The position numbers and the translations under genes were made by a program. Below the pieces are notes generated by a model that saw only the letters and a program-made list of their open reading frames with translations, was not told the DNA's origin and ran no database searches. Below are positions 1 through 64,000 of a stretch of DNA of 64,000 nt, piece after piece (position 1 is the stretch's first letter; each line of letters starts with the position of its first letter). The stretch lies in contig NZ_CP106951.1 of the NCBI RefSeq assembly GCF_030419005.1, positions 62,001-126,000 on the forward strand, given 5' to 3'. The stretch comes from Eleftheria terrae. Its GTDB lineage: Bacteria; Pseudomonadota; Gammaproteobacteria; Burkholderiales; Burkholderiaceae_C.

Positions 1-2
1 AT

Positions 3-32
3 ATTTCGGCCTGTTCTGAGAATGGCCGAAAT
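3..32 (-). terminator. Inverted repeat downstream of the cbiX-like gene
   Basis: A 9-bp perfect inverted repeat (ATTTCGGCC at 3-11, GGCCGAAAT at 24-32) with a 12-nt loop lies just past the stop codon of the leftward lptF-lptG-cbiX group. It could end that transcript, but no proper T tract follows before the window edge, so this is only a candidate. Confidence 0.4.
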
Positions 33-36
33 TATG

Positions 37-432
37 TCACCGAGGCATGTTTTCGTGCGCCTGTGGCAAGCTCAGCCGCAAGGCGCTGGCGGCCATGGCC
101 TGCACCACTTCGTCGGTCTCGCCCACCGCGGGCTGCAGGTTCCAGCGCACCGCCGGATGGCGGCCGGCCAGGCTCTGCAGCAGGGCCGGCAGGTCCTTGC
201 GCACATGGCCGCCGGCGCCGAGGAACAGCGGCACCACGCTCACCTGGGTGCAGCCGGCCGTCACCAGGCGGCTGCCGGCTTCCTCGAGCGTGGGGGCCAT
301 GAACTCAAGGAAGGCCAGTTCCACCACGGCGCCCGGCGCGAGCGTGCGCAGCCGCGCCGCCACCGCTTCGAAGGGCTGGGCCCAGTGGGGGTCGCGCGCG
401 CCGTGCGCGAAGAGCAGGATGCCGGTGTCCAT
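37..432 (-). CDS. CbiX/SirB-like sirohydrochlorin chelatase family protein
   Basis: A 131-aa protein of the CbiX family, small class II chelatase-like proteins that insert cobalt, nickel or iron into sirohydrochlorin in the cytoplasm. The N-terminus ILLFAHGARDPHW carries the conserved metal-binding His of the family (HGARD), and the segment VVPLFLGAGGHVRKD carries the second conserved His (GGHV). The length matches the single-domain form. The ATG at 432 lies 3 bases after the lptG stop, so it is probably co-transcribed with lptF-lptG. Its real substrate cannot be read from sequence; no other tetrapyrrole gene is nearby. Confidence 0.8.
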   Translation of the reverse strand: MDTGILLFAHGARDPHWAQPFEAVAARLRTLAPGAVVELAFLEFMAPTLEEAGSRLVTAGCTQVSVVPLFLGAGGHVRKDLPALLQSLAGRHPAVRWNLQPAVGETDEVVQAMAASALRLSLPQAHENMPR

Positions 433-435
433 GGG

Positions 436-1560
436 TCAGCGGTTGCGCACCAGCCAGTTGAAGGCCAGCAGCGAGAGCACGAAGTAGATGGCGCTGGGTG
501 CCGCGGCGGCGATCCACGGCGTCCAGTCCTGCAGCAGGCCGATGTGGTTGGCCACGTTGTTCAGCAGCACGAAACTGATGCCCAGCATGATGCCGCCGAA
601 CACCTTCAGGCTGATGCCGCCGGAGCGGCTGTGCAGATAGGCGAAGGGCAGGGCCAGCGCCATCATCACGAAGCAGGCCAGCGGATAGAGCGCCTTGCGC
701 CAGAACTGGATCTCATAGCGCTGGGCGGACTGCTCGTTGCCGGCCAGATGGTTGGCATAGCGGTACAGGTCCATGGCCGACATCTGGCTCGGTGACTGCA
801 CCGCGGCGGCCACCACCGAGGAGCTCAGCGAACTGCGCCATTCATAGCTGGGCCGTTTTTCGTTGTGCACTTCCAGCTCGCCCTGGGCATGGTCCGGCGT
901 GGTGGCCGGCTGCCAGCGGCTCACGCTGGCCTGCTCCAGCTGCCACACCGGCCCGGGCCCGATGCGGCCAGTGGCGGCCGACACCGACGACACCAGCCGC
1001 CCGCTGGGGTCGAACTCGTAGATGCGCACATCGCGCAGCGAGCCGTCCACCGACGCCGCGGTGAGCTGGACCGAGTAGGTGCGTTCGCCCTCGGGGGTGC
1101 TCAGCCGGTCCTTCAGCCAGGCGCCGGTGCGGCCATAGGCGATATTGCCGCGGGCCACCGCCCGCAACTGCTCGGCCCGCTGGTCCGACAGGGGGGCCAG
1201 GTAGTCACCCGTCACGAAGGTCAGCACCGCGAAGCCCAGCGCCAGCTGCATCAGCAGGCGCAGCGCGGCCACCGGCCCGAGCCCGCTGGTGCGCAGCACG
1301 GTGAATTCCGAGGACTGCGCCAGCCGGGCCATCGAGTAGATGGTGCCGATCAGCACCGCGATGGGGATCAGCTCGTACAGCCGCCCCGGCAGCTGCAGCA
1401 GGCAATAGAGCACGGCCTTGCCCACCGGGTAGCTGTTGCGGCCCACCTTCTCCAGCTCATCGATGAAGTCGATGAAGAAGAACAGGGCCAGGAAGGCGAC
1501 CGTGACAAACGTCACGGCAGCCAGTACCTCGGTGTAGATGAGTCGGCGAACGGTTTTCAT
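436..1560 (-). CDS. lptG: LPS export permease LptG
   Basis: LptG is an inner-membrane permease of the LptB2FG ABC complex, which extracts lipopolysaccharide and drives it along the LptC-A-D bridge. The 374-aa protein begins MKTVRRLIYTEVL and has the family layout: a transmembrane pair at the N-terminus, a periplasmic beta-jellyroll (roughly residues 100-270, including the stretch around YGRTGAWLKD) and C-terminal helices ending LLAFNWLVRNR. I chose the ATG at 1560 because the reading frame continues open upstream into lptF without any LptG-like sequence. The gap to lptF is 17 bp, so the two form an operon. Confidence 0.92.
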   Translation of the reverse strand: MKTVRRLIYTEVLAAVTFVTVAFLALFFFIDFIDELEKVGRNSYPVGKAVLYCLLQLPGRLYELIPIAVLIGTIYSMARLAQSSEFTVLRTSGLGPVAALRLLMQLALGFAVLTFVTGDYLAPLSDQRAEQLRAVARGNIAYGRTGAWLKDRLSTPEGERTYSVQLTAASVDGSLRDVRIYEFDPSGRLVSSVSAATGRIGPGPVWQLEQASVSRWQPATTPDHAQGELEVHNEKRPSYEWRSSLSSSVVAAAVQSPSQMSAMDLYRYANHLAGNEQSAQRYEIQFWRKALYPLACFVMMALALPFAYLHSRSGGISLKVFGGIMLGISFVLLNNVANHIGLLQDWTPWIAAAAPSAIYFVLSLLAFNWLVRNR

Positions 1561-1577
1561 GGGCGGGAAGGCCGGGG

Positions 1578-2678
1578 TCAGGTGGCGGCGCCGGCACGCG
1601 CCGCACGCGACCAGAAGCCGGCCACGCCTTGCTGGCGCCAGCGCAGCAGGCCGACCGCGAGCGCCGCCGCGCTGCCGTGTATCACCAGCAGGGCGGCCCA
1701 GGGCTGCAGCTTGCCGCTGGCGACCCAGGCCTGGCTGAGGTTCAGCAGGTTGAAGTAGATGACGAAGCTGAGAAAGGCCAGCAGCACGTTCCAGCTGCCG
1801 CCACGCCGCGGGTTGGCGGCTGACAGGCCGATGCCCAGGATCGTGAGGTTGACGCAGGTGAGCGCCAGCCCGATGCGCCAGACCAGCTCGCCGTGATGCC
1901 GTGGGCTGGCGTCGCGCCACAGGTCCAGCGTGCTGCGCGCCTTGGGCGGCAGGTTGGCGCCCTGGGCCGCCGCCTTCTCGCCGGCCAGGATGCGATAGCT
2001 TTCGAACTGAGCGATGTTCTTCTCATCGGAAGCGTACTTCTGGTCGACCCGCTGGCCGCGGTCGAGCACCAGGAAGCGCTTGTCGTCGACCACCTCGATG
2101 TGCCCGGTGCTCGCCGAGGTGACCGATTCACCGTCCTTGCCGCGGATCAGCACGAAGACGTTGCGGCCGGTCCGGCCGTCGTCGGTGTTGCGCTCGACGA
2201 AAAACACCCGCCGGCCGTCGCTGGAAGTCTGGAATTGCCCGGGCGCCACGCGGGACAGGTCGGAGCGGCGCTCGTACAGCTCGCGCAACTCGGCACTGCG
2301 CTGGTTGGCCCAGGGCCAGCCGAGCAGGGCCAACAGCAGCACCGCGGCCGCCACCGGCAGCGACAGCCGGGCCACCGGCCGCACGAAGCGGCCCAGTGGC
2401 AGGCCGCTGGCGAACCACACCGCCATCTCGCTCTCGCGGTACATCCGCGACAGCGAACTGACGATGGCGATGAACAGCGACAGGCACAGGATGATCGGCA
2501 GGTAGCCGAGCACCGTGTAGCCCATCAACAGCACGATGTGCTGGGGCGCGACCGCGCCGCTGGCTGCCTGGCCGAGCGTGCGGATCAGCATCATCGTGAG
2601 CACGATGGTCAGCAACACCACGAGGGTGGCCCCGAAACTGCGTGCCAGCTCTCGGCGAACAGAGGAATCGAATAACAT
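1578..2678 (-). CDS. lptF: LPS export permease LptF
   Basis: LptF is the second transmembrane partner of the LptB2FG lipopolysaccharide exporter. The 366-aa product starts [17 protein letters not shown] and shows the expected N-terminal helices, the segment [25 protein letters not shown] that resembles the coupling-helix region, a periplasmic domain (about residues 100-260, [11 protein letters not shown] region) and three C-terminal helices. The ATG at 2678 is preferred over a TTG one codon upstream. It is transcribed leftward with lptG and diverges from pepA, whose ATG is only 26 bases away. Confidence 0.92.
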
Positions 2679-2704
2679 CAAAGCATTCAGGCCAAGACGA
2701 CATT
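2679..2704. promoter_or_regulatory. Very short divergent lptF/pepA intergenic region
   Basis: Only 26 bases separate the two divergent start codons. A CATAAT hexamer on the minus strand (2705-2700) could be the lptF -10 box and overlaps the pepA start codon, so the lptF promoter must extend into pepA and the pepA promoter into lptF. No strong Shine-Dalgarno sequence is seen for either gene. Confidence 0.4.
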
Positions 2705-4165
2705 ATGGACTTCAGATTCTTACCCGCATCCCGCACCGCCCTTGCCGAGCTGCCCGTCGATGCCCTCATCGTGGTGGTGGCCGGCGAGGCGGCGTCGCAA
2801 GGCCTGGACGGCACGCTGGCTCAGCTCCTGAAGGACGCGCTGGCGCAGAAGGATTTTCAACTCAAAGCCGGCCGCACGCTCTACGTGCACCGCCCACAGG
2901 GCCTGCGGGCGCAGCGCCTGGTATGGGCCGCCGCGGCCGACGCCGGCCCCAAGGCGTTCCGGGCTGCCGTGGCGAGTGCCGCAGCGGTGCTGAAGAACGG
3001 CGGCGCCAAGCATGTGGGTGTGGTCTGCGCCAATGCACAGGCGCTCACCGCCGAACACGCGCAGGCACTGGTGGCCGCCGTGGGCGAGGCCACTTACGTC
3101 TATCGCGCCACCAAGCCGAGCGCCCCGCCGGCCGGCCCGCTGGCCAAGATCAGCCTGGTCGGCGAGAAGGCCGACGCCAAGGCGGTGCAACGCGGCCTGG
3201 CATTGGGCCAGGCGGTGGCCGCTGGCGTGACGCTGGCGCGCGAATGCGCCAACCGGCCCGGCAACCACTGCACGCCGACCTTCCTCGCCGAGCAGGCCCA
3301 GGCCCTGGCCAAGACCCATGGCCTGAAGGTCGAGGTGCTGGACCGCAAGGCCGTCGAGAAGCTGGGCATGGGCGCCTTCCTCGCCGTCTCGCGCGGCTCC
3401 GAGGAGCCGCTGCGCTTCATCGTGCTGCGCTATGACGGTGCGGCACGCACCCAGGCGCCGGTGGTGCTGGTGGGCAAGGGCATCACCTTCGACACCGGTG
3501 GCATCTCCATCAAGCCGGCGGCCGAGATGGACGAGATGAAGTTCGACATGAGCGGGGCGGCGAGCGTGCTCGGCACGCTGCGGGCCGTCGCCGAGCTCAA
3601 GCCGAAGGTGAACGTCGTCGGCGTCATCCCCGCCTGCGAGAACATGCCCGACGGCCGGGCCACCAAGCCGGGTGACGTGGTCACCAGCATGTCGGGCCAG
3701 ACCATCGAGATCCTGAACACCGATGCCGAAGGCCGGTTGATCCTGTGCGACGCGCTGACCTATGTGGAGCGCTTCAAGCCGGCGGTGGTCATCGACGTGG
3801 CCACCTTGACCGGTGCCTGCGTGGTCGCGCTGGGCAACCACCGCTCCGGCCTCTTCAGTGCCGACGACGAACTCGCCCAGGCCTTGCTGGCCAGCGGCGA
3901 GGCCGCCCAGGATCCGTGCTGGCGCTTGCCGCTCGACGAGGAATACGACGAGGCGCTGAAGAGCAACTTCGCCGACATGGGCAATGTGGGCGGCCGCGCG
4001 GGTGGCGCCATCACGGCGGCGATGTTCCTGCGCAAGTTCACCGGCAAGTACCGCTGGGCCCACCTTGATATTGCCGGGTCCGCCTGGAAGGGTGGGGCCG
4101 CCAAGGGCGCCACCGGCCGGCCGGTGCCCCTGCTGACCCACTATGTGCTGAGCCAGGCGCGTTGA
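2705..4165 (+). CDS. pepA: Leucyl aminopeptidase PepA
   Basis: A 486-aa M17 leucine aminopeptidase, a cytosolic hexameric metalloenzyme that removes N-terminal leucine and other residues from peptides. The C-terminal catalytic domain shows the metal-binding and active-site motifs: [11 protein letters not shown] around residues 255-265, KFDMSGAA, and NTDAEGRL, the family signature, followed by the loop that carries catalytic Arg. The N-terminal macro-like domain covers about residues 1-160. Length agrees with the family. I used the ATG at 2705 ([10 protein letters not shown]) because upstream in-frame codons overlap lptF. In some bacteria PepA also binds DNA in Xer recombination, which cannot be judged here. 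holC follows directly, as in many Proteobacteria. Confidence 0.95.
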
Positions 4166-4191
4166 GCCCGCAGGCGACGCGTGCGCTGCCG

Positions 4192-4617
4192 ATGACGGAG
4201 ATTTCTTTCCACTTCAACATTCCCGACAAGCTCGCCTACGCTTGCCGCCTGCTGCGCAAGGCCTACCGCAGCGATGCATCGGTGGGCGTGGTCGGTCCGG
4301 CTGCGTTGCTCGGCGAGCTCGACCGGGCCTTGTGGTGCTTCGATCCGCTTGAATTCTTGCCGCATGCCGCCACCCGGCAGGCCGAGGGCCGGCTGGGCCG
4401 CCATACCCGCGTGTGGCTGGCAGCGCGCGCGGCCGAGGTGCCGCACCATGCCGTGCTGGTGAACCTGGGGGGTGAGGTGCCGGAGGGCTTTGAGCGCTTC
4501 GATCGCCTGATCGAGGTCGTGAGCAACGACGAATCCGACCGCCTGTCGGGCCGGCAGCGTTGGAAACACTATGCCGATCGCGGCTACGCAATCCAGAAAT
4601 TCGAAGTGGGCGCCTGA
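4192..4617 (+). CDS. holC: DNA polymerase III chi subunit HolC
   Basis: HolC (chi) joins the clamp loader of DNA polymerase III to SSB. The 141-aa protein starts MTEISFHFNIPDKLAYACRL and contains the family pattern DRALWCFDPLEFLPHA and the C-terminal RWKHYADRGYAIQKFE. A TTG 30 bases upstream is in frame and overlaps the pepA stop, but the ATG at 4192 fits homologues better. The pepA-holC order is a common proteobacterial arrangement, which supports the call. Confidence 0.88.
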   Translation: MTEISFHFNIPDKLAYACRLLRKAYRSDASVGVVGPAALLGELDRALWCFDPLEFLPHAATRQAEGRLGRHTRVWLAARAAEVPHHAVLVNLGGEVPEGFERFDRLIEVVSNDESDRLSGRQRWKHYADRGYAIQKFEVGA

Positions 4618-4676
4618 GTGGACGCCCCTCTGTCTGAGGAAATCGCAATGAGCAGTTTCGGGAAGGGTGCCGCCGC

Positions 4677-5060
4677 ATGAGCCAGGCCAAGGCGTCGCCT
4701 CAGCGGCAGGTGCCCACACTCACCGAAGTGGTGCAACTGACACCGCCGGAAGCGCTTGATGCCCCTTTATCGGGGCCTACCCTGGCGCCGCCCGCCATGC
4801 CAGCCGCATTGGAAGCGGCGCCGGTGCCGGCATATATGCTGCCGGGGGGTGAAGAGCAAATCACCCAGCGCGTGCTGGTCGATCTGCAGCGGCAGGTCGA
4901 CATGATGCTCGAATATCGGCTGCGGGAAACTCTGACCCCCGCACTTGCCCGCATGGCAGACCAACTGATACGTGATACGCGCGTTGAATTGGCCGCCACC
5001 TTGCGGGATGTCGTGGCCCGCGCCGTGGCCCAGGAACTGGCCCGCCAGCGCGGCCGCTAG
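4677..5060 (+). CDS. Conserved hypothetical protein downstream of holC
   Basis: A 127-aa protein without a domain I recognise. The first ~60 residues are Pro/Ala-rich and look disordered (LTEVVQLTPPEALDAP). The C-terminal half is a charged amphipathic helix (roughly 60-125) ending in ELARQRGR, suited to a coiled coil or to binding another protein. Similar small proteins follow holC in other Burkholderiales as I recall, which suggests a replication- or envelope-linked role, but nothing in the sequence assigns a function. It starts 59 bases after holC and is probably in the same transcript. Confidence 0.7.
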   Translation: MSQAKASPQRQVPTLTEVVQLTPPEALDAPLSGPTLAPPAMPAALEAAPVPAYMLPGGEEQITQRVLVDLQRQVDMMLEYRLRETLTPALARMADQLIRDTRVELAATLRDVVARAVAQELARQRGR

Positions 5061-5215
5061 CCCTGCCCAGCCTGGGTTGTGAACCTTTTCACGAATGCCG
5101 TGCAGCATTTGCGCGGCTGGTCTGCCTCTTGCTTACTCGCGGCTCCTGTCGCTCGGACCAACGCAGATGCAAACCTGCGGTTGACCGCCCTGATCCGGGT
5201 TTTCCTAGAGGATTC

Positions 5216-5238
5216 CCGCAGGAGGCGCGGTTTTTTTT
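5216..5238 (+). terminator. Possible terminator ahead of the binding-protein gene
   Basis: A short GC stem (CCGC at 5216-5219, GCGG at 5227-5230) is followed by eight T residues at 5231-5238. The stem is weak, but the T run after the end of the pepA-holC group makes a terminator plausible. Confidence 0.35.
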
Positions 5239-5302
5239 CGAGTATTGTTCCGCCCGTTGAGTCATTCATCCAAATCTCAACTTTCAAGCTAGGAGGCTAT
5301 TC

Positions 5303-6442
5303 ATGCAATTCAAAATGAACCTGATCGTGGGTGCGGCAGCCCTGGCCCTGGCCGGTACGGCCCTGGCACAGGAAGTGGTCCGTATCGGCCACGTCGGTCC
5401 GACCAGCGGCGGTATTGCGCACCTGGGCAAGGACAACGAATTGGGCGCCCGCATGGCGGTCGATGAGCTGAACGCGAAGGGCGTGACCATCGGCGGCAAG
5501 AAGGTCAAGTTCGAACTGCTGGCCGAAGACGATGCAGGCGACCCCAAGCAAGGCACCGCAGCCGCCCAGAAGCTGGTCGACTCCAAGGTCAACGGCGTGG
5601 TGGGCCACCTGAATTCCGGCACCACCATCCCGGCCTCCAAGATCTACAGCGACGCAGGCATTCCGCAGATCTCCCCGTCTGCGACCAACCCGCGCTACAC
5701 CCGCCAGGGCTTCAAGACCACCTTCCGCACGGTGGCCGATGACGTGCACCTGGGCGGCACGCTGGGCCGCTACGCCGTGTCGCAACTGAAGGGCGCGACC
5801 ATTGCGGTGATCGATGACCGCACCGCCTACGGGCAGGGCGTGGCCGACGAGTTCGAGAAGGGCGTCAAGGGCGCGGGCGGCAAGGTCGTCGGCCGCGAGT
5901 TCACCAACGACAAGGCCACCGACTTCACCGCCATCCTGACCTCCATCAAGGCCAAGAAGCCCGACATCATCTTCTACGGCGGCATGGATGCCGTGGCCGG
6001 CCCGATGCTGCGCCAGATGAAGTCGCTGGGCATCACCGCCAAGTTCATGGGCGGCGACGGCATCTGCACCGGCGAGCTGCCCAAGCTGGCCGCCGGCACC
6101 ATCACCGACAGCCAGGTCATCTGCGCCGAAGCCGGTGGTGTGGAAGGCGAGCAGAAGAAGGCCATGGACGACTTCAAGGCCACGTTCAAGAAGAAGTTCA
6201 ATGCCGACGTGCAGATCTACGCGCCTTACGTCTACGACTCGGTCAACGTGATGGTGGCTGCCATGGTGAAGGCCGGCTCTGCCGACCCCGCCAAGTACCT
6301 GCCGGTGCTGGCCAAGACCGAAGGCTTCAAGGGCGTGACCGGCACGATCAGCTTCGACAACAAGGGCGACATCAAGAACGGTGCGCTGACGCTGTACACT
6401 TACAAGGCAGGCCAGCGCGAGCAGCTCGCCGTGGTGCGCTGA
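5303..6442 (+). CDS. Branched-chain amino acid ABC transporter substrate-binding protein
   Basis: A 379-aa periplasmic binding protein of the LivJ/LivK type I fold. Residues 1-22 are a classical signal peptide ending ALAQ (cleavage after LAGTALA). The mature start EVVRIGHVGPTSGGIAHLGKDNE is typical of the family, as are IYSDAGIPQISPSATNP and the GFKTTFR segment. It delivers leucine/isoleucine/valine or a related ligand to an ABC permease. No permease or ATPase gene is adjacent, and a strong terminator follows, so it is a monocistronic orphan binding gene. The start is supported by AGGAGG seven bases upstream. The exact ligand cannot be read from sequence. Confidence 0.9.
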   Translation: MQFKMNLIVGAAALALAGTALAQEVVRIGHVGPTSGGIAHLGKDNELGARMAVDELNAKGVTIGGKKVKFELLAEDDAGDPKQGTAAAQKLVDSKVNGVVGHLNSGTTIPASKIYSDAGIPQISPSATNPRYTRQGFKTTFRTVADDVHLGGTLGRYAVSQLKGATIAVIDDRTAYGQGVADEFEKGVKGAGGKVVGREFTNDKATDFTAILTSIKAKKPDIIFYGGMDAVAGPMLRQMKSLGITAKFMGGDGICTGELPKLAAGTITDSQVICAEAGGVEGEQKKAMDDFKATFKKKFNADVQIYAPYVYDSVNVMVAAMVKAGSADPAKYLPVLAKTEGFKGVTGTISFDNKGDIKNGALTLYTYKAGQREQLAVVR

Positions 6443-6476
6443 TCACAGCGATACATACGGCTCACTGCAGCCTCGA

Positions 6477-6502
6477 GGGCGTCCGCAAGGACGCCCTTTT
6501 TG
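6477..6502 (+). terminator. Rho-independent terminator after the binding-protein gene
   Basis: A perfect 8-bp stem GGGCGTCC/GGACGCCC (6477-6484, 6489-6496) with a stable GCAA tetraloop is followed by TTTTTG. It lies 35 bases after the stop codon at 6442. Confidence 0.9.
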
Positions 6503-6642
6503 TTTGTCTGGCGGTGAGGCGGCAAGGGCTTGCGCGCCGTTCGCTGCCCCGGCCGGCGAGGCCTTCGCTTCCTTCGTCCGGCAGCCGCGCAACTTGCGCT
6601 TCGCGCTGCCTCCCGGGCGGCCGCCCGCTGCGCGCGTTCCGG

Positions 6643-8355
6643 TCAATGCGCCGGCTGCGGCGCGGCCTCGATGCGCTCGATGACATGCCGCGAGATCGCC
6701 CGGGCCAGCTCGGTCTCACCGAGAAAAACCCGGTTGAGCTGCGCATCGGCCAACAGTTCGGCTTCTTCCTCGTTGTGCCCGCGCAGCACCACCTCGATGG
6801 CCGGGTTGAGGCTGCGGGCGGTCTCCACCATGCGGCGCACGTCGATGGTGTCGGGCGTGGCGATCACCAGCATGCGTGCCTCGGCCACATGCGCCTGGAT
6901 CAGCACTGCCGGCTCGGTGGCATTGCCCGACACTGCCGGCAGCCCCTCGGCCCGCAGCCGTTCCACCAGCTCACGGTTCTCGTCAGCCACGACAAAGGGA
7001 ATATGCCGCTCGGTGAGCGCCTGCGCGACTTGCCGGCCCACCCGGCCATAACCCACCAGGATCACCTGCTTCGACAGGTATTTGCGGTCAGTGCTCAGCG
7101 GCAGTTCGGCCAGCGGGTCATCCGGGCGCTCGAGCGCCTGGGCCAGGCCGGGCCGTGACCGGACCCAGCGCAGCATCGGCCCCACTGTGCCGAACACCAG
7201 CGGATTGGCCGCAATCGAAATCAAGGCGCCCGCAAGGATCAGGCTGTGTCCATCGTTGTCCAGCAGGCGCAACTGCAGCCCGAGGCCGGCCAGGATGAAG
7301 GAGAACTCGCCGATCTGCGCCAGGCTCGCCGACACGGTGAGCGCCGTGGTCAGGGGGTAGCCGAAGGCCATCACCAGCAGGGCCGCCGCCAGGGACTTGC
7401 CGAGCACGATGATGGCGACCACCGCGAGCACCTGCAGGGGCTGCTCCAGCAGCACGGCCGGGTCGAACAACATGCCCACCGAGACGAAAAACAGCACCGC
7501 AAAGGCATCGCGCAGCGGCAGCGTTTCCTCGGCTGCCCGATGGCTGAACTCCGACTCGCGCAGCACCATGCCCGCGAAGAAGGCGCCCAGCGCGAAGGAC
7601 ACGCCGAACAGCTCGGCGCAGCCATAGGCGATGCTGACCGCGGCCGCCACCACGCACAGCGTGAACAGCTCCCGCGAGCCCGTCTTGGCCACCTGCCACA
7701 GCAGCCAGGGGAACACCCGACGCCCGACCACCAGCATAAAGGCCACGAAGCCCACCACGCCCAGCAGGGTCGTGCCCAGCGTGCGCCACAGCGGCTGCGC
7801 GCCGGCCACGGCCAGATCGGTGCCGCCCTGCAGGACACCCGCCAGGGGCGGCAGCAGCACCAGCACGAGCACCATGGCGAGGTCTTCCACCACCAGCCAG
7901 CCGATGGCGATGCGGCCATTGAACGACTCCAGCGCATTGCGGCTTTCCAGCGCCTTGAGCAAGACCACCGTGCTTGCCACCGACAGCGACAGGCCGAACA
8001 CCAGCGCCCCCCCGGCCGGCCACCCCCATGACACCGCCACGGCCGCGCCGAGCGCGGTGGCCACCGCCATCTGCACCACCGCGCCTGGCAGGGCGATACG
8101 CCGCACCTTCAACAGGTCGTCCAGGGAAAAGTGAAGGCCCACGCCGAACATCAGCAGCATCACGCCGATCTCGGCCAACTGGCTGGCGATGCCGCTGTCG
8201 GCCACATAGCCTGGCGTGGCCGGCCCGATGAGGATGCCGGCGAGCAGGTAGCCCACCAACGGCGGCAAGCGCAGCCGCGCGGCGATGAATCCGAAGACCA
8301 GGGCGAGGCCGAAGGCTGCCGCGATGGTGGTGATCAAGCTGATGTTGTGCGGCAC
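6643..8355 (-). CDS. YbaL/Kef-type monovalent cation:proton antiporter with TrkA-N domain
   Basis: A 570-aa CPA2-family inner-membrane antiporter. Residues about 5-390 form the many-helix exchanger domain, with the characteristic stretch PPLVGYLLAGILIGPATPG and GIASQLAEIGVMLLMFGVGLHFS near the N-terminus. Residues about 415-540 form a Rossmann RCK/TrkA-N domain (VILVGYGRVGRQVAQALTER) that binds nucleotides and gates the channel. Size and domain order match E. coli YbaL (558 aa) rather than KefB/C. I set the start at the GTG at 8355 because AAAGGAG lies just upstream; longer reading is non-homologous. Expected role is K+ or Na+ efflux in exchange for protons. Confidence 0.9.
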   Translation of the reverse strand: MPHNISLITTIAAAFGLALVFGFIAARLRLPPLVGYLLAGILIGPATPGYVADSGIASQLAEIGVMLLMFGVGLHFSLDDLLKVRRIALPGAVVQMAVATALGAAVAVSWGWPAGGALVFGLSLSVASTVVLLKALESRNALESFNGRIAIGWLVVEDLAMVLVLVLLPPLAGVLQGGTDLAVAGAQPLWRTLGTTLLGVVGFVAFMLVVGRRVFPWLLWQVAKTGSRELFTLCVVAAAVSIAYGCAELFGVSFALGAFFAGMVLRESEFSHRAAEETLPLRDAFAVLFFVSVGMLFDPAVLLEQPLQVLAVVAIIVLGKSLAAALLVMAFGYPLTTALTVSASLAQIGEFSFILAGLGLQLRLLDNDGHSLILAGALISIAANPLVFGTVGPMLRWVRSRPGLAQALERPDDPLAELPLSTDRKYLSKQVILVGYGRVGRQVAQALTERHIPFVVADENRELVERLRAEGLPAVSGNATEPAVLIQAHVAEARMLVIATPDTIDVRRMVETARSLNPAIEVVLRGHNEEEAELLADAQLNRVFLGETELARAISRHVIERIEAAPQPAH

Positions 8356-8823
8356 CTGCCGTGTCTCCTTTGTACCGGGTGGATATGCGCGTGAATGGCG
8401 GGGCGAAGCGGGAAGCCCGGCGCGGTTTCGCACCCTTTACACCGCCCCGGCAGAATGCCGGCCCGGCCGCCCCTGCAGGACTGTGGTGCGCCATCCTGTC
8501 CGTCAAGCCAGCGTGCCTCCTGTCCTTTGGTGCGGAGCGACGAGTGGTGTGACTCGCTGTGCCTGCCGGTAACGCGCGCCAACAGAGCTTATATCCGGCA
8601 AGGCCTCCGATACCTATTCGATGTATGGCAAGCCAGGCATGTTCCTGCCCGTGCAGGGCCGGCCGCGGTGCGGCGAGGCGGGACCTGCAGTTGCTGCCAG
8701 TGGCGTGAGTGGCCGGGGCAAGCGGAAATCGCAGGTGGCGACACAGCGCCGTCGCGCACAAGTTTCCTTGCGGCCACCAAGGCAGTTGTCGGGCCGGGCA
8801 CTGGGCCCACTCGGGGAGCAAGC
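8356..8823. other. 468-bp intergenic region between divergent genes
   Basis: This gap separates the leftward antiporter gene from the rightward membrane/GAF-like gene and should hold both promoters. I see no convincing coding frame, no tRNA and no clear promoter pair; an AT-richer stretch around 8585-8625 (TTATATCC, ATACCTATTC) is the most promoter-like part. Confidence 0.4.
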
Positions 8824-9870
8824 ATGTCAAGAGCGGACCAGTTCCAGCGCGAGGCCCGAGCCTACGTCTGCTCGCGGCTCGACAGAGCCGGCGGGTGGCG
8901 CGAGGCCGCCGCCGGGCTGTGGCACCGCACACTGCCCGACCTGGTCGGGAGCACGCGCGGCATCACCTTCGCGGGCGCGGCCATCGTGCTGCTAAGGGCC
9001 CTGTTGCTGGCAGGTGCTGCTTCCCTGTCGGTCTTCATGCGCAAGACCTACAACCACGAGGTACAGCCGGCCAATGCTGCGGATGGCTGGGAGGCCATTC
9101 TTCAGATCTTCCAGAACCTGGACAGCCTCGACTACTTCTTCATGGGCCTGGGGGTGCTGGTGGTGGGCGCGCCGAAGCTGCTCGACAGTTGGCGACGCCG
9201 CAGCCCACGGGCGGACCGCCGGCTGGCTTACAAGTACTTCGTCGGCGCGGTGCGGCGGCTGCCGCTCAATCCGGCCCATGACGGGCTCGGCGTGGTGGAG
9301 GCCTCCCTGCGCGAGGTGCTGGAGGCCCTGCGCTACGAGGTCTGTGAACTGATCGGCGACAGTGGCGGCAAGGGCACCGATGCGACCCTGCTGGTCTTCT
9401 CCGACCCCACGGGCCAGCGCATGGAGGTGCTCGCGCGCACCGACACCAGTCGTCCCACCCGACGCCCGGTGGACGCGCATCGCCTGCTGGCCTACTACGT
9501 CGGCACCGACGGGCGCTGGATGGCAGAGCATCATTTCGGCCGGGCACGAGGCTCGCCATTCAAGCCGGTGCGGGCGACCTCGCCGGGCGTGCCGGCGCCC
9601 TACAAGAGCATTCTCTTCATTCCCATCGTGGTGTCCGATCCGGCGCCGTCGTCGAACACGGGCGTGTCCGATGCGGCATCGGCGGTTGACCGTTGCATCG
9701 GAGTCGTCTGTGTCCACAGTGAAAAACCGTATAGGTTCTGGCGCTGGGGAGACCATCGGCAAGCGCTGGGCGGCTTCGGCAACATCGTCTTCGAGCGAGC
9801 CAGTCCCTACATCGCCTTCATTGCGCATACACTGCGCGGTAGAGCACACGAAGTCGCTCTGATCAAGTAG
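8824..9870 (+). CDS. Two-helix membrane protein with C-terminal GAF-like domain
   Basis: A 348-aa protein of unknown function. After a ~60-residue cytoplasmic segment come two hydrophobic helices (about residues 60-80, AAIVLLRALLLAGAASLSV, and about 100-120, FFMGLGVLVVGAPKLL). The remainder is soluble and its C-terminal ~170 residues look like a GAF-type sensory fold: a strand-rich stretch DATLLVFSDPTGQRMEVLA, then YKSILFIPIVV and CIGVVCVHSEKPYRF, ending in a long helix. No output domain is seen. I chose the ATG at 8824 as the first start at which hydrophilic, protein-like sequence begins. The next gene starts 10 bases later with its own Shine-Dalgarno sequence, so the two likely work together. 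The GAF reading is by eye only. Confidence 0.65.
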   Translation: MSRADQFQREARAYVCSRLDRAGGWREAAAGLWHRTLPDLVGSTRGITFAGAAIVLLRALLLAGAASLSVFMRKTYNHEVQPANAADGWEAILQIFQNLDSLDYFFMGLGVLVVGAPKLLDSWRRRSPRADRRLAYKYFVGAVRRLPLNPAHDGLGVVEASLREVLEALRYEVCELIGDSGGKGTDATLLVFSDPTGQRMEVLARTDTSRPTRRPVDAHRLLAYYVGTDGRWMAEHHFGRARGSPFKPVRATSPGVPAPYKSILFIPIVVSDPAPSSNTGVSDAASAVDRCIGVVCVHSEKPYRFWRWGDHRQALGGFGNIVFERASPYIAFIAHTLRGRAHEVALIK

Positions 9871-9880
9871 GGAGACGATC

Positions 9881-10123
9881 GTGTCACCAGCGATGGTTCA
9901 CAAGGGAACCGGGTCGGGTGCTCCTGAAGTCCAAGAGCCCCAGACCTCCGAGAGCGAGCAGCTCGAACAACTGATCCGTGACATCGGCATCGCCCGCTTC
10001 GTCGGGCGAATCAACTCCGGCCTCATCGACCCCGTGCTGGGCTACCAGACGGTCGAACGGTTCGTTGCCAGGCACAAATCGGTCGGTCTGGCCCGGCATC
10101 TCCTTGCGCTCTTCCGCCCGTGA
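9881..10123 (+). CDS. Small protein paired with the membrane/GAF-like gene
   Basis: An 80-aa soluble protein I do not recognise. Residues 1-25 look disordered; residues 26-80 predict as helices (LEQLIRDIGIARFVGRINSG, TVERFVARHKSVGLARHLLALF). The GTG at 9881 is preceded by GGAG six bases upstream, overlapping the end of the previous gene's stop region, which argues for co-translation with the membrane protein. An ATG at 9893 is an alternative start. It may be a regulator or partner of the upstream protein; that is inference from position only. Confidence 0.6.
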   Translation: MSPAMVHKGTGSGAPEVQEPQTSESEQLEQLIRDIGIARFVGRINSGLIDPVLGYQTVERFVARHKSVGLARHLLALFRP

Positions 10124-10557
10124 ACCCCACCGCTCCGCGGCACGCTCGTCCGCGGAGGCTGTCGCAGGTCCCCTGCACAACTGAACAACTGAAGCAGTCC
10201 GGGCAACAGGTCTCCTTCAACTGAACAGCGACAGTTCCCGCTCGCTGCCTTTCCTGTTCATCTGAAGTGCTTGGCACTCAGCGCGGCGGCGTGGTGCATG
10301 CTGCGCTGCCGCGGCGGCAGGCCGGCGCCCGTGTGGTGGGCACCGGTACACCGTCGCCGCGCCGGTGGCGCGTGTGGCGCTGCAGCAAAGCGGAGCGCAA
10401 CCGGGCTGAAGCAGTTCCAGAAGCGGGGACTCTGAGTCGAGCGCGAGGGCAGGCGTGCCATCATGGGCTGCAAGGGCTGCAAGGGCAGCCGGGTGCCGGC
10501 ACCGGCATGAAGCGATGGCGCGGCAGCCTGGCCCCGGATTTTCAATGGAGGCCCACG
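10124..10557. other. 434-bp intergenic region with a hairpin
   Basis: A perfect 8-bp inverted repeat CTCCGCGG/CCGCGGAG (10133-10140 and 10150-10157) with a 9-nt loop sits ten bases after the small gene and may end that transcript, though no T tract follows. The rest, including the two nearby TGAACAACTGAA-like words near 10182, shows no gene I can support. Confidence 0.45.
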
Positions 10558-10977
10558 ATGAAGTTCATCACCGCTGTCGCCGGCGTGGCCACCGTGCTGG
10601 CTGGCCTGCTTCTCTGCAACCCGCTGCAGGCGCAGTCGCCGCCTGCGGTAGCGGCGGGTGAGTCCTCGGCGACGGCCCTTGGGGTTTCAGTGGCCGAGAC
10701 GCAGCTCCTCGTGGGCAGCTACCGCGCGTCTCGGCTGAGACGGGCCGACGTGTTCAACGAGAAGGGCGAGAAGGTGGGGCGGGTCGACGATCTGCTGATC
10801 GCGCCGGACGGCAGCCTGTCGATCGCGGTCATCGATGTCGGCGGCTTCCTGGGGCTGGGCAAGCACCTGGTCGCCATTCCCGTCAGGCAGTTCAAGCACA
10901 TCGCGCCCAAGGCGGTGCTGCCCGGTGCGAGCCGTGAATCGCTCAAGGCCTTGCCGAAGTTCGAGTATGCCGCTTGA
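10558..10977 (+). CDS. Secreted PRC-barrel domain protein
   Basis: A 139-aa protein with an N-terminal signal peptide (residues 1-25, hydrophobic core AVAGVATVLAGLLL, cleavage after LQA) and a single PRC-barrel domain from about residue 55 to 125. The PRC fold is visible in GSYRASRLRRADVFNEKGEKVGRVDDLLI followed by AVIDVGGFLGLGKHLVAIPV, the usual order of strands and the conserved V/L-G-R-V-x-D motif. Such exported PRC proteins are common in stress-responsive regions of Proteobacteria; their function is mostly unknown. GGAGG lies ten bases before the ATG. It stands alone between two gaps. Confidence 0.8.
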   Translation: MKFITAVAGVATVLAGLLLCNPLQAQSPPAVAAGESSATALGVSVAETQLLVGSYRASRLRRADVFNEKGEKVGRVDDLLIAPDGSLSIAVIDVGGFLGLGKHLVAIPVRQFKHIAPKAVLPGASRESLKALPKFEYAA

Positions 10978-11034
10978 GGACGGCGGGGATCGCGGGACAG
11001 CGGGTGCGCAGGCTGCGGGAGGGCCGCAGCGCAC

Positions 11035-11062
11035 AAAAGCGAACGGCCCCGTGCGGGGCCGT
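11035..11062 (-). terminator. Terminator of the tRNA-Ser transcript
   Basis: Reading leftward, an 8-bp perfect stem ACGGCCCC/GGGGCCGT (11043-11050, 11055-11062) is followed by TCGCTTTTG. It is the first such structure past the tRNA 3' end. Confidence 0.6.
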
Positions 11063-11131
11063 GGGTCAGTGCAACGCTTCAAGGATGTGGCTGGAGCGTT
11101 CAGCAGATCTGCCTTGAAAGGCCGCAAGGTG

Positions 11132-11222
11132 TGGCGGAGAGAGCGGGATTCGAACCCGCGGTGGGCTATTAACCCACACACGCTTTCCAGGCGTGCGACT
11201 TAAACCACTCATCCATCTCTCC
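11132..11222 (-). tRNA. tRNA-Ser, anticodon GGA
   Basis: On the minus strand a 91-nt serine tRNA with encoded CCA. The acceptor stem pairs GGAGAGA with TCTCTCC, the T arm reads GCGGGTTCGAATCCCGC, and a long variable arm (TGTGTGGGTTAATAGCCCACC region) marks it as class II. The anticodon GGA is at 11186-11188 inside the loop CTGGAAA and reads UCC/UCU codons. Confidence 0.97.
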
Positions 11223-11380
11223 AGAATTCGGGTCCGGCATCTGGGGCCGGCCGCAGCATTGCTGCGAAGCCCGCCATTCTAGCAGCACATCGCAGCAATT
11301 TTGCACCGGCCCGCGCAAGTTGCGGAAGATTTGCGAGGAAGGGCAGCGGCGCAGGTGCTTTCACGCCGCCGCAGGCGCGG

Positions 11381-12328
11381 CTAGCGGGGGGTGCTTCCCG
11401 GTGCGGGCGTCTTCTTCAGCAGCGTCATCGCGGTGCCAATCAGCGCCGACACCTCGCTCATGTTGCCCGGCACGATCATCGTGTTGGTCTTCTGCGCGAG
11501 CTCGGCATACGCTTCCAGCGCCTTTTCGGCGACCTTCAGGTTGACTGCCTCGGCGCCCCCCGGCTCGCGGATTGCGGCGGCGATGCGGTCGATGGCCTGC
11601 GCCGAGGCGGTGGCCACCGCAATGATGGCTTCGGCTTCGCCCTGCGCCCGGTTGATGGCCGCCTGCTTCTCGCCTTCGGACTTGGCGATGAAGGCTTCGC
11701 GTTCGCCGGTGGCGATGTTGATCTGCTCCTGCTTGCGGCCCTCGGAGGCAGCGATCAACGCCCGCTTCTCCCGCTCCGCGGTGATCTGCTGCTGCATCGA
11801 GCGCAGGATCTCGTTCGGGGGCGTGAGATCCTTGATTTCGTAGCGCAGCACCTTCACTCCCCAGTTCAGCGCCGCCTCGTCCAGCGCGTTGACCACCGCG
11901 GCGTTGATGGCGTCCCGCTCCTCGAAGGTCTTGTCGAGTTCCATCTTGCCGATCACCGAGCGCAAGGTGGTCTGCGCCAGCTGGGTGATGGCGACCAGGT
12001 AGTTGGAGGAGCCGTAGCTGGCCCGCATCGCGTCGGTCACCTGGAAGTAGAGGATGCCGTCCACCGTGAGCTGCGTGTTGTCGCGCGTGATGCAGACCTG
12101 GCTGGGCACGTCTAGCGGGATCTCCTTGAGCGAGTGCTTGTAGGCCACCCGGTCGACGAAGGGCACCAGGATGCTCAGGCCGGGTGTCAGCGTGGAGTGG
12201 TAGCGGCCCAGGCGCTCCACCACCCAGGCGTGCTGCTGGGGCACGACCTTCAGCGAGCGGATCACGAAGATGGCGGCGATCAACAGGGCGACGCCGGCAA
12301 TGTATTCCATGGCAAGGTTTCCATTCAT
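11381..12328 (-). CDS. SPFH/paraslipin family membrane protein (QmcA-like)
   Basis: A 315-aa stomatin/prohibitin-homology (SPFH) protein anchored by one N-terminal helix (residues 7-25, IAGVALLIAAIFVIRSL). The SPFH domain runs from about 27 to 200 (VVPQQHAWVVERLGRY, LTPGLSILVPFVDRVAYK, RSVIGKMELDKTFEERD) and is followed by a coiled-coil region rich in Glu/Ala/Gln (AEREKRALIAASEGRKQEQ). These proteins form large membrane rings thought to guard FtsH or other membrane proteins. The ATG at 12328 overlaps the nfeD stop by four bases (ATGA), so the pair is translationally coupled; an internal ATG at 12310 is the alternative start. Confidence 0.92.
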   Translation of the reverse strand: MNGNLAMEYIAGVALLIAAIFVIRSLKVVPQQHAWVVERLGRYHSTLTPGLSILVPFVDRVAYKHSLKEIPLDVPSQVCITRDNTQLTVDGILYFQVTDAMRASYGSSNYLVAITQLAQTTLRSVIGKMELDKTFEERDAINAAVVNALDEAALNWGVKVLRYEIKDLTPPNEILRSMQQQITAEREKRALIAASEGRKQEQINIATGEREAFIAKSEGEKQAAINRAQGEAEAIIAVATASAQAIDRIAAAIREPGGAEAVNLKVAEKALEAYAELAQKTNTMIVPGNMSEVSALIGTAMTLLKKTPAPGSTPR

Positions 12329-12771
12329 GAGTGAGTGACGCGGTCCGCCCGCTCGACGACCAGGGTGTTCGCCTCGAGGGCCAGGATCACGAACTCGCCG
12401 GGGGCCGGCTCGTCGCTGCCGGCGTAGCGCACCGACCAGGCGGCGCCACGGTAGCTCACGCGGGCAGTGTGGCCGCTCCAGGCCGGCACTGACACTCGCT
12501 GGCCGATGTCGATGTTGACCCCCGGGTCGGCCTGCGGGGATCGGCCGCCCTGCTGGGCCGGGCGCCGCCAGCGCCAGGCCAGTACGGCGGCGCTGCCGGC
12601 TGCGGCGGCCACCACGAGCTGTGCGGGCACCGCCAGGCCCGCATGGCTGGCCAGCGCCCCGGCCGCCAGGCCAAGGGCCAGCATCAGCAGATAGAAAGTG
12701 CCGGTGGCAAGTTCGAGCGCAACCGCCAGGCCGGCGGCCACCCACCAGGCGGTTGATGCACCCAGTTCCAT
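12325..12771 (-). CDS. NfeD-like membrane protein
   Basis: A 148-aa short NfeD protein, the regular partner of SPFH proteins. Residues 5-70 contain two to three hydrophobic helices (WWVAAGLAVALELATGTFYL, LVVAAAAGSAAVLAW), and residues 95-148 form an OB-fold-like domain: IGQRVSVPAWSGHTARVSYRGAAWSVRYAG, then EFVILALEANTLVVE. I start at the ATG at 12771 because the upstream in-frame sequence is not NfeD-like. The gene is directly upstream of and overlaps the SPFH gene, the arrangement seen across bacteria, which suggests a joint complex controlling membrane quality. Confidence 0.9.
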   Translation of the reverse strand: MELGASTAWWVAAGLAVALELATGTFYLLMLALGLAAGALASHAGLAVPAQLVVAAAAGSAAVLAWRWRRPAQQGGRSPQADPGVNIDIGQRVSVPAWSGHTARVSYRGAAWSVRYAGSDEPAPGEFVILALEANTLVVERADRVTHS

Positions 12772-12950
12772 TTCCGTGTTCCCCCTGTGCGGCCCGAGTG
12801 TACGACGCCCCCTGCCGGCCCAGCGCCGGCGCGACCGGGCGCCCGGCGCGCCGCGCATGTTGTTTGCTGCGAACAGACGTCACGGGGACGAGGCGGAAGC
12901 TCTACACTTCGCGCTTCATTTTTCGACCCCCCGCCGCCGGAGGCTGCCCC

Positions 12951-15218
12951 ATGATGCGTTTTCGCTTTCCCATCGTGATCATCGACGAAGATTTCCGCTC
13001 GGAAAACGCGTCGGGACTGGGCATCCGCGCCCTGGCCGAGGCCATCGAGAAAGAAGGCTTCGAAGTGCTGGGCGTCACCAGCTACGGCGACCTGTCGCAG
13101 TTCGCACAGCAGCAGAGCCGGGCCAGCGCCTTCATCCTGTCGATCGACGACGAGGAATTCGGTGCCGGCTCGAACGAGGAGGTGGACGTCGCGCTGAAGA
13201 ACCTGCGTGCCTTCGTCAGCGAGATCCGCTTCAAGAATGCCGAGATGCCGATCTACCTCTATGGCGAGACGCGCACCTCCCAGCACATCCCGAACGACGT
13301 CCTGAAGGAGCTGCACGGCTTCATTCACATGTTCGAGGACACGCCGGAGTTCGTCGCCCGGCACATCATTCGTGAAGCGCGCAGCTACCTCGACTCGCTG
13401 GCGCCGCCGTTCTTCCGTGCGCTGGTGGAGTACGCGCAGGACGGCTCCTACTCCTGGCACTGCCCGGGGCATTCGGGTGGCGTTGCGTTCCTGAAGAGCC
13501 CGATCGGCCAGATGTTCCACCAGTTCTTCGGCGAGAACATGCTGCGCGCGGACGTCTGCAACGCAGTAGAGGAGCTGGGCCAGCTGCTGGACCACACCGG
13601 CCCGGTGGCCGCCTCCGAGCGCAACGCGGCGCGCATCTTCAACGCGGACCACTGCTTCTTCGTCACCAACGGTACGTCCACCTCCAACAAGATGGTGTGG
13701 CACCACACGGTGGCGCCGGGCGACGTGGTGGTGGTGGACCGCAACTGCCACAAGTCCAACCTGCACGCCATCATCATGGCAGGCGCGGTGCCGGTGTTCC
13801 TGACGCCGACCCGCAACCACTACGGCATCATCGGGCCGATCCCGCAGAGCGAGTTCAGCCGCGAGTCGATCGAGCGCAAGATCGCGGCCAACCCGCTGCT
13901 CAAGGGCGTGGATGCCAAGAGCGTGAAGCCGCGCATCCTGACGCTGACGCAGAGCACCTACGACGGCGTGCTCTACAACACCGAGACCATCAAGTCGATG
14001 ACCGACGGCTACATCGACACGCTGCACTTCGACGAAGCGTGGCTGCCACATGCGGCCTTCCACGACTTCTACAGCGGCATGCACGCGATGGGCAAGGACC
14101 GGGCGCGCACGCAGCATTCGCTGGTGTTCTCGACGCAGTCCACGCACAAGATGCTGGCGGGCCTGAGCCAGGCCTCGCAGATCCTGGTGCAGGACTCGCA
14201 CATGCGCAAGCTCGACCGCCATCTCTTCAACGAGGCCTACCTGATGCACACCTCGACCTCGCCGCAGTACGCGATCATCGCGTCCTGCGACGTGGCGGCG
14301 GCCATGATGGAGCCGCCCGGCGGCACCGCGCTGGTGGAGGAGAGCATCCGCGAGGCGCTCGACTTCCGCCGTGCCATGCGCAAGGTCGAGAAGGAGTTCG
14401 GCAACGACTGGTGGTTCAAGGTGTGGGGCCCGGACGAGCTCGCCAGCACCGGCATCGGCGAGCGCGAGGACTGGATCATCAAGGGCGATGCCAAGTGGCA
14501 CGGCTTCGGCCAGCTGGCCGAGGGCTTCAACATGCTCGACCCGATCAAGTCGACGGTGGTGACGCCGGGGCTGGACCTGAACGGCTGCTTCGCCAAGACG
14601 GGCATCCCGGCCAGCATCGTCACCAAGTACCTGGCGGAGCACGGTGTCATCGTCGAGAAGACGGGGCTCTACTCCTTCTTCATCATGTTCACCATCGGCA
14701 TCACCAAGGGCCGCTGGAACACGCTGCTGACTGCGCTGCAGCAGTTCAAGGACGACTACGACAAGAACCAGCCGATGTGGCGCATCCTGCCGGAGTTCTG
14801 TGCCAGCCATCCGCGCTACGAGCGAGTGGGGCTGCGCGACCTGTGCCAGAGCATCCACGAGATGTATGCCAAGGGCGACATCGCGCGCCTGACCACCGAG
14901 ATGTACCTCTCGGACCTGCAGCCGGCCATGAAACCGAGCGACGCCTATGCGCGCATCGCCCACCGCGAGACCGAGCGGGTCGAGATCGACCTGCTGGAAG
15001 GCCGCATCACGACCTCGCTGCTGACGCCGTACCCGCCGGGCATTCCGCTGCTGATCCCGGGCGAACGCTTCAACAAGAAGATCGTCGACTACCTGCGCTT
15101 CGCGCGCGAGTTCAACCGCAAGTTCCCTGGCTTTGACACCGATGTGCACGGCCTGGTGGAGCAGGTGGACGAGAACGGCGACGATGTGTACTACGTCGAT
15201 TGCGTGAAGCAGGACTGA
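12951..15218 (+). CDS. Arginine/lysine/ornithine decarboxylase (AdiA-type)
   Basis: A 755-aa PLP-dependent decarboxylase of the large bacterial fold-I family, the same length as E. coli AdiA. The N-terminal wing domain (about 1-130) begins RFPIVIIDEDFRSEN. The catalytic domain holds HCPGHSGGVAFLKSP, the NGTSTSNK segment that binds PLP phosphate, DEAWLPHAAFHDFY, and STQSTHKMLAGLSQAS, whose Lys (about residue 400) should form the internal aldimine. The C-terminal domain ends near DVHGLVEQVDENGDDVYYV. The product would be agmatine, cadaverine or putrescine; motif reading suggests arginine or lysine but does not decide it. No antiporter gene is adjacent. GGAGG lies ten bases upstream of the ATG. 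Confidence 0.9.
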   Translation: MMRFRFPIVIIDEDFRSENASGLGIRALAEAIEKEGFEVLGVTSYGDLSQFAQQQSRASAFILSIDDEEFGAGSNEEVDVALKNLRAFVSEIRFKNAEMPIYLYGETRTSQHIPNDVLKELHGFIHMFEDTPEFVARHIIREARSYLDSLAPPFFRALVEYAQDGSYSWHCPGHSGGVAFLKSPIGQMFHQFFGENMLRADVCNAVEELGQLLDHTGPVAASERNAARIFNADHCFFVTNGTSTSNKMVWHHTVAPGDVVVVDRNCHKSNLHAIIMAGAVPVFLTPTRNHYGIIGPIPQSEFSRESIERKIAANPLLKGVDAKSVKPRILTLTQSTYDGVLYNTETIKSMTDGYIDTLHFDEAWLPHAAFHDFYSGMHAMGKDRARTQHSLVFSTQSTHKMLAGLSQASQILVQDSHMRKLDRHLFNEAYLMHTSTSPQYAIIASCDVAAAMMEPPGGTALVEESIREALDFRRAMRKVEKEFGNDWWFKVWGPDELASTGIGEREDWIIKGDAKWHGFGQLAEGFNMLDPIKSTVVTPGLDLNGCFAKTGIPASIVTKYLAEHGVIVEKTGLYSFFIMFTIGITKGRWNTLLTALQQFKDDYDKNQPMWRILPEFCASHPRYERVGLRDLCQSIHEMYAKGDIARLTTEMYLSDLQPAMKPSDAYARIAHRETERVEIDLLEGRITTSLLTPYPPGIPLLIPGERFNKKIVDYLRFAREFNRKFPGFDTDVHGLVEQVDENGDDVYYVDCVKQD

Positions 15219-15248
15219 GGCTGGCCGCGCTGCGGCTGCCCCTGCGAA

Positions 15249-15274
15249 GCCCGCCACTGCCGGCGGGCTTTTTT
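15249..15274 (+). terminator. Rho-independent terminator after the decarboxylase gene
   Basis: A 7-bp stem GCCCGCC/GGCGGGC (15249-15255, 15262-15268) with a 6-nt loop is followed by six T residues at 15269-15274, 30 bases past the stop codon. Confidence 0.9.
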
Positions 15275-15387
15275 CATGGGGCACCGCCTGCATGGTCGGG
15301 CCGACAGGCGTGACATGAAAGCGCCGGCCGCCGCCGAGGTGAGGCCGCGCCAAGGAGGTCACCACGCCGGGCGGTGGCGGTGACAAG

Positions 15388-15774
15388 GTGAGCTACTTCC
15401 CCTACCGCGATCTGGAAAAGGCCATCCGAGCCGCCCTGCGCTCCGTCTACCAGGACGTGACGGTGCTGGCGTCGGCGAACGATGCCGAAGCCATCCGCAA
15501 GGCCGATGTGGCGTATGTGTTCAAGCCCGAGATCACCACCGCCTCCAGTTCCCCGTCGCCCTTCACCTGGCCGCCCACCAAGTTCACGGCCGAGGTCGCC
15601 TGCACGGTGACGGACGCCTCCGGCACGCCGGTCACCCAGGTGAAGGCCGTTGGCCAGGGCGCGGCCGAGTTCGACGAGTTCAAGAGCGACTTCTCTCTGT
15701 CGGCGCGCCGTGCGGCCGCCGACATGGCACAGAAGCTGGTGGAAGAAGTTCGCAAGAACGACAAGCTGCGCTGA
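15388..15774 (+). CDS. Probable N-terminally truncated lipoprotein-family protein
   Basis: A 128-aa reading frame from a GTG, without signal peptide. Its sequence (YFPYRDLEKAIRAALRSVY, then FKPEITTASSSPSPFTWPPTKF, TVTDASGTPVTQVKAVG and a charged C-terminal helix) resembles the C-terminal two thirds of small exported lipoproteins known from Proteobacteria. Protein-like sequence continues upstream of the GTG (KEVTTPGGGGDK) until an in-frame TGA near 15343, and only ~110 bases separate it from the decarboxylase terminator, too few for a signal peptide and N-terminal domain. AAGGAGGT occurs 28 bases before the GTG, too far to serve it. I read this as a decayed 5' end; a sequencing error or another start is possible. 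Confidence 0.55.
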   Translation: MSYFPYRDLEKAIRAALRSVYQDVTVLASANDAEAIRKADVAYVFKPEITTASSSPSPFTWPPTKFTAEVACTVTDASGTPVTQVKAVGQGAAEFDEFKSDFSLSARRAAADMAQKLVEEVRKNDKLR

Positions 15775-15848
15775 GCGCGCAACGCGAGGGCCGGCGCCTT
15801 GCGGCCGCCGCCGCGCAGGCGGTATCCCGGGGCCGCGCGCCGCCGGCC

Positions 15849-17795
15849 TTACTCCACGTGGGAGATCAGGACGCCGGCGGCTGCTCGCCCGCCAGCCTCG
15901 CCAGAGGCGGAGCTGCCACCCAGCCGCGGCATGCTGCCGCCGGGTTCGCGCCGCACCGCCACGCCGACCGACACCATGTCGACCACCAGCAGGTGCAGGA
16001 TGCGCGAGATCATCGAGATGAAGGTCGAGCCTTCCTCGCCATGGTCCACCGGAATGCACACGGTGGCCTTGCGCGCCAGCGGTGACTTGCTGGACGTGAT
16101 GCAGATCACTGCCGCGCCGCGCTCCTGCGCGATGCCGGCCGCTCGCACCAGCTCCGGTGGCTGGCCCGAGCTGGAGATGAACACCGCCACGTCCTGAGGC
16201 CCCAGCAACTCGGCGGCCATCGACTGCATCGATGCATCGGTGTGCGCCACCGATGGAATGCGGAAGCGGAACAGCTTGTGCTGCGCGTCGATCGCCACCA
16301 CGCCGGAATTGCCCATCGCGTAGAACTCCACCCGCTTGGCCTCGCGCAGCACGCCGATGGCCCGGTCCACCGCGTCAACATTGAGCGACTCGCGAAACTG
16401 CACGATGGCCGAGATGGTGTTGTCCAGCACCTTGGCGCACAGGTCGGGCGTGGCGTCCTGCCGCCGCACCTGGGTGCGTTGCACGGGAATGTTGCCGGTC
16501 AGGCCGGAGGCCAGCTTGAGCTTGAAGTCGGCCAGCCCCTGGAAACCCAGCGAGCGGCAGAAGCGGATCACGGTCGGCTGGCTCACTTCGGCCATCTGGG
16601 CAATCACCGCGATGGCGTCGTTCAGCACCGTGCGCGGGTTCTCCAGCACGAAATCGGCCACCCGACGCTCCGCGGGCGACAGCGTGCCGCGCGCCTGGCG
16701 CACCCGGTCCATCAGCGGGTTGCCGCCTTCGCTGGCCGGCACGTGCTCGGCCAGCAGCGAGGACACGCCGTGGAAGACGGAGTTCTCGGCCGTCAGCACA
16801 TAGGTGGGAATGCGCGAGACATAGCCGGAGAACCGTCCCTTGGCTTCGAAACGCTCGCGGAAGCCGGAGGCCAGGAAGGCGCTGCCCAGGCGCGGCACGA
16901 TGCCGCCGCCGATGTAGATGCCGCCGGTGGCGCCCAGCGTCAACGCCAGGTTGGAGGCGACCGTGCCCAGCATGTTGCAGAAGCAGTCCACGGCTTCCAT
17001 GCACCAGCGGCAAAGCTTCTGGATCGCGCGCTGCACGATGTCGGCCGTGCTCAAGCCCGGCGCCGCGTCGGCGACGCCCTGGGTCAGCGCCTGGTAGATG
17101 ATCTCGAGCCCCGGTCCGGACACCAGCCGCTCGGCCGACACATGCGGCAGCGACTTCCAGGCATGGCTCAGCACCTTCAGCTCACGCTCGTCGGCCGGCG
17201 AGAAGCTGACGTGGCCGCCTTCGGTGGCCAGCGTGGTCCAACGATCGCCGGTGGGCACCAAACCTGACACGCCCAGCCCGGTGCCGGGGCCGAGCAGGCC
17301 GATCACGCCGTGCGGCTGCGGCTCGCCGCCGCCCACCTGCTCGCGCCCTTCCGGGCCGACCTTGGGCAGCGACATGGCCAGCGCGGTGAAGTTGTTCACC
17401 ACCAACAGGGTTGCCAGCCCGAGCGCGCGCTGGGCCTCCGCGATGGAGAAGGCCCAGTCGCGGTTGGTCATGCGCACCCAGTCGCCTTCGATCGGGTTGG
17501 CGATGGCCACCGCCGCATGACGGGGGCGGGGGCCGGGGCCGGGCAGCGATTCGAGGTAGGCCTGCATCACCGCAATGAAGCCGGAATAGTCGGTGCAAGG
17601 CAGCACGGTGACGTAGTCGAACCGGCCGCCGACCTGCTCCAGGCAGAAGCGGGCATAGGTGGCGCCAATGTCGGCCAGCAGCCGCGGCTCTGGATAGGGG
17701 GCGTGATAGCTCGCCATCTCACGCTCCAGCGACACGCTGGGCAGCACGTCGGAAGCCGCGGCAAGCACGGATGAAGAAAGATGAATTGCAGGCAT
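15849..17795 (-). CDS. Bifunctional glucokinase / RpiR-HexR-type transcriptional regulator
   Basis: A 648-aa fusion. Residues about 38-345 are an ROK-unrelated Glk-family glucokinase (LLADIGATYARFCLEQ phosphate-binding start, AIANPIEGDWVRMTN, VVNNFTALAMSLP, the ATP-site GLLGPGTGLGVSG, and ATGGIYIGGGIVPRLG). Residues about 360-435 are an RpiR-type helix-turn-helix (LSPAERRVADFVLENP, MAEVSQPTVIRFCRSLGF). Residues about 480-620 are a SIS sugar-phosphate-binding domain (VEFYAMGNSGVVAIDAQHKLFRF, VAVFISSSGQPPE). It would phosphorylate glucose and repress or activate genes in response to a sugar phosphate, as HexR does with KDPG. It is the last gene of the mal cluster, 66 bases after the amylase gene. 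Confidence 0.92.
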   Translation of the reverse strand: MPAIHLSSSVLAAASDVLPSVSLEREMASYHAPYPEPRLLADIGATYARFCLEQVGGRFDYVTVLPCTDYSGFIAVMQAYLESLPGPGPRPRHAAVAIANPIEGDWVRMTNRDWAFSIAEAQRALGLATLLVVNNFTALAMSLPKVGPEGREQVGGGEPQPHGVIGLLGPGTGLGVSGLVPTGDRWTTLATEGGHVSFSPADERELKVLSHAWKSLPHVSAERLVSGPGLEIIYQALTQGVADAAPGLSTADIVQRAIQKLCRWCMEAVDCFCNMLGTVASNLALTLGATGGIYIGGGIVPRLGSAFLASGFRERFEAKGRFSGYVSRIPTYVLTAENSVFHGVSSLLAEHVPASEGGNPLMDRVRQARGTLSPAERRVADFVLENPRTVLNDAIAVIAQMAEVSQPTVIRFCRSLGFQGLADFKLKLASGLTGNIPVQRTQVRRQDATPDLCAKVLDNTISAIVQFRESLNVDAVDRAIGVLREAKRVEFYAMGNSGVVAIDAQHKLFRFRIPSVAHTDASMQSMAAELLGPQDVAVFISSSGQPPELVRAAGIAQERGAAVICITSSKSPLARKATVCIPVDHGEEGSTFISMISRILHLLVVDMVSVGVAVRREPGGSMPRLGGSSASGEAGGRAAAGVLISHVE

Positions 17796-17861
17796 GGAAA
17801 TCGCTCTCCATGCGCACTGTATCGAAGTTTCGGTGGGCCTCCATGCTGGGCTGCCTGTCCT

Positions 17862-19643
17862 TCAGCGACGCGGCGTGGCGGAGTGGGACCGCTCCAGCAG
17901 CACGACGCGGCCGGCGTCGAGCTGCACCCGGCCGTCCTTCACGCGCAGCGTCTGGCCGCTGTACGCCTCGTGCAGCACCTCGCCTTCCGGGAACACATCA
18001 CCCACCGGCAGCGCCAGCCGGCCGGGCACAGGCAGCGCCACCACGACCCGGTCGCCGCTGGTGGCGTCCACCCGGCTGAACACGTACGGTTCTTCTTGCA
18101 ACATCTGGTGCCTTCCGCGTGCAAGGGCCACATGGCGGGCGCGGAAGCTGCCAAGCTTGCGCCAGTGGGCCAGCAGCGCGGTGTCCGCGGTGCTCCAGTT
18201 CATGTCGGAACGGGTCGCCTGCTGCGCGTCGCTGGCCGGCGCGGGGCCGGCTGGCCGGGCCGTCTCGTCACCGTAGTAGATCTGCACGCCCCCGGGCGCC
18301 AGCAGCAGCGCGCTGCCGGCCTCGAACAGGCGGCTGCGGTCGAACAGCGTGGTGTCGTGGGACGACAGGTAGGCCAGGTTGCTGAAGCCGGGTCGCCCCG
18401 CATAGATGCGCGCGTAGTCGGCGAAGAGCGCCTCCGGTCGCGCGAAGCTGGCGCCGCGCTGCTGGAATTCGAAGTCGATCAACGCATCGAAGCCGGCGTC
18501 GTGCCACTCGCTGCGGCGCGGCCCGTGGCCCCAGTACTCGCCCACCATCCAGAAGGGGGCGTCATCGATCTTGCGATCGGGATGGCGCGCCTTCCAGTCG
18601 GCCAGCGCCAGCGTGGCCGAGCGCTTGAGTTCGAGCCAGGCCTGCGGCTCCACATGCTTGACGGTGTCGGCCCGGAAGCCGTCGATGCCGTAATCGCGCA
18701 CCCACTGGGTGAGCCAGTGCACCAGGTAGCCGCGCACCGGGGTCTGTGGCAGGTCCGCCGCAGCCGTGCCCGGCTTGCGGCGCAGGAAGGCCGGCAGCTT
18801 CACCGGGGCGGGGTCTTCGGTGCGGAAGTCGGGCAGGAAAGCCACCTGCATCGTCAGGTCGTCGCGGCCGCCTTCTTCCTTGTAGCCGGCCAGGCTCGCC
18901 CGTATCCAGTCGCTGCCCCACCAGTCGGCGAGGGCCGGGTTGTTGTAGTCGATGTAGCTGTGGTAGTCGCGCAGCGTCGCCTGCTCCGAGCCCGGCCACA
19001 CCACGCGTGGCAGCAGCTCACGGGCGGTCTGCAGATCGAGGTAGCCGGGGTGGTTGAGCACCACGTCGAACAGCACGCGGATGCCCTGTGCATGCGCCTC
19101 GTCCACCATCTCGCGCAGCTCCTGCGGCGTGCCCATGTTCTGGTCGAGCACCGTGTAGTCGAGGGCGTAGTAGCCGTGGTAGCCATAGTGCTTGAAGGCC
19201 TTGTCGCCGCCCACCACCCAGCCGCGGATCTGTTCATACGGCGCCGTGATCCACAGCGCATTGACGCCGAGCTGCTTGAACCAGCCCTCGCGCAGCTTGA
19301 GGGTCAGGCCCTTCAGGTCGCCGCCATGGAAGGTGCCGATTTCCTGGCCACCGTCCTTCTGGCGGCCATAGGCATGGTCATTGGATGGGTTGCCGTTGTG
19401 GAAGCGGTCGGTGACCACGAAGTAGACGATCGGGTTGTCGGCGAAGCTGCCCGATGCCGGGCCGGCACGGCCGGTCGCGGTGCCGGCCACCGCCGGCTCG
19501 CTGCCGGGGGCCGAGGGCGGCGCACCGGCGCACCCCGCCAGCAGGCCGGTGGCCAGCAGGGCGGGCGCCAGTTGGCGGCGCAGGCGGCCGCTCAGGCCGC
19601 GCAGTCGCGGCGGGCGGATGGGCGAGAGCAGGTCAGTGGGCAT
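17862..19643 (-). CDS. GH13 alpha-amylase, lipoprotein, MalS-like
   Basis: A 593-aa alpha-amylase. The N-terminus has a signal sequence with lipobox LLAG-C (LLATGLLAGCAG), so the enzyme should be lipid-anchored in the periplasm or outer membrane rather than soluble like E. coli MalS. The GH13 barrel starts at PIVYFVVTDRFHNGNPSND. Catalytic residues by motif: nucleophile Asp about 326 (GFRADTVKHV), acid/base Glu about 369 (MVGEYWGHG) and transition-state Asp about 430 (LSSHDTT). It would cut long maltodextrins into sizes that MalE accepts. It lies between malG and the glucokinase-regulator fusion on the same strand. The ATG at 19643 is used because it begins the signal peptide. Confidence 0.9.
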   Translation of the reverse strand: MPTDLLSPIRPPRLRGLSGRLRRQLAPALLATGLLAGCAGAPPSAPGSEPAVAGTATGRAGPASGSFADNPIVYFVVTDRFHNGNPSNDHAYGRQKDGGQEIGTFHGGDLKGLTLKLREGWFKQLGVNALWITAPYEQIRGWVVGGDKAFKHYGYHGYYALDYTVLDQNMGTPQELREMVDEAHAQGIRVLFDVVLNHPGYLDLQTARELLPRVVWPGSEQATLRDYHSYIDYNNPALADWWGSDWIRASLAGYKEEGGRDDLTMQVAFLPDFRTEDPAPVKLPAFLRRKPGTAAADLPQTPVRGYLVHWLTQWVRDYGIDGFRADTVKHVEPQAWLELKRSATLALADWKARHPDRKIDDAPFWMVGEYWGHGPRRSEWHDAGFDALIDFEFQQRGASFARPEALFADYARIYAGRPGFSNLAYLSSHDTTLFDRSRLFEAGSALLLAPGGVQIYYGDETARPAGPAPASDAQQATRSDMNWSTADTALLAHWRKLGSFRARHVALARGRHQMLQEEPYVFSRVDATSGDRVVVALPVPGRLALPVGDVFPEGEVLHEAYSGQTLRVKDGRVQLDAGRVVLLERSHSATPRR

Positions 19644-19750
19644 AGCGGATCCATGCGGCTGCCGGGCGCGCCGGCCGGGGCGCCCGTGGAAGACGGGGAA
19701 CATGACGGGCGATGCCGGCGCCCGGGCGCGTGTGTCGGCGGCGGGCGTCC

Positions 19751-20641
19751 TCAGCCCTTGATGCCGCCGGCCGTCAGGCCCGACACCATCCATTTCTGCG
19801 CCAGGATGAAGACCACCGTGATCGGCAGGCCCGACAGGATGGCTGCCGCCGCGAAGTCGCCCCACAGGAAGCGCTGCTCGTAGAGGAAGAGACGGGAGCC
19901 GACGGCCAGCGTCAGGTTGCGCTCCTCGCTCAGCAGCACCGAGGCCACGGGGTATTCGATGATGGCGCCGATGAAGGCCAGCAGGAACACCACCATCAGG
20001 ATGGGCACCGCCATCGGCAACAGCACCAGCCGGAAGGCCTGGAAGGGCGAGGCGCCGTCCACCTTCGCCGCTTCCTCGATCTCGGCCGGGATGGTGTCGA
20101 AGTAGCCCTTGATGGTCCAGACATGCAGCCCGATGCCGCCGGCATAGGCCAGCAGCAGCGAGGCATGGCTGTCGAGGCCGAACAGCGGGAAGACGTTGCC
20201 GATGCGGTCGAAGATCGCGTAGATGGCCACCAGCGCCAGCACCGCCGGGAACATCTGGATCAGCATCAGTGCCGACAGCGCCTGCGACTTGCCGCGGAAC
20301 TTCATGCGGGCGAAGGCATAGGCTGCGGTGGTGGACAGCAGCACCATGAGGATGGCCGACAAGGTGGCCACCTTGATGGAATTCCACAGCCACAGCAGCA
20401 CCGGGAAGGGCGGCTGCACCAGCTTGCCGTCCGGTCCTTCATAGCTGAAGCCGAGGGCCAGCTTCCAGTGTTCCAGGCTGATCTGGTCGGGGATCAGGCT
20501 GCCGCTGGCGAAGTTGCCGGGTCGCAGCGAGATCGACAGGATCATCAGGAACGGGAAGATCACCACACACACCAGCGCGATCAGGCAGGCATGCGCGGCA
20601 ACCACGCGCCAGCGGTGCGACTTGTCGAGGACGATGGCCAT
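19751..20641 (-). CDS. malG: Maltose ABC transporter permease MalG
   Basis: A 296-aa inner-membrane permease with six predicted helices, of the MalG family. The EAA loop that contacts MalK is visible as [20 protein letters not shown], and the C-terminus ends [14 protein letters not shown], typical of MalG whose tail reaches into the substrate channel. Together with MalF and a MalK dimer it imports maltose and maltodextrins. It starts 22 bases after the malF stop. Confidence 0.95.
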
Positions 20642-20663
20642 CTGCTCTTGCTCCCTGCGGCCC

Positions 20664-22226
20664 TCAGCGGGCCTCTTCCTTGGTGATGCGGGTGGCCCGC
20701 AGGTTGATCCACGACAGCAGTGCCACCATGGCGAAGACCACGGTCGAGATCGCGGCGGCCAGGCCGAAGTTCTGGCCCGAGTCCTCGAAGGCGATGCGGT
20801 AGGTGTAGGACACGAGGATGTCGGTGGTGCCGGCGGGCACCTGGGTGTCGAGGAAGTCCGGCCGGCCGTTGGTCAGCAGGCTGATCAGCACGAAGTTGTT
20901 GAAGTTGAAGGCGAAGGCGGCGATCAGCAGCGGCGTGAGCGGCTTGAGCACCAGCGGCATCGTGATACGGAAGAAGTTGGTCAGCGGCCCCGCGCCGGCC
21001 ACCGCCGATGCCTCGTACAGGTCGGCCGGAATCGCCTTGATGAGGCCCATCGTCACCACCATCATGTAGGGGTAGCCGAGCCAGGTGTTGACGATCAGGA
21101 TCATCGTCTTGGCCAGCAGCGGGTCCGAGAACCAGGCCGGCTTGACGCCGAACAGCGCGTCGAGGATGAGGTTGATCTCGCCGAAGTTGTTGTTGAACAG
21201 GCCCTTGAACACCAGGATGGAGATGAAGCCCGGCACCGCATACGGCAGGAACAGCAGCGTCTGGTACACGCCCTTGAAGCGCAGGGCCTCCCAGCTCAGC
21301 AGCACGGCCAGCAGGATGCCCAGGCCCGCCGCGAAGAGCACCGTGAGGCCGGCGAAGGCCACGGTCCAGCCGAAGATGCGCAGGAAGGGCTCGCGGAAAG
21401 CCGCGTCGGTGAAGATCTGCTTGAAGTGCGTCAGGCCGATGTTGACCTGGAAGCCGGGCGGCACGTTCTGCCCGCTGGCGGTCTGGTAGAAGCCGGCCTC
21501 GAAATTGGGCTTCAGCACCTCGCCGGTCTGCTGGTTCACCAGCGTGCCGTCGTCGTTCTTCTTGTACAGCTTGGCGACCGGGCCGAACTGGCGCAGGCCG
21601 GTCATGCGCACCTGGCTGCCGTCAGGCAGCTCCACCGTATAGGCCTTCAGCGCCGGCTGCAGGCGGATCAGCTCCTTGATGGGCAGTGCCTCGCCGGCGC
21701 CCGCATCGGCTGCCGCGGCTTGCGCCTTCACGTGTTTGTGCTCGGCCTTGGCCGGCGCGGCGGCCTCGGAGGGGGCGGACAGCTCCAGTTCCGGCGTCAG
21801 GAAGGCTTGCTCGCCCTCGCTCTCGGTGAGCCGGATGCGGTGGCGCTGGCCCTGCTGCAGCAGCGCGAAGCCGTAGGTCTTGCCTTCGGCCTCATAGGTT
21901 TCTTCAAGGAAGTAGGCGGTCGTGCGCTCGAACTTCAGCAGGTTGTTGGTGCTGTAGTTCGTGAAGCCGATCGTCACGGTGTAGAGGATGGGCAGCACCA
22001 CGAAGATCGCCACCGCCGCGACCCCCGGGAACAGGTAGCGCCACGCATAGAAGCGCGGCGAGGTGTAGACCCAGGCCGCCAGGGCCACCACCACCAGGAT
22101 GGTGCCGGCCAGCAGGAACTCGCCCGCGGCGTAGACGATGGTGACGAAGTAGAGCGAGGCGAGGGCCAGGGCCGTTGCGACGGCCGGCCACACCCAACGC
22201 TGCATGCCTGAAGACGACTGGTTCAT
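20664..22226 (-). CDS. malF: Maltose ABC transporter permease MalF
   Basis: A 520-aa MalF-type permease. It has the family's extra N-terminal helices ([21 protein letters not shown]) and a large periplasmic P2 loop (about residues 95-270) that binds MalE, followed by six core helices with the EAA motif at [20 protein letters not shown]. The P2 loop carries a low-complexity insertion rich in Ala/Glu/Lys ([21 protein letters not shown]). I prefer the ATG at 22226; a GTG nine bases upstream is an alternative. Gene order malE-malF-malG is the usual one. Confidence 0.94.
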
Positions 22227-22317
22227 CTGGATCACGTTCAGGGCGCAGGCAAACAGGGCCGGCGCCTCACCGGGAAAGGGCGGCCCGGCGCGGGCCGGGC
22301 CGCATGAGGGCAGGGAG

Positions 22318-23520
<1,203 letters not shown>

Positions 23521-23593
23521 AGCGTTGCTCCTTTGGAATTGCCTTGTTGGCGCTAATGAAAGTCGGTTCGCCGTTGATGTGCTGCCAGCAGCC

Positions 23594-24694
<1,101 letters not shown>

Positions 24695-24723
24695 CGGTGC
24701 TTGCTGGGTGCTCTGGAGGTTCT

Positions 24724-26403
24724 TCAGGGGCGGCGAGCCGCAGTGGCCGTGCTCGCCAGTCCGAAATAGGCGCCATAGGGCGGCAGCGTGAAGCGCGCGC
24801 CCTGGCGCTGGCCGACCTGCGCTGCCGCGAAGCCGTGGCCGTCGAGGGCCTGGCTGGCGGGCGCGTCCGGCAGCTCCAGTGTCACTGCTTGCCCGCCCAG
24901 GTTGAAGAGGGCCAGCACGGGGGCGCCGGTGGCAGGGGTGCGGATGAGGGCCAGCACCGGCTCGGGCGCGTCGAGGAAGACGATGCTGCCTTCCAGCAGC
25001 GCCGGCTGCGTCTTGCGCCATGCCAGGAAGCGGCGGGTGAAGTGCAGCGGGGAGGCCGGGTCGGCTTCGTTGACGTCGACCGCGCGGGCCGCGTGCTCCG
25101 GCGGCACCGGCAGCCAGGGCTCCACGTCGCGGCCGCCGCTGAAGCCGGCATGCGGCAGGTCGCGCGCCCACGGCATGGGCGTGCGGCAGCCGTCGCGGCC
25201 CTTGAACTCCGGCCAGAAGGTGATGCCGTAGGGGTCCTGCAGCTTCTCGAAAGGAATGTCGGCCTCGGGCAGGCCGAGCTCGTCGCCCTGGTACCAGCAG
25301 GCGCTGCCGCGCAGCGACAGCAGCATGGCCAGCGCCACCTTGTTGTAGTCGGGCGTGGCGCCGGGGCCGCCCCAGCGCGTCAGCACGCGGGCCACGTCGT
25401 GGTTGCCGATGGACCAGCAGGGCCAGCCACCGTCCATCGCCGCTTCCAGCTCCTCGACCTGGCTGCGGATGTAGGTCGCGGTGTTCTCGGCCGTCAGCAG
25501 GTTGAAGCTGTAGGCCATGTGCAGCTTGTTGCCGCTGGCGGTGTAGGCGGCCATGGTGGCCAGCGAGTTGTCGTCGCCCACCTCGCCGACGCTGGCTGCA
25601 CCGTACTCGTCCAGCAGCACCCGGATCTTCTCGAGGAAAGCGATGTTCTCGAACTGCGTCTTGTCGTACTTGTGCGACTGCATGCCGTAGGGATTGGTGT
25701 CCTGCACGGTCTTGTTGTCGCGCTTGGTGGCCGGCGGGTTGTCGCGCAGCTGGCGGTCGTGGAAATGGAAGTTGCAGGCATCGAAGCGGAAGCCATCGAC
25801 ACCGCGGTCCAGCCAGAACCGGATATCTGCCAGGATCTGTTGCTGCACTTCCTCGCAGTGGAAGTTCAGGTCAGGCTGGCTGGTGAGGAAGTTGTGCAGG
25901 TAGTACTGCCGCCGGGTGGCGTCCCACTGCCAGGCGGAGCCACCGAACACGCTCAGCCAGTTGGTCGGCGGGGTGCCGTCGGCCTTCGGATGGGCCCAGA
26001 CATACCAGTCGGCCTTGGGATTGCTCCGGCTCTTGCGGCTTTCCTTGAACCAGGCGTGCTGGTCGGAGGTGTGCGAGAGCACCTGGTCGATGACGACTTT
26101 CACCCCCAGCTCATGCGCGCGGGCGATCAGCCGGTCGAAATCGGCCAGCGTCCCGAACATCGGGTCGACGTCGCGGTAGTCCGAGATGTCGTAGCCGAAG
26201 TCCTTCATCGGCGAGCGGAAGAAGGGCGAGATCCAGATCGCGTCCACGCCCAGGCCGGCGATGTAGGGCAGGCGCTCGATGATGCCGGGCAGGTCGCCGA
26301 TGCCATCGCCGTTGCTGTCAGCGAAGCTGCGCGGGTAGATCTGATAGATGACGCCGCCGCGCCACCAGGAGGTGCCGGGGGTGTTGTGTGCTTTCGAGGC
26401 CAT
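24724..26403 (-). CDS. GH13 alpha-glucosidase, cytoplasmic
   Basis: A 559-aa oligo-1,4/1,6-glucosidase-type GH13 enzyme without signal peptide, so it acts on imported maltodextrins in the cytoplasm. The barrel begins [22 protein letters not shown]. Catalytic residues by motif: nucleophile Asp about 208 ([10 protein letters not shown]), Glu about 274 (SVGEVGDD), Asp about 336 (SIGNHDVAR). The QPDLNFH motif is typical of alpha-glucosidases. Glucose released would feed the glucokinases at both ends of the cluster. It lies 29 bases upstream of malK and is probably in the same transcript. A maltose-specific or a broader alpha-glucoside activity cannot be separated by sequence. Confidence 0.92.
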
Positions 26404-26447
26404 GAGAGCAGTCTCTTGGGTTCGGGTGATGGACGGAGGAGAGGGGT

Positions 26448-26496
26448 CTCACTGGCATGCGCAGCAGGCCGGGTGCCGGCTGCGCATGCCAGTGAG
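26448..26496. repeat. Perfect 18-bp inverted repeat between lamB and the alpha-glucosidase gene
   Basis: The arms CTCACTGGCATGCGCAGC (26448-26465) and GCTGCGCATGCCAGTGAG (26479-26496) pair without mismatch around a 13-nt loop. It lies 77 bases past the lamB stop codon and 45 bases before the alpha-glucosidase start, without a T tract. A transcript through here would form a very stable hairpin. Confidence 0.9.
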
Positions 26497-26535
26497 GGCG
26501 GGCGGTGCCCGCCCCGGGAGGCTCGTTGCGCGCCA

Positions 26536-26563
26536 GCCCGCCGGCCCCTGGGGCCCGGCGGGC
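26536..26563. repeat. Second GC-rich hairpin after lamB
   Basis: The arms GCCCGCCGGCCCC (26536-26548) and GGGGCCCGGCGGGC (26550-26563) pair with a single bulged base and almost no loop. It lies ten bases after the lamB stop codon. No T tract follows on the lamB strand. Confidence 0.7.
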
Positions 26564-26572
26564 GGAGGCGGC

Positions 26573-27865
26573 TTACCACCAGGCTTCGACTTGGATACCG
26601 TAGGTCATGCCGTTGTTGTCGTCGCCGAAGACGCCGCCGGTCTTGGCGTCGCCCGCTTCGTCGTTCCACTTGGCATAGGTGGCGAAGGCGCGGAACACCG
26701 GGCGCGACCAGAAGCCGCGGCCCAGGGACAGCTGCGGCGCCACCGTGAACTTGGTCAGCTTGGCCGCCGGGCTGCCTTCGGTCTTGGTGCGGTCGTGGCC
26801 GAGCTCGAAGGCCAGGCTGAAGTTGTCCGTGAAGTTGTACTGCGGACGCACGCCGATGGTCAGCCAGGTCTGCTTGTCACCGTTGTCAGGCTTGTAATGC
26901 TGGTAGCCGAACACACCCTGGCCCGACCAGTTCGAGCCCGCCGGCGCGATGAAGAGCTGTTCGACCAGGCGGAACTCCTTGCCGTCCACATTGTCGGTGG
27001 CGTTGCGATAGGTCGGAATGTATTTCCCGCCGGCGCCAGCGTCCTGGCCGTACACGAGGGCCAGCTTGTTGTAGCCGCCCAGGATGCCGGTCTGCATGTG
27101 CTCGACGAACAGGGCGAAGCCGCTGCCCTTGCCGACCGGTTTCTTCGAACCGTCCTTCTGGATCTCGTAAGGAGCGCCGGAGCTGTCACCCTTGAGGATG
27201 GCCAGTTCCGCTTCCAGCTTGCCGCCCTGGTTCACCGCGATGTCGTAGACACGGGCCGACAGCCGGCGCGTGTTCAGTGCGTTGGCGGTGTCCGTCACGT
27301 CCTGGTCATCGCCTTTCTGGTGGTAGGCGATGGCGAGCTTCGCAGTCTGGCCGAGCGCGATGTCCTCGATACCACCGCCCAGGCCGCTGTTGTTCCAGTA
27401 GTAGTAGTCGTTGATATGGACGTCATGGCGGTTGTAGTAGCGCTTGCCCACCCACACCTTCGCGTCCTGCAGGGCACCCGGGCCGAAGAAGCCGCCGGCC
27501 TGGATGAAGTTCTGCCGGCTCATGATGTCGAACTTGTCGCCGTCGACGCTCTCCGCGTCACTGGCGCCGTTGTCCTCTTTGGTCGCCAGCATCAGCGTGT
27601 ACTTGGCATAGGGGCCGGTGTCCTTCTTGCCAAAGGGCAGCGAGAAGGCCACCTCGCCATAGGTCTCGCACTCGTTGCCGAGGCGGTACTTCACATCGCC
27701 CGTGGCCGGGTTCTGGAAGCACGCCTGCTTGCTGCCTTCGCTCGAGCTGCCAACGCCAGTGCGGAAGTAGCCGTTGAATTCCAGCCCCTGGGACTGTGCC
27801 TGCGCCGTGCCGAACGCACCTGCTGCCGCGGCCGCGATGGCCAGCAGTTTGAAACGACCTCTCAT
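26573..27865 (-). CDS. lamB: Maltoporin LamB
   Basis: A 430-aa outer-membrane beta-barrel sugar porin. Residues 1-23 are a signal peptide ending AQA. The mature start LEFNGYFRTGVGSSSEG, the segment VGKRYYNRHDVHINDYYYWNNSG and the C-terminal aromatic end (VEAWW) are typical of LamB. It lets maltodextrins diffuse through the outer membrane. It is the first gene of the leftward mal cluster. Its promoter must lie upstream in the long gap that reaches the HexR-like sites; the start is preceded by AGGAGC. Confidence 0.95.
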   Translation of the reverse strand: MRGRFKLLAIAAAAAGAFGTAQAQSQGLEFNGYFRTGVGSSSEGSKQACFQNPATGDVKYRLGNECETYGEVAFSLPFGKKDTGPYAKYTLMLATKEDNGASDAESVDGDKFDIMSRQNFIQAGGFFGPGALQDAKVWVGKRYYNRHDVHINDYYYWNNSGLGGGIEDIALGQTAKLAIAYHQKGDDQDVTDTANALNTRRLSARVYDIAVNQGGKLEAELAILKGDSSGAPYEIQKDGSKKPVGKGSGFALFVEHMQTGILGGYNKLALVYGQDAGAGGKYIPTYRNATDNVDGKEFRLVEQLFIAPAGSNWSGQGVFGYQHYKPDNGDKQTWLTIGVRPQYNFTDNFSLAFELGHDRTKTEGSPAAKLTKFTVAPQLSLGRGFWSRPVFRAFATYAKWNDEAGDAKTGGVFGDDNNGMTYGIQVEAWW

Positions 27866-28281
27866 CGGGATGCTCCTCTTTCAGTTCTAGCTTGGGTAGT
27901 GAGTGCCGGAACGCGCCCGAGCGAGGGGCCGGTCTCCAGCGGTTGGGGATGAGGGAAGCGGGGCCGGCCGGCGGCACGCGCTGCGTCGAGCGCGATCAGC
28001 CATCGGCATGCGGGCAAGAAGCCACCGGAAAAAGGGGCGGCGCCCCGCAGGGGAGGCGCCGCGAACTGGCTCTCTTGAGATGAACCCCGGGCAGCGACGA
28101 AACAAAGCTTCATGGGGCGCAGCGCAGCGGAGCGGCCTTCCTCGGTCGATGCTGGCATCGTGGCCGCCCGCCCGGGGCGAGCGACGGGTGCAGCACGAAG
28201 CGCGAGGTGGGCAGGGCGAAAGCGCGGAGACATGGCTGTGCTCGTCGGTTTCAAAACAGGTACATCGACTACAACGGACGC
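27866..28281. other. 416-bp non-coding leader or intergenic region upstream of lamB
   Basis: No convincing gene. The region is GC-rich except next to lamB (CTAGCTTGGGTAGTG near 27890) and near 28245-28281. A stable hairpin CGGCGCC/GGCGCCG (28038-28044, 28055-28061) is followed on the lamB strand by CCCC and TTTTT (28035-28031), an imperfect terminator-like element. If lamB is transcribed from the AT-rich operator region, its leader would be about 400 nt. Confidence 0.45.
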
Positions 28282-28296
28282 TGTAGTTTTATAACG
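28282..28296. promoter_or_regulatory. HexR-like operator site 1
   Basis: TGTAGTTTTATAACG matches 13 of 15 positions of the HexR consensus as I remember it (TGTARTWWWATTACA). It is the closest of four such sites to lamB. Confidence 0.5.
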
Positions 28297-28307
28297 GAGC
28301 GAACTTT

Positions 28308-28322
28308 AGTAATGAAACTACT
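28308..28322. promoter_or_regulatory. HexR-like operator site 2
   Basis: AGTAATGAAACTACT, read on the minus strand as AGTAGTTTCATTACT, matches 12 of 15 positions of the remembered HexR consensus and keeps the GTA-rich half-sites separated by five bases. Confidence 0.45.
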
Positions 28323-28410
28323 GGGCGTGAACAAGGGTAAACCCCGAAATTGGCACGCCAACGCCGTCACGCCGTCTGCAATCGGCCCGGCTTTCCTCTA
28401 GACAGCGGCG

Positions 28411-28425
28411 AGTAGGCTCACTACC
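28411..28425. promoter_or_regulatory. HexR-like operator site 3 (weak)
   Basis: AGTAGGCTCACTACC has GTAG and CTAC half-sites with the same five-base spacing as its neighbours, but a GC-rich centre. It is the weakest of the four. Confidence 0.3.
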
Positions 28426-28432
28426 ATCCCGC

Positions 28433-28447
28433 TGTAGTTTGCCTACA
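28433..28447. promoter_or_regulatory. HexR-like operator site 4
   Basis: TGTAGTTTGCCTACA is a clean TGTAG-N5-CTACA inverted repeat 99 bases upstream of the glk start codon, well placed to control that promoter. Confidence 0.5.
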
Positions 28448-28546
28448 GATAGGCAGTGCTTTTGTGCTCTACGGGGTGCGGTCGCCGTCGTGCGGAAGCG
28501 GGGCGGCCATGCGCCCTTCCGCGTTTCTTTTGGTTTTCGGGGTTCG

Positions 28547-29521
28547 ATGCAACAAACAACAAGCTACCCACGCATGGTGGGAGACGTCGGCGGCACCAAC
28601 GCGCGTTTCGCCTGGCTGGAGGCGCCCGGCGTCCCGATGTCGGATATCGCCACCTATGCCTGCGCCGAGTACCCGACGTTGCAGGACGCCATGGCCCACT
28701 ACCTTCGTGCACACGGAAAGCCGCAGCCGCGCTGGTGTGCGATCGGCATCGCCAATCCCATCGTCGGCGACCATGTGCAGATGACCAACCATCACTGGTC
28801 GTTCTCGATCTCGGCGGTACAGCGCCAGCTGGGTATGGACCGTTTCCTGGTCATCAACGACTTCACGGCGTTGGCCTTGTCACTGCCCGCGCTTGCGCCT
28901 GACGAGTTGCGCCAGGTCGGTGGCGGGCGGCCGCTCGCCAAGGGGCCGCTGGGCCTGGTGGGGCCGGGCACCGGCCTGGGCGTATCCGGGTTGCTGCCCG
29001 CCATGGCGGGCCATGGTGCCATCCCGATCAACGGCGAAGGCGGGCATGCGACCCTTGCTCCGATGGATGACCTGGAGGAGGCAGTGATCCGCTCGCTACG
29101 GCACCGCTTCGGCCATGTGTCCGCCGAGCGGGCAGTGTCGGGCATCGGGCTGCTCAACCTTCATCAGGCGGTCTGCGAGGTGAACGGCGTGGCTGCGCCG
29201 TCGATGACCGCCGCGGACATCACGTCGGCGGCGCTTGATGGGCGTGACCCGCAATGCGTCACGACGCTGGACCTGTTCTGCAGCTTCCTGGGCAACGTTG
29301 CGGGCAACGTGGCCCTGACGGTCGGTGCCACAGGTGGCGTCTACATCGGCGGCGGCATCGTGCCGCGCCTGGGGGACGCCTTTGCGCGCTCGAAGTTCCG
29401 CCAGCGCTTCGAGGAGAAGGGGCGCTTCAAGTCCTACCTGGAAGGTATCCCGACCTTTGTCGTGCACGCGAGGACGCCGGCGCTGATCGGTGCCGCGCGT
29501 GCGCTGGAAGAGCTGCCCTGA
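28547..29521 (+). CDS. glk: Glucokinase, free-standing
   Basis: A 324-aa Glk-family kinase that phosphorylates glucose with ATP in the cytoplasm. Motifs: MVGDVGGTNARFAWLE (phosphate loop), AIGIANPIVGDHVQMTN, VINDFTALALSLP with the catalytic Asp, LGLVGPGTGLGVSGLLP, and TGGVYIGGGIVPRLGD. The layout matches the kinase half of the fusion at 15849-17795, so the cluster has two glucokinases, one with and one without a regulator. I use the ATG at 28547; the longer upstream frame is not kinase-like. It diverges from lamB and follows the HexR-like sites. Confidence 0.94.
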   Translation: MQQTTSYPRMVGDVGGTNARFAWLEAPGVPMSDIATYACAEYPTLQDAMAHYLRAHGKPQPRWCAIGIANPIVGDHVQMTNHHWSFSISAVQRQLGMDRFLVINDFTALALSLPALAPDELRQVGGGRPLAKGPLGLVGPGTGLGVSGLLPAMAGHGAIPINGEGGHATLAPMDDLEEAVIRSLRHRFGHVSAERAVSGIGLLNLHQAVCEVNGVAAPSMTAADITSAALDGRDPQCVTTLDLFCSFLGNVAGNVALTVGATGGVYIGGGIVPRLGDAFARSKFRQRFEEKGRFKSYLEGIPTFVVHARTPALIGAARALEELP

Positions 29522-29577
29522 GCGGCCACCGGCGGCGGCCGGTCTGGCCGCCGCACCCCACCACAACGAGGAGCATC

Positions 29578-30501
29578 ATGGATCGACAAGCTCGCACACG
29601 AGCCACCATCGCCGGCCTGGCGACGGCGGCCCTTCTGGCCGTGTCCGCCGCACCGGCGAATGCCGGGGTGATGGATTTTCTGTTTGGCTCGTCTGCCGAG
29701 AAGGCGCCGGCGGCCAAGGACGCCCCGCACCCCAAGCGGCGCGAATGGTCGATCGGCGAATTCACCGCGGTGAGGCTGCAGCCGGCGGAGGCCGGTGCAC
29801 CGGCCAACGAACATCCGGCCGTGCTGTCGCCCGAGCAACTGGCGCAGGCGCTCGGCAGCATCACCATCACGGTGAAGGATGAGCCCGAGTCGCTGTTCCA
29901 TGCGGACGAGTTGAAGGATCTGGTGGGCCCGCTTGCCAGCGCCTTCCGCAACGCCGGGCCGGGCGACGACGTGCTGCTGCTCAGCACCTCGCGGCGCGGT
30001 GGTGGCTTGCTCAGCGTCGGCACCGGTGTGACGGCGCGCCTGTTCGTCAAGGGTGGCGAGCTGCAGGTCATCGTCAACGACAGCCGGCTGGACTTCGTCA
30101 ACGCCTATCGCGGCACGCACATTGCGCCGGACTTCGAGTTCGGCTCGCGCCAGGCGGCTGGCAAGGCGCGGCTGGTCAGCACCGCCGGCACGGCCCGGCG
30201 GGCCGATTGGCTGGCGTTCCCCGTGGCGGCCCAGTCCGTGGCGGCGTCGACTGCGGCGCCTGCGCCGGCACCCCGGCCCGCGCCGGCCCGGGCGGCTGCC
30301 CCTGCAGCGGTGGCCGCCCCGGCGGCCGCGGCGCCGGCCCCACCGCCCCCTGCAGCGCCTGCCGCGCCCGCAGCACGCGACGGCCGCTTCTTCGAGGAGC
30401 AGGAGCAGCGCCTGCGCACGCTCAAGCGCCTGCGCGAGCAGAACCTGATCAGCGAGGAAGAGTTCCAGCAGAAGCGCCGCGAGATCCTGCAGAGCCTCTG
30501 A
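29578..30501 (+). CDS. Exported protein with Ala/Pro linker and SHOCT-like C-terminus
   Basis: A 307-aa protein of unknown function. Residues 1-29 form a signal peptide (IAGLATAALLAVSAAPANA). Residues about 45-200 are a soluble domain (SIGEFTAVRLQP, VLSPEQLAQALGSITI, LRSVGTGV-like TSRRGGGLLSVGTGVTARLF). Residues about 210-265 are a low-complexity Ala/Pro linker. The last ~35 residues (EEQEQRLRTLKRLREQNLI, then SEEEFQQKRREILQ) form a short C-terminal SHOCT motif. It is 56 bases after glk with its own Shine-Dalgarno (GAGGAG) and ends at a terminator. Similar exported SHOCT proteins are scattered in Burkholderiales as I recall. Confidence 0.75.
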   Translation: MDRQARTRATIAGLATAALLAVSAAPANAGVMDFLFGSSAEKAPAAKDAPHPKRREWSIGEFTAVRLQPAEAGAPANEHPAVLSPEQLAQALGSITITVKDEPESLFHADELKDLVGPLASAFRNAGPGDDVLLLSTSRRGGGLLSVGTGVTARLFVKGGELQVIVNDSRLDFVNAYRGTHIAPDFEFGSRQAAGKARLVSTAGTARRADWLAFPVAAQSVAASTAAPAPAPRPAPARAAAPAAVAAPAAAAPAPPPPAAPAAPAARDGRFFEEQEQRLRTLKRLREQNLISEEEFQQKRREILQSL

Positions 30502-30548
30502 GCGGCGTGCAGTGCCGCCCCGAGGGGGTGCTGCGCCGTCCAGGCATG

Positions 30549-30574
30549 AAAAGACCCGCCTCGGCGGGTCTTTT
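30549..30574. terminator. Bidirectional terminator between convergent genes
   Basis: AAAAGACCCGCC (30549-30560) and GGCGGGTCTTTT (30563-30574) form a perfect 12-bp repeat with a two-base centre; it carries a T run on both strands and lies between the convergent SHOCT gene and fabI. Confidence 0.92.
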
Positions 30575-30596
30575 GGCTGGTGCGCCGGGGGCGATC

Positions 30597-31391
30597 TCAG
30601 TCGGCGGCGCCTTCTGCTACGCCGCCCATCATCTGGCTGAAGCCGGCGTCGACATACGTGATCTCGGCCGTCACGCCGCCGGCCAGGTCGGACAGCAGGA
30701 AGGCCGCCACGTTGCCGACATCGTCGATGGTCACGTTGCGGCGCAACGGTGCGTTCTGTTCCACCACACTGAGGATCTTGCCGAAGCCCTTGATGCCGGA
30801 GGCGGCCAGCGTCTTGATCGGACCGGCCGAAATGCCGTTGACCCGAATGCCCCGCGGGCCGAGGCTGGAGGCCAGGTAGCGCACCGAGGACTCGAGTGCC
30901 GCCTTGGCCACGCCCATCGTGTTGTAGCTGGGAACGTAGCGCACGGCGCCCAGGTAGGTGAGCGTCAGCAGGGCGGCATTCGGGTTGAGCATCGGCGCGG
31001 CGGCCTTGGCCATTGCCGGAAAGCTGTAGGCCGAGATTTCGTGGGCGATGCGGAAGGACTCGCGCGACAGGCCGTCGAGGAAGTCGCCGGCAATGGCCTC
31101 ACGCGGGGCGAAGCCGATGGCGTGGACAAAACCGTCGAAGCTCGGCCAGCTGGTGCGCAGGTCGGCGAAGAGCCGTTCGATCTGGGCGTCGTCGCCGACA
31201 TCGCAGTCAAACACCAGTTCCGAATCGAATTCGCGCGCGAATTCCGTGATGCGGTCCTTGAAGCGCTCGCCGACGTAGCTGAAAGCCAGCTCGGCGCCTT
31301 CGCGGCGACAGGCCTTCGCGATGCCGTAGGCGATCGAGCGGTTGGACAGCAGCCCCGTGATCAGAAGGCGTTTGCCGGCGAGAAAACCCAT
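30597..31391 (-). CDS. fabI: Enoyl-[acyl-carrier-protein] reductase (NADH) FabI
   Basis: A 264-aa short-chain dehydrogenase-fold enzyme for the last reduction step of fatty acid elongation. The nucleotide-binding start is GFLAGKRLLITGLLSNRSIA, and the FabI-specific catalytic pair is seen in YNTMGVAKAALE (Tyr-x6-Lys). LGPRGIRVNGISAGPIKTLA is the usual loop that closes over the substrate. GGAGACACC precedes the ATG at 31391. It is transcribed alone, divergent from the rimP operon. This is the triclosan-target type of reductase. Confidence 0.96.
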   Translation of the reverse strand: MGFLAGKRLLITGLLSNRSIAYGIAKACRREGAELAFSYVGERFKDRITEFAREFDSELVFDCDVGDDAQIERLFADLRTSWPSFDGFVHAIGFAPREAIAGDFLDGLSRESFRIAHEISAYSFPAMAKAAAPMLNPNAALLTLTYLGAVRYVPSYNTMGVAKAALESSVRYLASSLGPRGIRVNGISAGPIKTLAASGIKGFGKILSVVEQNAPLRRNVTIDDVGNVAAFLLSDLAGGVTAEITYVDAGFSQMMGGVAEGAAD

Positions 31392-31523
31392 GGTGTCTCC
31401 AGAATGTCAACAATCCCGGATTTTGGCATGGCAGACTGCGCATCGGTCCCCTTTGGTGCCTGCCGATGGCCGCTGTCTCGCGCGGAGGCCATGGCGGCCG
31501 CAGGAAAAAAGCGGGCCCAGGAC

Positions 31524-31552
31524 TTGCTTGCGCTGTTGGGGCGGAGTACAAT
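31524..31552 (+). promoter_or_regulatory. Promoter of the rimP-nusA-infB operon
   Basis: TTGCTT (31524-31529) and TACAAT (31547-31552) are separated by exactly 17 bases, a good sigma-70 match. Transcription should start near 31559, about 260 bases before rimP. Confidence 0.7.
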
Positions 31553-31577
31553 CCGACTTTCGCTAAGTCATAGTCAG

Positions 31578-31606
31578 TGGGCGGAGTTATCCAGCCCATT
31601 TTTTTT
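31578..31606 (+). terminator. Terminator-like hairpin in the rimP-nusA leader
   Basis: TGGGC (31578-31582) pairs with GCCCA (31594-31598), extended by an inner GG/CC pair with one bulged A, and is followed by eight T residues (31599-31606). It lies about 20 bases after the predicted start of transcription, so it could end most transcripts early (attenuation). Confidence 0.65.
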
Positions 31607-31818
31607 GCTTGATCGGTATTCGCCGTATTTGGGCGCCGGCCTTCGGCAGTCGAGAGGTTGTCGCATCGTCCGGCGCGGATCGCCTGGCGGTCGGCAGGGC
31701 CGGCGGCCAAGGCAAGGCGGCGCGAGGTTGCTCTTCAGGCGGCCTCGGTGAGCGGTTGGTACCAGGACGGCGCGGCAGGACCGCGCGCGGTCCATGACAC
31801 ACGGAGTTGAACACGGCA

Positions 31819-32370
31819 GTGGTGCAGCAGGTTGGATGGCAGGCTTTGGTTGAGAGCACGGTGGTGGGCTTGGGCTATGAGCTCGTCGAGTGCGAACGCA
31901 GTGCAGGTGGCTTGCTGCGTGTCTATATCGACCGCGTGGCCCAGGATCCGAGCGGCGAGTTCATCACCGTCGACGACTGCGAGAAGGTGACGCGTCAGCT
32001 TCAGTACCTGCTGGAGGTGGAAGGCGTGGCCTACGAGCGGCTCGAAGTGTCGTCGCCCGGGCTCGATCGCCCCTTGCGCAAGCTGGCCGACTACCAGCGT
32101 TTTGCCGGGCACGAAGTCGACATCACCCTCAAAGTGGCATTCCAGAACCGCAAGAAGTACCGCGGTGTGCTGTCGCCCGAGGGCGAGGGTTGGCGTCTCG
32201 TGTTCAACGACGGCAAGCAGGATCAGGCATTGGATTTTTCGCTGGATGAGGTGCGCGAGGCGCGTCTTGTGCCGGTGGTCGACTTCAAGGGTCGCCGCCG
32301 TGGCAAGTCGCAGGCTGCCGACGTGCCGCCTGCAGCGAACGCACAAGAAGACGGAGGTCAGGAATCATGA
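31819..32370 (+). CDS. rimP: Ribosome maturation factor RimP
   Basis: RimP helps assemble the 30S ribosomal subunit. The protein has the family signature [31 protein letters not shown] and the highly conserved [15 protein letters not shown]. The start is uncertain: a GTG at 31819 gives 183 aa and is 12 bases after GGAG; a second GTG follows at 31822; a TTG at 31807 touches the GGAG directly and is less likely. The last three bases overlap the nusA start (ATGA), so the two are translationally coupled. The C-terminus has a basic patch, KGRRRGKSQ. Confidence 0.92.
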
Positions 32371-33845
32371 ACCGCGAACTGTTGATGCTGGTCGACGCGA
32401 TTTCGCGCGAGAAGAGCGTGGACCGCGAGGTGGTGTTCGGTGCCGTTGAAGCCGCGCTGGCCTCTGCCACCAAGAAGCTTTACGAAGGCGAAGTCGACGT
32501 CCGCGTGGCCATCGACCGCGACACCGGCGAATACGAGACCTTCCGCCGCTGGCACGTGGTGCCGGACGAAGCTGGCCTGCAACTGCCCGAGGCGGAGATC
32601 CTGTTGTTCGAGGCTCGCGAGCAGATCGGCGACATCGAGGTCGACGACTACATCGAGGAACCGGTGGATTCGGTGCCGATCGGCCGCATCGGCGCCCAGG
32701 CAGCCAAGCAGGTCATCCTTCAGAAGATCCGCGATGCCGAGCGCGAGCAGCTGCTGAACGATTTCCTGTCGCGCGGTGACAAGATCTTCGTGGGCACCGT
32801 CAAGCGCATGGACAAGGGCGACATGATCGTCGAGTCCGGCCGCGTCGAAGGCCGCCTGAAGCGCGGCGAGATGATCCCGAAGGAAAACCTGCGCACCGGC
32901 GACCGCGTGCGTGCTGTCATCGCCGAGGTCGATCCGACGGCGCGTGGCCCGCAGATCATGCTGTCGCGCAGCGCCCCGGCCTTCATGGTCGAGCTGTTCC
33001 GCCAGGAAGTGCCTGAAATCGAACAAGGTCTGCTGGAGATCAAGAGCTGCGCTCGTGATGCCGGTTCGCGCGCCAAGATCGCGGTGCTGTCGCACGACAA
33101 GCGGGTCGATCCGATCGGCACCTGTGTCGGCGTGCGTGGCTCGCGTGTCAACGCGGTCACGAACGAGCTGGCGGGCGAGCGCGTGGATATCGTCTTGTGG
33201 TCGGAAGACCCGGCACAGTTCGTCATCGGCGCGCTGGCGCCGGCCAACGTGGTGTCCATCGTGGTGGATGAGGAGCGCCATGCGATGGATGTCGTGGTCG
33301 ACGAGGAGAACCTCGCGATCGCCATCGGCCGCGGCGGCCAGAACGTGCGCCTGGCGTCGGAGCTGACCGGCTGGCGCATCAATATCATGACGGCCGAGGA
33401 GTCGCAGGCCAAACAGGCCGAGGAAAGCAATGCGATCCGCGCCCTGTTCATGGACAAGCTGGATGTGGACGAGGAAGTCGCCGACATCCTGATCGAGGAA
33501 GGTTTCACCAGCCTTGAGGAAGTGGCCTATGTGCCGCTGCAGGAGATGCTGGAGATCGAGTCCTTTGACGAGGACACCATCAACGAGCTGCGCACCCGAG
33601 CCAAGGATGTGCTGCTGACGATGGAGATTGCCAAGGAAGAGAAGGTCGAGGAAGTGTCGCAGGACCTGCGCGATCTCGATGGCCTCAATGGCGAGTTGAT
33701 CGGCAAGCTGGCCGAAGCGGGCATCCATACCCGCGACGACCTGGCCGACCTGGCTGTTGACGAGCTGACCGAGATCACCGGCGTGGACGAGGCTCAGGCC
33801 AAGGGTCTGATCATGAAGGCCCGGGAACACTGGTTCACCGCCTGA
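32367..33845 (+). CDS. nusA: Transcription termination/antitermination factor NusA
   Basis: A 492-aa NusA. Domains in order: N-terminal RNA-polymerase-binding domain (residues 1-125), S1 (about 135-200, [16 protein letters not shown]), two KH domains (about 230-345, including [18 protein letters not shown] [15 protein letters not shown] and [19 protein letters not shown]), and C-terminal acidic repeats ([38 protein letters not shown]). NusA binds RNA polymerase and modulates pausing and hairpin-dependent termination, so a terminator-like hairpin in its own leader is of interest. Confidence 0.97.
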
Positions 33846-33913
33846 GCCCGGACCACCCGCCACCGCCTGCAACCGCCACACACCGAACTCGCTCTGCCCA
33901 AGGACACCAAACA

Positions 33914-36838
33914 ATGGCCGTTACCACAGTCGCACAGTTCGCCTCGGAGCTGAACCGCCCCGCGACGGCGCTGCTTGACCAGCTGAAAGCCGCAGGGGTG
34001 GCGAAAGGTTCGCCGGAGGACTCCCTGACCGAGGCAGACAAGGAACGTCTGCTGGACTACCTTCGCTCGTCGCATGGCACTGCCGGCAGCGAGCGCAAGA
34101 AGATCACGCTGACCCGCAAATCGACCACCGAGATCAAGCAGGCCGACTCGTCCGGCAAGGCGCGAACCATCCAGGTGGAAGTGCGCAAGAAGCGCGTGTT
34201 CGTCAAGCGTGACGAGCCGAGCCCTGCCGTCGAAGAGCCGGCGTTGCAGGCCGCGCCGGAGCAAGAGGACCTGGAACTGCAGCGCCGTGAGGAAGAGGCG
34301 CGCCGCCAAGCCGAACTGCTGCGCCGCCAGGAAGAAGAGCTGGCGGAGAAGCGCCGCCAGCGCGAAGAGGAAGAGCGCCGCCAGCGCGAGGAAGCCGAAG
34401 CCAAAGCCCGTGAAGCTGCCGAGAAGGCCGCCGCGGAAGCCGCGGCCCGGGCAGCCGAGGCGGCTCGTGCAGCGGCCGAAGCCGCTGCTGTCGTCGGTGC
34501 CAGCACGGCCGCTGAGCCGCCGGCACCCCCCGCGGCCGCGCCGGCCGCTCCAGCTGCTGCACCGGCGGCGCCGGCGGAAACGCCCAGGCCCGGTGTGCGT
34601 GTCGTGAAGGCTGCCGAGGTGGAAGCCGAGGAGAAACAACGTTTGATGGATCTTGAGAAGCGCCGCAAGGCTGCCGAAGCTGAGGCAGCTGCGATTCGCG
34701 CGATGATGGCGGCCCCCCGCAAGGTGCTGACCGCGAAGAAGCCCGAGGAAGAGAAGCCGAAGGTCGATCCGAGCAAGGAAGGCATCAAGGGCACCATCCA
34801 CAAGCCCAAGGCCGCACCGGGTGCTCCCGCTGCGCCGGGGGCTGCGGCGCCGGCGCCTGCCGGGGCAGGCGCGGCCAAGCCGGGCGACAAGAAATCGGTC
34901 AAGTCCGAGAAGCTGTCGTCCAGCTGGGCTGACGACGCGGCGAAGAAGCGCGCGCTCAAGACCCGTGGTGATTCCTCCGGCGGTGCCCGTCCGGGCTGGC
35001 GTGCGCCGGCCGGCGGTCGTGGCGGGCGCCGTGGCGACCGCGGCGGGCCGGGCTCGGGCTTCGTAGCCCCGACCGAGGCGCAGGTGCATGAGGTGCACGT
35101 GCCCGAGACCATCAGCGTGGCCGACCTGGCTCACAAGATGTCGGTCAAGGCGTCCGAAGTCATCAAGCAGATGATGAAGCTGGGCCAGATGGTCACCATC
35201 AACCAGCAACTCGACCAGGAGACCGCGATGATCCTGGTCGAGGAGATGGGCCACAAGGCCTTCGCCGCCAAGCTGGACGATCCGGAAGCCTTCCTGGAGG
35301 AAGACGCGACCACCTCCGGCGCCGAGCTGCTGCCGCGCGCCCCGGTCGTCACCGTGATGGGCCACGTCGACCACGGCAAGACCTCGCTGCTCGACTACAT
35401 CCGTCGCAGCCGCGTGGCGGCCGGCGAGGCGGGCGGCATCACGCAGCACATCGGCGCCTATCACGTCGATACGCCGCGCGGCATGATCACCTTCCTCGAC
35501 ACCCCGGGTCACGAGGCTTTCACGGCCATGCGTGCCCGCGGTGCCAAGGCGACCGACATCGTCATCCTGGTGGTGGCGGCGGACGACGGCGTGATGCCGC
35601 AGACCAAGGAAGCCATCCACCACGCGAAGGCGGCCGGCGTGCCCATCGTCGTGGCGGTCAACAAGATCGACAAGGCCGAAGCCAACCTGGACCGCGTGAA
35701 GTCCGAGCTGGTGGCCGAGCAAGTGGTGCCCGAGGAGTTCGGTGGTGAATCGCCGTTCTGCCCGGTGTCGGCCAAGACCGGCCAGGGCGTGGACGAGCTG
35801 CTGGAGAACGTGCTGCTGCAGGCCGAGGTGCTGGAGCTCATGTCCGCCAAGGACGCGCCGGCCAAGGGCCTGGTGATCGAGGCCCAGCTCGACAAGGGCC
35901 GCGGCCCGGTTGCCACCGTGCTGGTGCAGTCTGGCACGCTCAAGCGCGGCGACGTGGTGCTGGCCGGCTCCAGCTATGGCCGCGTGCGTGCCATGCTGGA
36001 CGAGACCGGTCGCCCGGCCACCGAGGCTGGCCCGTCCATCCCGGTCGAGATCCAGGGCCTGACCGAGGTGCCGCAAGCCGGTGACGAGTTCATGGTGCTG
36101 GCCGACGAGCGCCGGGCGCGCGAGATCGCCACCTTCCGCCAGGGCAAGTACCGCGACGTCAAGCTGGCCCGCCAGCAGGCCGCCAAGCTGGAGAACATGT
36201 TCGAGCAGATGGGTCAGGCTGGCTCGCAGACGCTGCCGCTGATCATCAAGGCCGACGTGCAAGGTTCCCAGGAAGCGCTGGCTGCCTCGCTGCTGAAGCT
36301 CTCCACCGACGAGGTGAAGGTGCAGATCGTGCACGCCGCGGTGGGTGGCATCAGCGAAAGCGACGTCAACCTGGCGATCGCCTCGAAGGGCGTCATCATC
36401 GGCTTCAACACGCGGGCCGATGCCGGTGCGCGCAAGCTCGCCGAGAGCAATGGCGTGGACCTGCGCTACTACAACATCATCTACGACGCGGTCGACGAGA
36501 TCCGCGCCGCGATGTCGGGGATGCTGGCGCCGGAGCAGAAGGAAGAAGTCATCGGCATGGCAGAGATCCGCCAGGTCTTCCGCTCCTCCAAGGTCGGCGC
36601 GATCGCAGGTTGCATGGTGTTGTCGGGCGTCGTGCGCCGCAATGCCCGCCTGCGCCTGCTGCGCAACAACGTGGTGGTGTTCACCGGCGAACTCGACTCG
36701 CTCAAGCGCTTCAAGGACGATGTCCGGGAAGTCAAAGAGGGCTTCGAGTGCGGCCTGAACATCAAGAACTACAACGACATTGCCGAAGGCGATCAGCTGG
36801 AGTTCTTCGAGATCAAGGAAGTGGCCCGGACGCTGTAA
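33914..36838 (+). CDS. infB: Translation initiation factor IF-2
   Basis: A 974-aa IF-2, which brings fMet-tRNA to the 30S subunit. The N-terminal domain (about 1-60) is followed by a long charged and Ala/Pro-rich region with many [11 protein letters not shown] repeats (to about residue 390). The GTPase domain begins near residue 475: GHVDHGKT (G1), DTPGHEAF (G3), NKID (G4). Domains II-IV follow to the end (EVARTL). The length is usual for betaproteobacterial IF-2. Start by ATG at 33914, 68 bases after nusA. Confidence 0.97.
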
Positions 36839-36862
36839 GGCGGTTCTTGTTGCACCTGCAAG

Positions 36863-36895
36863 CCCCGCCGATCGAAAGATGGGCGGGGTTTGTGT
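36863..36895 (+). terminator. Hairpin between infB and rbfA
   Basis: CCCCGCC (36863-36869) pairs with GGCGGGG (36882-36888), followed by TTTGTGTTT. Because rbfA and truB lie just downstream in the same operon order as in other bacteria, this is more likely a partial terminator or RNA processing site than an operon end. Confidence 0.6.
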
Positions 36896-36927
36896 TTGAG
36901 GGGCAGCCGCACAGGAGTTAAACGACG

Positions 36928-37290
36928 ATGCGACACAAGCGATCGATCCCCAACCGCAGCTACCGCGTGGCCGACCAGATCCAGCGCGACGTGGCCGAGC
37001 TGATCCGCGACCTGAAGGACCCGCGCATCGGCATGGTCACCATCAACGCCGTCGAGGTGACGCCCGACTATGCGCACGCGAAGATCTTCTTCTCGCTGCT
37101 GGTGGGCGACCCCCAGGAAAGCGAGGAGGCACTGAACGAAGCCGCCGGTTTCCTGCGCAACAGCCTGTTCAAGCGCCTGCAGATCCACACCGTGCCGACG
37201 CTGCATTTCAGCTTCGACCGCACCACCGAGCGCGCGGCCGACCTGAACGCCCTGATCAACCAGGCAAACGCCAACCGCGCCAAGGACTGA
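36928..37290 (+). CDS. rbfA: Ribosome-binding factor A
   Basis: A 120-aa RbfA with the KH-like fold ([66 protein letters not shown]). RbfA binds the 30S subunit during late maturation and cold shock. It sits in the standard order between infB and truB. Confidence 0.95.
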
Positions 37291-37304
37291 CGAGGACCGC
37301 TGCC

Positions 37305-38273
37305 GTGCAGGCCGAGACCACTCCCATCGCCCCAGTCGCCCGCCAGCGCGTGCCGCGCCGTGCCGTGCACGGCGTGTTGCTGCTGGACAAGCCGCTGGGC
37401 CTCAGCAGCAACGACGCGCTGCAGAAGGTCAAGCGCCTGTTGCGGGCGGAGAAGGCCGGCCATACCGGCACGCTGGACCCGCTGGCCACCGGCTTGCTGC
37501 CGCTGTGCTTCGGCGCGGCGACCAAGTTCTCGCAGGTGAGCCTGGAGGCCGACAAGACCTACCGTGCCACCTTGCAGCTTGGCGTGCGTACCAGCACCGG
37601 CGACGCCGAGGGCGAGGTTTTGGAGCAGCGCCCGGTGGAGGTGGTGCCACAGCAGCTGCTGCAGGCCTGCATGCGCTTCATGGGGCCCATCCAGCAGGTG
37701 CCGCCGATGTATTCGGCACTCAAGCGCGATGGCCGTGCCTTGTACGAGTACGCTCGTGCCGGCATCGAGGTGGAGCGCGAGCCGCGCGAGGTGACGATCT
37801 TCAGCATCGAGGTGCTGAAATGGCAGGGCAGCTCGCTCGACATCGAGGTACGCTGCAGCAAGGGCACCTACATCCGCACGCTGGCCGAGGACATCGGCGA
37901 GGCGCTCGGCTGCGGTGCCCACCTGAGCGCGCTGCGCCGCACCGGCAGCGGCCCGGTGACCTTGCAGGGCGCCCGTACCCTGGCCGAGCTGGAGGCAATG
38001 AGCGAAGCCGAGCGCGACGCCTGCCTGCAGCCGGTGGACGCGCTGCTGGCCGACTGGCCGGTGCTGCGCCTGGAAGCCGAGGACGCCGGCCGCTTCCTGA
38101 GCGGCATGCGGCGGCGCACGGCGCATGCCGACGCCGAGCAGGTGCGCGTGTACGGCCCGCAGCCGGCTGCCTTCCTCGGCAGCGGCAGCGTGCGGGCCGG
38201 TGAACTGATTTCAACGCGGTTGTTGAGCCCGCTGGAGGTCCAAGGCCTCCTGAACGCTCAAGCATCACAGTGA
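37305..38273 (+). CDS. truB: tRNA pseudouridine-55 synthase TruB
   Basis: A 322-aa TruB that makes pseudouridine at position 55 of tRNA. The catalytic motif GTLDPLATGLLPLCFG carries the active Asp; VHGVLLLDKPLGLSSNDAL and RSKGTYIRTLAEDIGEALGCGAHLSALRR-type segments (CSKGTYIRTLAEDIGEAL) complete the fold. The start is a GTG at 37305 with GAGG upstream, 14 bases after the rbfA stop. A C-terminal PUA-like part ends near FLGSGSVRAGEL. Confidence 0.94.
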   Translation: MQAETTPIAPVARQRVPRRAVHGVLLLDKPLGLSSNDALQKVKRLLRAEKAGHTGTLDPLATGLLPLCFGAATKFSQVSLEADKTYRATLQLGVRTSTGDAEGEVLEQRPVEVVPQQLLQACMRFMGPIQQVPPMYSALKRDGRALYEYARAGIEVEREPREVTIFSIEVLKWQGSSLDIEVRCSKGTYIRTLAEDIGEALGCGAHLSALRRTGSGPVTLQGARTLAELEAMSEAERDACLQPVDALLADWPVLRLEAEDAGRFLSGMRRRTAHADAEQVRVYGPQPAAFLGSGSVRAGELISTRLLSPLEVQGLLNAQASQ

Positions 38274-38307
38274 CTCGCCGATCGAGCACGTCTTCAAGAG
38301 CGAACTT

Positions 38308-40125
<1,818 letters not shown>

Positions 40126-40143
40126 TCCCGTCGTGAGGCTCTT

Positions 40144-41031
40144 GTGAGGCTGACGCATGGCCAGGCAGCCTGGGCCATGGTGGGAGTCACGCTGCTGTGG
40201 AGCACCGCCGGCGTCGTGACCCGTCATCTCGAAGACGCACGCGCCTTCGAGATCACCTTCTGGCGCAGCTGCTTCAATGCCGCCTTCCTGCTGCTCGCCT
40301 TGCTGGCGCTGCGCGGGCGCGCCCTGTGGCGCGGCATGGCGGTGGGCGGCTGGCCGCTGTGGGTGTCCGGGCTCATGTGGGGGGTGATGTACACCTGCTT
40401 CATGGTGGCTCTGACGCTTACCACGGTGGCCAATGTGCTCATCACGATGGCGCTGTCGCCGCTGCTGACGGCGCTCATCGCCCGCTTCGTGCTGCACCAC
40501 CGGCTGCCGGCCCGCACCTGGGGCGCCATCCTGGTGGCTGGCCTGGGCATCGGCTGGATGTACGGGCAGCAGCTGTCGGGCGGCGATGCCCGGCACCTGC
40601 TGGGCACCCTGGTGGCGCTGGCGGTGCCGGTGGCCTCGGCCATCAACTGGAGCGTGATCCAGCGCAGCGGCCGCCAGGCCGGGGGGGCGGGGCAGGACAT
40701 GCTGCCTGCCGTGCTGATCGGCGCCGTGTTGTCCGCCGGCATCGCGCTGCCGCTGGCCTGGCCACTGCAGGCGTCGGCCCATGACCTCTCGCTGCTGGCG
40801 GGCCTGGGCGTGTTTCAGCTGGCGATTCCCTGCCTGCTGGCGGTGCAGCTGGCCCGGGTGCTGCCGGCGCCCGAGGTCGCCTTGCTGGCCTTGCTTGAAG
40901 TGGTGTTCGGCGTGGCGTGGGCCTGGCTGGGCGCCGGTGAGGCTCCGTCGCTGGCGGTGCTGGGTGGCGGCGCGTTGGTGCTGGCCGCGCTGGTGGCCAA
41001 TGAACTGCTGGGCCTGAGGCAGCGTCGCTGA
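40144..41031 (+). CDS. EamA/DMT-superfamily transporter
   Basis: A 295-aa integral membrane protein with ten predicted helices in two EamA repeats (about 10-140 and 155-290). The repeat starts WAMVGVTLLWSTAGVVTRHL, and the end of the first half has the usual TTVANVLITMALSPLLTALIA followed by a charged turn. DMT proteins export amino acids or other metabolites; the substrate cannot be read from sequence. A GTG start at 40144 lies 18 bases after typA. Confidence 0.85.
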   Translation: MRLTHGQAAWAMVGVTLLWSTAGVVTRHLEDARAFEITFWRSCFNAAFLLLALLALRGRALWRGMAVGGWPLWVSGLMWGVMYTCFMVALTLTTVANVLITMALSPLLTALIARFVLHHRLPARTWGAILVAGLGIGWMYGQQLSGGDARHLLGTLVALAVPVASAINWSVIQRSGRQAGGAGQDMLPAVLIGAVLSAGIALPLAWPLQASAHDLSLLAGLGVFQLAIPCLLAVQLARVLPAPEVALLALLEVVFGVAWAWLGAGEAPSLAVLGGGALVLAALVANELLGLRQRR

Positions 41032-41147
41032 AGCGCGGGGCGCCGGGCATGGCCGGGCCTGATGCCGGGCCGGCGCTGGCCGCCGCCGCGACAGCGGGCG
41101 CCGGCCGCTCACGCTAGCATGTCGGCACTCAAAACTCCGGAGACCTC

Positions 41148-42263
41148 ATGACTGCCACCCTGCAGCTCGACCACTCGGACGGCCTGGTGCTTGCCCACAA
41201 GGCGGGCGACATCGGCCTGATCACGCTCAATCGCCCGCAGGCGCTCAACGCGCTTTCGCTGGCGATGATCCGCGACCTGACCCAGGCCTTGCTGGCCTGG
41301 CGCGACGACGCCACCGTCAAGGCGGTGCTGGTGCGTGGTGCCACGCAGGAAGGCAAGGGCGTGGCCTTCTGCGCAGGCGGCGACATCCGCTTCTTCCATG
41401 GCGCGGCGCTGCAGGGCAATCCGCAGGTGGACGACTTCTTCACCGAGGAATACAGCCTCAACCACTTGATCCACGTCTATCCGAAGCCCTACATCGCCCT
41501 GATGGACGGCGTGGTGATGGGCGGGGGCATGGGCATCAGCCAGGGTGCCAAGCTGCGCATCGTCACCGAGCGGACCAAGATGGCCATGCCCGAGACCAAC
41601 ATCGGGCTGTTCCCGGATGTGGGCGGTGGCTGGTTCCTGTCGCGCTGCCCGGGCCGGGTGGGCGAGTACCTGGCCTTGACCGGCCAGGTGATCGGTGCCG
41701 GCGATGCGATCGGGTGGGGATTGGCCGATGGCTTTGTCGAGAGCGCCCAGTTGCCCGGCCTGGTCGAGGCGCTGGTGGACCAGCCCCACGAGAACGGCGA
41801 GCAGGTGCTGGCCACGCTGCGCGCGCGGCTGCAAGCGGCGCCGGCGCCGGTGCAGGCGGCGCATCGGGCTTCGATCGACCGCCATTTCGGCGCGACCGAT
41901 GTGCCGGCGATCGTTGCCTCGCTCGCCGCTGACTCCAGCGGCTGGGCGGCCGAGACCCTGGCAGTGCTGCGCAAGCGCTCGCCGTTGATGATGGGCGTCA
42001 CGCTGGAGCAGATCCGCCGAGCTCGCAGCATGAGTCTGGCCGACGATCTGCGCATGGAGCGCGACATGGTGCGCCACTGTTTCGCCCTGCGGCCCGGTGC
42101 GGCGAGCGAGACCGTGGAAGGCATCCGCGCGCTGGTGATCGACAAGGACCACAGCCCGCGCTGGAACCCGGCAACAGTGGAGGAGGTGAGTGCCGAGATG
42201 GTGCAGGCCTTCTTCCGCAGCCCGTGGCCGGCGCATGCGCATCCATTGCGCGGGCTGGCTTGA
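41148..42263 (+). CDS. Enoyl-CoA hydratase/isomerase family protein, 3-hydroxyisobutyryl-CoA hydrolase-like
   Basis: A 371-aa crotonase-fold protein of the longer class that includes 3-hydroxyisobutyryl-CoA hydrolase of valine breakdown. The oxyanion-hole motif is GKGVAFCAGGDIRFFHG; the catalytic Glu/Asp region reads MPETNIGLFPDVGGGWFLSRCPG, and the C-terminal DKDHSPRWNPATVEEV is characteristic of this subgroup. It is the expected length. No other valine-pathway genes are visible, so the substrate remains open. GGAGACCTC precedes the ATG. Confidence 0.85.
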   Translation: MTATLQLDHSDGLVLAHKAGDIGLITLNRPQALNALSLAMIRDLTQALLAWRDDATVKAVLVRGATQEGKGVAFCAGGDIRFFHGAALQGNPQVDDFFTEEYSLNHLIHVYPKPYIALMDGVVMGGGMGISQGAKLRIVTERTKMAMPETNIGLFPDVGGGWFLSRCPGRVGEYLALTGQVIGAGDAIGWGLADGFVESAQLPGLVEALVDQPHENGEQVLATLRARLQAAPAPVQAAHRASIDRHFGATDVPAIVASLAADSSGWAAETLAVLRKRSPLMMGVTLEQIRRARSMSLADDLRMERDMVRHCFALRPGAASETVEGIRALVIDKDHSPRWNPATVEEVSAEMVQAFFRSPWPAHAHPLRGLA

Positions 42264-42516
42264 GACACGGTGGCAAGGTTCCTGTGAGAGGGGGCCGCCT
42301 CGGCCCGTGGGCTTGCGCCTGGCGGGCGTGGTGCGCGCCGCCGCAGGCTGCCAGGCGGCGCCTGCCGTCGACCGGCGGCATGGCCTTCGCACAGGAGGTC
42401 GCGCGCGGGCACCAGGAGACGCCACACACGGCCCCCGTGACCGGGGCATAGGTCGTGTGATGGCAGCGCCGATGCCGCTGGCTGCACTGATGGGCTGCCC
42501 GGCGCCATGACGCTGG

Positions 42517-42537
42517 GCCCCCTACGGTCCAGGGGGC
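42517..42537 (-). terminator. Hairpin after the SMI1/KNR4 gene
   Basis: GCCCCCT (42517-42523) and AGGGGGC (42531-42537) pair around a 7-nt loop, 10 bases past the SMI1/KNR4-like stop codon. No T tract follows, so terminator activity is uncertain. Confidence 0.4.
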
Positions 42538-42547
42538 GCCGACCTGC

Positions 42548-43258
42548 CTAGCGCTCCCCCGCCTCCGGTTCGGTGAGGGGCACGTCGTTGCGCTTCAGCA
42601 AGTGCACCATTGCATCGGTGATCGCGGATGTCAGCAGCTCGTCGAGGCCCAAGGTCAGCGGCCTGCCCTCCAGCAACGGACCGAGCCGCTCGACGCTGCC
42701 GACATAGTCCTCCGTGTGGAAGTCATATCGGCCGAAGCCACCCTGCCGGTCGACCAGCAGATAGGTCGAGCGATGGTCATCGTCCGACCAGCGGCCGAAG
42801 CCGAAGTAGTTCGCATCAAGGTGGGCCACCTGTTGCGGCGAGAGTTCTTCGTCGGTGAAGTAGGGCCCGAAATTCCAGGCGATGGCCTTGCTCAGCGGAT
42901 GCAAGCAGTCTCCGTACTCCGAAGACCGGTTGAATTCAAGCACGCGTCGGTCGCCCCAGCGACCGAACCGCGTCGACACGTCATAGATCGCGAAGCGCTT
43001 GCGAAACACGCCCTTCAAGGCATCAGGCAGGGTCCAGCCGAGCTTGGCTTCCATCGCCAGCAAGTCCGGCTCCGACACCGGCTCCTGCCACTCGAACAAA
43101 CTGCCGTCGCGGTAGTACTCGTCGAACAGCACCTCATACGCTTCCCCGTCTTCGACGAATTCATGAAGGCTCAGGCAGAAGGCGGCGAACCGGTCCACCG
43201 CCTGCTGCCAGGTCTCGCCGGCAGGGCCTTGAAGATGTTGTAGGTATTCGTTGGGCAT
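42548..43258 (-). CDS. SMI1/KNR4 (SUKH) family protein
   Basis: A 236-aa protein with the SMI1/KNR4 fold in its middle part: VSEPDLLAMEAKLGWTLPDALKGVF is the typical start of that domain, followed by the strand-rich region GRWGDRRVLEFNRSSEYGD and HLDANYFGFGRWSDDDHRSTYL. SUKH proteins are often immunity proteins against nuclease or deaminase toxins carried by contact-dependent systems. No toxin gene is next to it here, and it lies alone between two non-coding gaps, so an orphan immunity role is only a suggestion. GAGG precedes the ATG at 43258. Confidence 0.7.
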   Translation of the reverse strand: MPNEYLQHLQGPAGETWQQAVDRFAAFCLSLHEFVEDGEAYEVLFDEYYRDGSLFEWQEPVSEPDLLAMEAKLGWTLPDALKGVFRKRFAIYDVSTRFGRWGDRRVLEFNRSSEYGDCLHPLSKAIAWNFGPYFTDEELSPQQVAHLDANYFGFGRWSDDDHRSTYLLVDRQGGFGRYDFHTEDYVGSVERLGPLLEGRPLTLGLDELLTSAITDAMVHLLKRNDVPLTEPEAGER

Positions 43259-43532
43259 GTGGTTCCTCGGGAGGCCGCGCCCCTGGTGCGCCGACGATGG
43301 GCCTCCCATCCGGGCCTGCTCATGGGGGTGGTGCGCGGGCCGGCGCATTGTGGCATGGGCCCCGCATTCAACCGCCGGCCGACCCGCCATGGCACGCTGG
43401 CCGCCGCCGGGGCAGCGTCGGTCGCCGTGCATGGGGGCACGTTTGCCATGACGGTCATGCGATCGCCGCCCGCCCGCTTGGCTGCCGCCTGCGCCAATGC
43501 CTGGCGGGCAGCGGAGACCTCTCACCCGCCGG

Positions 43533-44336
43533 TCAGTTTCGCTCGATCAGGACCGTGTAGCCGCGGCCCCCGTTGTTGTCCCAATAACCGTGTCCGTCGA
43601 CGGTGTAGTGGACGGCGACTTCAACCTGCTTGGCCTGGCCGATGTCGAGCCAGTAGTTCCATTCCTCCAAGCCCAGTTCGTTCGGGTTGGCCGCGTTGCT
43701 GCTGCCGCGGACGAAGTAGCTGTAGCTGAACCAGAAATACGGCGAGAAGGTGGCGGCCACGGTTTTTCTGCTGCGCCAGCCGTCGGTGGAATAGTGCACC
43801 GTGACCGCCTTGTCGACGCCCAGGTTGCGCACCGTCACCGAGCCACCGATGCGCTGGCTGGTGCCCACGCGGACGACCGGTTGGTAGCGGTTCAGGACCT
43901 GGATGCCGTCCTGCAGCCGCGAGCCGCTGTTGAGGTCCTGCCGGTAGGGATCTCCTTGCCGCTTGTCCCAGTAGGAGTTGCCGTCGACCTTGTATTCGAT
44001 GGCGTACTCGAGCGTGCGCTGCCGGCCCCAGTAGCCGGTGCGCCAGTGATCGGCCACCCAGATGTCCTGCCCGGGTTCGGCGGCGCTTGCGAACCGCAGC
44101 GGGATCTGGAACCACTGGCCGTCCGCTCCCTTGAGGTGGGCGATGACTTCCCTTTGCTGCCCCAGGTTGGCGGCCTTCACCTGGAAGCTGAAGTTCTGGT
44201 GGTAGATCTGCGCCTTCATGGTCTCGATGCTGTGAGCCCGCAGCAGCTGCACTTCGTCGGCAGCCGATGCGGCGGAGCCGAGAAGCAGGGCGAATGTGCA
44301 GAAGAAGAAGGCTTTGAATGGAAGGGGGTGCTTCAT
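43533..44336 (-). CDS. Secreted protein with two CBM21-like starch-binding domains
   Basis: A 267-aa exported protein (signal peptide residues 1-25, FKAFFFCTFALLLGSAASA). It seems to consist of two tandem carbohydrate-binding modules of CBM21 type: about residues 30-145 (FSFQVKAANLGQQREVIAHL, AIEYKVDGNSYWDKRQG) and about 160-267 (GGSVTVRNLGVDKAVTVHYS, VHYTVDGHGYWDNNGGRGY). The aromatic tail YWDNNGGRGY is the classic CBM21 ending. No catalytic domain is present. It could capture starch or glycogen granules, or attach to another enzyme; the maltodextrin cluster at 15.8-29.5 kb makes a role in starch use plausible. Confidence 0.75.
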   Translation of the reverse strand: MKHPLPFKAFFFCTFALLLGSAASAADEVQLLRAHSIETMKAQIYHQNFSFQVKAANLGQQREVIAHLKGADGQWFQIPLRFASAAEPGQDIWVADHWRTGYWGRQRTLEYAIEYKVDGNSYWDKRQGDPYRQDLNSGSRLQDGIQVLNRYQPVVRVGTSQRIGGSVTVRNLGVDKAVTVHYSTDGWRSRKTVAATFSPYFWFSYSYFVRGSSNAANPNELGLEEWNYWLDIGQAKQVEVAVHYTVDGHGYWDNNGGRGYTVLIERN

Positions 44337-44749
44337 ATGGAAGATGTCTGTTCAATACGGGGGAAGTGACTGCCGCGGCATCGTAGGGACCCCACATCCG
44401 GGCGCCAACCGTCTGAAAGCAGGGGAACGGCCTTCCTGCGGCCGCAGAGCGCGGCGAGGAGAGGACGGGCATCGCTGGACGTGGCGCCGGACCGGTGGGC
44501 ACAGGTGGGCAGGTGGTTCGCGGCAGTGCGTGGTGGCAGTCCTTGGCGGCATCTGTGCGGGATCTGACGCTCAGGGCGCGTCCTGCTGGCCAAAGGCGGG
44601 GAGGGCGCGGGGCGCCGGCTTCCCGCTTCGTACAATGGTGAACTGTCTCCGGGTGCACCGGCCCCGGTTTCCCGAAGTGCGACTCCGCGCCTGGAAGCGC
44701 TCAGAGTCGTTGTGCACGCCCCCGCTCTTGTCGTACCGTCACCCACCCT
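44337..44749. other. 413-bp region between the CBM21 gene and dusA; holds the dusA promoter
   Basis: No gene is supported here. A TACAAT box at 44631-44636, about 115 bases before the dusA start codon, is the best promoter element. The last ~20 bases before the CBM21 gene start are its Shine-Dalgarno region. Confidence 0.5.
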
Positions 44750-44878
44750 ATGTCCGGCGCCTTGTCCTTGCATCCCTCGAAGTCCAGCCCGTGGAGGCTC
44801 AGCGTCGCCCCGATGATGGATTGGACTTCGTGCCCAGCGTTTATGCGGTGTGGCGCTGCTGCTGTAGCAATCGCGTAG
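44750..44878 (+). pseudogene. dusA: dusA 5' fragment, interrupted by the prophage
   Basis: The ATG at 44750 opens a frame whose residues 15-26 read WRLSVAPMMDWT, the unmistakable start of tRNA-dihydrouridine synthase A (flavin-binding VAPMMDWTD motif). After the codon for Thr at 44825-44827 the frame continues only 16 more codons of unrelated sequence to a TAG at 44876-44878. The rest of dusA should lie beyond the far end of the prophage. The native promoter stays with this fragment. Confidence 0.9.
44804..44827 (+). other. Prophage left attachment site (attL) in dusA
   Basis: The dusA-derived sequence stops matching DusA after position 44827. The conserved segment GTCGCCCCGATGATGGATTG (start 44804) encodes VAPMMDW, and this part of dusA is a known integration target of a dusA-specific integrase family. 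The exact core cannot be set without attR, which lies outside the window. Confidence 0.75.
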
Positions 44879-45089
44879 CGTCCTCGCGCTGTTCGTCGAT
44901 GTGCTTTGCCAGGTCCGAGACGTGGGCCGCCCACTTCGTCCCCAGCTTGAACACAGGGATCGGGAAGGTCTTCGCATAGATCTTGTTCTCGGCGGTGCGC
45001 TCGGTGATGCCCAGCAGATCGGCTACCTGCTTGAGGCTCATCACAGGGTTGCCGTCGTTCGTCATCAGCAATGCCAGTTCGGTTTTCAT
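44841..45089 (-). CDS. Small helix-turn-helix protein at the prophage left end (excisionase- or PrtN-like)
   Basis: An 82-aa DNA-binding-type protein: VMSLKQVADLLGITERTAEN is a helix-turn-helix of the kind found in excisionases, and the C-terminal part PIPVFKLGTKWAAHVSDLAKHIDEQRE also resembles the pyocin activator PrtN family. Position next to attL favours an excisionase or directionality factor. The ATG at 45089 is used; a TTG 24 bases upstream is in frame. Its 3' end overlaps the dusA fragment frame. No integrase lies beside it. Confidence 0.65.
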   Translation of the reverse strand: MKTELALLMTNDGNPVMSLKQVADLLGITERTAENKIYAKTFPIPVFKLGTKWAAHVSDLAKHIDEQREDATRLLQQQRHTA

Positions 45090-45271
45090 AGCGGTACGTC
45101 TTCGTCGTCCCAAATGGTGTCGGTGCTCTCGCCGAAGTCGCCGCGATGGCGGTGCTGCGGCGGTTCTTCATCAGGTGGCGCATTCCCCTGGTCAGGTTGA
45201 CAGGGGTGGCCGGTCATGAATGTATGTTTGCGGCTGCTAACATGAGCGCCGCCAATAAACAGGGAGGTTTC

Positions 45272-45703
45272 ATGGCTGACTTTTCGAAGTTCTACGAGTA
45301 CTTCCGCGAGAACATGGCCGCGCTCGGGCTGCCGGCTCCGCAGGAGCTCTACGGCAATCTGACGCTGGCGCTTGGCAGCGTGACGGCTCTGGAGCTGTTC
45401 ATCGAGAAATACGGGACCAAGGTGACCGTGCGCGAGCTGCTGGGCGCTGGCCTGCGAGCGGAGAAGCTGGCGACCGTTGGAGCGATGCAGGCGGCCGGCT
45501 ACCTCGGCGCGGTGATCGGCAGCATTGCGGTGGCCACTGGCCGCTGCCTCGGCAACGGGGTCACAATCGGCGAGGTGTTGTTCTCCGCAACGAAGCACGG
45601 CATCAACAGCCCTTGGCTCGCGGCGCACTTGGCTCGGTACCCGGCCATTTACGACGCCCGGGTGCCGGCTCGGCAGCTCTACCGATACCAGGCGATGGCA
45701 TGA
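45272..45703 (+). CDS. Hypothetical protein with a Gly/Ala-rich membrane segment (prophage cargo)
   Basis: A 143-aa protein I do not recognise. Residues 1-60 look soluble (KFYEYFRENMAALGLPAPQE, VTALELFIEKYGTKVTVREL). Residues about 70-100 (TVGAMQAAGYLGAVIGSIAVATG) could be one or two membrane-spanning or membrane-inserting helices, and the C-terminus is again soluble (INSPWLAAHLARYPAIYD). AGGGAGG sits five bases before the ATG at 45272. It is transcribed against the flanking prophage genes and overlaps the next gene by four bases (ATGA), which suggests a two-gene cargo unit with its own promoter. Confidence 0.65.
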   Translation: MADFSKFYEYFRENMAALGLPAPQELYGNLTLALGSVTALELFIEKYGTKVTVRELLGAGLRAEKLATVGAMQAAGYLGAVIGSIAVATGRCLGNGVTIGEVLFSATKHGINSPWLAAHLARYPAIYDARVPARQLYRYQAMA

Positions 45704-45927
45704 AAGATTCACTGCTGCTCCTTGCAACGGGCCTGGCTGGCGCCGTGATGGCGTGGGCCTTCTTCCACTACCTGGGCGTGTACGCCGCGCTGGTGCTGCA
45801 GGTGGTCGTGTTTGCTGTCCTGATCATGGACAACCGAGACATGCGGCGGAAGCTGCGCGAGCACAACATCCCGCACCGGTGGGACGGCAAGACCCACCCG
45901 CCCAGGGAGCAGCAGGCCGGCCGATGA
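45700..45927 (+). CDS. Small two-helix membrane protein, prophage cargo
   Basis: A 75-aa protein with two predicted membrane helices (LLLLATGLAGAVMAWAFFHYL and ALVLQVVVFAVLIM) and a basic C-terminus (RDMRRKLREHNIPHRW). Its start codon overlaps the stop of the upstream gene (ATGA at 45700-45703), so both are translated together. A holin-like, superinfection-exclusion or anti-phage membrane effector role is possible but cannot be decided. Confidence 0.65.
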   Translation: MKDSLLLLATGLAGAVMAWAFFHYLGVYAALVLQVVVFAVLIMDNRDMRRKLREHNIPHRWDGKTHPPREQQAGR

Positions 45928-46013
45928 GCTGATGAGGTGCCAGGGGATTCGGTCGTCCTCCACCTCTCCGGCCGCCCAGGGCCGGGCGGACTCCCTGGCA
46001 CGTGCGCGCCGGC

Positions 46014-46967
46014 TCATGGTGTTCCCCTCATGGCGTGCTCGGTCCGCCGGATGGCGTTGCCGATGGCTTCGGTGATCTGGGGGAGGACGGCGTCGCCGTA
46101 GGCGGCAATGCAGCTGCGAGCCAGCCGGGGGGGTACCCCATAAGCCACTCGCAGATGCCCAGCAGGGCCGCCGTTGAACCTAATTCGTCGCGGGCCGGTC
46201 GCTCGTTCGAGGGCAGCGCAGTGCCGAGCAACTTCCTCGTCCGATGCGCTGCTTCCCCGCTGATCTTCGTGGGGGTCAAGAGCAGGTGCACCTGCTCGTT
46301 CAAGGGCCTGGAGTTGCGTGCCAGGGTCGCGTCGCTCGCCTTCCCAGAGCGCCAATCCCTCTTGGTCGGGGTGGCAAGCATGGCCCGCATCTGCGTGACC
46401 AAGTTCTGCTTGGGCTTCCCGTTCCCTCTGCGGACGCCGAGGCTTCCCTTCGTCCCGTCCGATTTGATCGGCGTGCACAGCAACGAACCAGACCCGTTGG
46501 CGGAGATGCGGTGCTCCGGCATGGACAGCACCCACCATGAGTGGCCAGCAGGCGTAGCCTTCCGCCGCCAGTGCATCGAGCACCCAGTCAGCGCCTCGAG
46601 TTCGGATACCAGGGACATTCTCAGCAGCGACCCAACGAGGACGGACCTCTCCGACGATTCGGACGAAGTCTCGGAAGAGGCCGGTGCGCTCGCCATCGAT
46701 GCCGCGGCCCTTGTGGTTGGCGGTGCTGGCGTCCTGGCACGGGGGGCTTCCGCAGATGACGTCGGGCAGATACCCAAGGTCTCCAAGAAGTCGAGCTGCT
46801 GTGACGGTTCGAACATCGTCGTACATCCTGACGCCCGGGTTGTTGTGGGCGAAAGCGCCGCGCCGCGCCGGGTCGATCTCGCAGGCGGCCACTGTGGTGA
46901 AGCCGGCCCGGTGCAGCCCGAGGGACCAACCCCCGGCCGCCCCGCAGAAGAGATCGAGCACCTTCAT
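46014..46967 (-). CDS. Prophage C5 DNA cytosine methyltransferase
   Basis: A 317-aa methyltransferase that moves the methyl group of AdoMet to C5 of cytosine. Motif I is VLDLFCGAAGGWSLGL, motif IV with the catalytic Cys is CGSPPCQD, motif VI is ENVPG, motif VIII is APHLRQRVWFVA, and motif X is AAYGDAVLPQITEAIG. The region between (about residues 165-265) should recognise the target sequence. A second long open frame fills most of this gene. It is the last gene of the leftward early operon; no restriction enzyme is near, so it probably protects phage DNA. Its start overlaps the previous stop by four bases. Confidence 0.88.
   Translation of the reverse strand: MKVLDLFCGAAGGWSLGLHRAGFTTVAACEIDPARRGAFAHNNPGVRMYDDVRTVTAARLLGDLGYLPDVICGSPPCQDASTANHKGRGIDGERTGLFRDFVRIVGEVRPRWVAAENVPGIRTRGADWVLDALAAEGYACWPLMVGAVHAGAPHLRQRVWFVAVHADQIGRDEGKPRRPQREREAQAELGHADAGHACHPDQEGLALWEGERRDPGTQLQALERAGAPALDPHEDQRGSSASDEEVARHCAALERATGPRRIRFNGGPAGHLRVAYGVPPRLARSCIAAYGDAVLPQITEAIGNAIRRTEHAMRGTP
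46028..46816 (-). CDS. Overlapping frame inside the methyltransferase gene, conserved-looking
   Basis: A 262-codon open frame lies wholly within the methyltransferase gene in another minus-strand frame, from an ATG at 46816. It is not random in appearance: it contains SMHWRRKATPAGHSWWVLSM, two LLCTP/LATP/LLLTP-type elements (ATPTKRDWRSGKASDATLAR) and ICEWLMGYPPGWLAA, a pattern I know from phage proteins encoded near or within cytosine methyltransferase genes. EWLMGYPPGW resembles the MGYP motif before the terminal GNSV motif in canonical C5 methyltransferases. Whether it is translated separately, joined by frameshift at a C7 run, or a non-coding shadow is not decided. Confidence 0.4.
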   Translation of the reverse strand: MFEPSQQLDFLETLGICPTSSAEAPRARTPAPPTTRAAASMASAPASSETSSESSERSVLVGSLLRMSLVSELEALTGCSMHWRRKATPAGHSWWVLSMPEHRISANGSGSLLCTPIKSDGTKGSLGVRRGNGKPKQNLVTQMRAMLATPTKRDWRSGKASDATLARNSRPLNEQVHLLLTPTKISGEAAHRTRKLLGTALPSNERPARDELGSTAALLGICEWLMGYPPGWLAAALPPTATPSSPRSPKPSATPSGGPSTP

Positions 46968-47509
46968 GTACGCTGCTCCTCTTCTTGGCCCTGCGCCTCC
47001 GGTGCGGCAGGTGCTGCGGCGCTGGCGCCGTGTGCCCGCTCGATGGCAGCCTTGAGGGCCTTCGGATCGGTGCCCTTGGCCGGCGTCACGATCACGTAGC
47101 CGCCTTCGATCCATGCGCCCTTGATTGGCGTCGGTTCGGCCGGCACTTGCGCCGCGGGAGTGTGGGGGCGGTCTGCTGGGCCAGGAGCGATAGACAGCAG
47201 GTAGCGCAGCCCGATCAGGACATCGTGGGCGCTCATTCGGTGATCCGCCACCGCCGCCTCCATGCTCTTGCACGTCTGCTTCCACTCCTTCTGCCACCGC
47301 TCCCACGTGGGAAGCCCAGGGGTCCCATAGAAGCGGGCAGCGGCCACCGGCTCCATCTGCTGCGGGCCGGCCGCGAGGGTGCGGATAGTAGAGGCGGCAG
47401 CCCTGGACCTGCGCCGCGTTTCTGTTGCCATTGCCCCGTGGAGCCTGTCGGCCCATAGGTCTAGCTCATCCGCCAGCCGCAGCGCCTCTTTGATTTGGTC
47501 TTGGTTCAC
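46964..47509 (-). CDS. Hypothetical prophage protein upstream of the methyltransferase
   Basis: A 181-aa soluble protein without a domain I recognise. The N-terminus is helical (EALRLADELDLWADRLHG), the middle part GLPTWERWQKEWKQTCKSME is rich in Trp, and the C-terminus is Ala/Glu-rich (ASAAAPAAPEAQGQEEEQR). The GTG at 47509 has AAGGAG five bases upstream, and both ends overlap neighbouring genes by four bases, so it is part of the coupled early operon. Confidence 0.7.
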   Translation of the reverse strand: MNQDQIKEALRLADELDLWADRLHGAMATETRRRSRAAASTIRTLAAGPQQMEPVAAARFYGTPGLPTWERWQKEWKQTCKSMEAAVADHRMSAHDVLIGLRYLLSIAPGPADRPHTPAAQVPAEPTPIKGAWIEGGYVIVTPAKGTDPKALKAAIERAHGASAAAPAAPEAQGQEEEQRT

Positions 47510-47865
47510 GGCTGCTCCTTCAGGGCGGCGTCGATGGCCTCGTCGAGCGTTTCGTGTCGCAGCCACGACGTAGGCATGCCGAACCGCGGATCGTTATCGC
47601 GCAGGTAGGAGTAGCGGATGGCGTACTGGCGCACCAGGTCCAGCGACAGCGCGCGGTTGCATCCGCAGCAGTCAGCGCCGCAAGCGGGAGAAGCGCACAA
47701 CGCCGGGGCCGGAGTCGCCGTCTCCAGCTGCTGCACGCGCTCCCGCAGCGCCGCGGCCTCACGGTGGGCCTGCTCGTTCTCGTGCTCCAGGCGGGCGATC
47801 TCATCGGCCGCCGCGCGCATGGCCAGGACGGACGGGGCGCCCATCAGCCGTTCCTTGATGTTCAT
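47506..47865 (-). CDS. Hypothetical prophage protein with a coiled coil
   Basis: A 119-aa protein. Residues 15-50 form a charged coiled coil (AADEIARLEHENEQAHREAA), followed by a Cys-rich stretch (CASPACGADCCGCN, possible metal site) and the C-terminal segment YSYLRDNDPRFGMPTSWLRH, which I have seen in other phage proteins of siphovirus early operons. Function unknown. Its last bases overlap the next gene's start (GTGA). Confidence 0.7.
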   Translation of the reverse strand: MNIKERLMGAPSVLAMRAAADEIARLEHENEQAHREAAALRERVQQLETATPAPALCASPACGADCCGCNRALSLDLVRQYAIRYSYLRDNDPRFGMPTSWLRHETLDEAIDAALKEQP

Positions 47866-47907
47866 GGTGTTCTCCGTGCGGAGGCCGGCGCTGGCCGGCC
47901 CGTTGGG

Positions 47908-48555
47908 TCAGCTGCCGTGCGTCTCGGCGAAGATGTCTGTGGCGTCCTTGGGCGCCGGCTCCATCTCTTCGCCGTCGTCCTCGTCGTCGTCGCCGCCGCG
48001 GTACCAGTCGCTGTCGCGGCTGCCGTCGATCAGCTCGGGTGCGGCCTTGGGCGGGGTGAGGGTGATCCGCACCTCATCGCCGATGAGCGTCGCCAGGTCG
48101 CCGATGGTCGGGCCCGACAGCTTCGACGCCTGGGCGCGGAAGTGCACCTCCACCGTGCCGCCCTCCAGCAGGTGGAGGCGGAACTGGTTGACGGAGCAGC
48201 CATCAAGCTCGATGTTCGAGTCGCCGCCGAGGCCGCGGTCGACGGTCAGCGCATAGCCGACGTACTCGTTGGACAGCTTCAGCGGCTGGTCGATCAGGCT
48301 GCAACGCAGCAGCGGCTTGTGCGAGATCGGCGCGACGCATTCCAAGGTGGTCTGCGTGTCCGGCTGCCGCGGCTCGGGCGCCGTGTAGAACATGTCCAGC
48401 AGCGCGCCGTGAAACTCCGACAGCACGGTGTTGGGCGCCACCCACTTGAAGGCGATGTCAGCCGCGGGCACATGCTCGTCGCCGTGCATCTCGCTGCGGA
48501 CGTTCACGTTCTTCACGTGCACGGCGGTCATGGATTCGAGAGAGAACTGGGCCAT
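47908..48555 (-). CDS. Hypothetical prophage protein next to recT
   Basis: A 215-aa soluble protein of unknown function. It looks beta-strand-rich (AVHVKNVNVRSEMHGDEHVP, VEVHFRAQASKLSG) with an acidic tail (GGDDDEDDGEEMEP). Such proteins commonly lie beside RecT/exonuclease pairs in prophages, so a role in phage recombination or DNA handling is possible. It starts 26 bases after the recT stop. Confidence 0.7.
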   Translation of the reverse strand: MAQFSLESMTAVHVKNVNVRSEMHGDEHVPAADIAFKWVAPNTVLSEFHGALLDMFYTAPEPRQPDTQTTLECVAPISHKPLLRCSLIDQPLKLSNEYVGYALTVDRGLGGDSNIELDGCSVNQFRLHLLEGGTVEVHFRAQASKLSGPTIGDLATLIGDEVRITLTPPKAAPELIDGSRDSDWYRGGDDDEDDGEEMEPAPKDATDIFAETHGS

Positions 48556-48580
48556 GGTGGTCCTTGGTGGTGGGCGGGGG

Positions 48581-49603
48581 TTACTTAGACAGCTCGGCTT
48601 CGCGGGCCTTGAAGACCTTCACCAGGTCGTCGAACTGGTCGGGGGGGAGGGAGTCGCGGGCCTCGTCCAGGGCCAGGCCGGCGGTTTCGACGCTGGTGGC
48701 CTTGCTGATTGCGTCAGCGGCTTGGGCGTAGGTGACGGCCGGCGCGGCTGGCGGCAGCGTGGGGGCCGGTGCCTGCTCATCGTCCTCCGCCACGAACCGG
48801 AAGTCGCCGTCGATCACAGCGCTGTTCTGCTGGCTCACGCCAGCGTCGGCCAGTTCGTCGAGGCCTACAGCACGCTGGATTTCGATGGACACCGGCAGAT
48901 ACTTGAACAGCCGACGGATGGCGGTCTTCTTGGCCATCTCGTCGAAGTGCTTCATCCAAGGGTTGTCCTGCTTCTTGTACTGGACAGCGGTCCTGTATCC
49001 CTGGCTTTCGTTGCGCACGCGCTCGATGTCATGGCGCGTCATCACTTCAAACTGCACGCCACCGTCCTTCAGCTTGGCCACAGCGTAGACGTGCGTGAAC
49101 TCGCCGCGCTCACCCTCGGCGGGAACATGCTCGATGGTCTCGTTGATGCCGAAGCGGTAGCTGAACGTGTCGTTCGCGTACACCGAGCGGGCGGTGAGGC
49201 TGACAATCTGCCCGCTGCGCCGGGCGAGGTCGATCATCCCGCGGTAGCCGATGATCAGCTGACACTCCGTGCCGACTACCTGCCATTGGTCGCCGACCTT
49301 CTTGCGCTTGTCGAACGGCAGTAGGTAGGCATGTCCGAGCGAGTTGCCGGGCTCCAAGCCGAGTTGGGCGCACTGGATGACTGCGCCGAGGAAGGACATC
49401 GGATCGCACTCGCCGAGCTTCGGCACCTTGCGCATTTCCGTGGTCGCAATGCGGGCCATCCGCTCCGCCGTCATGTGGCGGGGGAGGGCGGCCTTGATCT
49501 GGCTCTGCACGCCTGGGCTGGCGAGCAGGTGGGCGAGGTCCTTCGGCTTCTCCGCCACGGCGGTCTTGCCAGTGGCGGCGGCTTTCAGGGCGGTGGTCGA
49601 CAT
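48581..49603 (-). CDS. recT: RecT family single-strand annealing protein
   Basis: A 340-aa RecT homologue. It anneals complementary single-stranded DNA during phage recombination and replication. The signature is DPMSFLGAVIQCAQLGLEPG, followed by ECQLIIGYRGMIDLARRSG and NPWMKHFDEMAKKTAIRRLFKYLP, all typical of RecT. The C-terminal ~80 residues are a variable acidic part that may contact SSB. It is paired with the YqaJ-type exonuclease immediately upstream, the usual two-component phage recombination system. Confidence 0.94.
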   Translation of the reverse strand: MSTTALKAAATGKTAVAEKPKDLAHLLASPGVQSQIKAALPRHMTAERMARIATTEMRKVPKLGECDPMSFLGAVIQCAQLGLEPGNSLGHAYLLPFDKRKKVGDQWQVVGTECQLIIGYRGMIDLARRSGQIVSLTARSVYANDTFSYRFGINETIEHVPAEGERGEFTHVYAVAKLKDGGVQFEVMTRHDIERVRNESQGYRTAVQYKKQDNPWMKHFDEMAKKTAIRRLFKYLPVSIEIQRAVGLDELADAGVSQQNSAVIDGDFRFVAEDDEQAPAPTLPPAAPAVTYAQAADAISKATSVETAGLALDEARDSLPPDQFDDLVKVFKAREAELSK

Positions 49604-49632
49604 GCAGGTCTCTCCTGTGGTGGTGGAATGGG

Positions 49633-50535
49633 TCAGCGGAGCCGGAACACGCGGCTCTCGGTGGTCTTGATGAACTGCTCGAAGAGGTCGGGGTGGGCGG
49701 CCTGGAATGCGCGCTGGTCGAAGCGGCGGGCCGTCTGCGTCTTCCAGGTAATGACGTCGCGCCCGTTGACGGTGAGGCGTGCCGCGCCGCCCATGGCGCG
49801 CTGCAGCGCTTCCTTGCAGCCGTCGATGCGGGCCTTCAGCTGGCCGGCCTCCGCCTCCAGCGCGCGCAGTTCGTTCAGCGCGACGAGAGCGGCGGTGTCC
49901 GCCTCGATGGCGCTGCCGGCGTCACGCGGGAAGAGGCGCTCGATGTCGCTGGCGTCAGTGGCGGGAGGCGGCACCATTGCCTCGACGTGCTCGCGCCAGA
50001 AGGCGACCTCGCGGGCCCGCAGCGCTGCGATGGTCTCGTCGTCGCGTTCGACCCGGTAAACCCGGAAGTCATCGCCGCCGATGAGCACGCCGAAGACGCA
50101 GGAGGCGCGGCCGGTGATCATCAGGCCGTGCATTGCCTGGGCGGTGTAGTGCACGGGGATCGCGTCGGTGCCGATCTCGCCCCACTCGGCCGCCTTGAAC
50201 GGGCTGACGGTCTTGATCTCGATGTTCACGGGGCCGTCGTCTTCGAAGGCCTCCGCATCGATCTCGCACGCCAGAAACGGGTACTCGCGGTCCACGTAGC
50301 GGTTATTGCGGCCCACGATGCGCAGCCGCTTTTCCTCGGCCAGCAGGTCGCACACATAGGGCTCCATCCGCTTGCCGCGGTTCAGCACCCGCATGCGATC
50401 CGGGTCGGCGTTCTCCGGCATGGCCGGCATCACCTTGTCCTGCCACAGCTGCAGGGGCGTCTTCCAGGGGCTCAGGCCCAGCACGGCAGCCGCGTCGCTG
50501 CCGCCCAGGAACTTGGTTCGATCGTTGGTTTGCAT
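49633..50535 (-). CDS. YqaJ-like phage exonuclease
   Basis: A 300-aa nuclease of the YqaJ/lambda exonuclease superfamily. It resects double-stranded DNA for RecT. Motifs: GGSDAAAVLGLSPWKTPLQLW near the N-terminus, RGKRMEPYVCDLLAEE, the metal-binding DAEAFEDDGPVNIEIKTV (E-x-K), and YTAQAMHGLMITG with the conserved Gln. A coiled region (LRALEAEAGQLKARIDG) follows. The ATG at 50535 has a GGAGAAG Shine-Dalgarno; it begins two bases after the stop codon of a 49-aa gene. Confidence 0.93.
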   Translation of the reverse strand: MQTNDRTKFLGGSDAAAVLGLSPWKTPLQLWQDKVMPAMPENADPDRMRVLNRGKRMEPYVCDLLAEEKRLRIVGRNNRYVDREYPFLACEIDAEAFEDDGPVNIEIKTVSPFKAAEWGEIGTDAIPVHYTAQAMHGLMITGRASCVFGVLIGGDDFRVYRVERDDETIAALRAREVAFWREHVEAMVPPPATDASDIERLFPRDAGSAIEADTAALVALNELRALEAEAGQLKARIDGCKEALQRAMGGAARLTVNGRDVITWKTQTARRFDQRAFQAAHPDLFEQFIKTTESRVFRLR

Positions 50536-50536
50536 G

Positions 50537-50686
50537 TCACTTCTCCAGGCGGTGCTTGGTGTCGGCGATGAAGATGAGGTAGCCCAGGACGGTGGAGGCC
50601 GGCGCAAACAGGAACTCGCGCTCCCGCATGTCGGCCTCGGCCCAGCGCAGGCGAAGCCGAAGCCACGCGCGCGCCAGGCACCGCAT
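50537..50686 (-). CDS. 49-aa early gene upstream of the exonuclease
   Basis: A very short frame supported by context: GGAG six bases before the ATG, start overlapping the previous stop (TGATG) and stop one base before the exonuclease start. The product has a basic N-terminus (RCLARAWLRLRLRWAEADMR) and one hydrophobic stretch (FLFAPASTVLGYLIFIA) that could insert in the membrane. Function unknown. Confidence 0.6.
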   Translation of the reverse strand: MRCLARAWLRLRLRWAEADMREREFLFAPASTVLGYLIFIADTKHRLEK

Positions 50687-50838
50687 CAGGCGCTCCAGGT
50701 GAAAAAGAGGGCCACCAGCGGCGCGGCTACGATCAGCAGCACCACCACGATCAGGGCCGCGGCGAGCGCAGAGACGGTGCGGAGCACGCGGTCCTCGATG
50801 GTCTCGGCGTCCGCGCCTTCGAAGGGGTCGGGGCTCAC
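50686..50838 (-). CDS. 50-aa single-pass membrane protein, early operon
   Basis: A short frame from a GTG at 50838 that overlaps the previous stop (GTGA) and ends in TGATG with the next gene. The product has an acidic cytoplasmic half (DPFEGADAETIEDRVL) and a strong helix (ALAAALIVVVLLIVAAPLVALFF). Not predicted by simple length cut-offs; the coupling and the clear membrane helix argue it is real. Confidence 0.65.
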   Translation of the reverse strand: MSPDPFEGADAETIEDRVLRTVSALAAALIVVVLLIVAAPLVALFFTWSA

Positions 50839-51158
50839 AGCTCGATTCCCTTCGCCTTGGCGATCAGGCGCTGATAGGGGCGGGTGGCCACGTCGATGGC
50901 TTCCTCGCCCATCTCGCAGGCCCGCAGGAAGCTGGTGAAGTGCTGGAGCATGTCTTCCAGGCCTTGCAGCATCTCAGGGGCGGCGGCGATCAGGCGGGCG
51001 TTGTCTGCGTCGGGCCCATTGCCTTCCGTCGGGTAGTAACGCTCGCAGTCGCCGAAATCCATAATGACCCGGCCATTCGCACCCTTCAGCATCGGCATCT
51101 GCGTGCCCTGCTGCTCGACCCAGTGCCACGGTCCCGGAGTGTGTTTCGTGGTGCTCAT
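50835..51158 (-). CDS. Hypothetical prophage protein of the KHTPGPW type
   Basis: A 107-aa phage protein with the widespread N-terminal signature KHTPGPWHW and the segment DADNARLIAAAPEMLQGLEDML, found in many unrelated tailed phages near recombination and replication genes. Function unknown. Its start overlaps the previous stop (TGATG) and its end overlaps the next start. Confidence 0.8.
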   Translation of the reverse strand: MSTTKHTPGPWHWVEQQGTQMPMLKGANGRVIMDFGDCERYYPTEGNGPDADNARLIAAAPEMLQGLEDMLQHFTSFLRACEMGEEAIDVATRPYQRLIAKAKGIEL

Positions 51159-51325
51159 CAGACTTCCCTCGCGGAGAGGTAGAACTCGTAATCGACGTCG
51201 TGGTCATCGCTGGGCCGCTCGACCGCGATCTCGCCGCAGCCGCGGCACCGCCAGCACACCTGGCCCTCGTGCCGGCCTTCACCCGAGCCGCCGCAGGTCG
51301 GGCAGTACTCGGTGTCGGTGCTCAT
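51158..51325 (-). CDS. 55-aa zinc-finger-like protein
   Basis: A short frame between two coupled genes (ATGA at its start, TGATG at its end). It has four CxxC-type cysteines (YCPTCGGSGEG, VCWRCRGCGE) arranged as in the DnaJ-type zinc ribbon, then an acidic tail. Possibly a small DNA- or protein-binding accessory factor of the recombination operon. Confidence 0.65.
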   Translation of the reverse strand: MSTDTEYCPTCGGSGEGRHEGQVCWRCRGCGEIAVERPSDDHDVDYEFYLSAREV

Positions 51326-51648
51326 TGCAGGGCGCGGGCGATGTCGCCAGCGTTCTCGATCGCGTAGCGGTCAGCCATGGCCATGCGCAGCGCCAAGACC
51401 GTGGGGCACGGAGACTCGCGCAGCACGGTGAGCAGCAGCGCGGCGATCTCGTGGTGATCGAGGACGTCCAGCACGATCTCCGGGAACGCCTGCTGATAGA
51501 TCCACCCCGTCGACTCCGACACCCGGGGCAGCTTTAGCCGGCCATCGCTGGCGGCGGCCAGGAGGAACAGGGCTTTCAGCCGCAGCTTCTCGGGCGCAGT
51601 GGCGTCCACGGCATGCGACACGACGGGGAAGTTCAGAACGGCAGCCAT
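51322..51648 (-). CDS. Hypothetical prophage protein
   Basis: A 108-aa helical soluble protein I do not recognise (KLRLKALFLLAAASDGRLKL, SESTGWIYQQAFPEIVLD, HHEIAALLLTVLRE). AAGGAG lies six bases before the ATG at 51648; a GTG three bases upstream is a weaker alternative. It overlaps both neighbours. Confidence 0.65.
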   Translation of the reverse strand: MAAVLNFPVVSHAVDATAPEKLRLKALFLLAAASDGRLKLPRVSESTGWIYQQAFPEIVLDVLDHHEIAALLLTVLRESPCPTVLALRMAMADRYAIENAGDIARALQ

Positions 51649-52061
51649 CACAGGCTCCTTTCGATGCTGAGGTGCACGACGTGCGTGCTGCGCTTGTTGG
51701 GGCGGGCGCCGTAGCTGATGCGCACCCGGGTGTCACCGCCGAAGGCAACGCTGGGCAGCACGATGGGCCGCAGGGCCTGGCCGGTCTCTTGTCGGTAGCC
51801 GGTGGCCACAGCCGCGGTGAGGTCCAGGCGCACCCAGTCGCCGCGGTACAAGTTCCAGCTGTAGCCGCCGTACACGGTGGGCCGGCGGTAGCTGTTGCGG
51901 TACACGCCCGCCGTCCAGCCGTCGTGCAGGACGTACACGCCCGGGTTGACGTTGTTCAGGTCGCGGGCCGGGTAGTGCTGGCTGCCCAGGTGCAGGCCGA
52001 TGGTGGTGTCAGCCTGGGCGGCGCCGGCCAGCAGGGCGAAGAGGAGGGCGGCTGCTCGCAT
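51648..52061 (-). CDS. Secreted prophage protein, possibly a small outer-membrane barrel
   Basis: A 137-aa protein with a signal peptide (MRAAALLFALLAGAAQA) in an operon of otherwise cytoplasmic early phage genes. The mature part is strand-rich with many Tyr/Trp/Gly (LNNVNPGVYVLHDGWTAGVY, PTVYGGYSWNLYRGDWVRL, VAFGGDTRVRISYGARPN), consistent with a small beta-barrel; I have seen related proteins in other phage early regions. It might alter the host envelope. Start overlaps the previous region by TGAG-ATG spacing and the end overlaps the next gene. Confidence 0.7.
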   Translation of the reverse strand: MRAAALLFALLAGAAQADTTIGLHLGSQHYPARDLNNVNPGVYVLHDGWTAGVYRNSYRRPTVYGGYSWNLYRGDWVRLDLTAAVATGYRQETGQALRPIVLPSVAFGGDTRVRISYGARPNKRSTHVVHLSIERSL

Positions 52062-52062
52062 C

Positions 52063-52263
52063 TCAGTACCCCAGCACGTCGCGCAGCTCTTGCAGCGAGC
52101 GCACGGAGTCGAGAACCACGGCCACCCGGCCATCGGGATGGGCCTCGGTGGAGCGCACCACCACAGCACCTGCTGCGGCGTCGAATTCGGCCCGCGGCTG
52201 CGGCGTGCCGTCGTCGTGGCTGTTGGCGAACCGGATCAGCCGGTCGGCGGTGATGCTGTCCAT
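52063..52263 (-). CDS. First gene of the leftward early operon, hypothetical
   Basis: A 66-aa protein (SITADRLIRFANSHDDGTPQ, VAVVLDSVRSLQELRDVLGY) of unknown function. GGAGAGACAG precedes the ATG at 52263. It is the first gene after the predicted leftward promoter and so may be a very early regulator. Confidence 0.65.
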   Translation of the reverse strand: MDSITADRLIRFANSHDDGTPQPRAEFDAAAGAVVVRSTEAHPDGRVAVVLDSVRSLQELRDVLGY

Positions 52264-52296
52264 CTGTCTCTCCACGCGGTGTGTTGCGATGGAGAA

Positions 52297-52325
52297 ACTT
52301 TATGCGGATGCGCCTAGCAAAGCAA
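52297..52325 (-). promoter_or_regulatory. Leftward early promoter (PL-like)
   Basis: On the minus strand TTGCTT (52325-52320) and TAAAGT (52302-52297) are separated by exactly 17 bases, with operator L1 filling the spacer. Transcription would start near 52290, giving a ~27-base leader with a Shine-Dalgarno site. Confidence 0.55.
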
Positions 52326-52340
52326 GGCGTATGCGCCTAA
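52301..52340. promoter_or_regulatory. Left operator pair (L1, L2)
   Basis: Two 17-bp related sequences: TATGCGGATGCGCCTAG (52301-52317) and AAGGCGTATGCGCCTAA (52324-52340), with starts 23 bp apart. L2 is an almost perfect palindrome (AGGCG-N4-CGCCT). The same sequence and the same 23-bp spacing occur at 53278-53317. Confidence 0.8.
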
Positions 52341-52378
52341 CAGAGGCCGCCGGAGATAGACACTTTGGGAATATCGTT

Positions 52379-52395
52379 AAGGCTTATATGCCTAG
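52379..52395. promoter_or_regulatory. Third left operator-like site (L3)
   Basis: AAGGCTTATATGCCTAG keeps the GGC...GCCTA halves and centre spacing of the operator set. It overlaps the 3' end of the small membrane gene. Confidence 0.5.
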
Positions 52396-52649
52396 ACTTT
52401 GAATATTCGGCGGAAGAACGCCGCCACGGCCCGGGCTGCGCTCCGAACGTCGTCCGGATACCGCCACGCCCCGAGGGTCACTCCCCACACCAGCGCCAGA
52501 ACAAGATAGCCCAGGAATTTGGCTGTCCGCTGAGGGACCTCCATGGCGTCGAGTAGCCAGAAGAAGGACAACGCAGCGAGGAACCCTGCGAACCCAACGC
52601 CAGCGGCGAGGAGGAATCGCTTATCGCGCTCGGTGATCTTTAGTCCCAT
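52392..52649 (-). CDS. Two-helix membrane protein behind the repressor
   Basis: An 85-aa protein with two helices (FLLAAGVGFAGFLAALSFFWLL and FLGYLVLALVWGVTLGA) and a basic C-terminus (RAVAAFFRRIFKV). It starts 11 bases after the repressor stop on the same strand, so it is expressed in the lysogen. That position and size are typical of superinfection-exclusion or lysogenic-conversion proteins; the function is inferred from context only. Confidence 0.65.
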   Translation of the reverse strand: MGLKITERDKRFLLAAGVGFAGFLAALSFFWLLDAMEVPQRTAKFLGYLVLALVWGVTLGAWRYPDDVRSAARAVAAFFRRIFKV

Positions 52650-52660
52650 GGTGAGGTCCT

Positions 52661-53242
52661 CTACCTGTTGCCTGGCTTGCGCGCCTTTGGCCCGGGCGCT
52701 GGAGCGTCTGGACCAAGCTTCAAGGCGCGGGGTGCCGGCTTGATGGGATCCAGAGCCCCCCAATCGGAGCGGGTCCAGTCTGGGGAGGGGGGCGGACCAG
52801 GGAGGTGTGCAGCCGCCTTGTCTGGGGAGACATACCCGGTCACCCCGAAGCGCTCGCGCAGGATCTTGTCCACGTGTTGCCGTGACTGCTCAGCCTGAGC
52901 CATGACCGCCTGCAGCACCTCGCGTTGGGTCGCCTCCGGGATATCGCGGAAGGCAAGGATCAAATCCCGTTCGGTAGAGGTCAGGCGCACCTCAGGGACC
53001 CGACTCGCGCCGAGGTTGGGTTGTAGTAGATCGATCACCGGGATACCGGTAACTTGGCTAATGCGCTCCACCATGCCAATGGTCGGATCGAGTTGGCCTC
53101 TGATGATGCGATTCACGGTCGTTTGTGTCAGGCCGTGTTCGTTTGCCCAGGCGTTCACCGACTTCTGCGCCTTGTCGATCAGGGCTCGAAGGTTCTGGCC
53201 GATGACGGTCGGCTGTGGCGAATTCTGGGCGTCGTTAGGCAT
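52661..53242 (-). CDS. Prophage repressor (CI-like, without peptidase domain)
   Basis: A 193-aa helix-turn-helix repressor. The HTH (about residues 12-70) reads VIGQNLRALIDKAQKSVNAW, then ANEHGLTQTTVNRIIRGQLD and ISQVTGIPVIDLL. Residues 85-130 are helical (STERDLILAFRDIPEATQRE) and the C-terminus is Pro-rich and basic (PAPGPKARKPGN). There is no LexA/S24 peptidase motif, so RecA-driven self-cleavage is unlikely. It lies between the two operator regions, as expected for the main repressor. Start at the ATG at 53242; no strong Shine-Dalgarno sequence. Confidence 0.85.
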   Translation of the reverse strand: MPNDAQNSPQPTVIGQNLRALIDKAQKSVNAWANEHGLTQTTVNRIIRGQLDPTIGMVERISQVTGIPVIDLLQPNLGASRVPEVRLTSTERDLILAFRDIPEATQREVLQAVMAQAEQSRQHVDKILRERFGVTGYVSPDKAAAHLPGPPPSPDWTRSDWGALDPIKPAPRALKLGPDAPAPGPKARKPGNR

Positions 53243-53277
53243 GTCCGCCCAATGATGCCGCAGCCCGGGCTCGCTTC

Positions 53278-53317
53278 TATGCGGATGCGCCTTGACGATT
53301 AATGCGGATACGCCTAA
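53278..53317. promoter_or_regulatory. Right operator pair (R1, R2)
   Basis: TATGCGGATGCGCCTTG (53278-53294) and AATGCGGATACGCCTAA (53301-53317), with starts 23 bp apart, match the left operators. R2 fills the -35/-10 spacer of the rightward promoter and R1 touches its -35 box, so repressor bound here would block cro transcription. Confidence 0.85.
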
Positions 53318-53320
53318 TCT
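53292..53320 (+). promoter_or_regulatory. Rightward early promoter (PR-like)
   Basis: TTGACG (53292-53297) and TAATCT (53315-53320) are 17 bases apart. The expected start of transcription, 7-8 bases on, is at the A of the cro ATG at 53328. Confidence 0.7.
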
Positions 53321-53327
53321 ACGCGCC

Positions 53328-53555
53328 ATGACGCTCGACCAACTGATCAGCAGGCTGCAGGCCATGAAGGGCTCCGGCGGCTGGCGACGCCTGGCGAAGC
53401 AAAGCGGGGTGGACTACTTCACGGTCGCCCGCATTGCCCGTCGGGAGATCGCCAACCCCGGCATGCGCACGTGCGAACGCCTCATGGCGGCCCTGCCGCC
53501 CGAGGTCGCTCCCAGTGACCCACAAGCAGGTGGCGAAGTGGAGGAGGGCGTGTAG
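53328..53555 (+). CDS. Cro-like repressor
   Basis: A 75-aa protein with a helix-turn-helix (WRRLAKQSGVDYFTVARIAR) and the position of Cro: first gene to the right of the operators and divergent from the repressor. No Shine-Dalgarno sequence is seen and the promoter places +1 at or next to the ATG, so the mRNA may be leaderless. An upstream in-frame ATT/other start would run into the operator. Confidence 0.75.
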   Translation: MTLDQLISRLQAMKGSGGWRRLAKQSGVDYFTVARIARREIANPGMRTCERLMAALPPEVAPSDPQAGGEVEEGV

Positions 53556-53771
53556 CCCCCATTGGCCATGCGCGCTCACCGCGACCACCTCCTGCAGCGG
53601 CGTGCCGCGTCGATGAGGTCGTTCGCTTCCGCGCTGAAAGCCGCTGCTGCACCGGCAGCGCAACGCATCAGGAGCTGCCGCACGGCGGCTCTGGCCCAGA
53701 GGTGGATTTGCAGTTCGTCCATGGCTGGGCAGTTTTCCGTGCATCCAACTGGTAACCCAAGAGGTAATCAC

Positions 53772-54137
53772 ATGAGTTTTCTCTATGCAGGCCACCCCAT
53801 GCCCATGGGCAAGGAGGTGATTCGGAGGCAACGCCTCAGCGTCTCGCCGGCCGTCGTGCGCCAGCTGCTGACCTACCGCGACGCATGCCGCCTCGCGTGG
53901 GAGAAGCGGGCCATCCCCGGGCTGACGCAGCGCACCGTGGCCGAGCTGGCAGGCCTGCACCCGCCCCACGTGTCCGACTACTTCTCGCCCGATCCCTCGC
54001 GCCGTGAGCTGCCGGCGCGCGCCATCGGCGACGTGGAGCGTGTGCTCGGCAACACCGTCATCAGCCAGTGGGTCGCCAAGCAGGCCCGGCTGACGGTGCT
54101 GGAAGAGCTGCAAGCGCTGGAAGGCGAGGCGGCGTGA
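53772..54137 (+). CDS. Phage early regulator (CII-like position)
   Basis: A 121-aa protein with a DNA-binding look: GLTQRTVAELAGLHPPHVSDYF is a helix-turn-helix, followed by AIGDVERVLGNTVISQWVAKQ. The position, second gene after cro, suggests a CII-type activator or an early regulator, but the sequence is not clearly CII. AAGAGG precedes the ATG at 53772. 216 bases separate it from cro; a small antisense frame there is not convincing. Confidence 0.65.
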   Translation: MSFLYAGHPMPMGKEVIRRQRLSVSPAVVRQLLTYRDACRLAWEKRAIPGLTQRTVAELAGLHPPHVSDYFSPDPSRRELPARAIGDVERVLGNTVISQWVAKQARLTVLEELQALEGEAA

Positions 54138-54334
54138 AGGTCTCCACTGCTCCGGTCTATGCGCGCGTGGCGTGCGAGGGGAAGCAGCGCTTCTCCTCGG
54201 CCGTGCTCGCGCACCAGGTCGCCCGGCAGGGGAACCGCCGGGCCGACCGCAGCTATCGGGCGTACCGCTGCGTCTACTGCCACGGGTGGCACCTGGGCGG
54301 TGGCGTGTTCAAGACGTCCGCGAAAGGAAAGTGA
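54134..54334 (+). CDS. Small Cys/His protein
   Basis: A 66-aa protein from a GTG that overlaps the previous stop (GTGA). YRCVYCHGWHLGGGVFKT may bind zinc through its CxxCH and His; the rest is basic (QGNRRADRSYRAYR). Small proteins like this are common in phage early regions; function unknown. Confidence 0.65.
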   Translation: MKVSTAPVYARVACEGKQRFSSAVLAHQVARQGNRRADRSYRAYRCVYCHGWHLGGGVFKTSAKGK

Positions 54335-54335
54335 A

Positions 54336-54896
54336 GTGAGCCACGCACCCGGCACATATCTGGGAGGCATTCGCACCGTCGAGTGCCTTCGGCAACGCAG
54401 CCATGTCGATCCCGACACCGCCTGCTGGCACTGGCGCCTGTCCATCAGTCAGGGCTCGCCGGCCATACATCTTCTGGACCCCGAGAGCGGCAAGCCGTTC
54501 CGGGCCCGTGGGCGCGCTGCCGCTTGGATGCTCTCGCACGGGCTGCGGCTGCCCAAGGGCTGGGTGTGTTGGGGCATCTGCAAGCACGACGACTGCGTGA
54601 ACCCGGCGCACTCGCGTGCAGGAACCCGCGCGGCGTGGGGCGCATGGATCGCCAAGACTGGGATGGGCAAGAACCGCCCCGCAAAGGTCGCGGCGAATCG
54701 TCGCATCGTGCGTGAGAAGTTGGCCAAGCTCACGCCAGAGCAAGTGCTGGAGATCCGTCGCAGCAGCATGACCCACGTCGCGCTGTCGAAGATCTACGGT
54801 GTATCGCCAAGCCGCATCGGCTACATCAAGCGCGGTGAGGCCTGGGCCGACGTCGTGACGAATGCGACGGTCTTCACCTGGCGAGGCGCCGCATGA
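54336..54896 (+). CDS. HNH-endonuclease-like protein with a C-terminal helix-turn-helix
   Basis: A 186-aa protein. Residues 25-100 resemble a zinc-stabilised HNH nuclease module (CWHWRLSI, WVCWGICKHDDCVNPAHSRAGT); the Cys residues and the CVNPAH turn are typical of phage HNH homing-type proteins. The last 50 residues (LTPEQVLEIRRSSMTHVALS, IYGVSPSRIGYIKRG) are a helix-turn-helix, as in free-standing HNH endonucleases. AAAGGA is upstream of the GTG at 54336. It may be a selfish or regulatory gene; activity is not certain since the central His residues differ from the consensus. Confidence 0.7.
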   Translation: MSHAPGTYLGGIRTVECLRQRSHVDPDTACWHWRLSISQGSPAIHLLDPESGKPFRARGRAAAWMLSHGLRLPKGWVCWGICKHDDCVNPAHSRAGTRAAWGAWIAKTGMGKNRPAKVAANRRIVREKLAKLTPEQVLEIRRSSMTHVALSKIYGVSPSRIGYIKRGEAWADVVTNATVFTWRGAA

Positions 54897-55864
54897 AGCG
54901 CCCCGCCTTCCAGTTCTACCCAGCCGACTGGCGCAAAGACGTCGAGCTGCGCTCGTGCTCTGTCGCTGCACGCGGCTTGTGGATCGACCTCATGTGCGTC
55001 GCGCACGACTGCGAGCCCTATGGGCACCTGATCCTCAACGGCAGGCCCATGACTCCTGCGCAGATGGCGGGCCAAGTCGGCAACATCTCGCCCGCCCAGC
55101 TCAAGAAGCTGCTCGACGAACTGATCGAGAACGGTGTGGCTCGCGTGACCCCTGAAGGGGCGATTTACAGCAAGCGCATGGTGGACGACGAGCGCGTCAG
55201 GAACGCACGGGCTGAGGGCGGGAAGGCGGGGGGTGAGCACGGTTCCAAGGGGGGATCTCACGGCAACAAAGGGGGGCGTCCTAAGTCTCCGAAGGGGGGT
55301 TCTGAAACCCCCCTCGAAACCCCCCTTGAGCCCGAGTTAAAACCCCCCCCTTCTTCTTCATCTTCATCTTCTACTTCCTCGCTTCGCTCGGAAGCCGCGG
55401 GCGCGAAGCCGGAACCCCCCTCCGCAGCACCGGACCCGCAGCCCTCTGCCGCCGGCCTGGCCTGCCGAGCCATGCGGCAAGCCGGCCTCACCGACGTATC
55501 GCCGTCCGACCCGAGGCTGCTCGCCCTGCTGGCCCAGGGCATCGCGGTCGACGAGTTCGCCGCCGTCGCCGCTGAGGCCAAGGCGAAGGGCAAGGGCTGG
55601 AGCTGGGTGCTCGCCGTCGTCAAGGGCCGCCGTGCCGACGCAGCGCAGATCGCCGCCACCACGACCGCCGCAGCACCAGCCCCGGCCGCAGACCCCAACG
55701 CCTGGCAGCAGACCCGCTCCGGCGTCATCCATCGCGCCAACCAGCTCGGCATCGGGCCGTGGAACGAGGTCGACGCCCACGTCGGCGTCGGCCCCAGCTG
55801 GGGCGCCTACAAGCGCCAGGTCATCGAGGCCGACGCGCAGCAACGCCAAGGAGGCTCCGCATGA
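54893..55864 (+). CDS. O-like replication initiation protein
   Basis: A 323-aa protein with the architecture of phage replication proteins. The N-terminal domain (about 1-105, AFQFYPADWRKDVELRSCSV, then LKKLLDELIENGVARVTPEG) is the winged-helix/DUF1376-like type. A disordered low-complexity linker (about 110-185) is coded by homopolymer-rich DNA (GGSHGNKGGRPKSPKGG, PSSSSSSSTSSL). The C-terminal part (SPSDPRLLALLAQGIAVDEF, AKGKGWSWVLAVVKGRR) would bind the helicase loader. It overlaps both neighbouring genes by four bases. Confidence 0.75.
   Translation: MKRPAFQFYPADWRKDVELRSCSVAARGLWIDLMCVAHDCEPYGHLILNGRPMTPAQMAGQVGNISPAQLKKLLDELIENGVARVTPEGAIYSKRMVDDERVRNARAEGGKAGGEHGSKGGSHGNKGGRPKSPKGGSETPLETPLEPELKPPPSSSSSSSTSSLRSEAAGAKPEPPSAAPDPQPSAAGLACRAMRQAGLTDVSPSDPRLLALLAQGIAVDEFAAVAAEAKAKGKGWSWVLAVVKGRRADAAQIAATTTAAAPAPAADPNAWQQTRSGVIHRANQLGIGPWNEVDAHVGVGPSWGAYKRQVIEADAQQRQGGSA
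55271..55379. other. Homopolymer- and repeat-rich segment in the replication gene, candidate origin
   Basis: Within 80 bp lie runs of G6 (55271-55276, 55294-55299), C6 (55308-55313, 55320-55325) and C8 (55343-55350). AGGGGGGTT and AACCCCCCT (55293-55301, 55306-55314) form a 9-bp hairpin with a 4-nt loop, and the second arm is repeated at 55318-55326. A pure pyrimidine-type run (TTCTTCTTCATCTTCATCTT) follows from 55351. Lambda keeps its origin in the same place, inside gene O. Confidence 0.5.
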
Positions 55865-56376
55865 GCACGTTCGAATCGCGGCGCGACCAGCGCATCGCCG
55901 ACGAAGTGGCCGACGACAGGACGCTGATGTGCGCCGCACACGGCTGCCCCAATCGCTGGTCCGTCGACGCCGGCAACGGCCGCCTCTGCAGCGCCCACGC
56001 TTGGGCCGACACCCGCGACTGGCAGGCCATCACCCACGCCCAGCGCAACGCCCAGACCGACCGCGCCATGGCCGCGCAGCGCCCAGCACCAGCGCGTCCG
56101 ATGGTCAGCAAGCGCGAAGCGATCCAGCGCCTGCGCAGCCTCGACTTCGGCCGCAGCAAGGGCAAGAGCTGGGCCGAGCGTCTGCGCGATCGCGAGCTGG
56201 CCGGCGAACGCCTCACCGACGCCCAGAAGCGCATGTGGCGGTCTGCCCTGCGCGCCGACCTGCCGAGCATGCCGTTTGAGCGCATGCCCGAGCCCGAGGA
56301 CACCGCGCGCGCGCCCGCGCATTTCGCCCGGGACGAGGCCGACGAGGACCTGCCCTACGCCTTCGAGGAGGCCTGA
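55861..56376 (+). CDS. Hypothetical phage protein with Cys-rich start
   Basis: A 171-aa protein. The N-terminal MCAAHGCPNRWSVDAGNGRL and CSAHAWADTRDW hold possible zinc ligands, as in small phage proteins near replication genes; the rest is helical and basic (REAIQRLRSLDFGRSKGKSW, ERLRDRELAGERLTDAQKRM). It may assist replication. Start overlaps the previous stop (ATGA). Confidence 0.7.
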   Translation: MSTFESRRDQRIADEVADDRTLMCAAHGCPNRWSVDAGNGRLCSAHAWADTRDWQAITHAQRNAQTDRAMAAQRPAPARPMVSKREAIQRLRSLDFGRSKGKSWAERLRDRELAGERLTDAQKRMWRSALRADLPSMPFERMPEPEDTARAPAHFARDEADEDLPYAFEEA

Positions 56377-56378
56377 CC

Positions 56379-56498
56379 GTGCTGCCCTACCGAGACCCCC
56401 GAACCATCGCCGACCGCGGCGCCGTGCGCGCCGTGCTGGTCTTCCTGGCCCTGGTCTGGGCCGCCGTCATCTGCATTGCCGAGGAGCTGCTTTCGTGA
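56379..56498 (+). CDS. 39-aa single-pass membrane protein
   Basis: A short GTG-start frame (56379) with GAGGAGG seven bases upstream. The product is basic at the N-terminus (YRDPRTIADRGAVR) and has one helix (AVLVFLALVWAAVICIA). It overlaps the next gene by four bases (GTGA). Context and the strong Shine-Dalgarno site support it. Confidence 0.65.
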   Translation: MLPYRDPRTIADRGAVRAVLVFLALVWAAVICIAEELLS

Positions 56499-56674
56499 AC
56501 GTCGTCCCCATCACACCCACCACGCCTGCGTGCTTCGGCGTCATGTGCCAGCGGCACGCCGAGTGCGCGCGGTACCACCTCATCGACAACGCTCCGCACG
56601 ACCAACTGCGCATTGCGTCGTGCGAGCAGGGGCCGGAGCGGCCGCTGTTCGTGCCGCGGGAAGGAGGCCAGTGA
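56495..56674 (+). CDS. Small Cys-rich phage protein
   Basis: A 59-aa protein from a GTG overlapping the previous stop. CFGVMCQRHAECARYHLID and a later Cys (RIASCEQG) suggest a metal site. Similar small Cys proteins are common in phage early operons. GAGGAG is upstream of the start. Confidence 0.65.
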   Translation: MNVVPITPTTPACFGVMCQRHAECARYHLIDNAPHDQLRIASCEQGPERPLFVPREGGQ

Positions 56675-56985
56675 TGGCGACGGAAGAACAGGTCAAGCAG
56701 TGGGCCGCCCAGGTGGGAGCCGAGACCGGATGGCAGAGCACCCAGTCGCGCAGCGACCCTGAACTCGCGGATGACGACTTCGTGCTGAGCGCGGATCAGC
56801 TGCGCCGCTTCGCCGAACTGGCCCAGGAGGCAGAGCGGGGGGCTGAGCTAGTGATACGAGCAACCGAGGGCCCGGTGTGCATCAAGGAGCTGGAAATCTC
56901 GCTGGGCGCCCGGGTAGTGGTCGAGCCAGGCGAGTTTCCAGTGCTGATTTGGAGTGTGAGCCGCGCCCGAGGAGAGAAGCAATGA
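56674..56985 (+). CDS. Hypothetical phage protein
   Basis: A 103-aa soluble protein without a recognised domain (EEQVKQWAAQVGAETGWQST, LSADQLRRFAELAQEAERGA). AAGGAGG precedes the ATG, which shares its A with the previous stop (TGATG). It ends overlapping the next gene by four bases. Confidence 0.7.
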   Translation: MATEEQVKQWAAQVGAETGWQSTQSRSDPELADDDFVLSADQLRRFAELAQEAERGAELVIRATEGPVCIKELEISLGARVVVEPGEFPVLIWSVSRARGEKQ

Positions 56986-57251
56986 AGTACCGCAAGAAGC
57001 CTGTCGTGATCGACGCATGGCGCATCGACTACGACGCAGAGCGGCCAGACTGGGTGCAGGCCGCATTCGTGGCCGATGAAATCGACTGGGACTACGGCGG
57101 CGATTGTTTGTGGATCGACACGCCAGAGGGCACTGTGATGGGTGGCATGGGTGACATGCTGATCCGCGGGGTAAAGGGCGAGCTGTACCCCTGCCGGGCC
57201 GACATCTTCCTGCTCAGCTACGAAGCTGTGGTGGAAGGCGGTGCGGCATGA
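56982..57251 (+). CDS. Hypothetical phage protein (YRKKPVVIDA type)
   Basis: An 89-aa phage protein of a widespread family starting KYRKKPVVIDAWRI and containing GDMLIRGVKGELYPCRADIF. Members occur in many tailed phages near replication genes; function unknown. ATGA overlap with the previous gene. Confidence 0.8.
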   Translation: MKYRKKPVVIDAWRIDYDAERPDWVQAAFVADEIDWDYGGDCLWIDTPEGTVMGGMGDMLIRGVKGELYPCRADIFLLSYEAVVEGGAA

Positions 57252-57454
57252 GCGACATCAAGCTGCCGAAGGGCGAGCCTGTGCTTTGCGGGTACACCGC
57301 CGAGCAGGTCGCGGAGCTGTGCTGCGAGTACGGCCGGCAGTGCGCCGAGGCTGCGCGGCGGGAGGAGCGTGAGGCCGCATGGCTCAAGGGCTATGAGGCA
57401 GGGCAGAAGGACGCAAAGCGGGGTTTCGACGTCCGCACAAGGGGCAAGGCATGA
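57248..57454 (+). CDS. Hypothetical phage protein
   Basis: A 68-aa helical protein (AEQVAELCCEYGRQCAEAAR, EEREAAWLKGYEAGQKDAKR) of unknown function, overlapping both neighbours. Confidence 0.7.
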   Translation: MSDIKLPKGEPVLCGYTAEQVAELCCEYGRQCAEAARREEREAAWLKGYEAGQKDAKRGFDVRTRGKA

Positions 57455-57597
57455 ACTGGATCGTGATAGCTGGCCTCGGCGTGGCCGGCCTTCTCTGCGC
57501 CATCTGGATCGCTGCGCTGGTCGTCAGCGCGATCCGTCTGGATCAGATCATGCGCGCGGCATGCCCGGCGCGGCAGACGAAGGAGGGCAGGGCATGA
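57451..57597 (+). CDS. 48-aa single-pass membrane protein
   Basis: A short frame that starts in the previous stop (ATGA at 57451-57454) and overlaps the next start. One helix (WIVIAGLGVAGLLCAIWIAALVV) and a basic tail. The fit between two coupled genes supports it although it is very short. Confidence 0.65.
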   Translation: MNWIVIAGLGVAGLLCAIWIAALVVSAIRLDQIMRAACPARQTKEGRA

Positions 57598-57854
57598 GCG
57601 AGAAAGACAACGGCGGGCCGGCGTTCCCTGGCCTGAATCCGGCGATGACCGGAATCGACAGCGACGGATTCGAGCGGTGGGAGACCGAGCCGTCCGGCGG
57701 CATGTCCCTGCGCGACTACTTCGCGGCGAAGGCGATGGCTTCCGTCATTGCGATCGCCAAGTATCCGTGGGTCCGCGGTGATGTGGACCTGGAATCCGTG
57801 GCAAAGGCTGCCTACCTGGCCGCCGACGCCATGCTGAAAGCGAGGGATCAATGA
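57594..57854 (+). CDS. Hypothetical phage protein (GGPAFP type)
   Basis: An 86-aa protein of a common phage family with the signature NGGPAFPG and SLRDYFAAKAMASVI. Function unknown. Overlaps both neighbours by four bases. Confidence 0.8.
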   Translation: MSEKDNGGPAFPGLNPAMTGIDSDGFERWETEPSGGMSLRDYFAAKAMASVIAIAKYPWVRGDVDLESVAKAAYLAADAMLKARDQ

Positions 57855-58312
57855 TCCGCTTCACCGTCCCCGGCCAGCCCCAAGGCAAGGGCCGCCCGCG
57901 CGTCGGCAAGGTGGCCGGCAATGCCCGGCTGTTCACGCCGGCCAAGACCGTGGCCTATGAGGGGCTGGTAGCCATGGCAGCGCAGGAGGCGATGGCCAAG
58001 GCTGGCCGCCCGATGCTGGAGGCGCCCGCCGGCTGCAATGTGTTCATCGACTGCCAGGTGCCGGCCAGCTGGTCCGCCAAGAAGCAGCGCCAGGCCCTGG
58101 CCGGCGAGATCCTGCCCGGCAGCAAGCCCGACGCCGACAACGTGGTCAAGGCGATCTTCGACGGGCTCAACGGCGTCCTGTGGCGCGACGACGTGCAGGT
58201 GGTCGACCTGCGGGTGCGCAAGCGCTACGCCGCCGTGCCGTGCGTGCGGGTCGAGGTGTGGGCCGTTGCCCCGGCCACTGTGGTGCAGCAAGCCCTGCTG
58301 GAGGTCGCATGA
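57851..58312 (+). CDS. rusA: RusA-type Holliday junction resolvase
   Basis: A 153-aa endonuclease that resolves branched DNA during phage replication. The N-terminus FTVPGQPQGKGRPRVGK is typical, and the catalytic acidic cluster is visible in GSKPDADNVVKAIFDGLNG and WRDDVQVVDL. Length matches RusA. It overlaps the next gene (ATGA). Confidence 0.92.
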   Translation: MIRFTVPGQPQGKGRPRVGKVAGNARLFTPAKTVAYEGLVAMAAQEAMAKAGRPMLEAPAGCNVFIDCQVPASWSAKKQRQALAGEILPGSKPDADNVVKAIFDGLNGVLWRDDVQVVDLRVRKRYAAVPCVRVEVWAVAPATVVQQALLEVA

Positions 58313-58554
58313 CCGAGCGCAACCGAGTGGACGAAGCCCGGGCCGAGCTGTTCCGCATCCGCGAGCACCTGCGGCAGCTCAAGGCCGAAGAGCGTGAGTC
58401 GGTCCAGGCCAAGGCCCGCTTCCTGCGCGGCTGCGTGGGGCAGGCGGCGCAAGGGCCCGGCGGCCAGCGGCTGGCCTACGTGGCCATGCTGCTGGTTTGC
58501 GCCGAGATCGGGCTTGAGGTGATGGAAGCACGCGAGGGGAAGGCCACCGGATGA
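58309..58554 (+). CDS. Hypothetical phage protein
   Basis: An 81-aa helical protein (RAELFRIREHLRQLKAEERE, LAYVAMLLVCAEIGLEVME) of unknown function in the overlapping gene chain after rusA. Confidence 0.65.
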   Translation: MTERNRVDEARAELFRIREHLRQLKAEERESVQAKARFLRGCVGQAAQGPGGQRLAYVAMLLVCAEIGLEVMEAREGKATG

Positions 58555-58928
58555 CCTGGTTCAACCGCCTCCCCACCAGCACCCGGGTCGACTGGGTGCG
58601 CGTGCTCATGGATCTGAAGCGGGCAGGGTGCTCGCTCAAGGTCATCGCCGCCTTCGTCGAGGTGTCGAAGAGCGCGGTGGTGGGCTGGCGGAACCTGGAC
58701 GTCGAGCCCAAGCACCGCGACGGTGAGCGGCTCATCGCCCTGTGGCAGGACAAGACCGGGCGGCCGCTGCACCTGCTGCCCGTGGTCGACGGCCGTGGCC
58801 GGCCAGTCGAGAACCGCATGCGCGTGGGCGTGCTGATGCTGGGCAGCCGGCCCCGCCCCCACGACGAGCGCCAGCTCGCGTTGCCAGGCCTCGCAAACGG
58901 TCAGGAATCCGACCCGCAGCCGCGCTGA
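58551..58928 (+). CDS. Helix-turn-helix phage protein, possible late regulator
   Basis: A 125-aa protein with a helix-turn-helix core (STRVDWVRVLMDLKRAGCSL, AAFVEVSKSAVVGWRNLDVE). Placed at the end of the early operon just before the structural genes, where phages keep antitermination or late-gene regulators (Q-like). The last 30 residues are basic and Pro-rich. Function inferred from position. Confidence 0.6.
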   Translation: MTWFNRLPTSTRVDWVRVLMDLKRAGCSLKVIAAFVEVSKSAVVGWRNLDVEPKHRDGERLIALWQDKTGRPLHLLPVVDGRGRPVENRMRVGVLMLGSRPRPHDERQLALPGLANGQESDPQPR

Positions 58929-58972
58929 GACTGCCGGCGGGTGAGGGATCAACCCTCGAAAGGACGTCCACC

Positions 58973-59353
58973 ATGACCAAGACCACACGCAATGTGCAGG
59001 TGCCCGGCGATACCTCGCCGCCCGAGTCCAACAAGCCGGACCAGCCGAACGACCTCATCGACCCGCGCGTGCCGCCGTCGGTGCAGGAAGAGCAGCGCCG
59101 CGAGCACACCTCCGACAGCCGCCACAAGGGCGACAGCGTGGAAGCGCTGCAGGCCCAGGTCGACGCGCTGCGCGCCGAAAACCAGCGCCTGAAGAGCGCA
59201 GCCAGCGGCGCGCCCGTGCCGGCCGTGCTGTCGCGCGAGGTGCCCAAGGCGGCCGACATCAATCCGGCTGAGCTGACCGCCCCGGTCAAGACCGACAAAG
59301 GCTGGATCGTGCCGGAGCCGCCGGCGACCGTGACCACCACCGTGCGGAAGTAA
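58973..59353 (+). CDS. Hypothetical phage protein upstream of the portal
   Basis: A 126-aa protein with a Pro/Asp-rich first half (QVPGDTSPPESNKPDQPNDL), a coiled-coil centre (VEALQAQVDALRAENQRLKS) and a Pro/Thr-rich end. Gene position between the early operon and the portal is where a terminase is often found, but this protein is not one. AAAGGA is upstream of the ATG. Confidence 0.65.
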   Translation: MTKTTRNVQVPGDTSPPESNKPDQPNDLIDPRVPPSVQEEQRREHTSDSRHKGDSVEALQAQVDALRAENQRLKSAASGAPVPAVLSREVPKAADINPAELTAPVKTDKGWIVPEPPATVTTTVRK

Positions 59354-59356
59354 GCC

Positions 59357-59611
59357 ATGTGCGGCGGCAAAGGTGGTGGCTATAGCGAAGAAGACGCGGC
59401 ACGGGATCGGGAGGCGGCCCGTGCCGAGGCCGAGGCCGAGCGGGTCGCGGCAGAGAACCAAGCGCAGCTGGAGGCGAACAACCAAACCGCTGCCACCCGC
59501 CGCCGCCGCCGCGGCATGTCGCTGCTGGCCGGCGGGGCGGGGCGCCGCGCTGGTCAGACCCCGGTGAGTTCCGTGCTGGCCATGGGCAAGCCGACCCTGG
59601 GCGGGGGGTGA
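59357..59611 (+). CDS. Small phage protein just before the portal
   Basis: An 84-aa protein with a Gly-rich start (CGGKGGGYSEEDAARDREAA) and a charged helical middle, similar in look to small scaffold or head accessory proteins next to podovirus portals. It starts three bases after the previous stop and ends one base before the portal start. Confidence 0.65.
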   Translation: MCGGKGGGYSEEDAARDREAARAEAEAERVAAENQAQLEANNQTAATRRRRRGMSLLAGGAGRRAGQTPVSSVLAMGKPTLGGG

Positions 59612-59612
59612 G

Positions 59613-61253
59613 ATGGAAGACAACCGGGCGGCGACGCTCATCAAGCGCAATGGCGTGCTGAAGTCGCAGCGCATGCGGCATGAGCCTGTCTGGCGCGAGT
59701 GCTACGACTACACCTACCCGATTCGCGGTGAGGAGTTCTTCAGCGGCTCGATGCCTGACGCCGGCTCGGCGCTGAACCGGGCGGCCAAGCTGATGGACTC
59801 GGTGCTGACCGATTCGTCGTCGACGCTGGCCGCTGCGCTCATGTCCGGCCTCACTCCGAACAGCACCGTCTGGCCTGACCTGCAGGTCGACAACGCAAAC
59901 GACGAGGAGAAGCGTTGGCTGGGCGACGCGGCCAAGGTGGTGTGGGCCAACATCCACGGGTCGAACTACGACGCGGCCGGCTACGAATGCTCCTTGGATG
60001 CGGTGGTGGCCGGCTGGTTCGTGCTGTTCATCGACGACGACCGGGACCGCGGCGGGCTCGAGTTCGAGCAGTGGCCGCTCGGGCAGTGCTCCATCACCTC
60101 GTCCAAGCCTGGCGGCCGGATTGACACGATCTACCGCGAGTACTCGCTCACGGCGGAGCAGGTCTACAACACCTTCGGCGAGAAATGCAGCGACAGCACG
60201 AAGCAGGCCGCCCGGACCAAGCCTGACACGCGCGTAGAGTTGGTGCGCGAGATCAAGCCGCGGGCCAGCGCCAAGCCCGGCGCATCACTCGCGCGCAACC
60301 TGCCCTTCTCCTCGATCACTGTCGAGAAGACGGGCAAGAACATCGTGCGCGAGTCGGGCTACCACGAGTTCCCGTGCGTGGTGCCGCGCTGGACCTTGAT
60401 CCCCAAATCGCCCTACGCCACCGGCCAGGCTCTGCTTGCGCTGCCGGACATGCGCAGCCTCAATGCGCTGCTCATCAACGAGGAGCGGGCCACCGACCTG
60501 GCCGTGGCCGGCATGTGGATCGCCGAGGACGATGGCGTGCTGAACCCGCGCACCATCAAGGTCGGCCCGCGCAAGGTCATCGTGGCCAACAGCGTGGACA
60601 GCATGAAGCCGCTGCTCACCGGCTCCGACTTCAACGTCAGCTTCACCAAAGGCGACGAGAAGCGGCGTGCGATCCGCAAGACGATGATGGTCACCTACCT
60701 GGAGCCACGCGACGGCCCGGTGCCCACAGCCACGCAGGTGCACGTCGACGTCGGCCTGCTGCGGCAGCTGCTGGGCCCGGTGTACGGGCGCATGCAGGCC
60801 GAGTGGTTGGCACCCATGGTGGAGCGCTGCTTTGGCCTGTGCTACCGCCAGGGCCGGCCCGAACTGGGTGGCCGGCCGGGCCCGAAGATCATCGCCGACC
60901 CGCCGCAGAGCCTGGCCGGCCGCGTGATGCAGGTCCGCTACAAGAACCCGATGGCGCGCGCCCAGATGCTGGAGGACGTGACGGCCATCGAGCGCTTGAC
61001 CATGAACGGCGGCGCCATGGCCCAGGCCGGCAAGCCCGAAGCGCTCGACCTCATCGACGGCGACGAAGCCATGCGGGTGATGGCCGAGGCCCTGGGCGTG
61101 CCGACCCGCGTGATCCGCGACGAGCGGAAGCTGAAGCTCCTGCGCGAGCAGCGCGCCAAGGACCAAGCCCAGCAGGCCGAGCAACAGCAGGCGATGGGCA
61201 CACAACAGGCGATGGCTGACGCGATGGCGCAGCGCATGGCCAAGGCAACTTGA
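59613..61253 (+). CDS. Podovirus-type portal (head-to-tail connector) protein
   Basis: A 546-aa portal of the T7/BPP-1 head-to-tail connecting family, which forms the dodecameric ring through which DNA enters the capsid. Typical elements: RHEPVWRECYDYTYPIRGEE, SALNRAAKLMDSVLTDSSST, AALMSGLTPNSTVWPDL, FEQWPLGQCSITSSKPGGRI, FPCVVPRWTLIPKSPYATGQ and the C-terminal Gln-rich tail. The start is ATG at 59613. A podovirus rather than a siphovirus or myovirus is indicated. Confidence 0.92.
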   Translation: MEDNRAATLIKRNGVLKSQRMRHEPVWRECYDYTYPIRGEEFFSGSMPDAGSALNRAAKLMDSVLTDSSSTLAAALMSGLTPNSTVWPDLQVDNANDEEKRWLGDAAKVVWANIHGSNYDAAGYECSLDAVVAGWFVLFIDDDRDRGGLEFEQWPLGQCSITSSKPGGRIDTIYREYSLTAEQVYNTFGEKCSDSTKQAARTKPDTRVELVREIKPRASAKPGASLARNLPFSSITVEKTGKNIVRESGYHEFPCVVPRWTLIPKSPYATGQALLALPDMRSLNALLINEERATDLAVAGMWIAEDDGVLNPRTIKVGPRKVIVANSVDSMKPLLTGSDFNVSFTKGDEKRRAIRKTMMVTYLEPRDGPVPTATQVHVDVGLLRQLLGPVYGRMQAEWLAPMVERCFGLCYRQGRPELGGRPGPKIIADPPQSLAGRVMQVRYKNPMARAQMLEDVTAIERLTMNGGAMAQAGKPEALDLIDGDEAMRVMAEALGVPTRVIRDERKLKLLREQRAKDQAQQAEQQQAMGTQQAMADAMAQRMAKAT

Positions 61254-61263
61254 GGGGAACTCC

Positions 61264-63471
61264 ATGGGCTTCAGCTTCAACCTGCTCGGAAACGGCTGGA
61301 CCATCGGCAAGCCGGATGTCGAGGATCTGCGCGGCCCGAAGGGCGACCCTGGCGTGCCAGGTCCGGCGACCAACAACACGGACAAGTGGGCCGGTAGGCT
61401 GTCTCTGCGGCACACCCAGAACGCGAACCCGACTTGGCTGCTGAACACGCCAGTGGAGACGCCGCGGACCGATCAGCCGGCGCTCGTCACCAGCGAAACA
61501 ACCAAGCTGGTGAACCTGCTCGCGGACGTCCACCTCAACCGCAAGAACGTCGTTGCACTGGACAGCGCCACTCAGGTGACTGACCGCCCGCTGACCGTCG
61601 ACGGCGATTCCTGCGTGGAGGGCCCGTTCGGCGAGGCCTACGGCTACGCAGGCATCCGCAACATCTCGACGACGCCGGGCCAGATCCCGGCGATCGTCAA
61701 CACCTACCGGGCCGCAAGCCAGCTGCGCACGTCGCTCAAGGACTTCGGGATCACCCTCAACAACACGGCGGGCACCGAAGAGTTCGGCGTGCAGCTGACC
61801 CGCTTTGGCCAGTGGCGGCTGACCAACATCTTTGCCAACGCGAACAACGCCGCCGGCAACTTCCTGAAGATGCAGGACGGCGACGCCTCGCTGGTCATGA
61901 ACCTGCGGTGCATGGAGAGCAACGGCCGCATGCTGGAAGTCGGTTGGCGCTGCCAGGATCTCTGGTTCTTCGGGCTGGACCTGGAGGCGACAGCCGGGCA
62001 GACGGCCCAGGGCGTGAAGGTCGACGCCTACCGGATGTACGACCCGGCAAACCCCACGGTCTACAGCATCCCGACCGAGATCCTCAAGTACCAGCGCATT
62101 TCCTTCTGGGGCACGCAGCTGGAGCGGGTTGGCACCTTCCATGTCCGCAGCGGCATGGCGAACATCGACACGTGCCAGCTGACCGGCACGAGCCTGATGC
62201 TCGACGACCGGGCTTCGCTCTGCAACGTGCGCGGCGCTGGCGGCAGCGCGCCGGACAGCTACGTCTGGAACTTCGGCATCGGCAACACCATCGCGCAGGC
62301 GAACGCGCTCAACTGGCTTGCCACCCGGCCGATCACCCTCGGCAGCATGCCGGTCCGCCACACCGCCCGGCACGTGAGCGACGCTTCCGCGGCATCCGTC
62401 TACGTGCCGGGCCTCGGCAACGAATGGGCTTTCCTCTCACGTCAGGAGGGGCAGACGGCCACCACCTCGGCGCAGATCCGCTACCTCCGGGCGGACGGCT
62501 CGGTGATCGAAGAGTCGCCGGTTCAGACGCTGTTCAAGTCGGGGTCGGAGACCTTCTCGCTGGCCCTACGCGACGACCTCACCTACATCACCTGCCTGTC
62601 CACCGCCTCGCCCCGCCTCGTGGTCGTCACCTCTGACGAGTCGTGCCCGGTGACGCCCAACGCCTTCCGGAACCTCCTCGTCAACGGCACGTTCGGCGGG
62701 TCCGCCGACGCGCCCGGCAGCAGCACGGCCGGCTGGTCCACCACCACTGCCACCCTGGCCACCGGGCAGACGCCGCCCGGCGTGGATGCGGGTTCGCCGG
62801 ACGCCACCAAGTGGATCAGCTACCAGGGCACGGGCGCGGGCGGGCAGGGCGCCATGTGGCAGGACGTCGCAATGCGCGCAGGGGGGCACTACCTGTGCAT
62901 GGCCCGGGTGTCTGCCGGTGCCGAGATGTATGCAGGGCAGCCGTGGCTCGCCACTGCGCTGCGCCGGATGGCGAAGTCGGTGGCCAGTCCGGCCTTCACC
63001 TACCCAGACGGCACGCGCCTGCTGCAGATGGTGCTCCAGGCCCGTGCGGGCTGGAAGGACGTCTACAGCCGCATCGGCTTCGGTGGACCGACCGCCGGCG
63101 GCCCGCACCACGTGAAATGGGCGTTCATGGTTGACCTGGACGCGCCCGCGGTCTGCTACACCGCCGGGCCGCCCACCGAGGGCGTCTGGGCGAAGGGTGA
63201 CGAAACGGTCGACCTGGCCGCCATCCCGGGCGGCCCGACCAAGTGGCGGTGTGTTGCCTCCGGAGCGATCACGGCCACCGCTTCGTCCGCCGGCAACGTC
63301 GCCACGCTGTTCGAGGGCGCCGAATTCAGCGCGCCCGCGGTCGGTACGACAGCACAGCGCCCGGCCATCACGAACACGCCGGCTGGCCTGCAGGCCGCCT
63401 ACCGGGGCACAACGTTCATCGACACCACCGTAGGCCGGCTCGTTGTGTGGACCGGCTCTGCCTGGATCTGA
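61264..63471 (+). CDS. Tail-spike or tail-fibre-like protein
   Basis: A 735-aa protein with features of receptor-binding tail proteins. A short collagen-like stretch occurs near the N-terminus (GPKGDPGVPGPA). The middle part (about 100-330) has the repeated strand pattern of a beta-helix (FGITLNNTAGTEEFGVQLTR, FGQWRLTNIFANANNAAGNF). The C-terminal ~250 residues form another domain, ending FIDTTVGRLVVWTGSAWI as in phage fibre ends. GAGGGG precedes the ATG. Its place between the portal and the scaffold genes is unusual. Confidence 0.75.
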   Translation: MGFSFNLLGNGWTIGKPDVEDLRGPKGDPGVPGPATNNTDKWAGRLSLRHTQNANPTWLLNTPVETPRTDQPALVTSETTKLVNLLADVHLNRKNVVALDSATQVTDRPLTVDGDSCVEGPFGEAYGYAGIRNISTTPGQIPAIVNTYRAASQLRTSLKDFGITLNNTAGTEEFGVQLTRFGQWRLTNIFANANNAAGNFLKMQDGDASLVMNLRCMESNGRMLEVGWRCQDLWFFGLDLEATAGQTAQGVKVDAYRMYDPANPTVYSIPTEILKYQRISFWGTQLERVGTFHVRSGMANIDTCQLTGTSLMLDDRASLCNVRGAGGSAPDSYVWNFGIGNTIAQANALNWLATRPITLGSMPVRHTARHVSDASAASVYVPGLGNEWAFLSRQEGQTATTSAQIRYLRADGSVIEESPVQTLFKSGSETFSLALRDDLTYITCLSTASPRLVVVTSDESCPVTPNAFRNLLVNGTFGGSADAPGSSTAGWSTTTATLATGQTPPGVDAGSPDATKWISYQGTGAGGQGAMWQDVAMRAGGHYLCMARVSAGAEMYAGQPWLATALRRMAKSVASPAFTYPDGTRLLQMVLQARAGWKDVYSRIGFGGPTAGGPHHVKWAFMVDLDAPAVCYTAGPPTEGVWAKGDETVDLAAIPGGPTKWRCVASGAITATASSAGNVATLFEGAEFSAPAVGTTAQRPAITNTPAGLQAAYRGTTFIDTTVGRLVVWTGSAWI

Positions 63472-63473
63472 CC

Positions 63474-63731
63474 ATGCGACAACCAGTAGACCCCGCCGCC
63501 TACCTCCGCGTGTTCGAGCTGCACCCGGAGGGCGTGCAAATCCTCGACGAGCTGGTCACGCGCTTCGGACGCAACCCCTACGTGCCCGGCCACAACGGGG
63601 ACCGAGACACCGCCTACAACTCCGGCCAATTCGCGGTGGTGCAGTTCATCCTTGGCCGGATCAACAAAGCAAATGGAGCCCATGAAGATGAAGATGTTTC
63701 GACGCCTGATGAACCTGGAGACGCCGGCTGA
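63474..63731 (+). CDS. Bbp19-like phage protein
   Basis: An 85-aa protein whose FGRNPYVPGHNGDRDTAYNS and GQFAVVQFILGRI match the small Bbp19 family named from Bordetella phage BPP-1. Its function is not known; it usually lies among head genes of these podoviruses. It overlaps the next frame. Confidence 0.75.
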   Translation: MRQPVDPAAYLRVFELHPEGVQILDELVTRFGRNPYVPGHNGDRDTAYNSGQFAVVQFILGRINKANGAHEDEDVSTPDEPGDAG

Positions 63732-64000
63732 GGCTGGCGGCGCAGGTGGGGCTGCAGCTGCCACGCCGGTCGCGGCGCCCACGCCCCCCGCACCGGCCGC
63801 GACCGCGGCTTCTCCTGCCCCGGGCGCCAGTGGCTCACTGCTCAGCAGCGCCGCCGCGCCGCCCCCGCTGCCGCCCCTGCCGGAGCGCATCCCCGAGAAG
63901 TACCGGGTGACGGGTGCGGACGGGAAGCTCGACATCGAGGCCACGCTGGCCAAGGTGGAGGAAGGCCGGGCCAACCTGGAGAAGCGCCTGGGCAGCGGCG
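63688..64000 (+). CDS. Scaffold-like phage protein, 5' part
   Basis: The frame is open to the window edge. The N-terminus (MKMFRRLMNLETPAEAGG) is followed by an Ala/Pro-rich low-complexity region (GGAAAATPVAAPTPPAPAAT) and then PERIPEKYRVTGADGKLDI, a pattern of capsid scaffold proteins in BPP-1-like phages. GGAG nine bases upstream favours the ATG at 63688; ATGs at 63673 and 63682 are alternatives. The capsid gene should follow outside the window. Confidence 0.7.
   Translation, partial: MKMFRRLMNLETPAEAGGAGGAAAATPVAAPTPPAPAATAASPAPGASGSLLSSAAAPPPLPPLPERIPEKYRVTGADGKLDIEATLAKVEEGRANLEKRLGSG

Follow-up and report, generated by a model that had tools for sequence, protein, structure and literature searches.

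A prophage within the dusA gene of Eleftheria terrae and the replacement start codon at its right junction

The dusA gene of Eleftheria terrae is split by a prophage whose DNA replaces the 5' end of the gene while preserving the reading frame. With high confidence, this arrangement can be explained by integration of a temperate, podovirus-like phage, which would use a dusA-associated tyrosine integrase to enter the conserved APMMD codons of dusA. According to this model, attP carries a short imitation of the dusA 5' end, complete with an ATG belonging to the phage, and integration would fuse the phage leader in frame to host DusA, leaving the native start and upstream region stranded at attL. 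An RdfN-like protein encoded at attL would then probably direct excision and restore the native gene. Both junctions, the open frames, the integrase, the RdfN-like gene and the open frame of the empty site can be read from the sequence itself. By analogy with related elements, phage DNA may also provide the promoter, the new DusA is presumably functional in this strain, and the prophage is probably still able to excise.

Two junctions in one dusA gene

The window, the whole 64,000-nucleotide stretch analysed here, corresponds to G000:C2:62001-126000. Its frame from the ATG at 44750 reads MSGALSLHPSKSSPWRLSVAPMMDWT, then departs from DusA and stops after 42 codons. The earlier note had read this frame as the beginning of DusA followed by unrelated sequence, and translation confirms it, with the rest of dusA lying about 40 kb to the right on the same contig. 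On the forward strand, the host remnant (44750..44820) begins at the probable native start codon and takes in the att core. The attL core, GCCCCGATGATGGA, occupies 44807..44820, and an identical set of 14 bases forms the attR core at L009:3933-3946 (G000:C2:146933-146946), 40,126 bp away on the same contig and in the same dusA codons. Between window positions 44650-45000 and the 10 kb around the right-hand dusA on the same strand, this 14-mer is the longest exact match, the next being 12 bases. The semi-conserved att repeats of the dusA 5' end are present at both ends of the element, sharing this exact core.

Outside the core, the two junctions differ, as attL and attR should. The attR copy that had been predicted to lie right of 64 kb is present, exact over the core and identical at 20 of the 24 bases of the motif at 44804-44827. 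When a 22-base version of this motif was searched across the whole genome with up to 3 mismatches, the left copy alone was found, the right copy deviating at 4 bases. The earlier note had also fixed the left prophage end to within a few bases; the junction holds, with the small correction that host DNA ends at 44820 at the latest. After the core, attL continues with the 'WT' of DusA. Since the crossover must lie within or next to the core, the 'WT' closing the left fragment is phage DNA, and the mimicry of dusA extends there as well.

At the right junction, an ATG at L009:3843, 55 bases beyond the integrase start codon, opens a 352-aa DusA frame (L009:3843-4901) that matches NF008774 DusA with 549 bits against a cut-off of 269, over residues 18-341 of 352. 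This is the sole in-frame ATG, GTG or TTG ahead of the core. Phage DNA supplies the ATG and 29 further codons, encoding the first 30 residues (MSGQTCYGTATQPGASLEKSSAGNPWRLSI); the core is shared, and the remainder is host DusA. About 300 remaining dusA codons had been expected at this end, and roughly 317 host codons are found there. The earlier note had left two possibilities for the distal dusA, a start from phage DNA or silence, and a phage ATG does stand in frame. The phage-encoded leader is 11 codons longer than the presumed native leader. In the closest relative (L040), an ATG lies 15 codons before the motif, a place at which no start codon is present here.

A genome-wide search for Dus-family proteins identified four places, of which C2:4545864 and C2:146930 are strong and full-length, while the other two are partial and just above the cut-off. 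Using DusA as the query recovered DusA itself, C2:4545864 (29% identity) and the remnant at 44750 (E 7.7e-4). An intact, separate dusA elsewhere, with neither a dusA remainder nor an attR copy to the right, had been named as the finding that would count against an insertion; neither search revealed a second DusA in the genome, and the single one lies about 40 kb right of the remnant.

When the host flanks are joined in silico, the ATG at 44750 opens a single uninterrupted DusA frame of 341 aa. This frame aligns across the junction with 27 of 29 dusA loci from relatives, L075 and L079 being the exceptions, and in 13 of the 27 the alignment includes 15 or more bases on the left side of the core. 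A motif search shows the N-terminus in 22 of the 29 relatives' dusA loci, typically as WRLSVAPM(M/L)DWTD. Since no alignment extends left of window position 44779, we infer the native start codon.

Integrase, RdfN-like protein and prophage genes

A tyrosine integrase of 334 aa (PF00589) abuts attR at L009:2783-3787 on the minus strand, where the earlier note had predicted one; a search of NCBIfam returned no match for it. Residues R203, R291, H315 and Y324 are present. Position 288, where the first His of the RHRH tetrad stands, is Tyr in this integrase and in eight close relatives (9 of 9 aligned). A simple pattern applied to 13 loci gave five matches, with Tyr in L040 and His in L096, L106, L108 and L109. 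The note rightly stated that the dusA 5' region is the target of an integrase family of its own. The available excerpts of Farrugia et al. 2015 (PMC4482086) describe such dusA-associated integrases, give their similarity to a reference member as 22.8-97.6%, and name phage H66 as a carrier. Among the best 40 of 142 matching phage records, H66 included, identity to the present integrase is 35.6-40.3%, with H66 at 35.6% and 93% query coverage. Among characterized proteins, the Rci family is described as nearest to the dusA-associated integrases; the annotation of one related phage protein reads 'shufflon-specific DNA recombinase'. The nearest relatives found are viral contigs and one Rhodoferax genome, at 66-75% identity. 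A genome scan for close integrase relatives identified two loci, one of them a short partial match, and 23 of 60 relative genomes, this one included, have some integrase match, mostly weak. In G003, from the same genus, integrase and dusA lie on separate contigs.

Across att from the integrase lies the gene for an 82-aa PrtN/RdfN-like protein (44841..45089, minus strand), which abuts attL and is a probable recombination directionality factor (excisionase). It matches PF11112 with 36.2 bits (cut-off 24.2) and PHROG 1300, 'excisionase', with an E-value of 4.7e-14, in agreement with the earlier proposal that the 82-aa gene at the left end is a candidate excisionase. With this single query sequence, similar frames turned up on the far side of att in 11 of the 22 related loci searched. 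The only NCBIfam match of the protein, to the defence protein MAD1, falls far under the cut-off (26.4 against 80 bits).

The left 19 kb of the prophage (44821..64000) contains RecE, RecT and head-tail connector families, and a further 20.9 kb of the element, up to the attR core, lies outside the window. A RecT-like annealing protein (48581..49603, minus strand; PF03837, PHROG 148) is followed by a RecE/YqaJ-like exonuclease (49633..50532, minus strand; PF09588, PHROG 434), and a head-tail connecting protein, or portal, is encoded at 59613..61253 on the plus strand (PF12236, PHROG 332). Beyond the window are genes for a large terminase subunit, a major head protein, a head protein, two tail proteins and a virion structural protein. 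The element appears to belong to a podophage-like group; a megablast of window positions 54000-64000 against phage records gave no match. A C-5 cytosine methylase is also encoded (46014-46973, minus strand), with a match covering only positions 1-181 of a 324-position model.

Adjoining the integrase, to the right of the window, is a gene whose 238-aa product bears a PEP-CTERM sorting motif (PF07589), at L009:1982-2698 on the minus strand (G000:C2:144982-145698). The host genome encodes an exosortase (PF09721) and has five other places matching the C-terminal part of this protein. A protein search found 11 sequences, namely itself and 10 aligned over only 11-34%, while phage records gave no match. 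A PEP-CTERM scan of 39 loci, many of them short, produced four matches, of which those in L040 and L049 look spurious. In one viral contig that also has a related integrase, a gene on the phage side of that integrase (L100:7876-8619, plus strand) specifies a protein ending in a PEP-CTERM-like sequence; this protein and that of the prophage are alike only in their last 60 residues. In a limited survey of literature excerpts, no phage-borne PEP-CTERM protein was evident. The prophage protein could be a surface protein that alters the lysogen.

DusA-like leaders at related loci and in known elements

Twenty-nine loci were compared, each with a related integrase and some sequence past its start. 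Besides the present locus, they comprise 18 viral contigs, a Rhodoferax genome and 9 of the 142 phage records. The comparison left out the other phage records, six loci in which the integrase sits at the very edge of the sequence (L044, L045, L047, L095, L099 and L102) and four partial matches (L048, L049, L081 and L105). A DusA-start-like frame with an in-frame start codon runs through the core in 25 of the 29, the start being ATG in 23. It runs on into DusA in four loci (this one, L080, L091 and L103), is truncated in L093 and L111, where the sequence stops, and departs from DusA in the remaining 19, as attP would. Such a frame is absent from L090, L107, L110 and L113, the att side comprising only 257 and 301 bases in the last two.

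The frame was chosen by its APMMD-like motif, which makes conservation within the motif circular and leaves only the five codons before it as evidence. Over these codons, 25 distinct sequences show 867 pairwise differences at the first codon position, 479 at the second and 1003 at the third, counted without a tree. The low count at the second position indicates selection at the amino-acid level, as a tendency rather than a test. Taken together, the 29 loci suggest that the phage-borne dusA leader is maintained as a coding sequence in phages without dusA, in line with the published opinion that a functional DusA benefits lysogens.

A restored frame might still produce little DusA if an adequate promoter or ribosome site were lacking, so that insertion would silence or weaken the gene. 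No clear ribosome site was seen ahead of the ATG at L009:3843, and a scan too crude to decide the matter found no sigma-70-like promoter on the phage side of the junction. Between integrase and core, the new dusA leader contains one weak terminator-like stem (L009:3905-3922; one found against 0.3 expected by shuffling). In the portions available of a 2021 PLoS Genetics paper (PMC8409611), a Vibrio island is described as supplying a working replacement promoter and N-terminus, with dusA expression, measured as dusA'-lacZ, reduced by integration. However, the same crude scan found no sigma-70-like promoter on the native side either, so it says little. Moreover, start and frame are kept in 25 of the 29 loci, which is hard to reconcile with non-expression of the product. 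Silencing or weakening of dusA is accordingly considered unlikely.

It is similarly doubtful that the prophage is an immobile relic. Two of the nine right-half proteins scanned have no PHROG match, some small genes lying outside that scan, but open frames remain for the integrase, the RdfN-like protein, RecET, the terminase, the connector and the head and tail proteins, and both att sites are present. Almost no credence can be given to a misassembly or chance resemblance without any insertion: the exact repeat is just 14 bases, yet the break falls at the same dusA codons in both halves, which lie within one 5.46-Mb contig, and the integrase and RdfN-like gene are placed as is typical of dusA-specific elements.

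Integration with a spare start, the preferred explanation, follows a known strategy in which a conserved gene is broken and then mended by the invader's own start, giving a low host cost of integration. The excerpts of Farrugia et al. (PMC4482086) describe dusA-associated integrases, the replaced dusA 5' end and excision; 60 of their 94 islands have a prtN homologue, and the average size is 42.6 kb. The present element resembles those dusA-specific prophages and islands in its site in the dusA 5' end, adjoining integrase, new 5' end, prtN homologue and similar size. It differs in its integrase, whose identity to those of the best 40 of 142 phage records does not exceed 40.3% and which has Tyr288 where RHRH has His.

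As far as the consulted parts of PMC8409611 describe them, IMEVchUSA3 and other dusA-specific SGI1-like elements of Vibrio share the position of RdfN (PF11112) across att from the integrase, and in IMEVchUSA3 this protein is the directionality factor. Unlike the present prophage, IMEVchUSA3 is a mobilizable island rather than a phage, and its leader is of native length, whereas the leader here is longer. Phages vB_PaeP_E220 (Pseudomonas), PS6 and AS1 (Marinobacter) and SMHB1 (Salinivibrio) also carry a DusA-like frame with its own start beside the integrase, although their integrases are only 35.6-38.1% identical. Everything central to this case has already been published in kind; its contribution is a further member, whose integrase clade has Tyr at 288.

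Repeats at the junctions as candidate arm sites

GTAGC occurs in three pairs around the core. A direct pair on the plus strand at attL (44864..44879), with copies at 44864 and 44875, 11 bases apart, lies within the 3' end of the RdfN-like gene. Another direct pair stands beside the integrase start (L009:3791 and 3803), and an inverted pair falls in codons 6-11 of the new dusA (L009:3859 and 3870). Counting either strand, CGTAGC occurs five times in 235 bp, and a hexamer that frequent appeared in none of 500 local shuffles. In L042, whose integrase is 69% identical, ATTGCC repeats stand at matching places as judged by eye, with seven copies and again no equal in 500 shuffles. In 10 of the 20 loci other than this prophage, the best hexamer was equalled in at most 5 of 500 shuffles, the hexamers differing between loci, and the other 10 are not convincing; these counts carry no correction for 21 tests.

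The repeats are likely integrase arm sites, and the recombination sites would then spell part of the new DusA N-terminus. Integrase-arm-like repeats inside a new dusA start were not described in the excerpts covered by a limited literature survey. The overlap of these candidate sites with the replacement dusA start raises the speculative idea, to which only a small probability is assigned, that integrase occupancy is coupled to dusA expression. If so, bound integrase would repress both its own promoter and dusA, and dusA output would report the state of the recombination complex.
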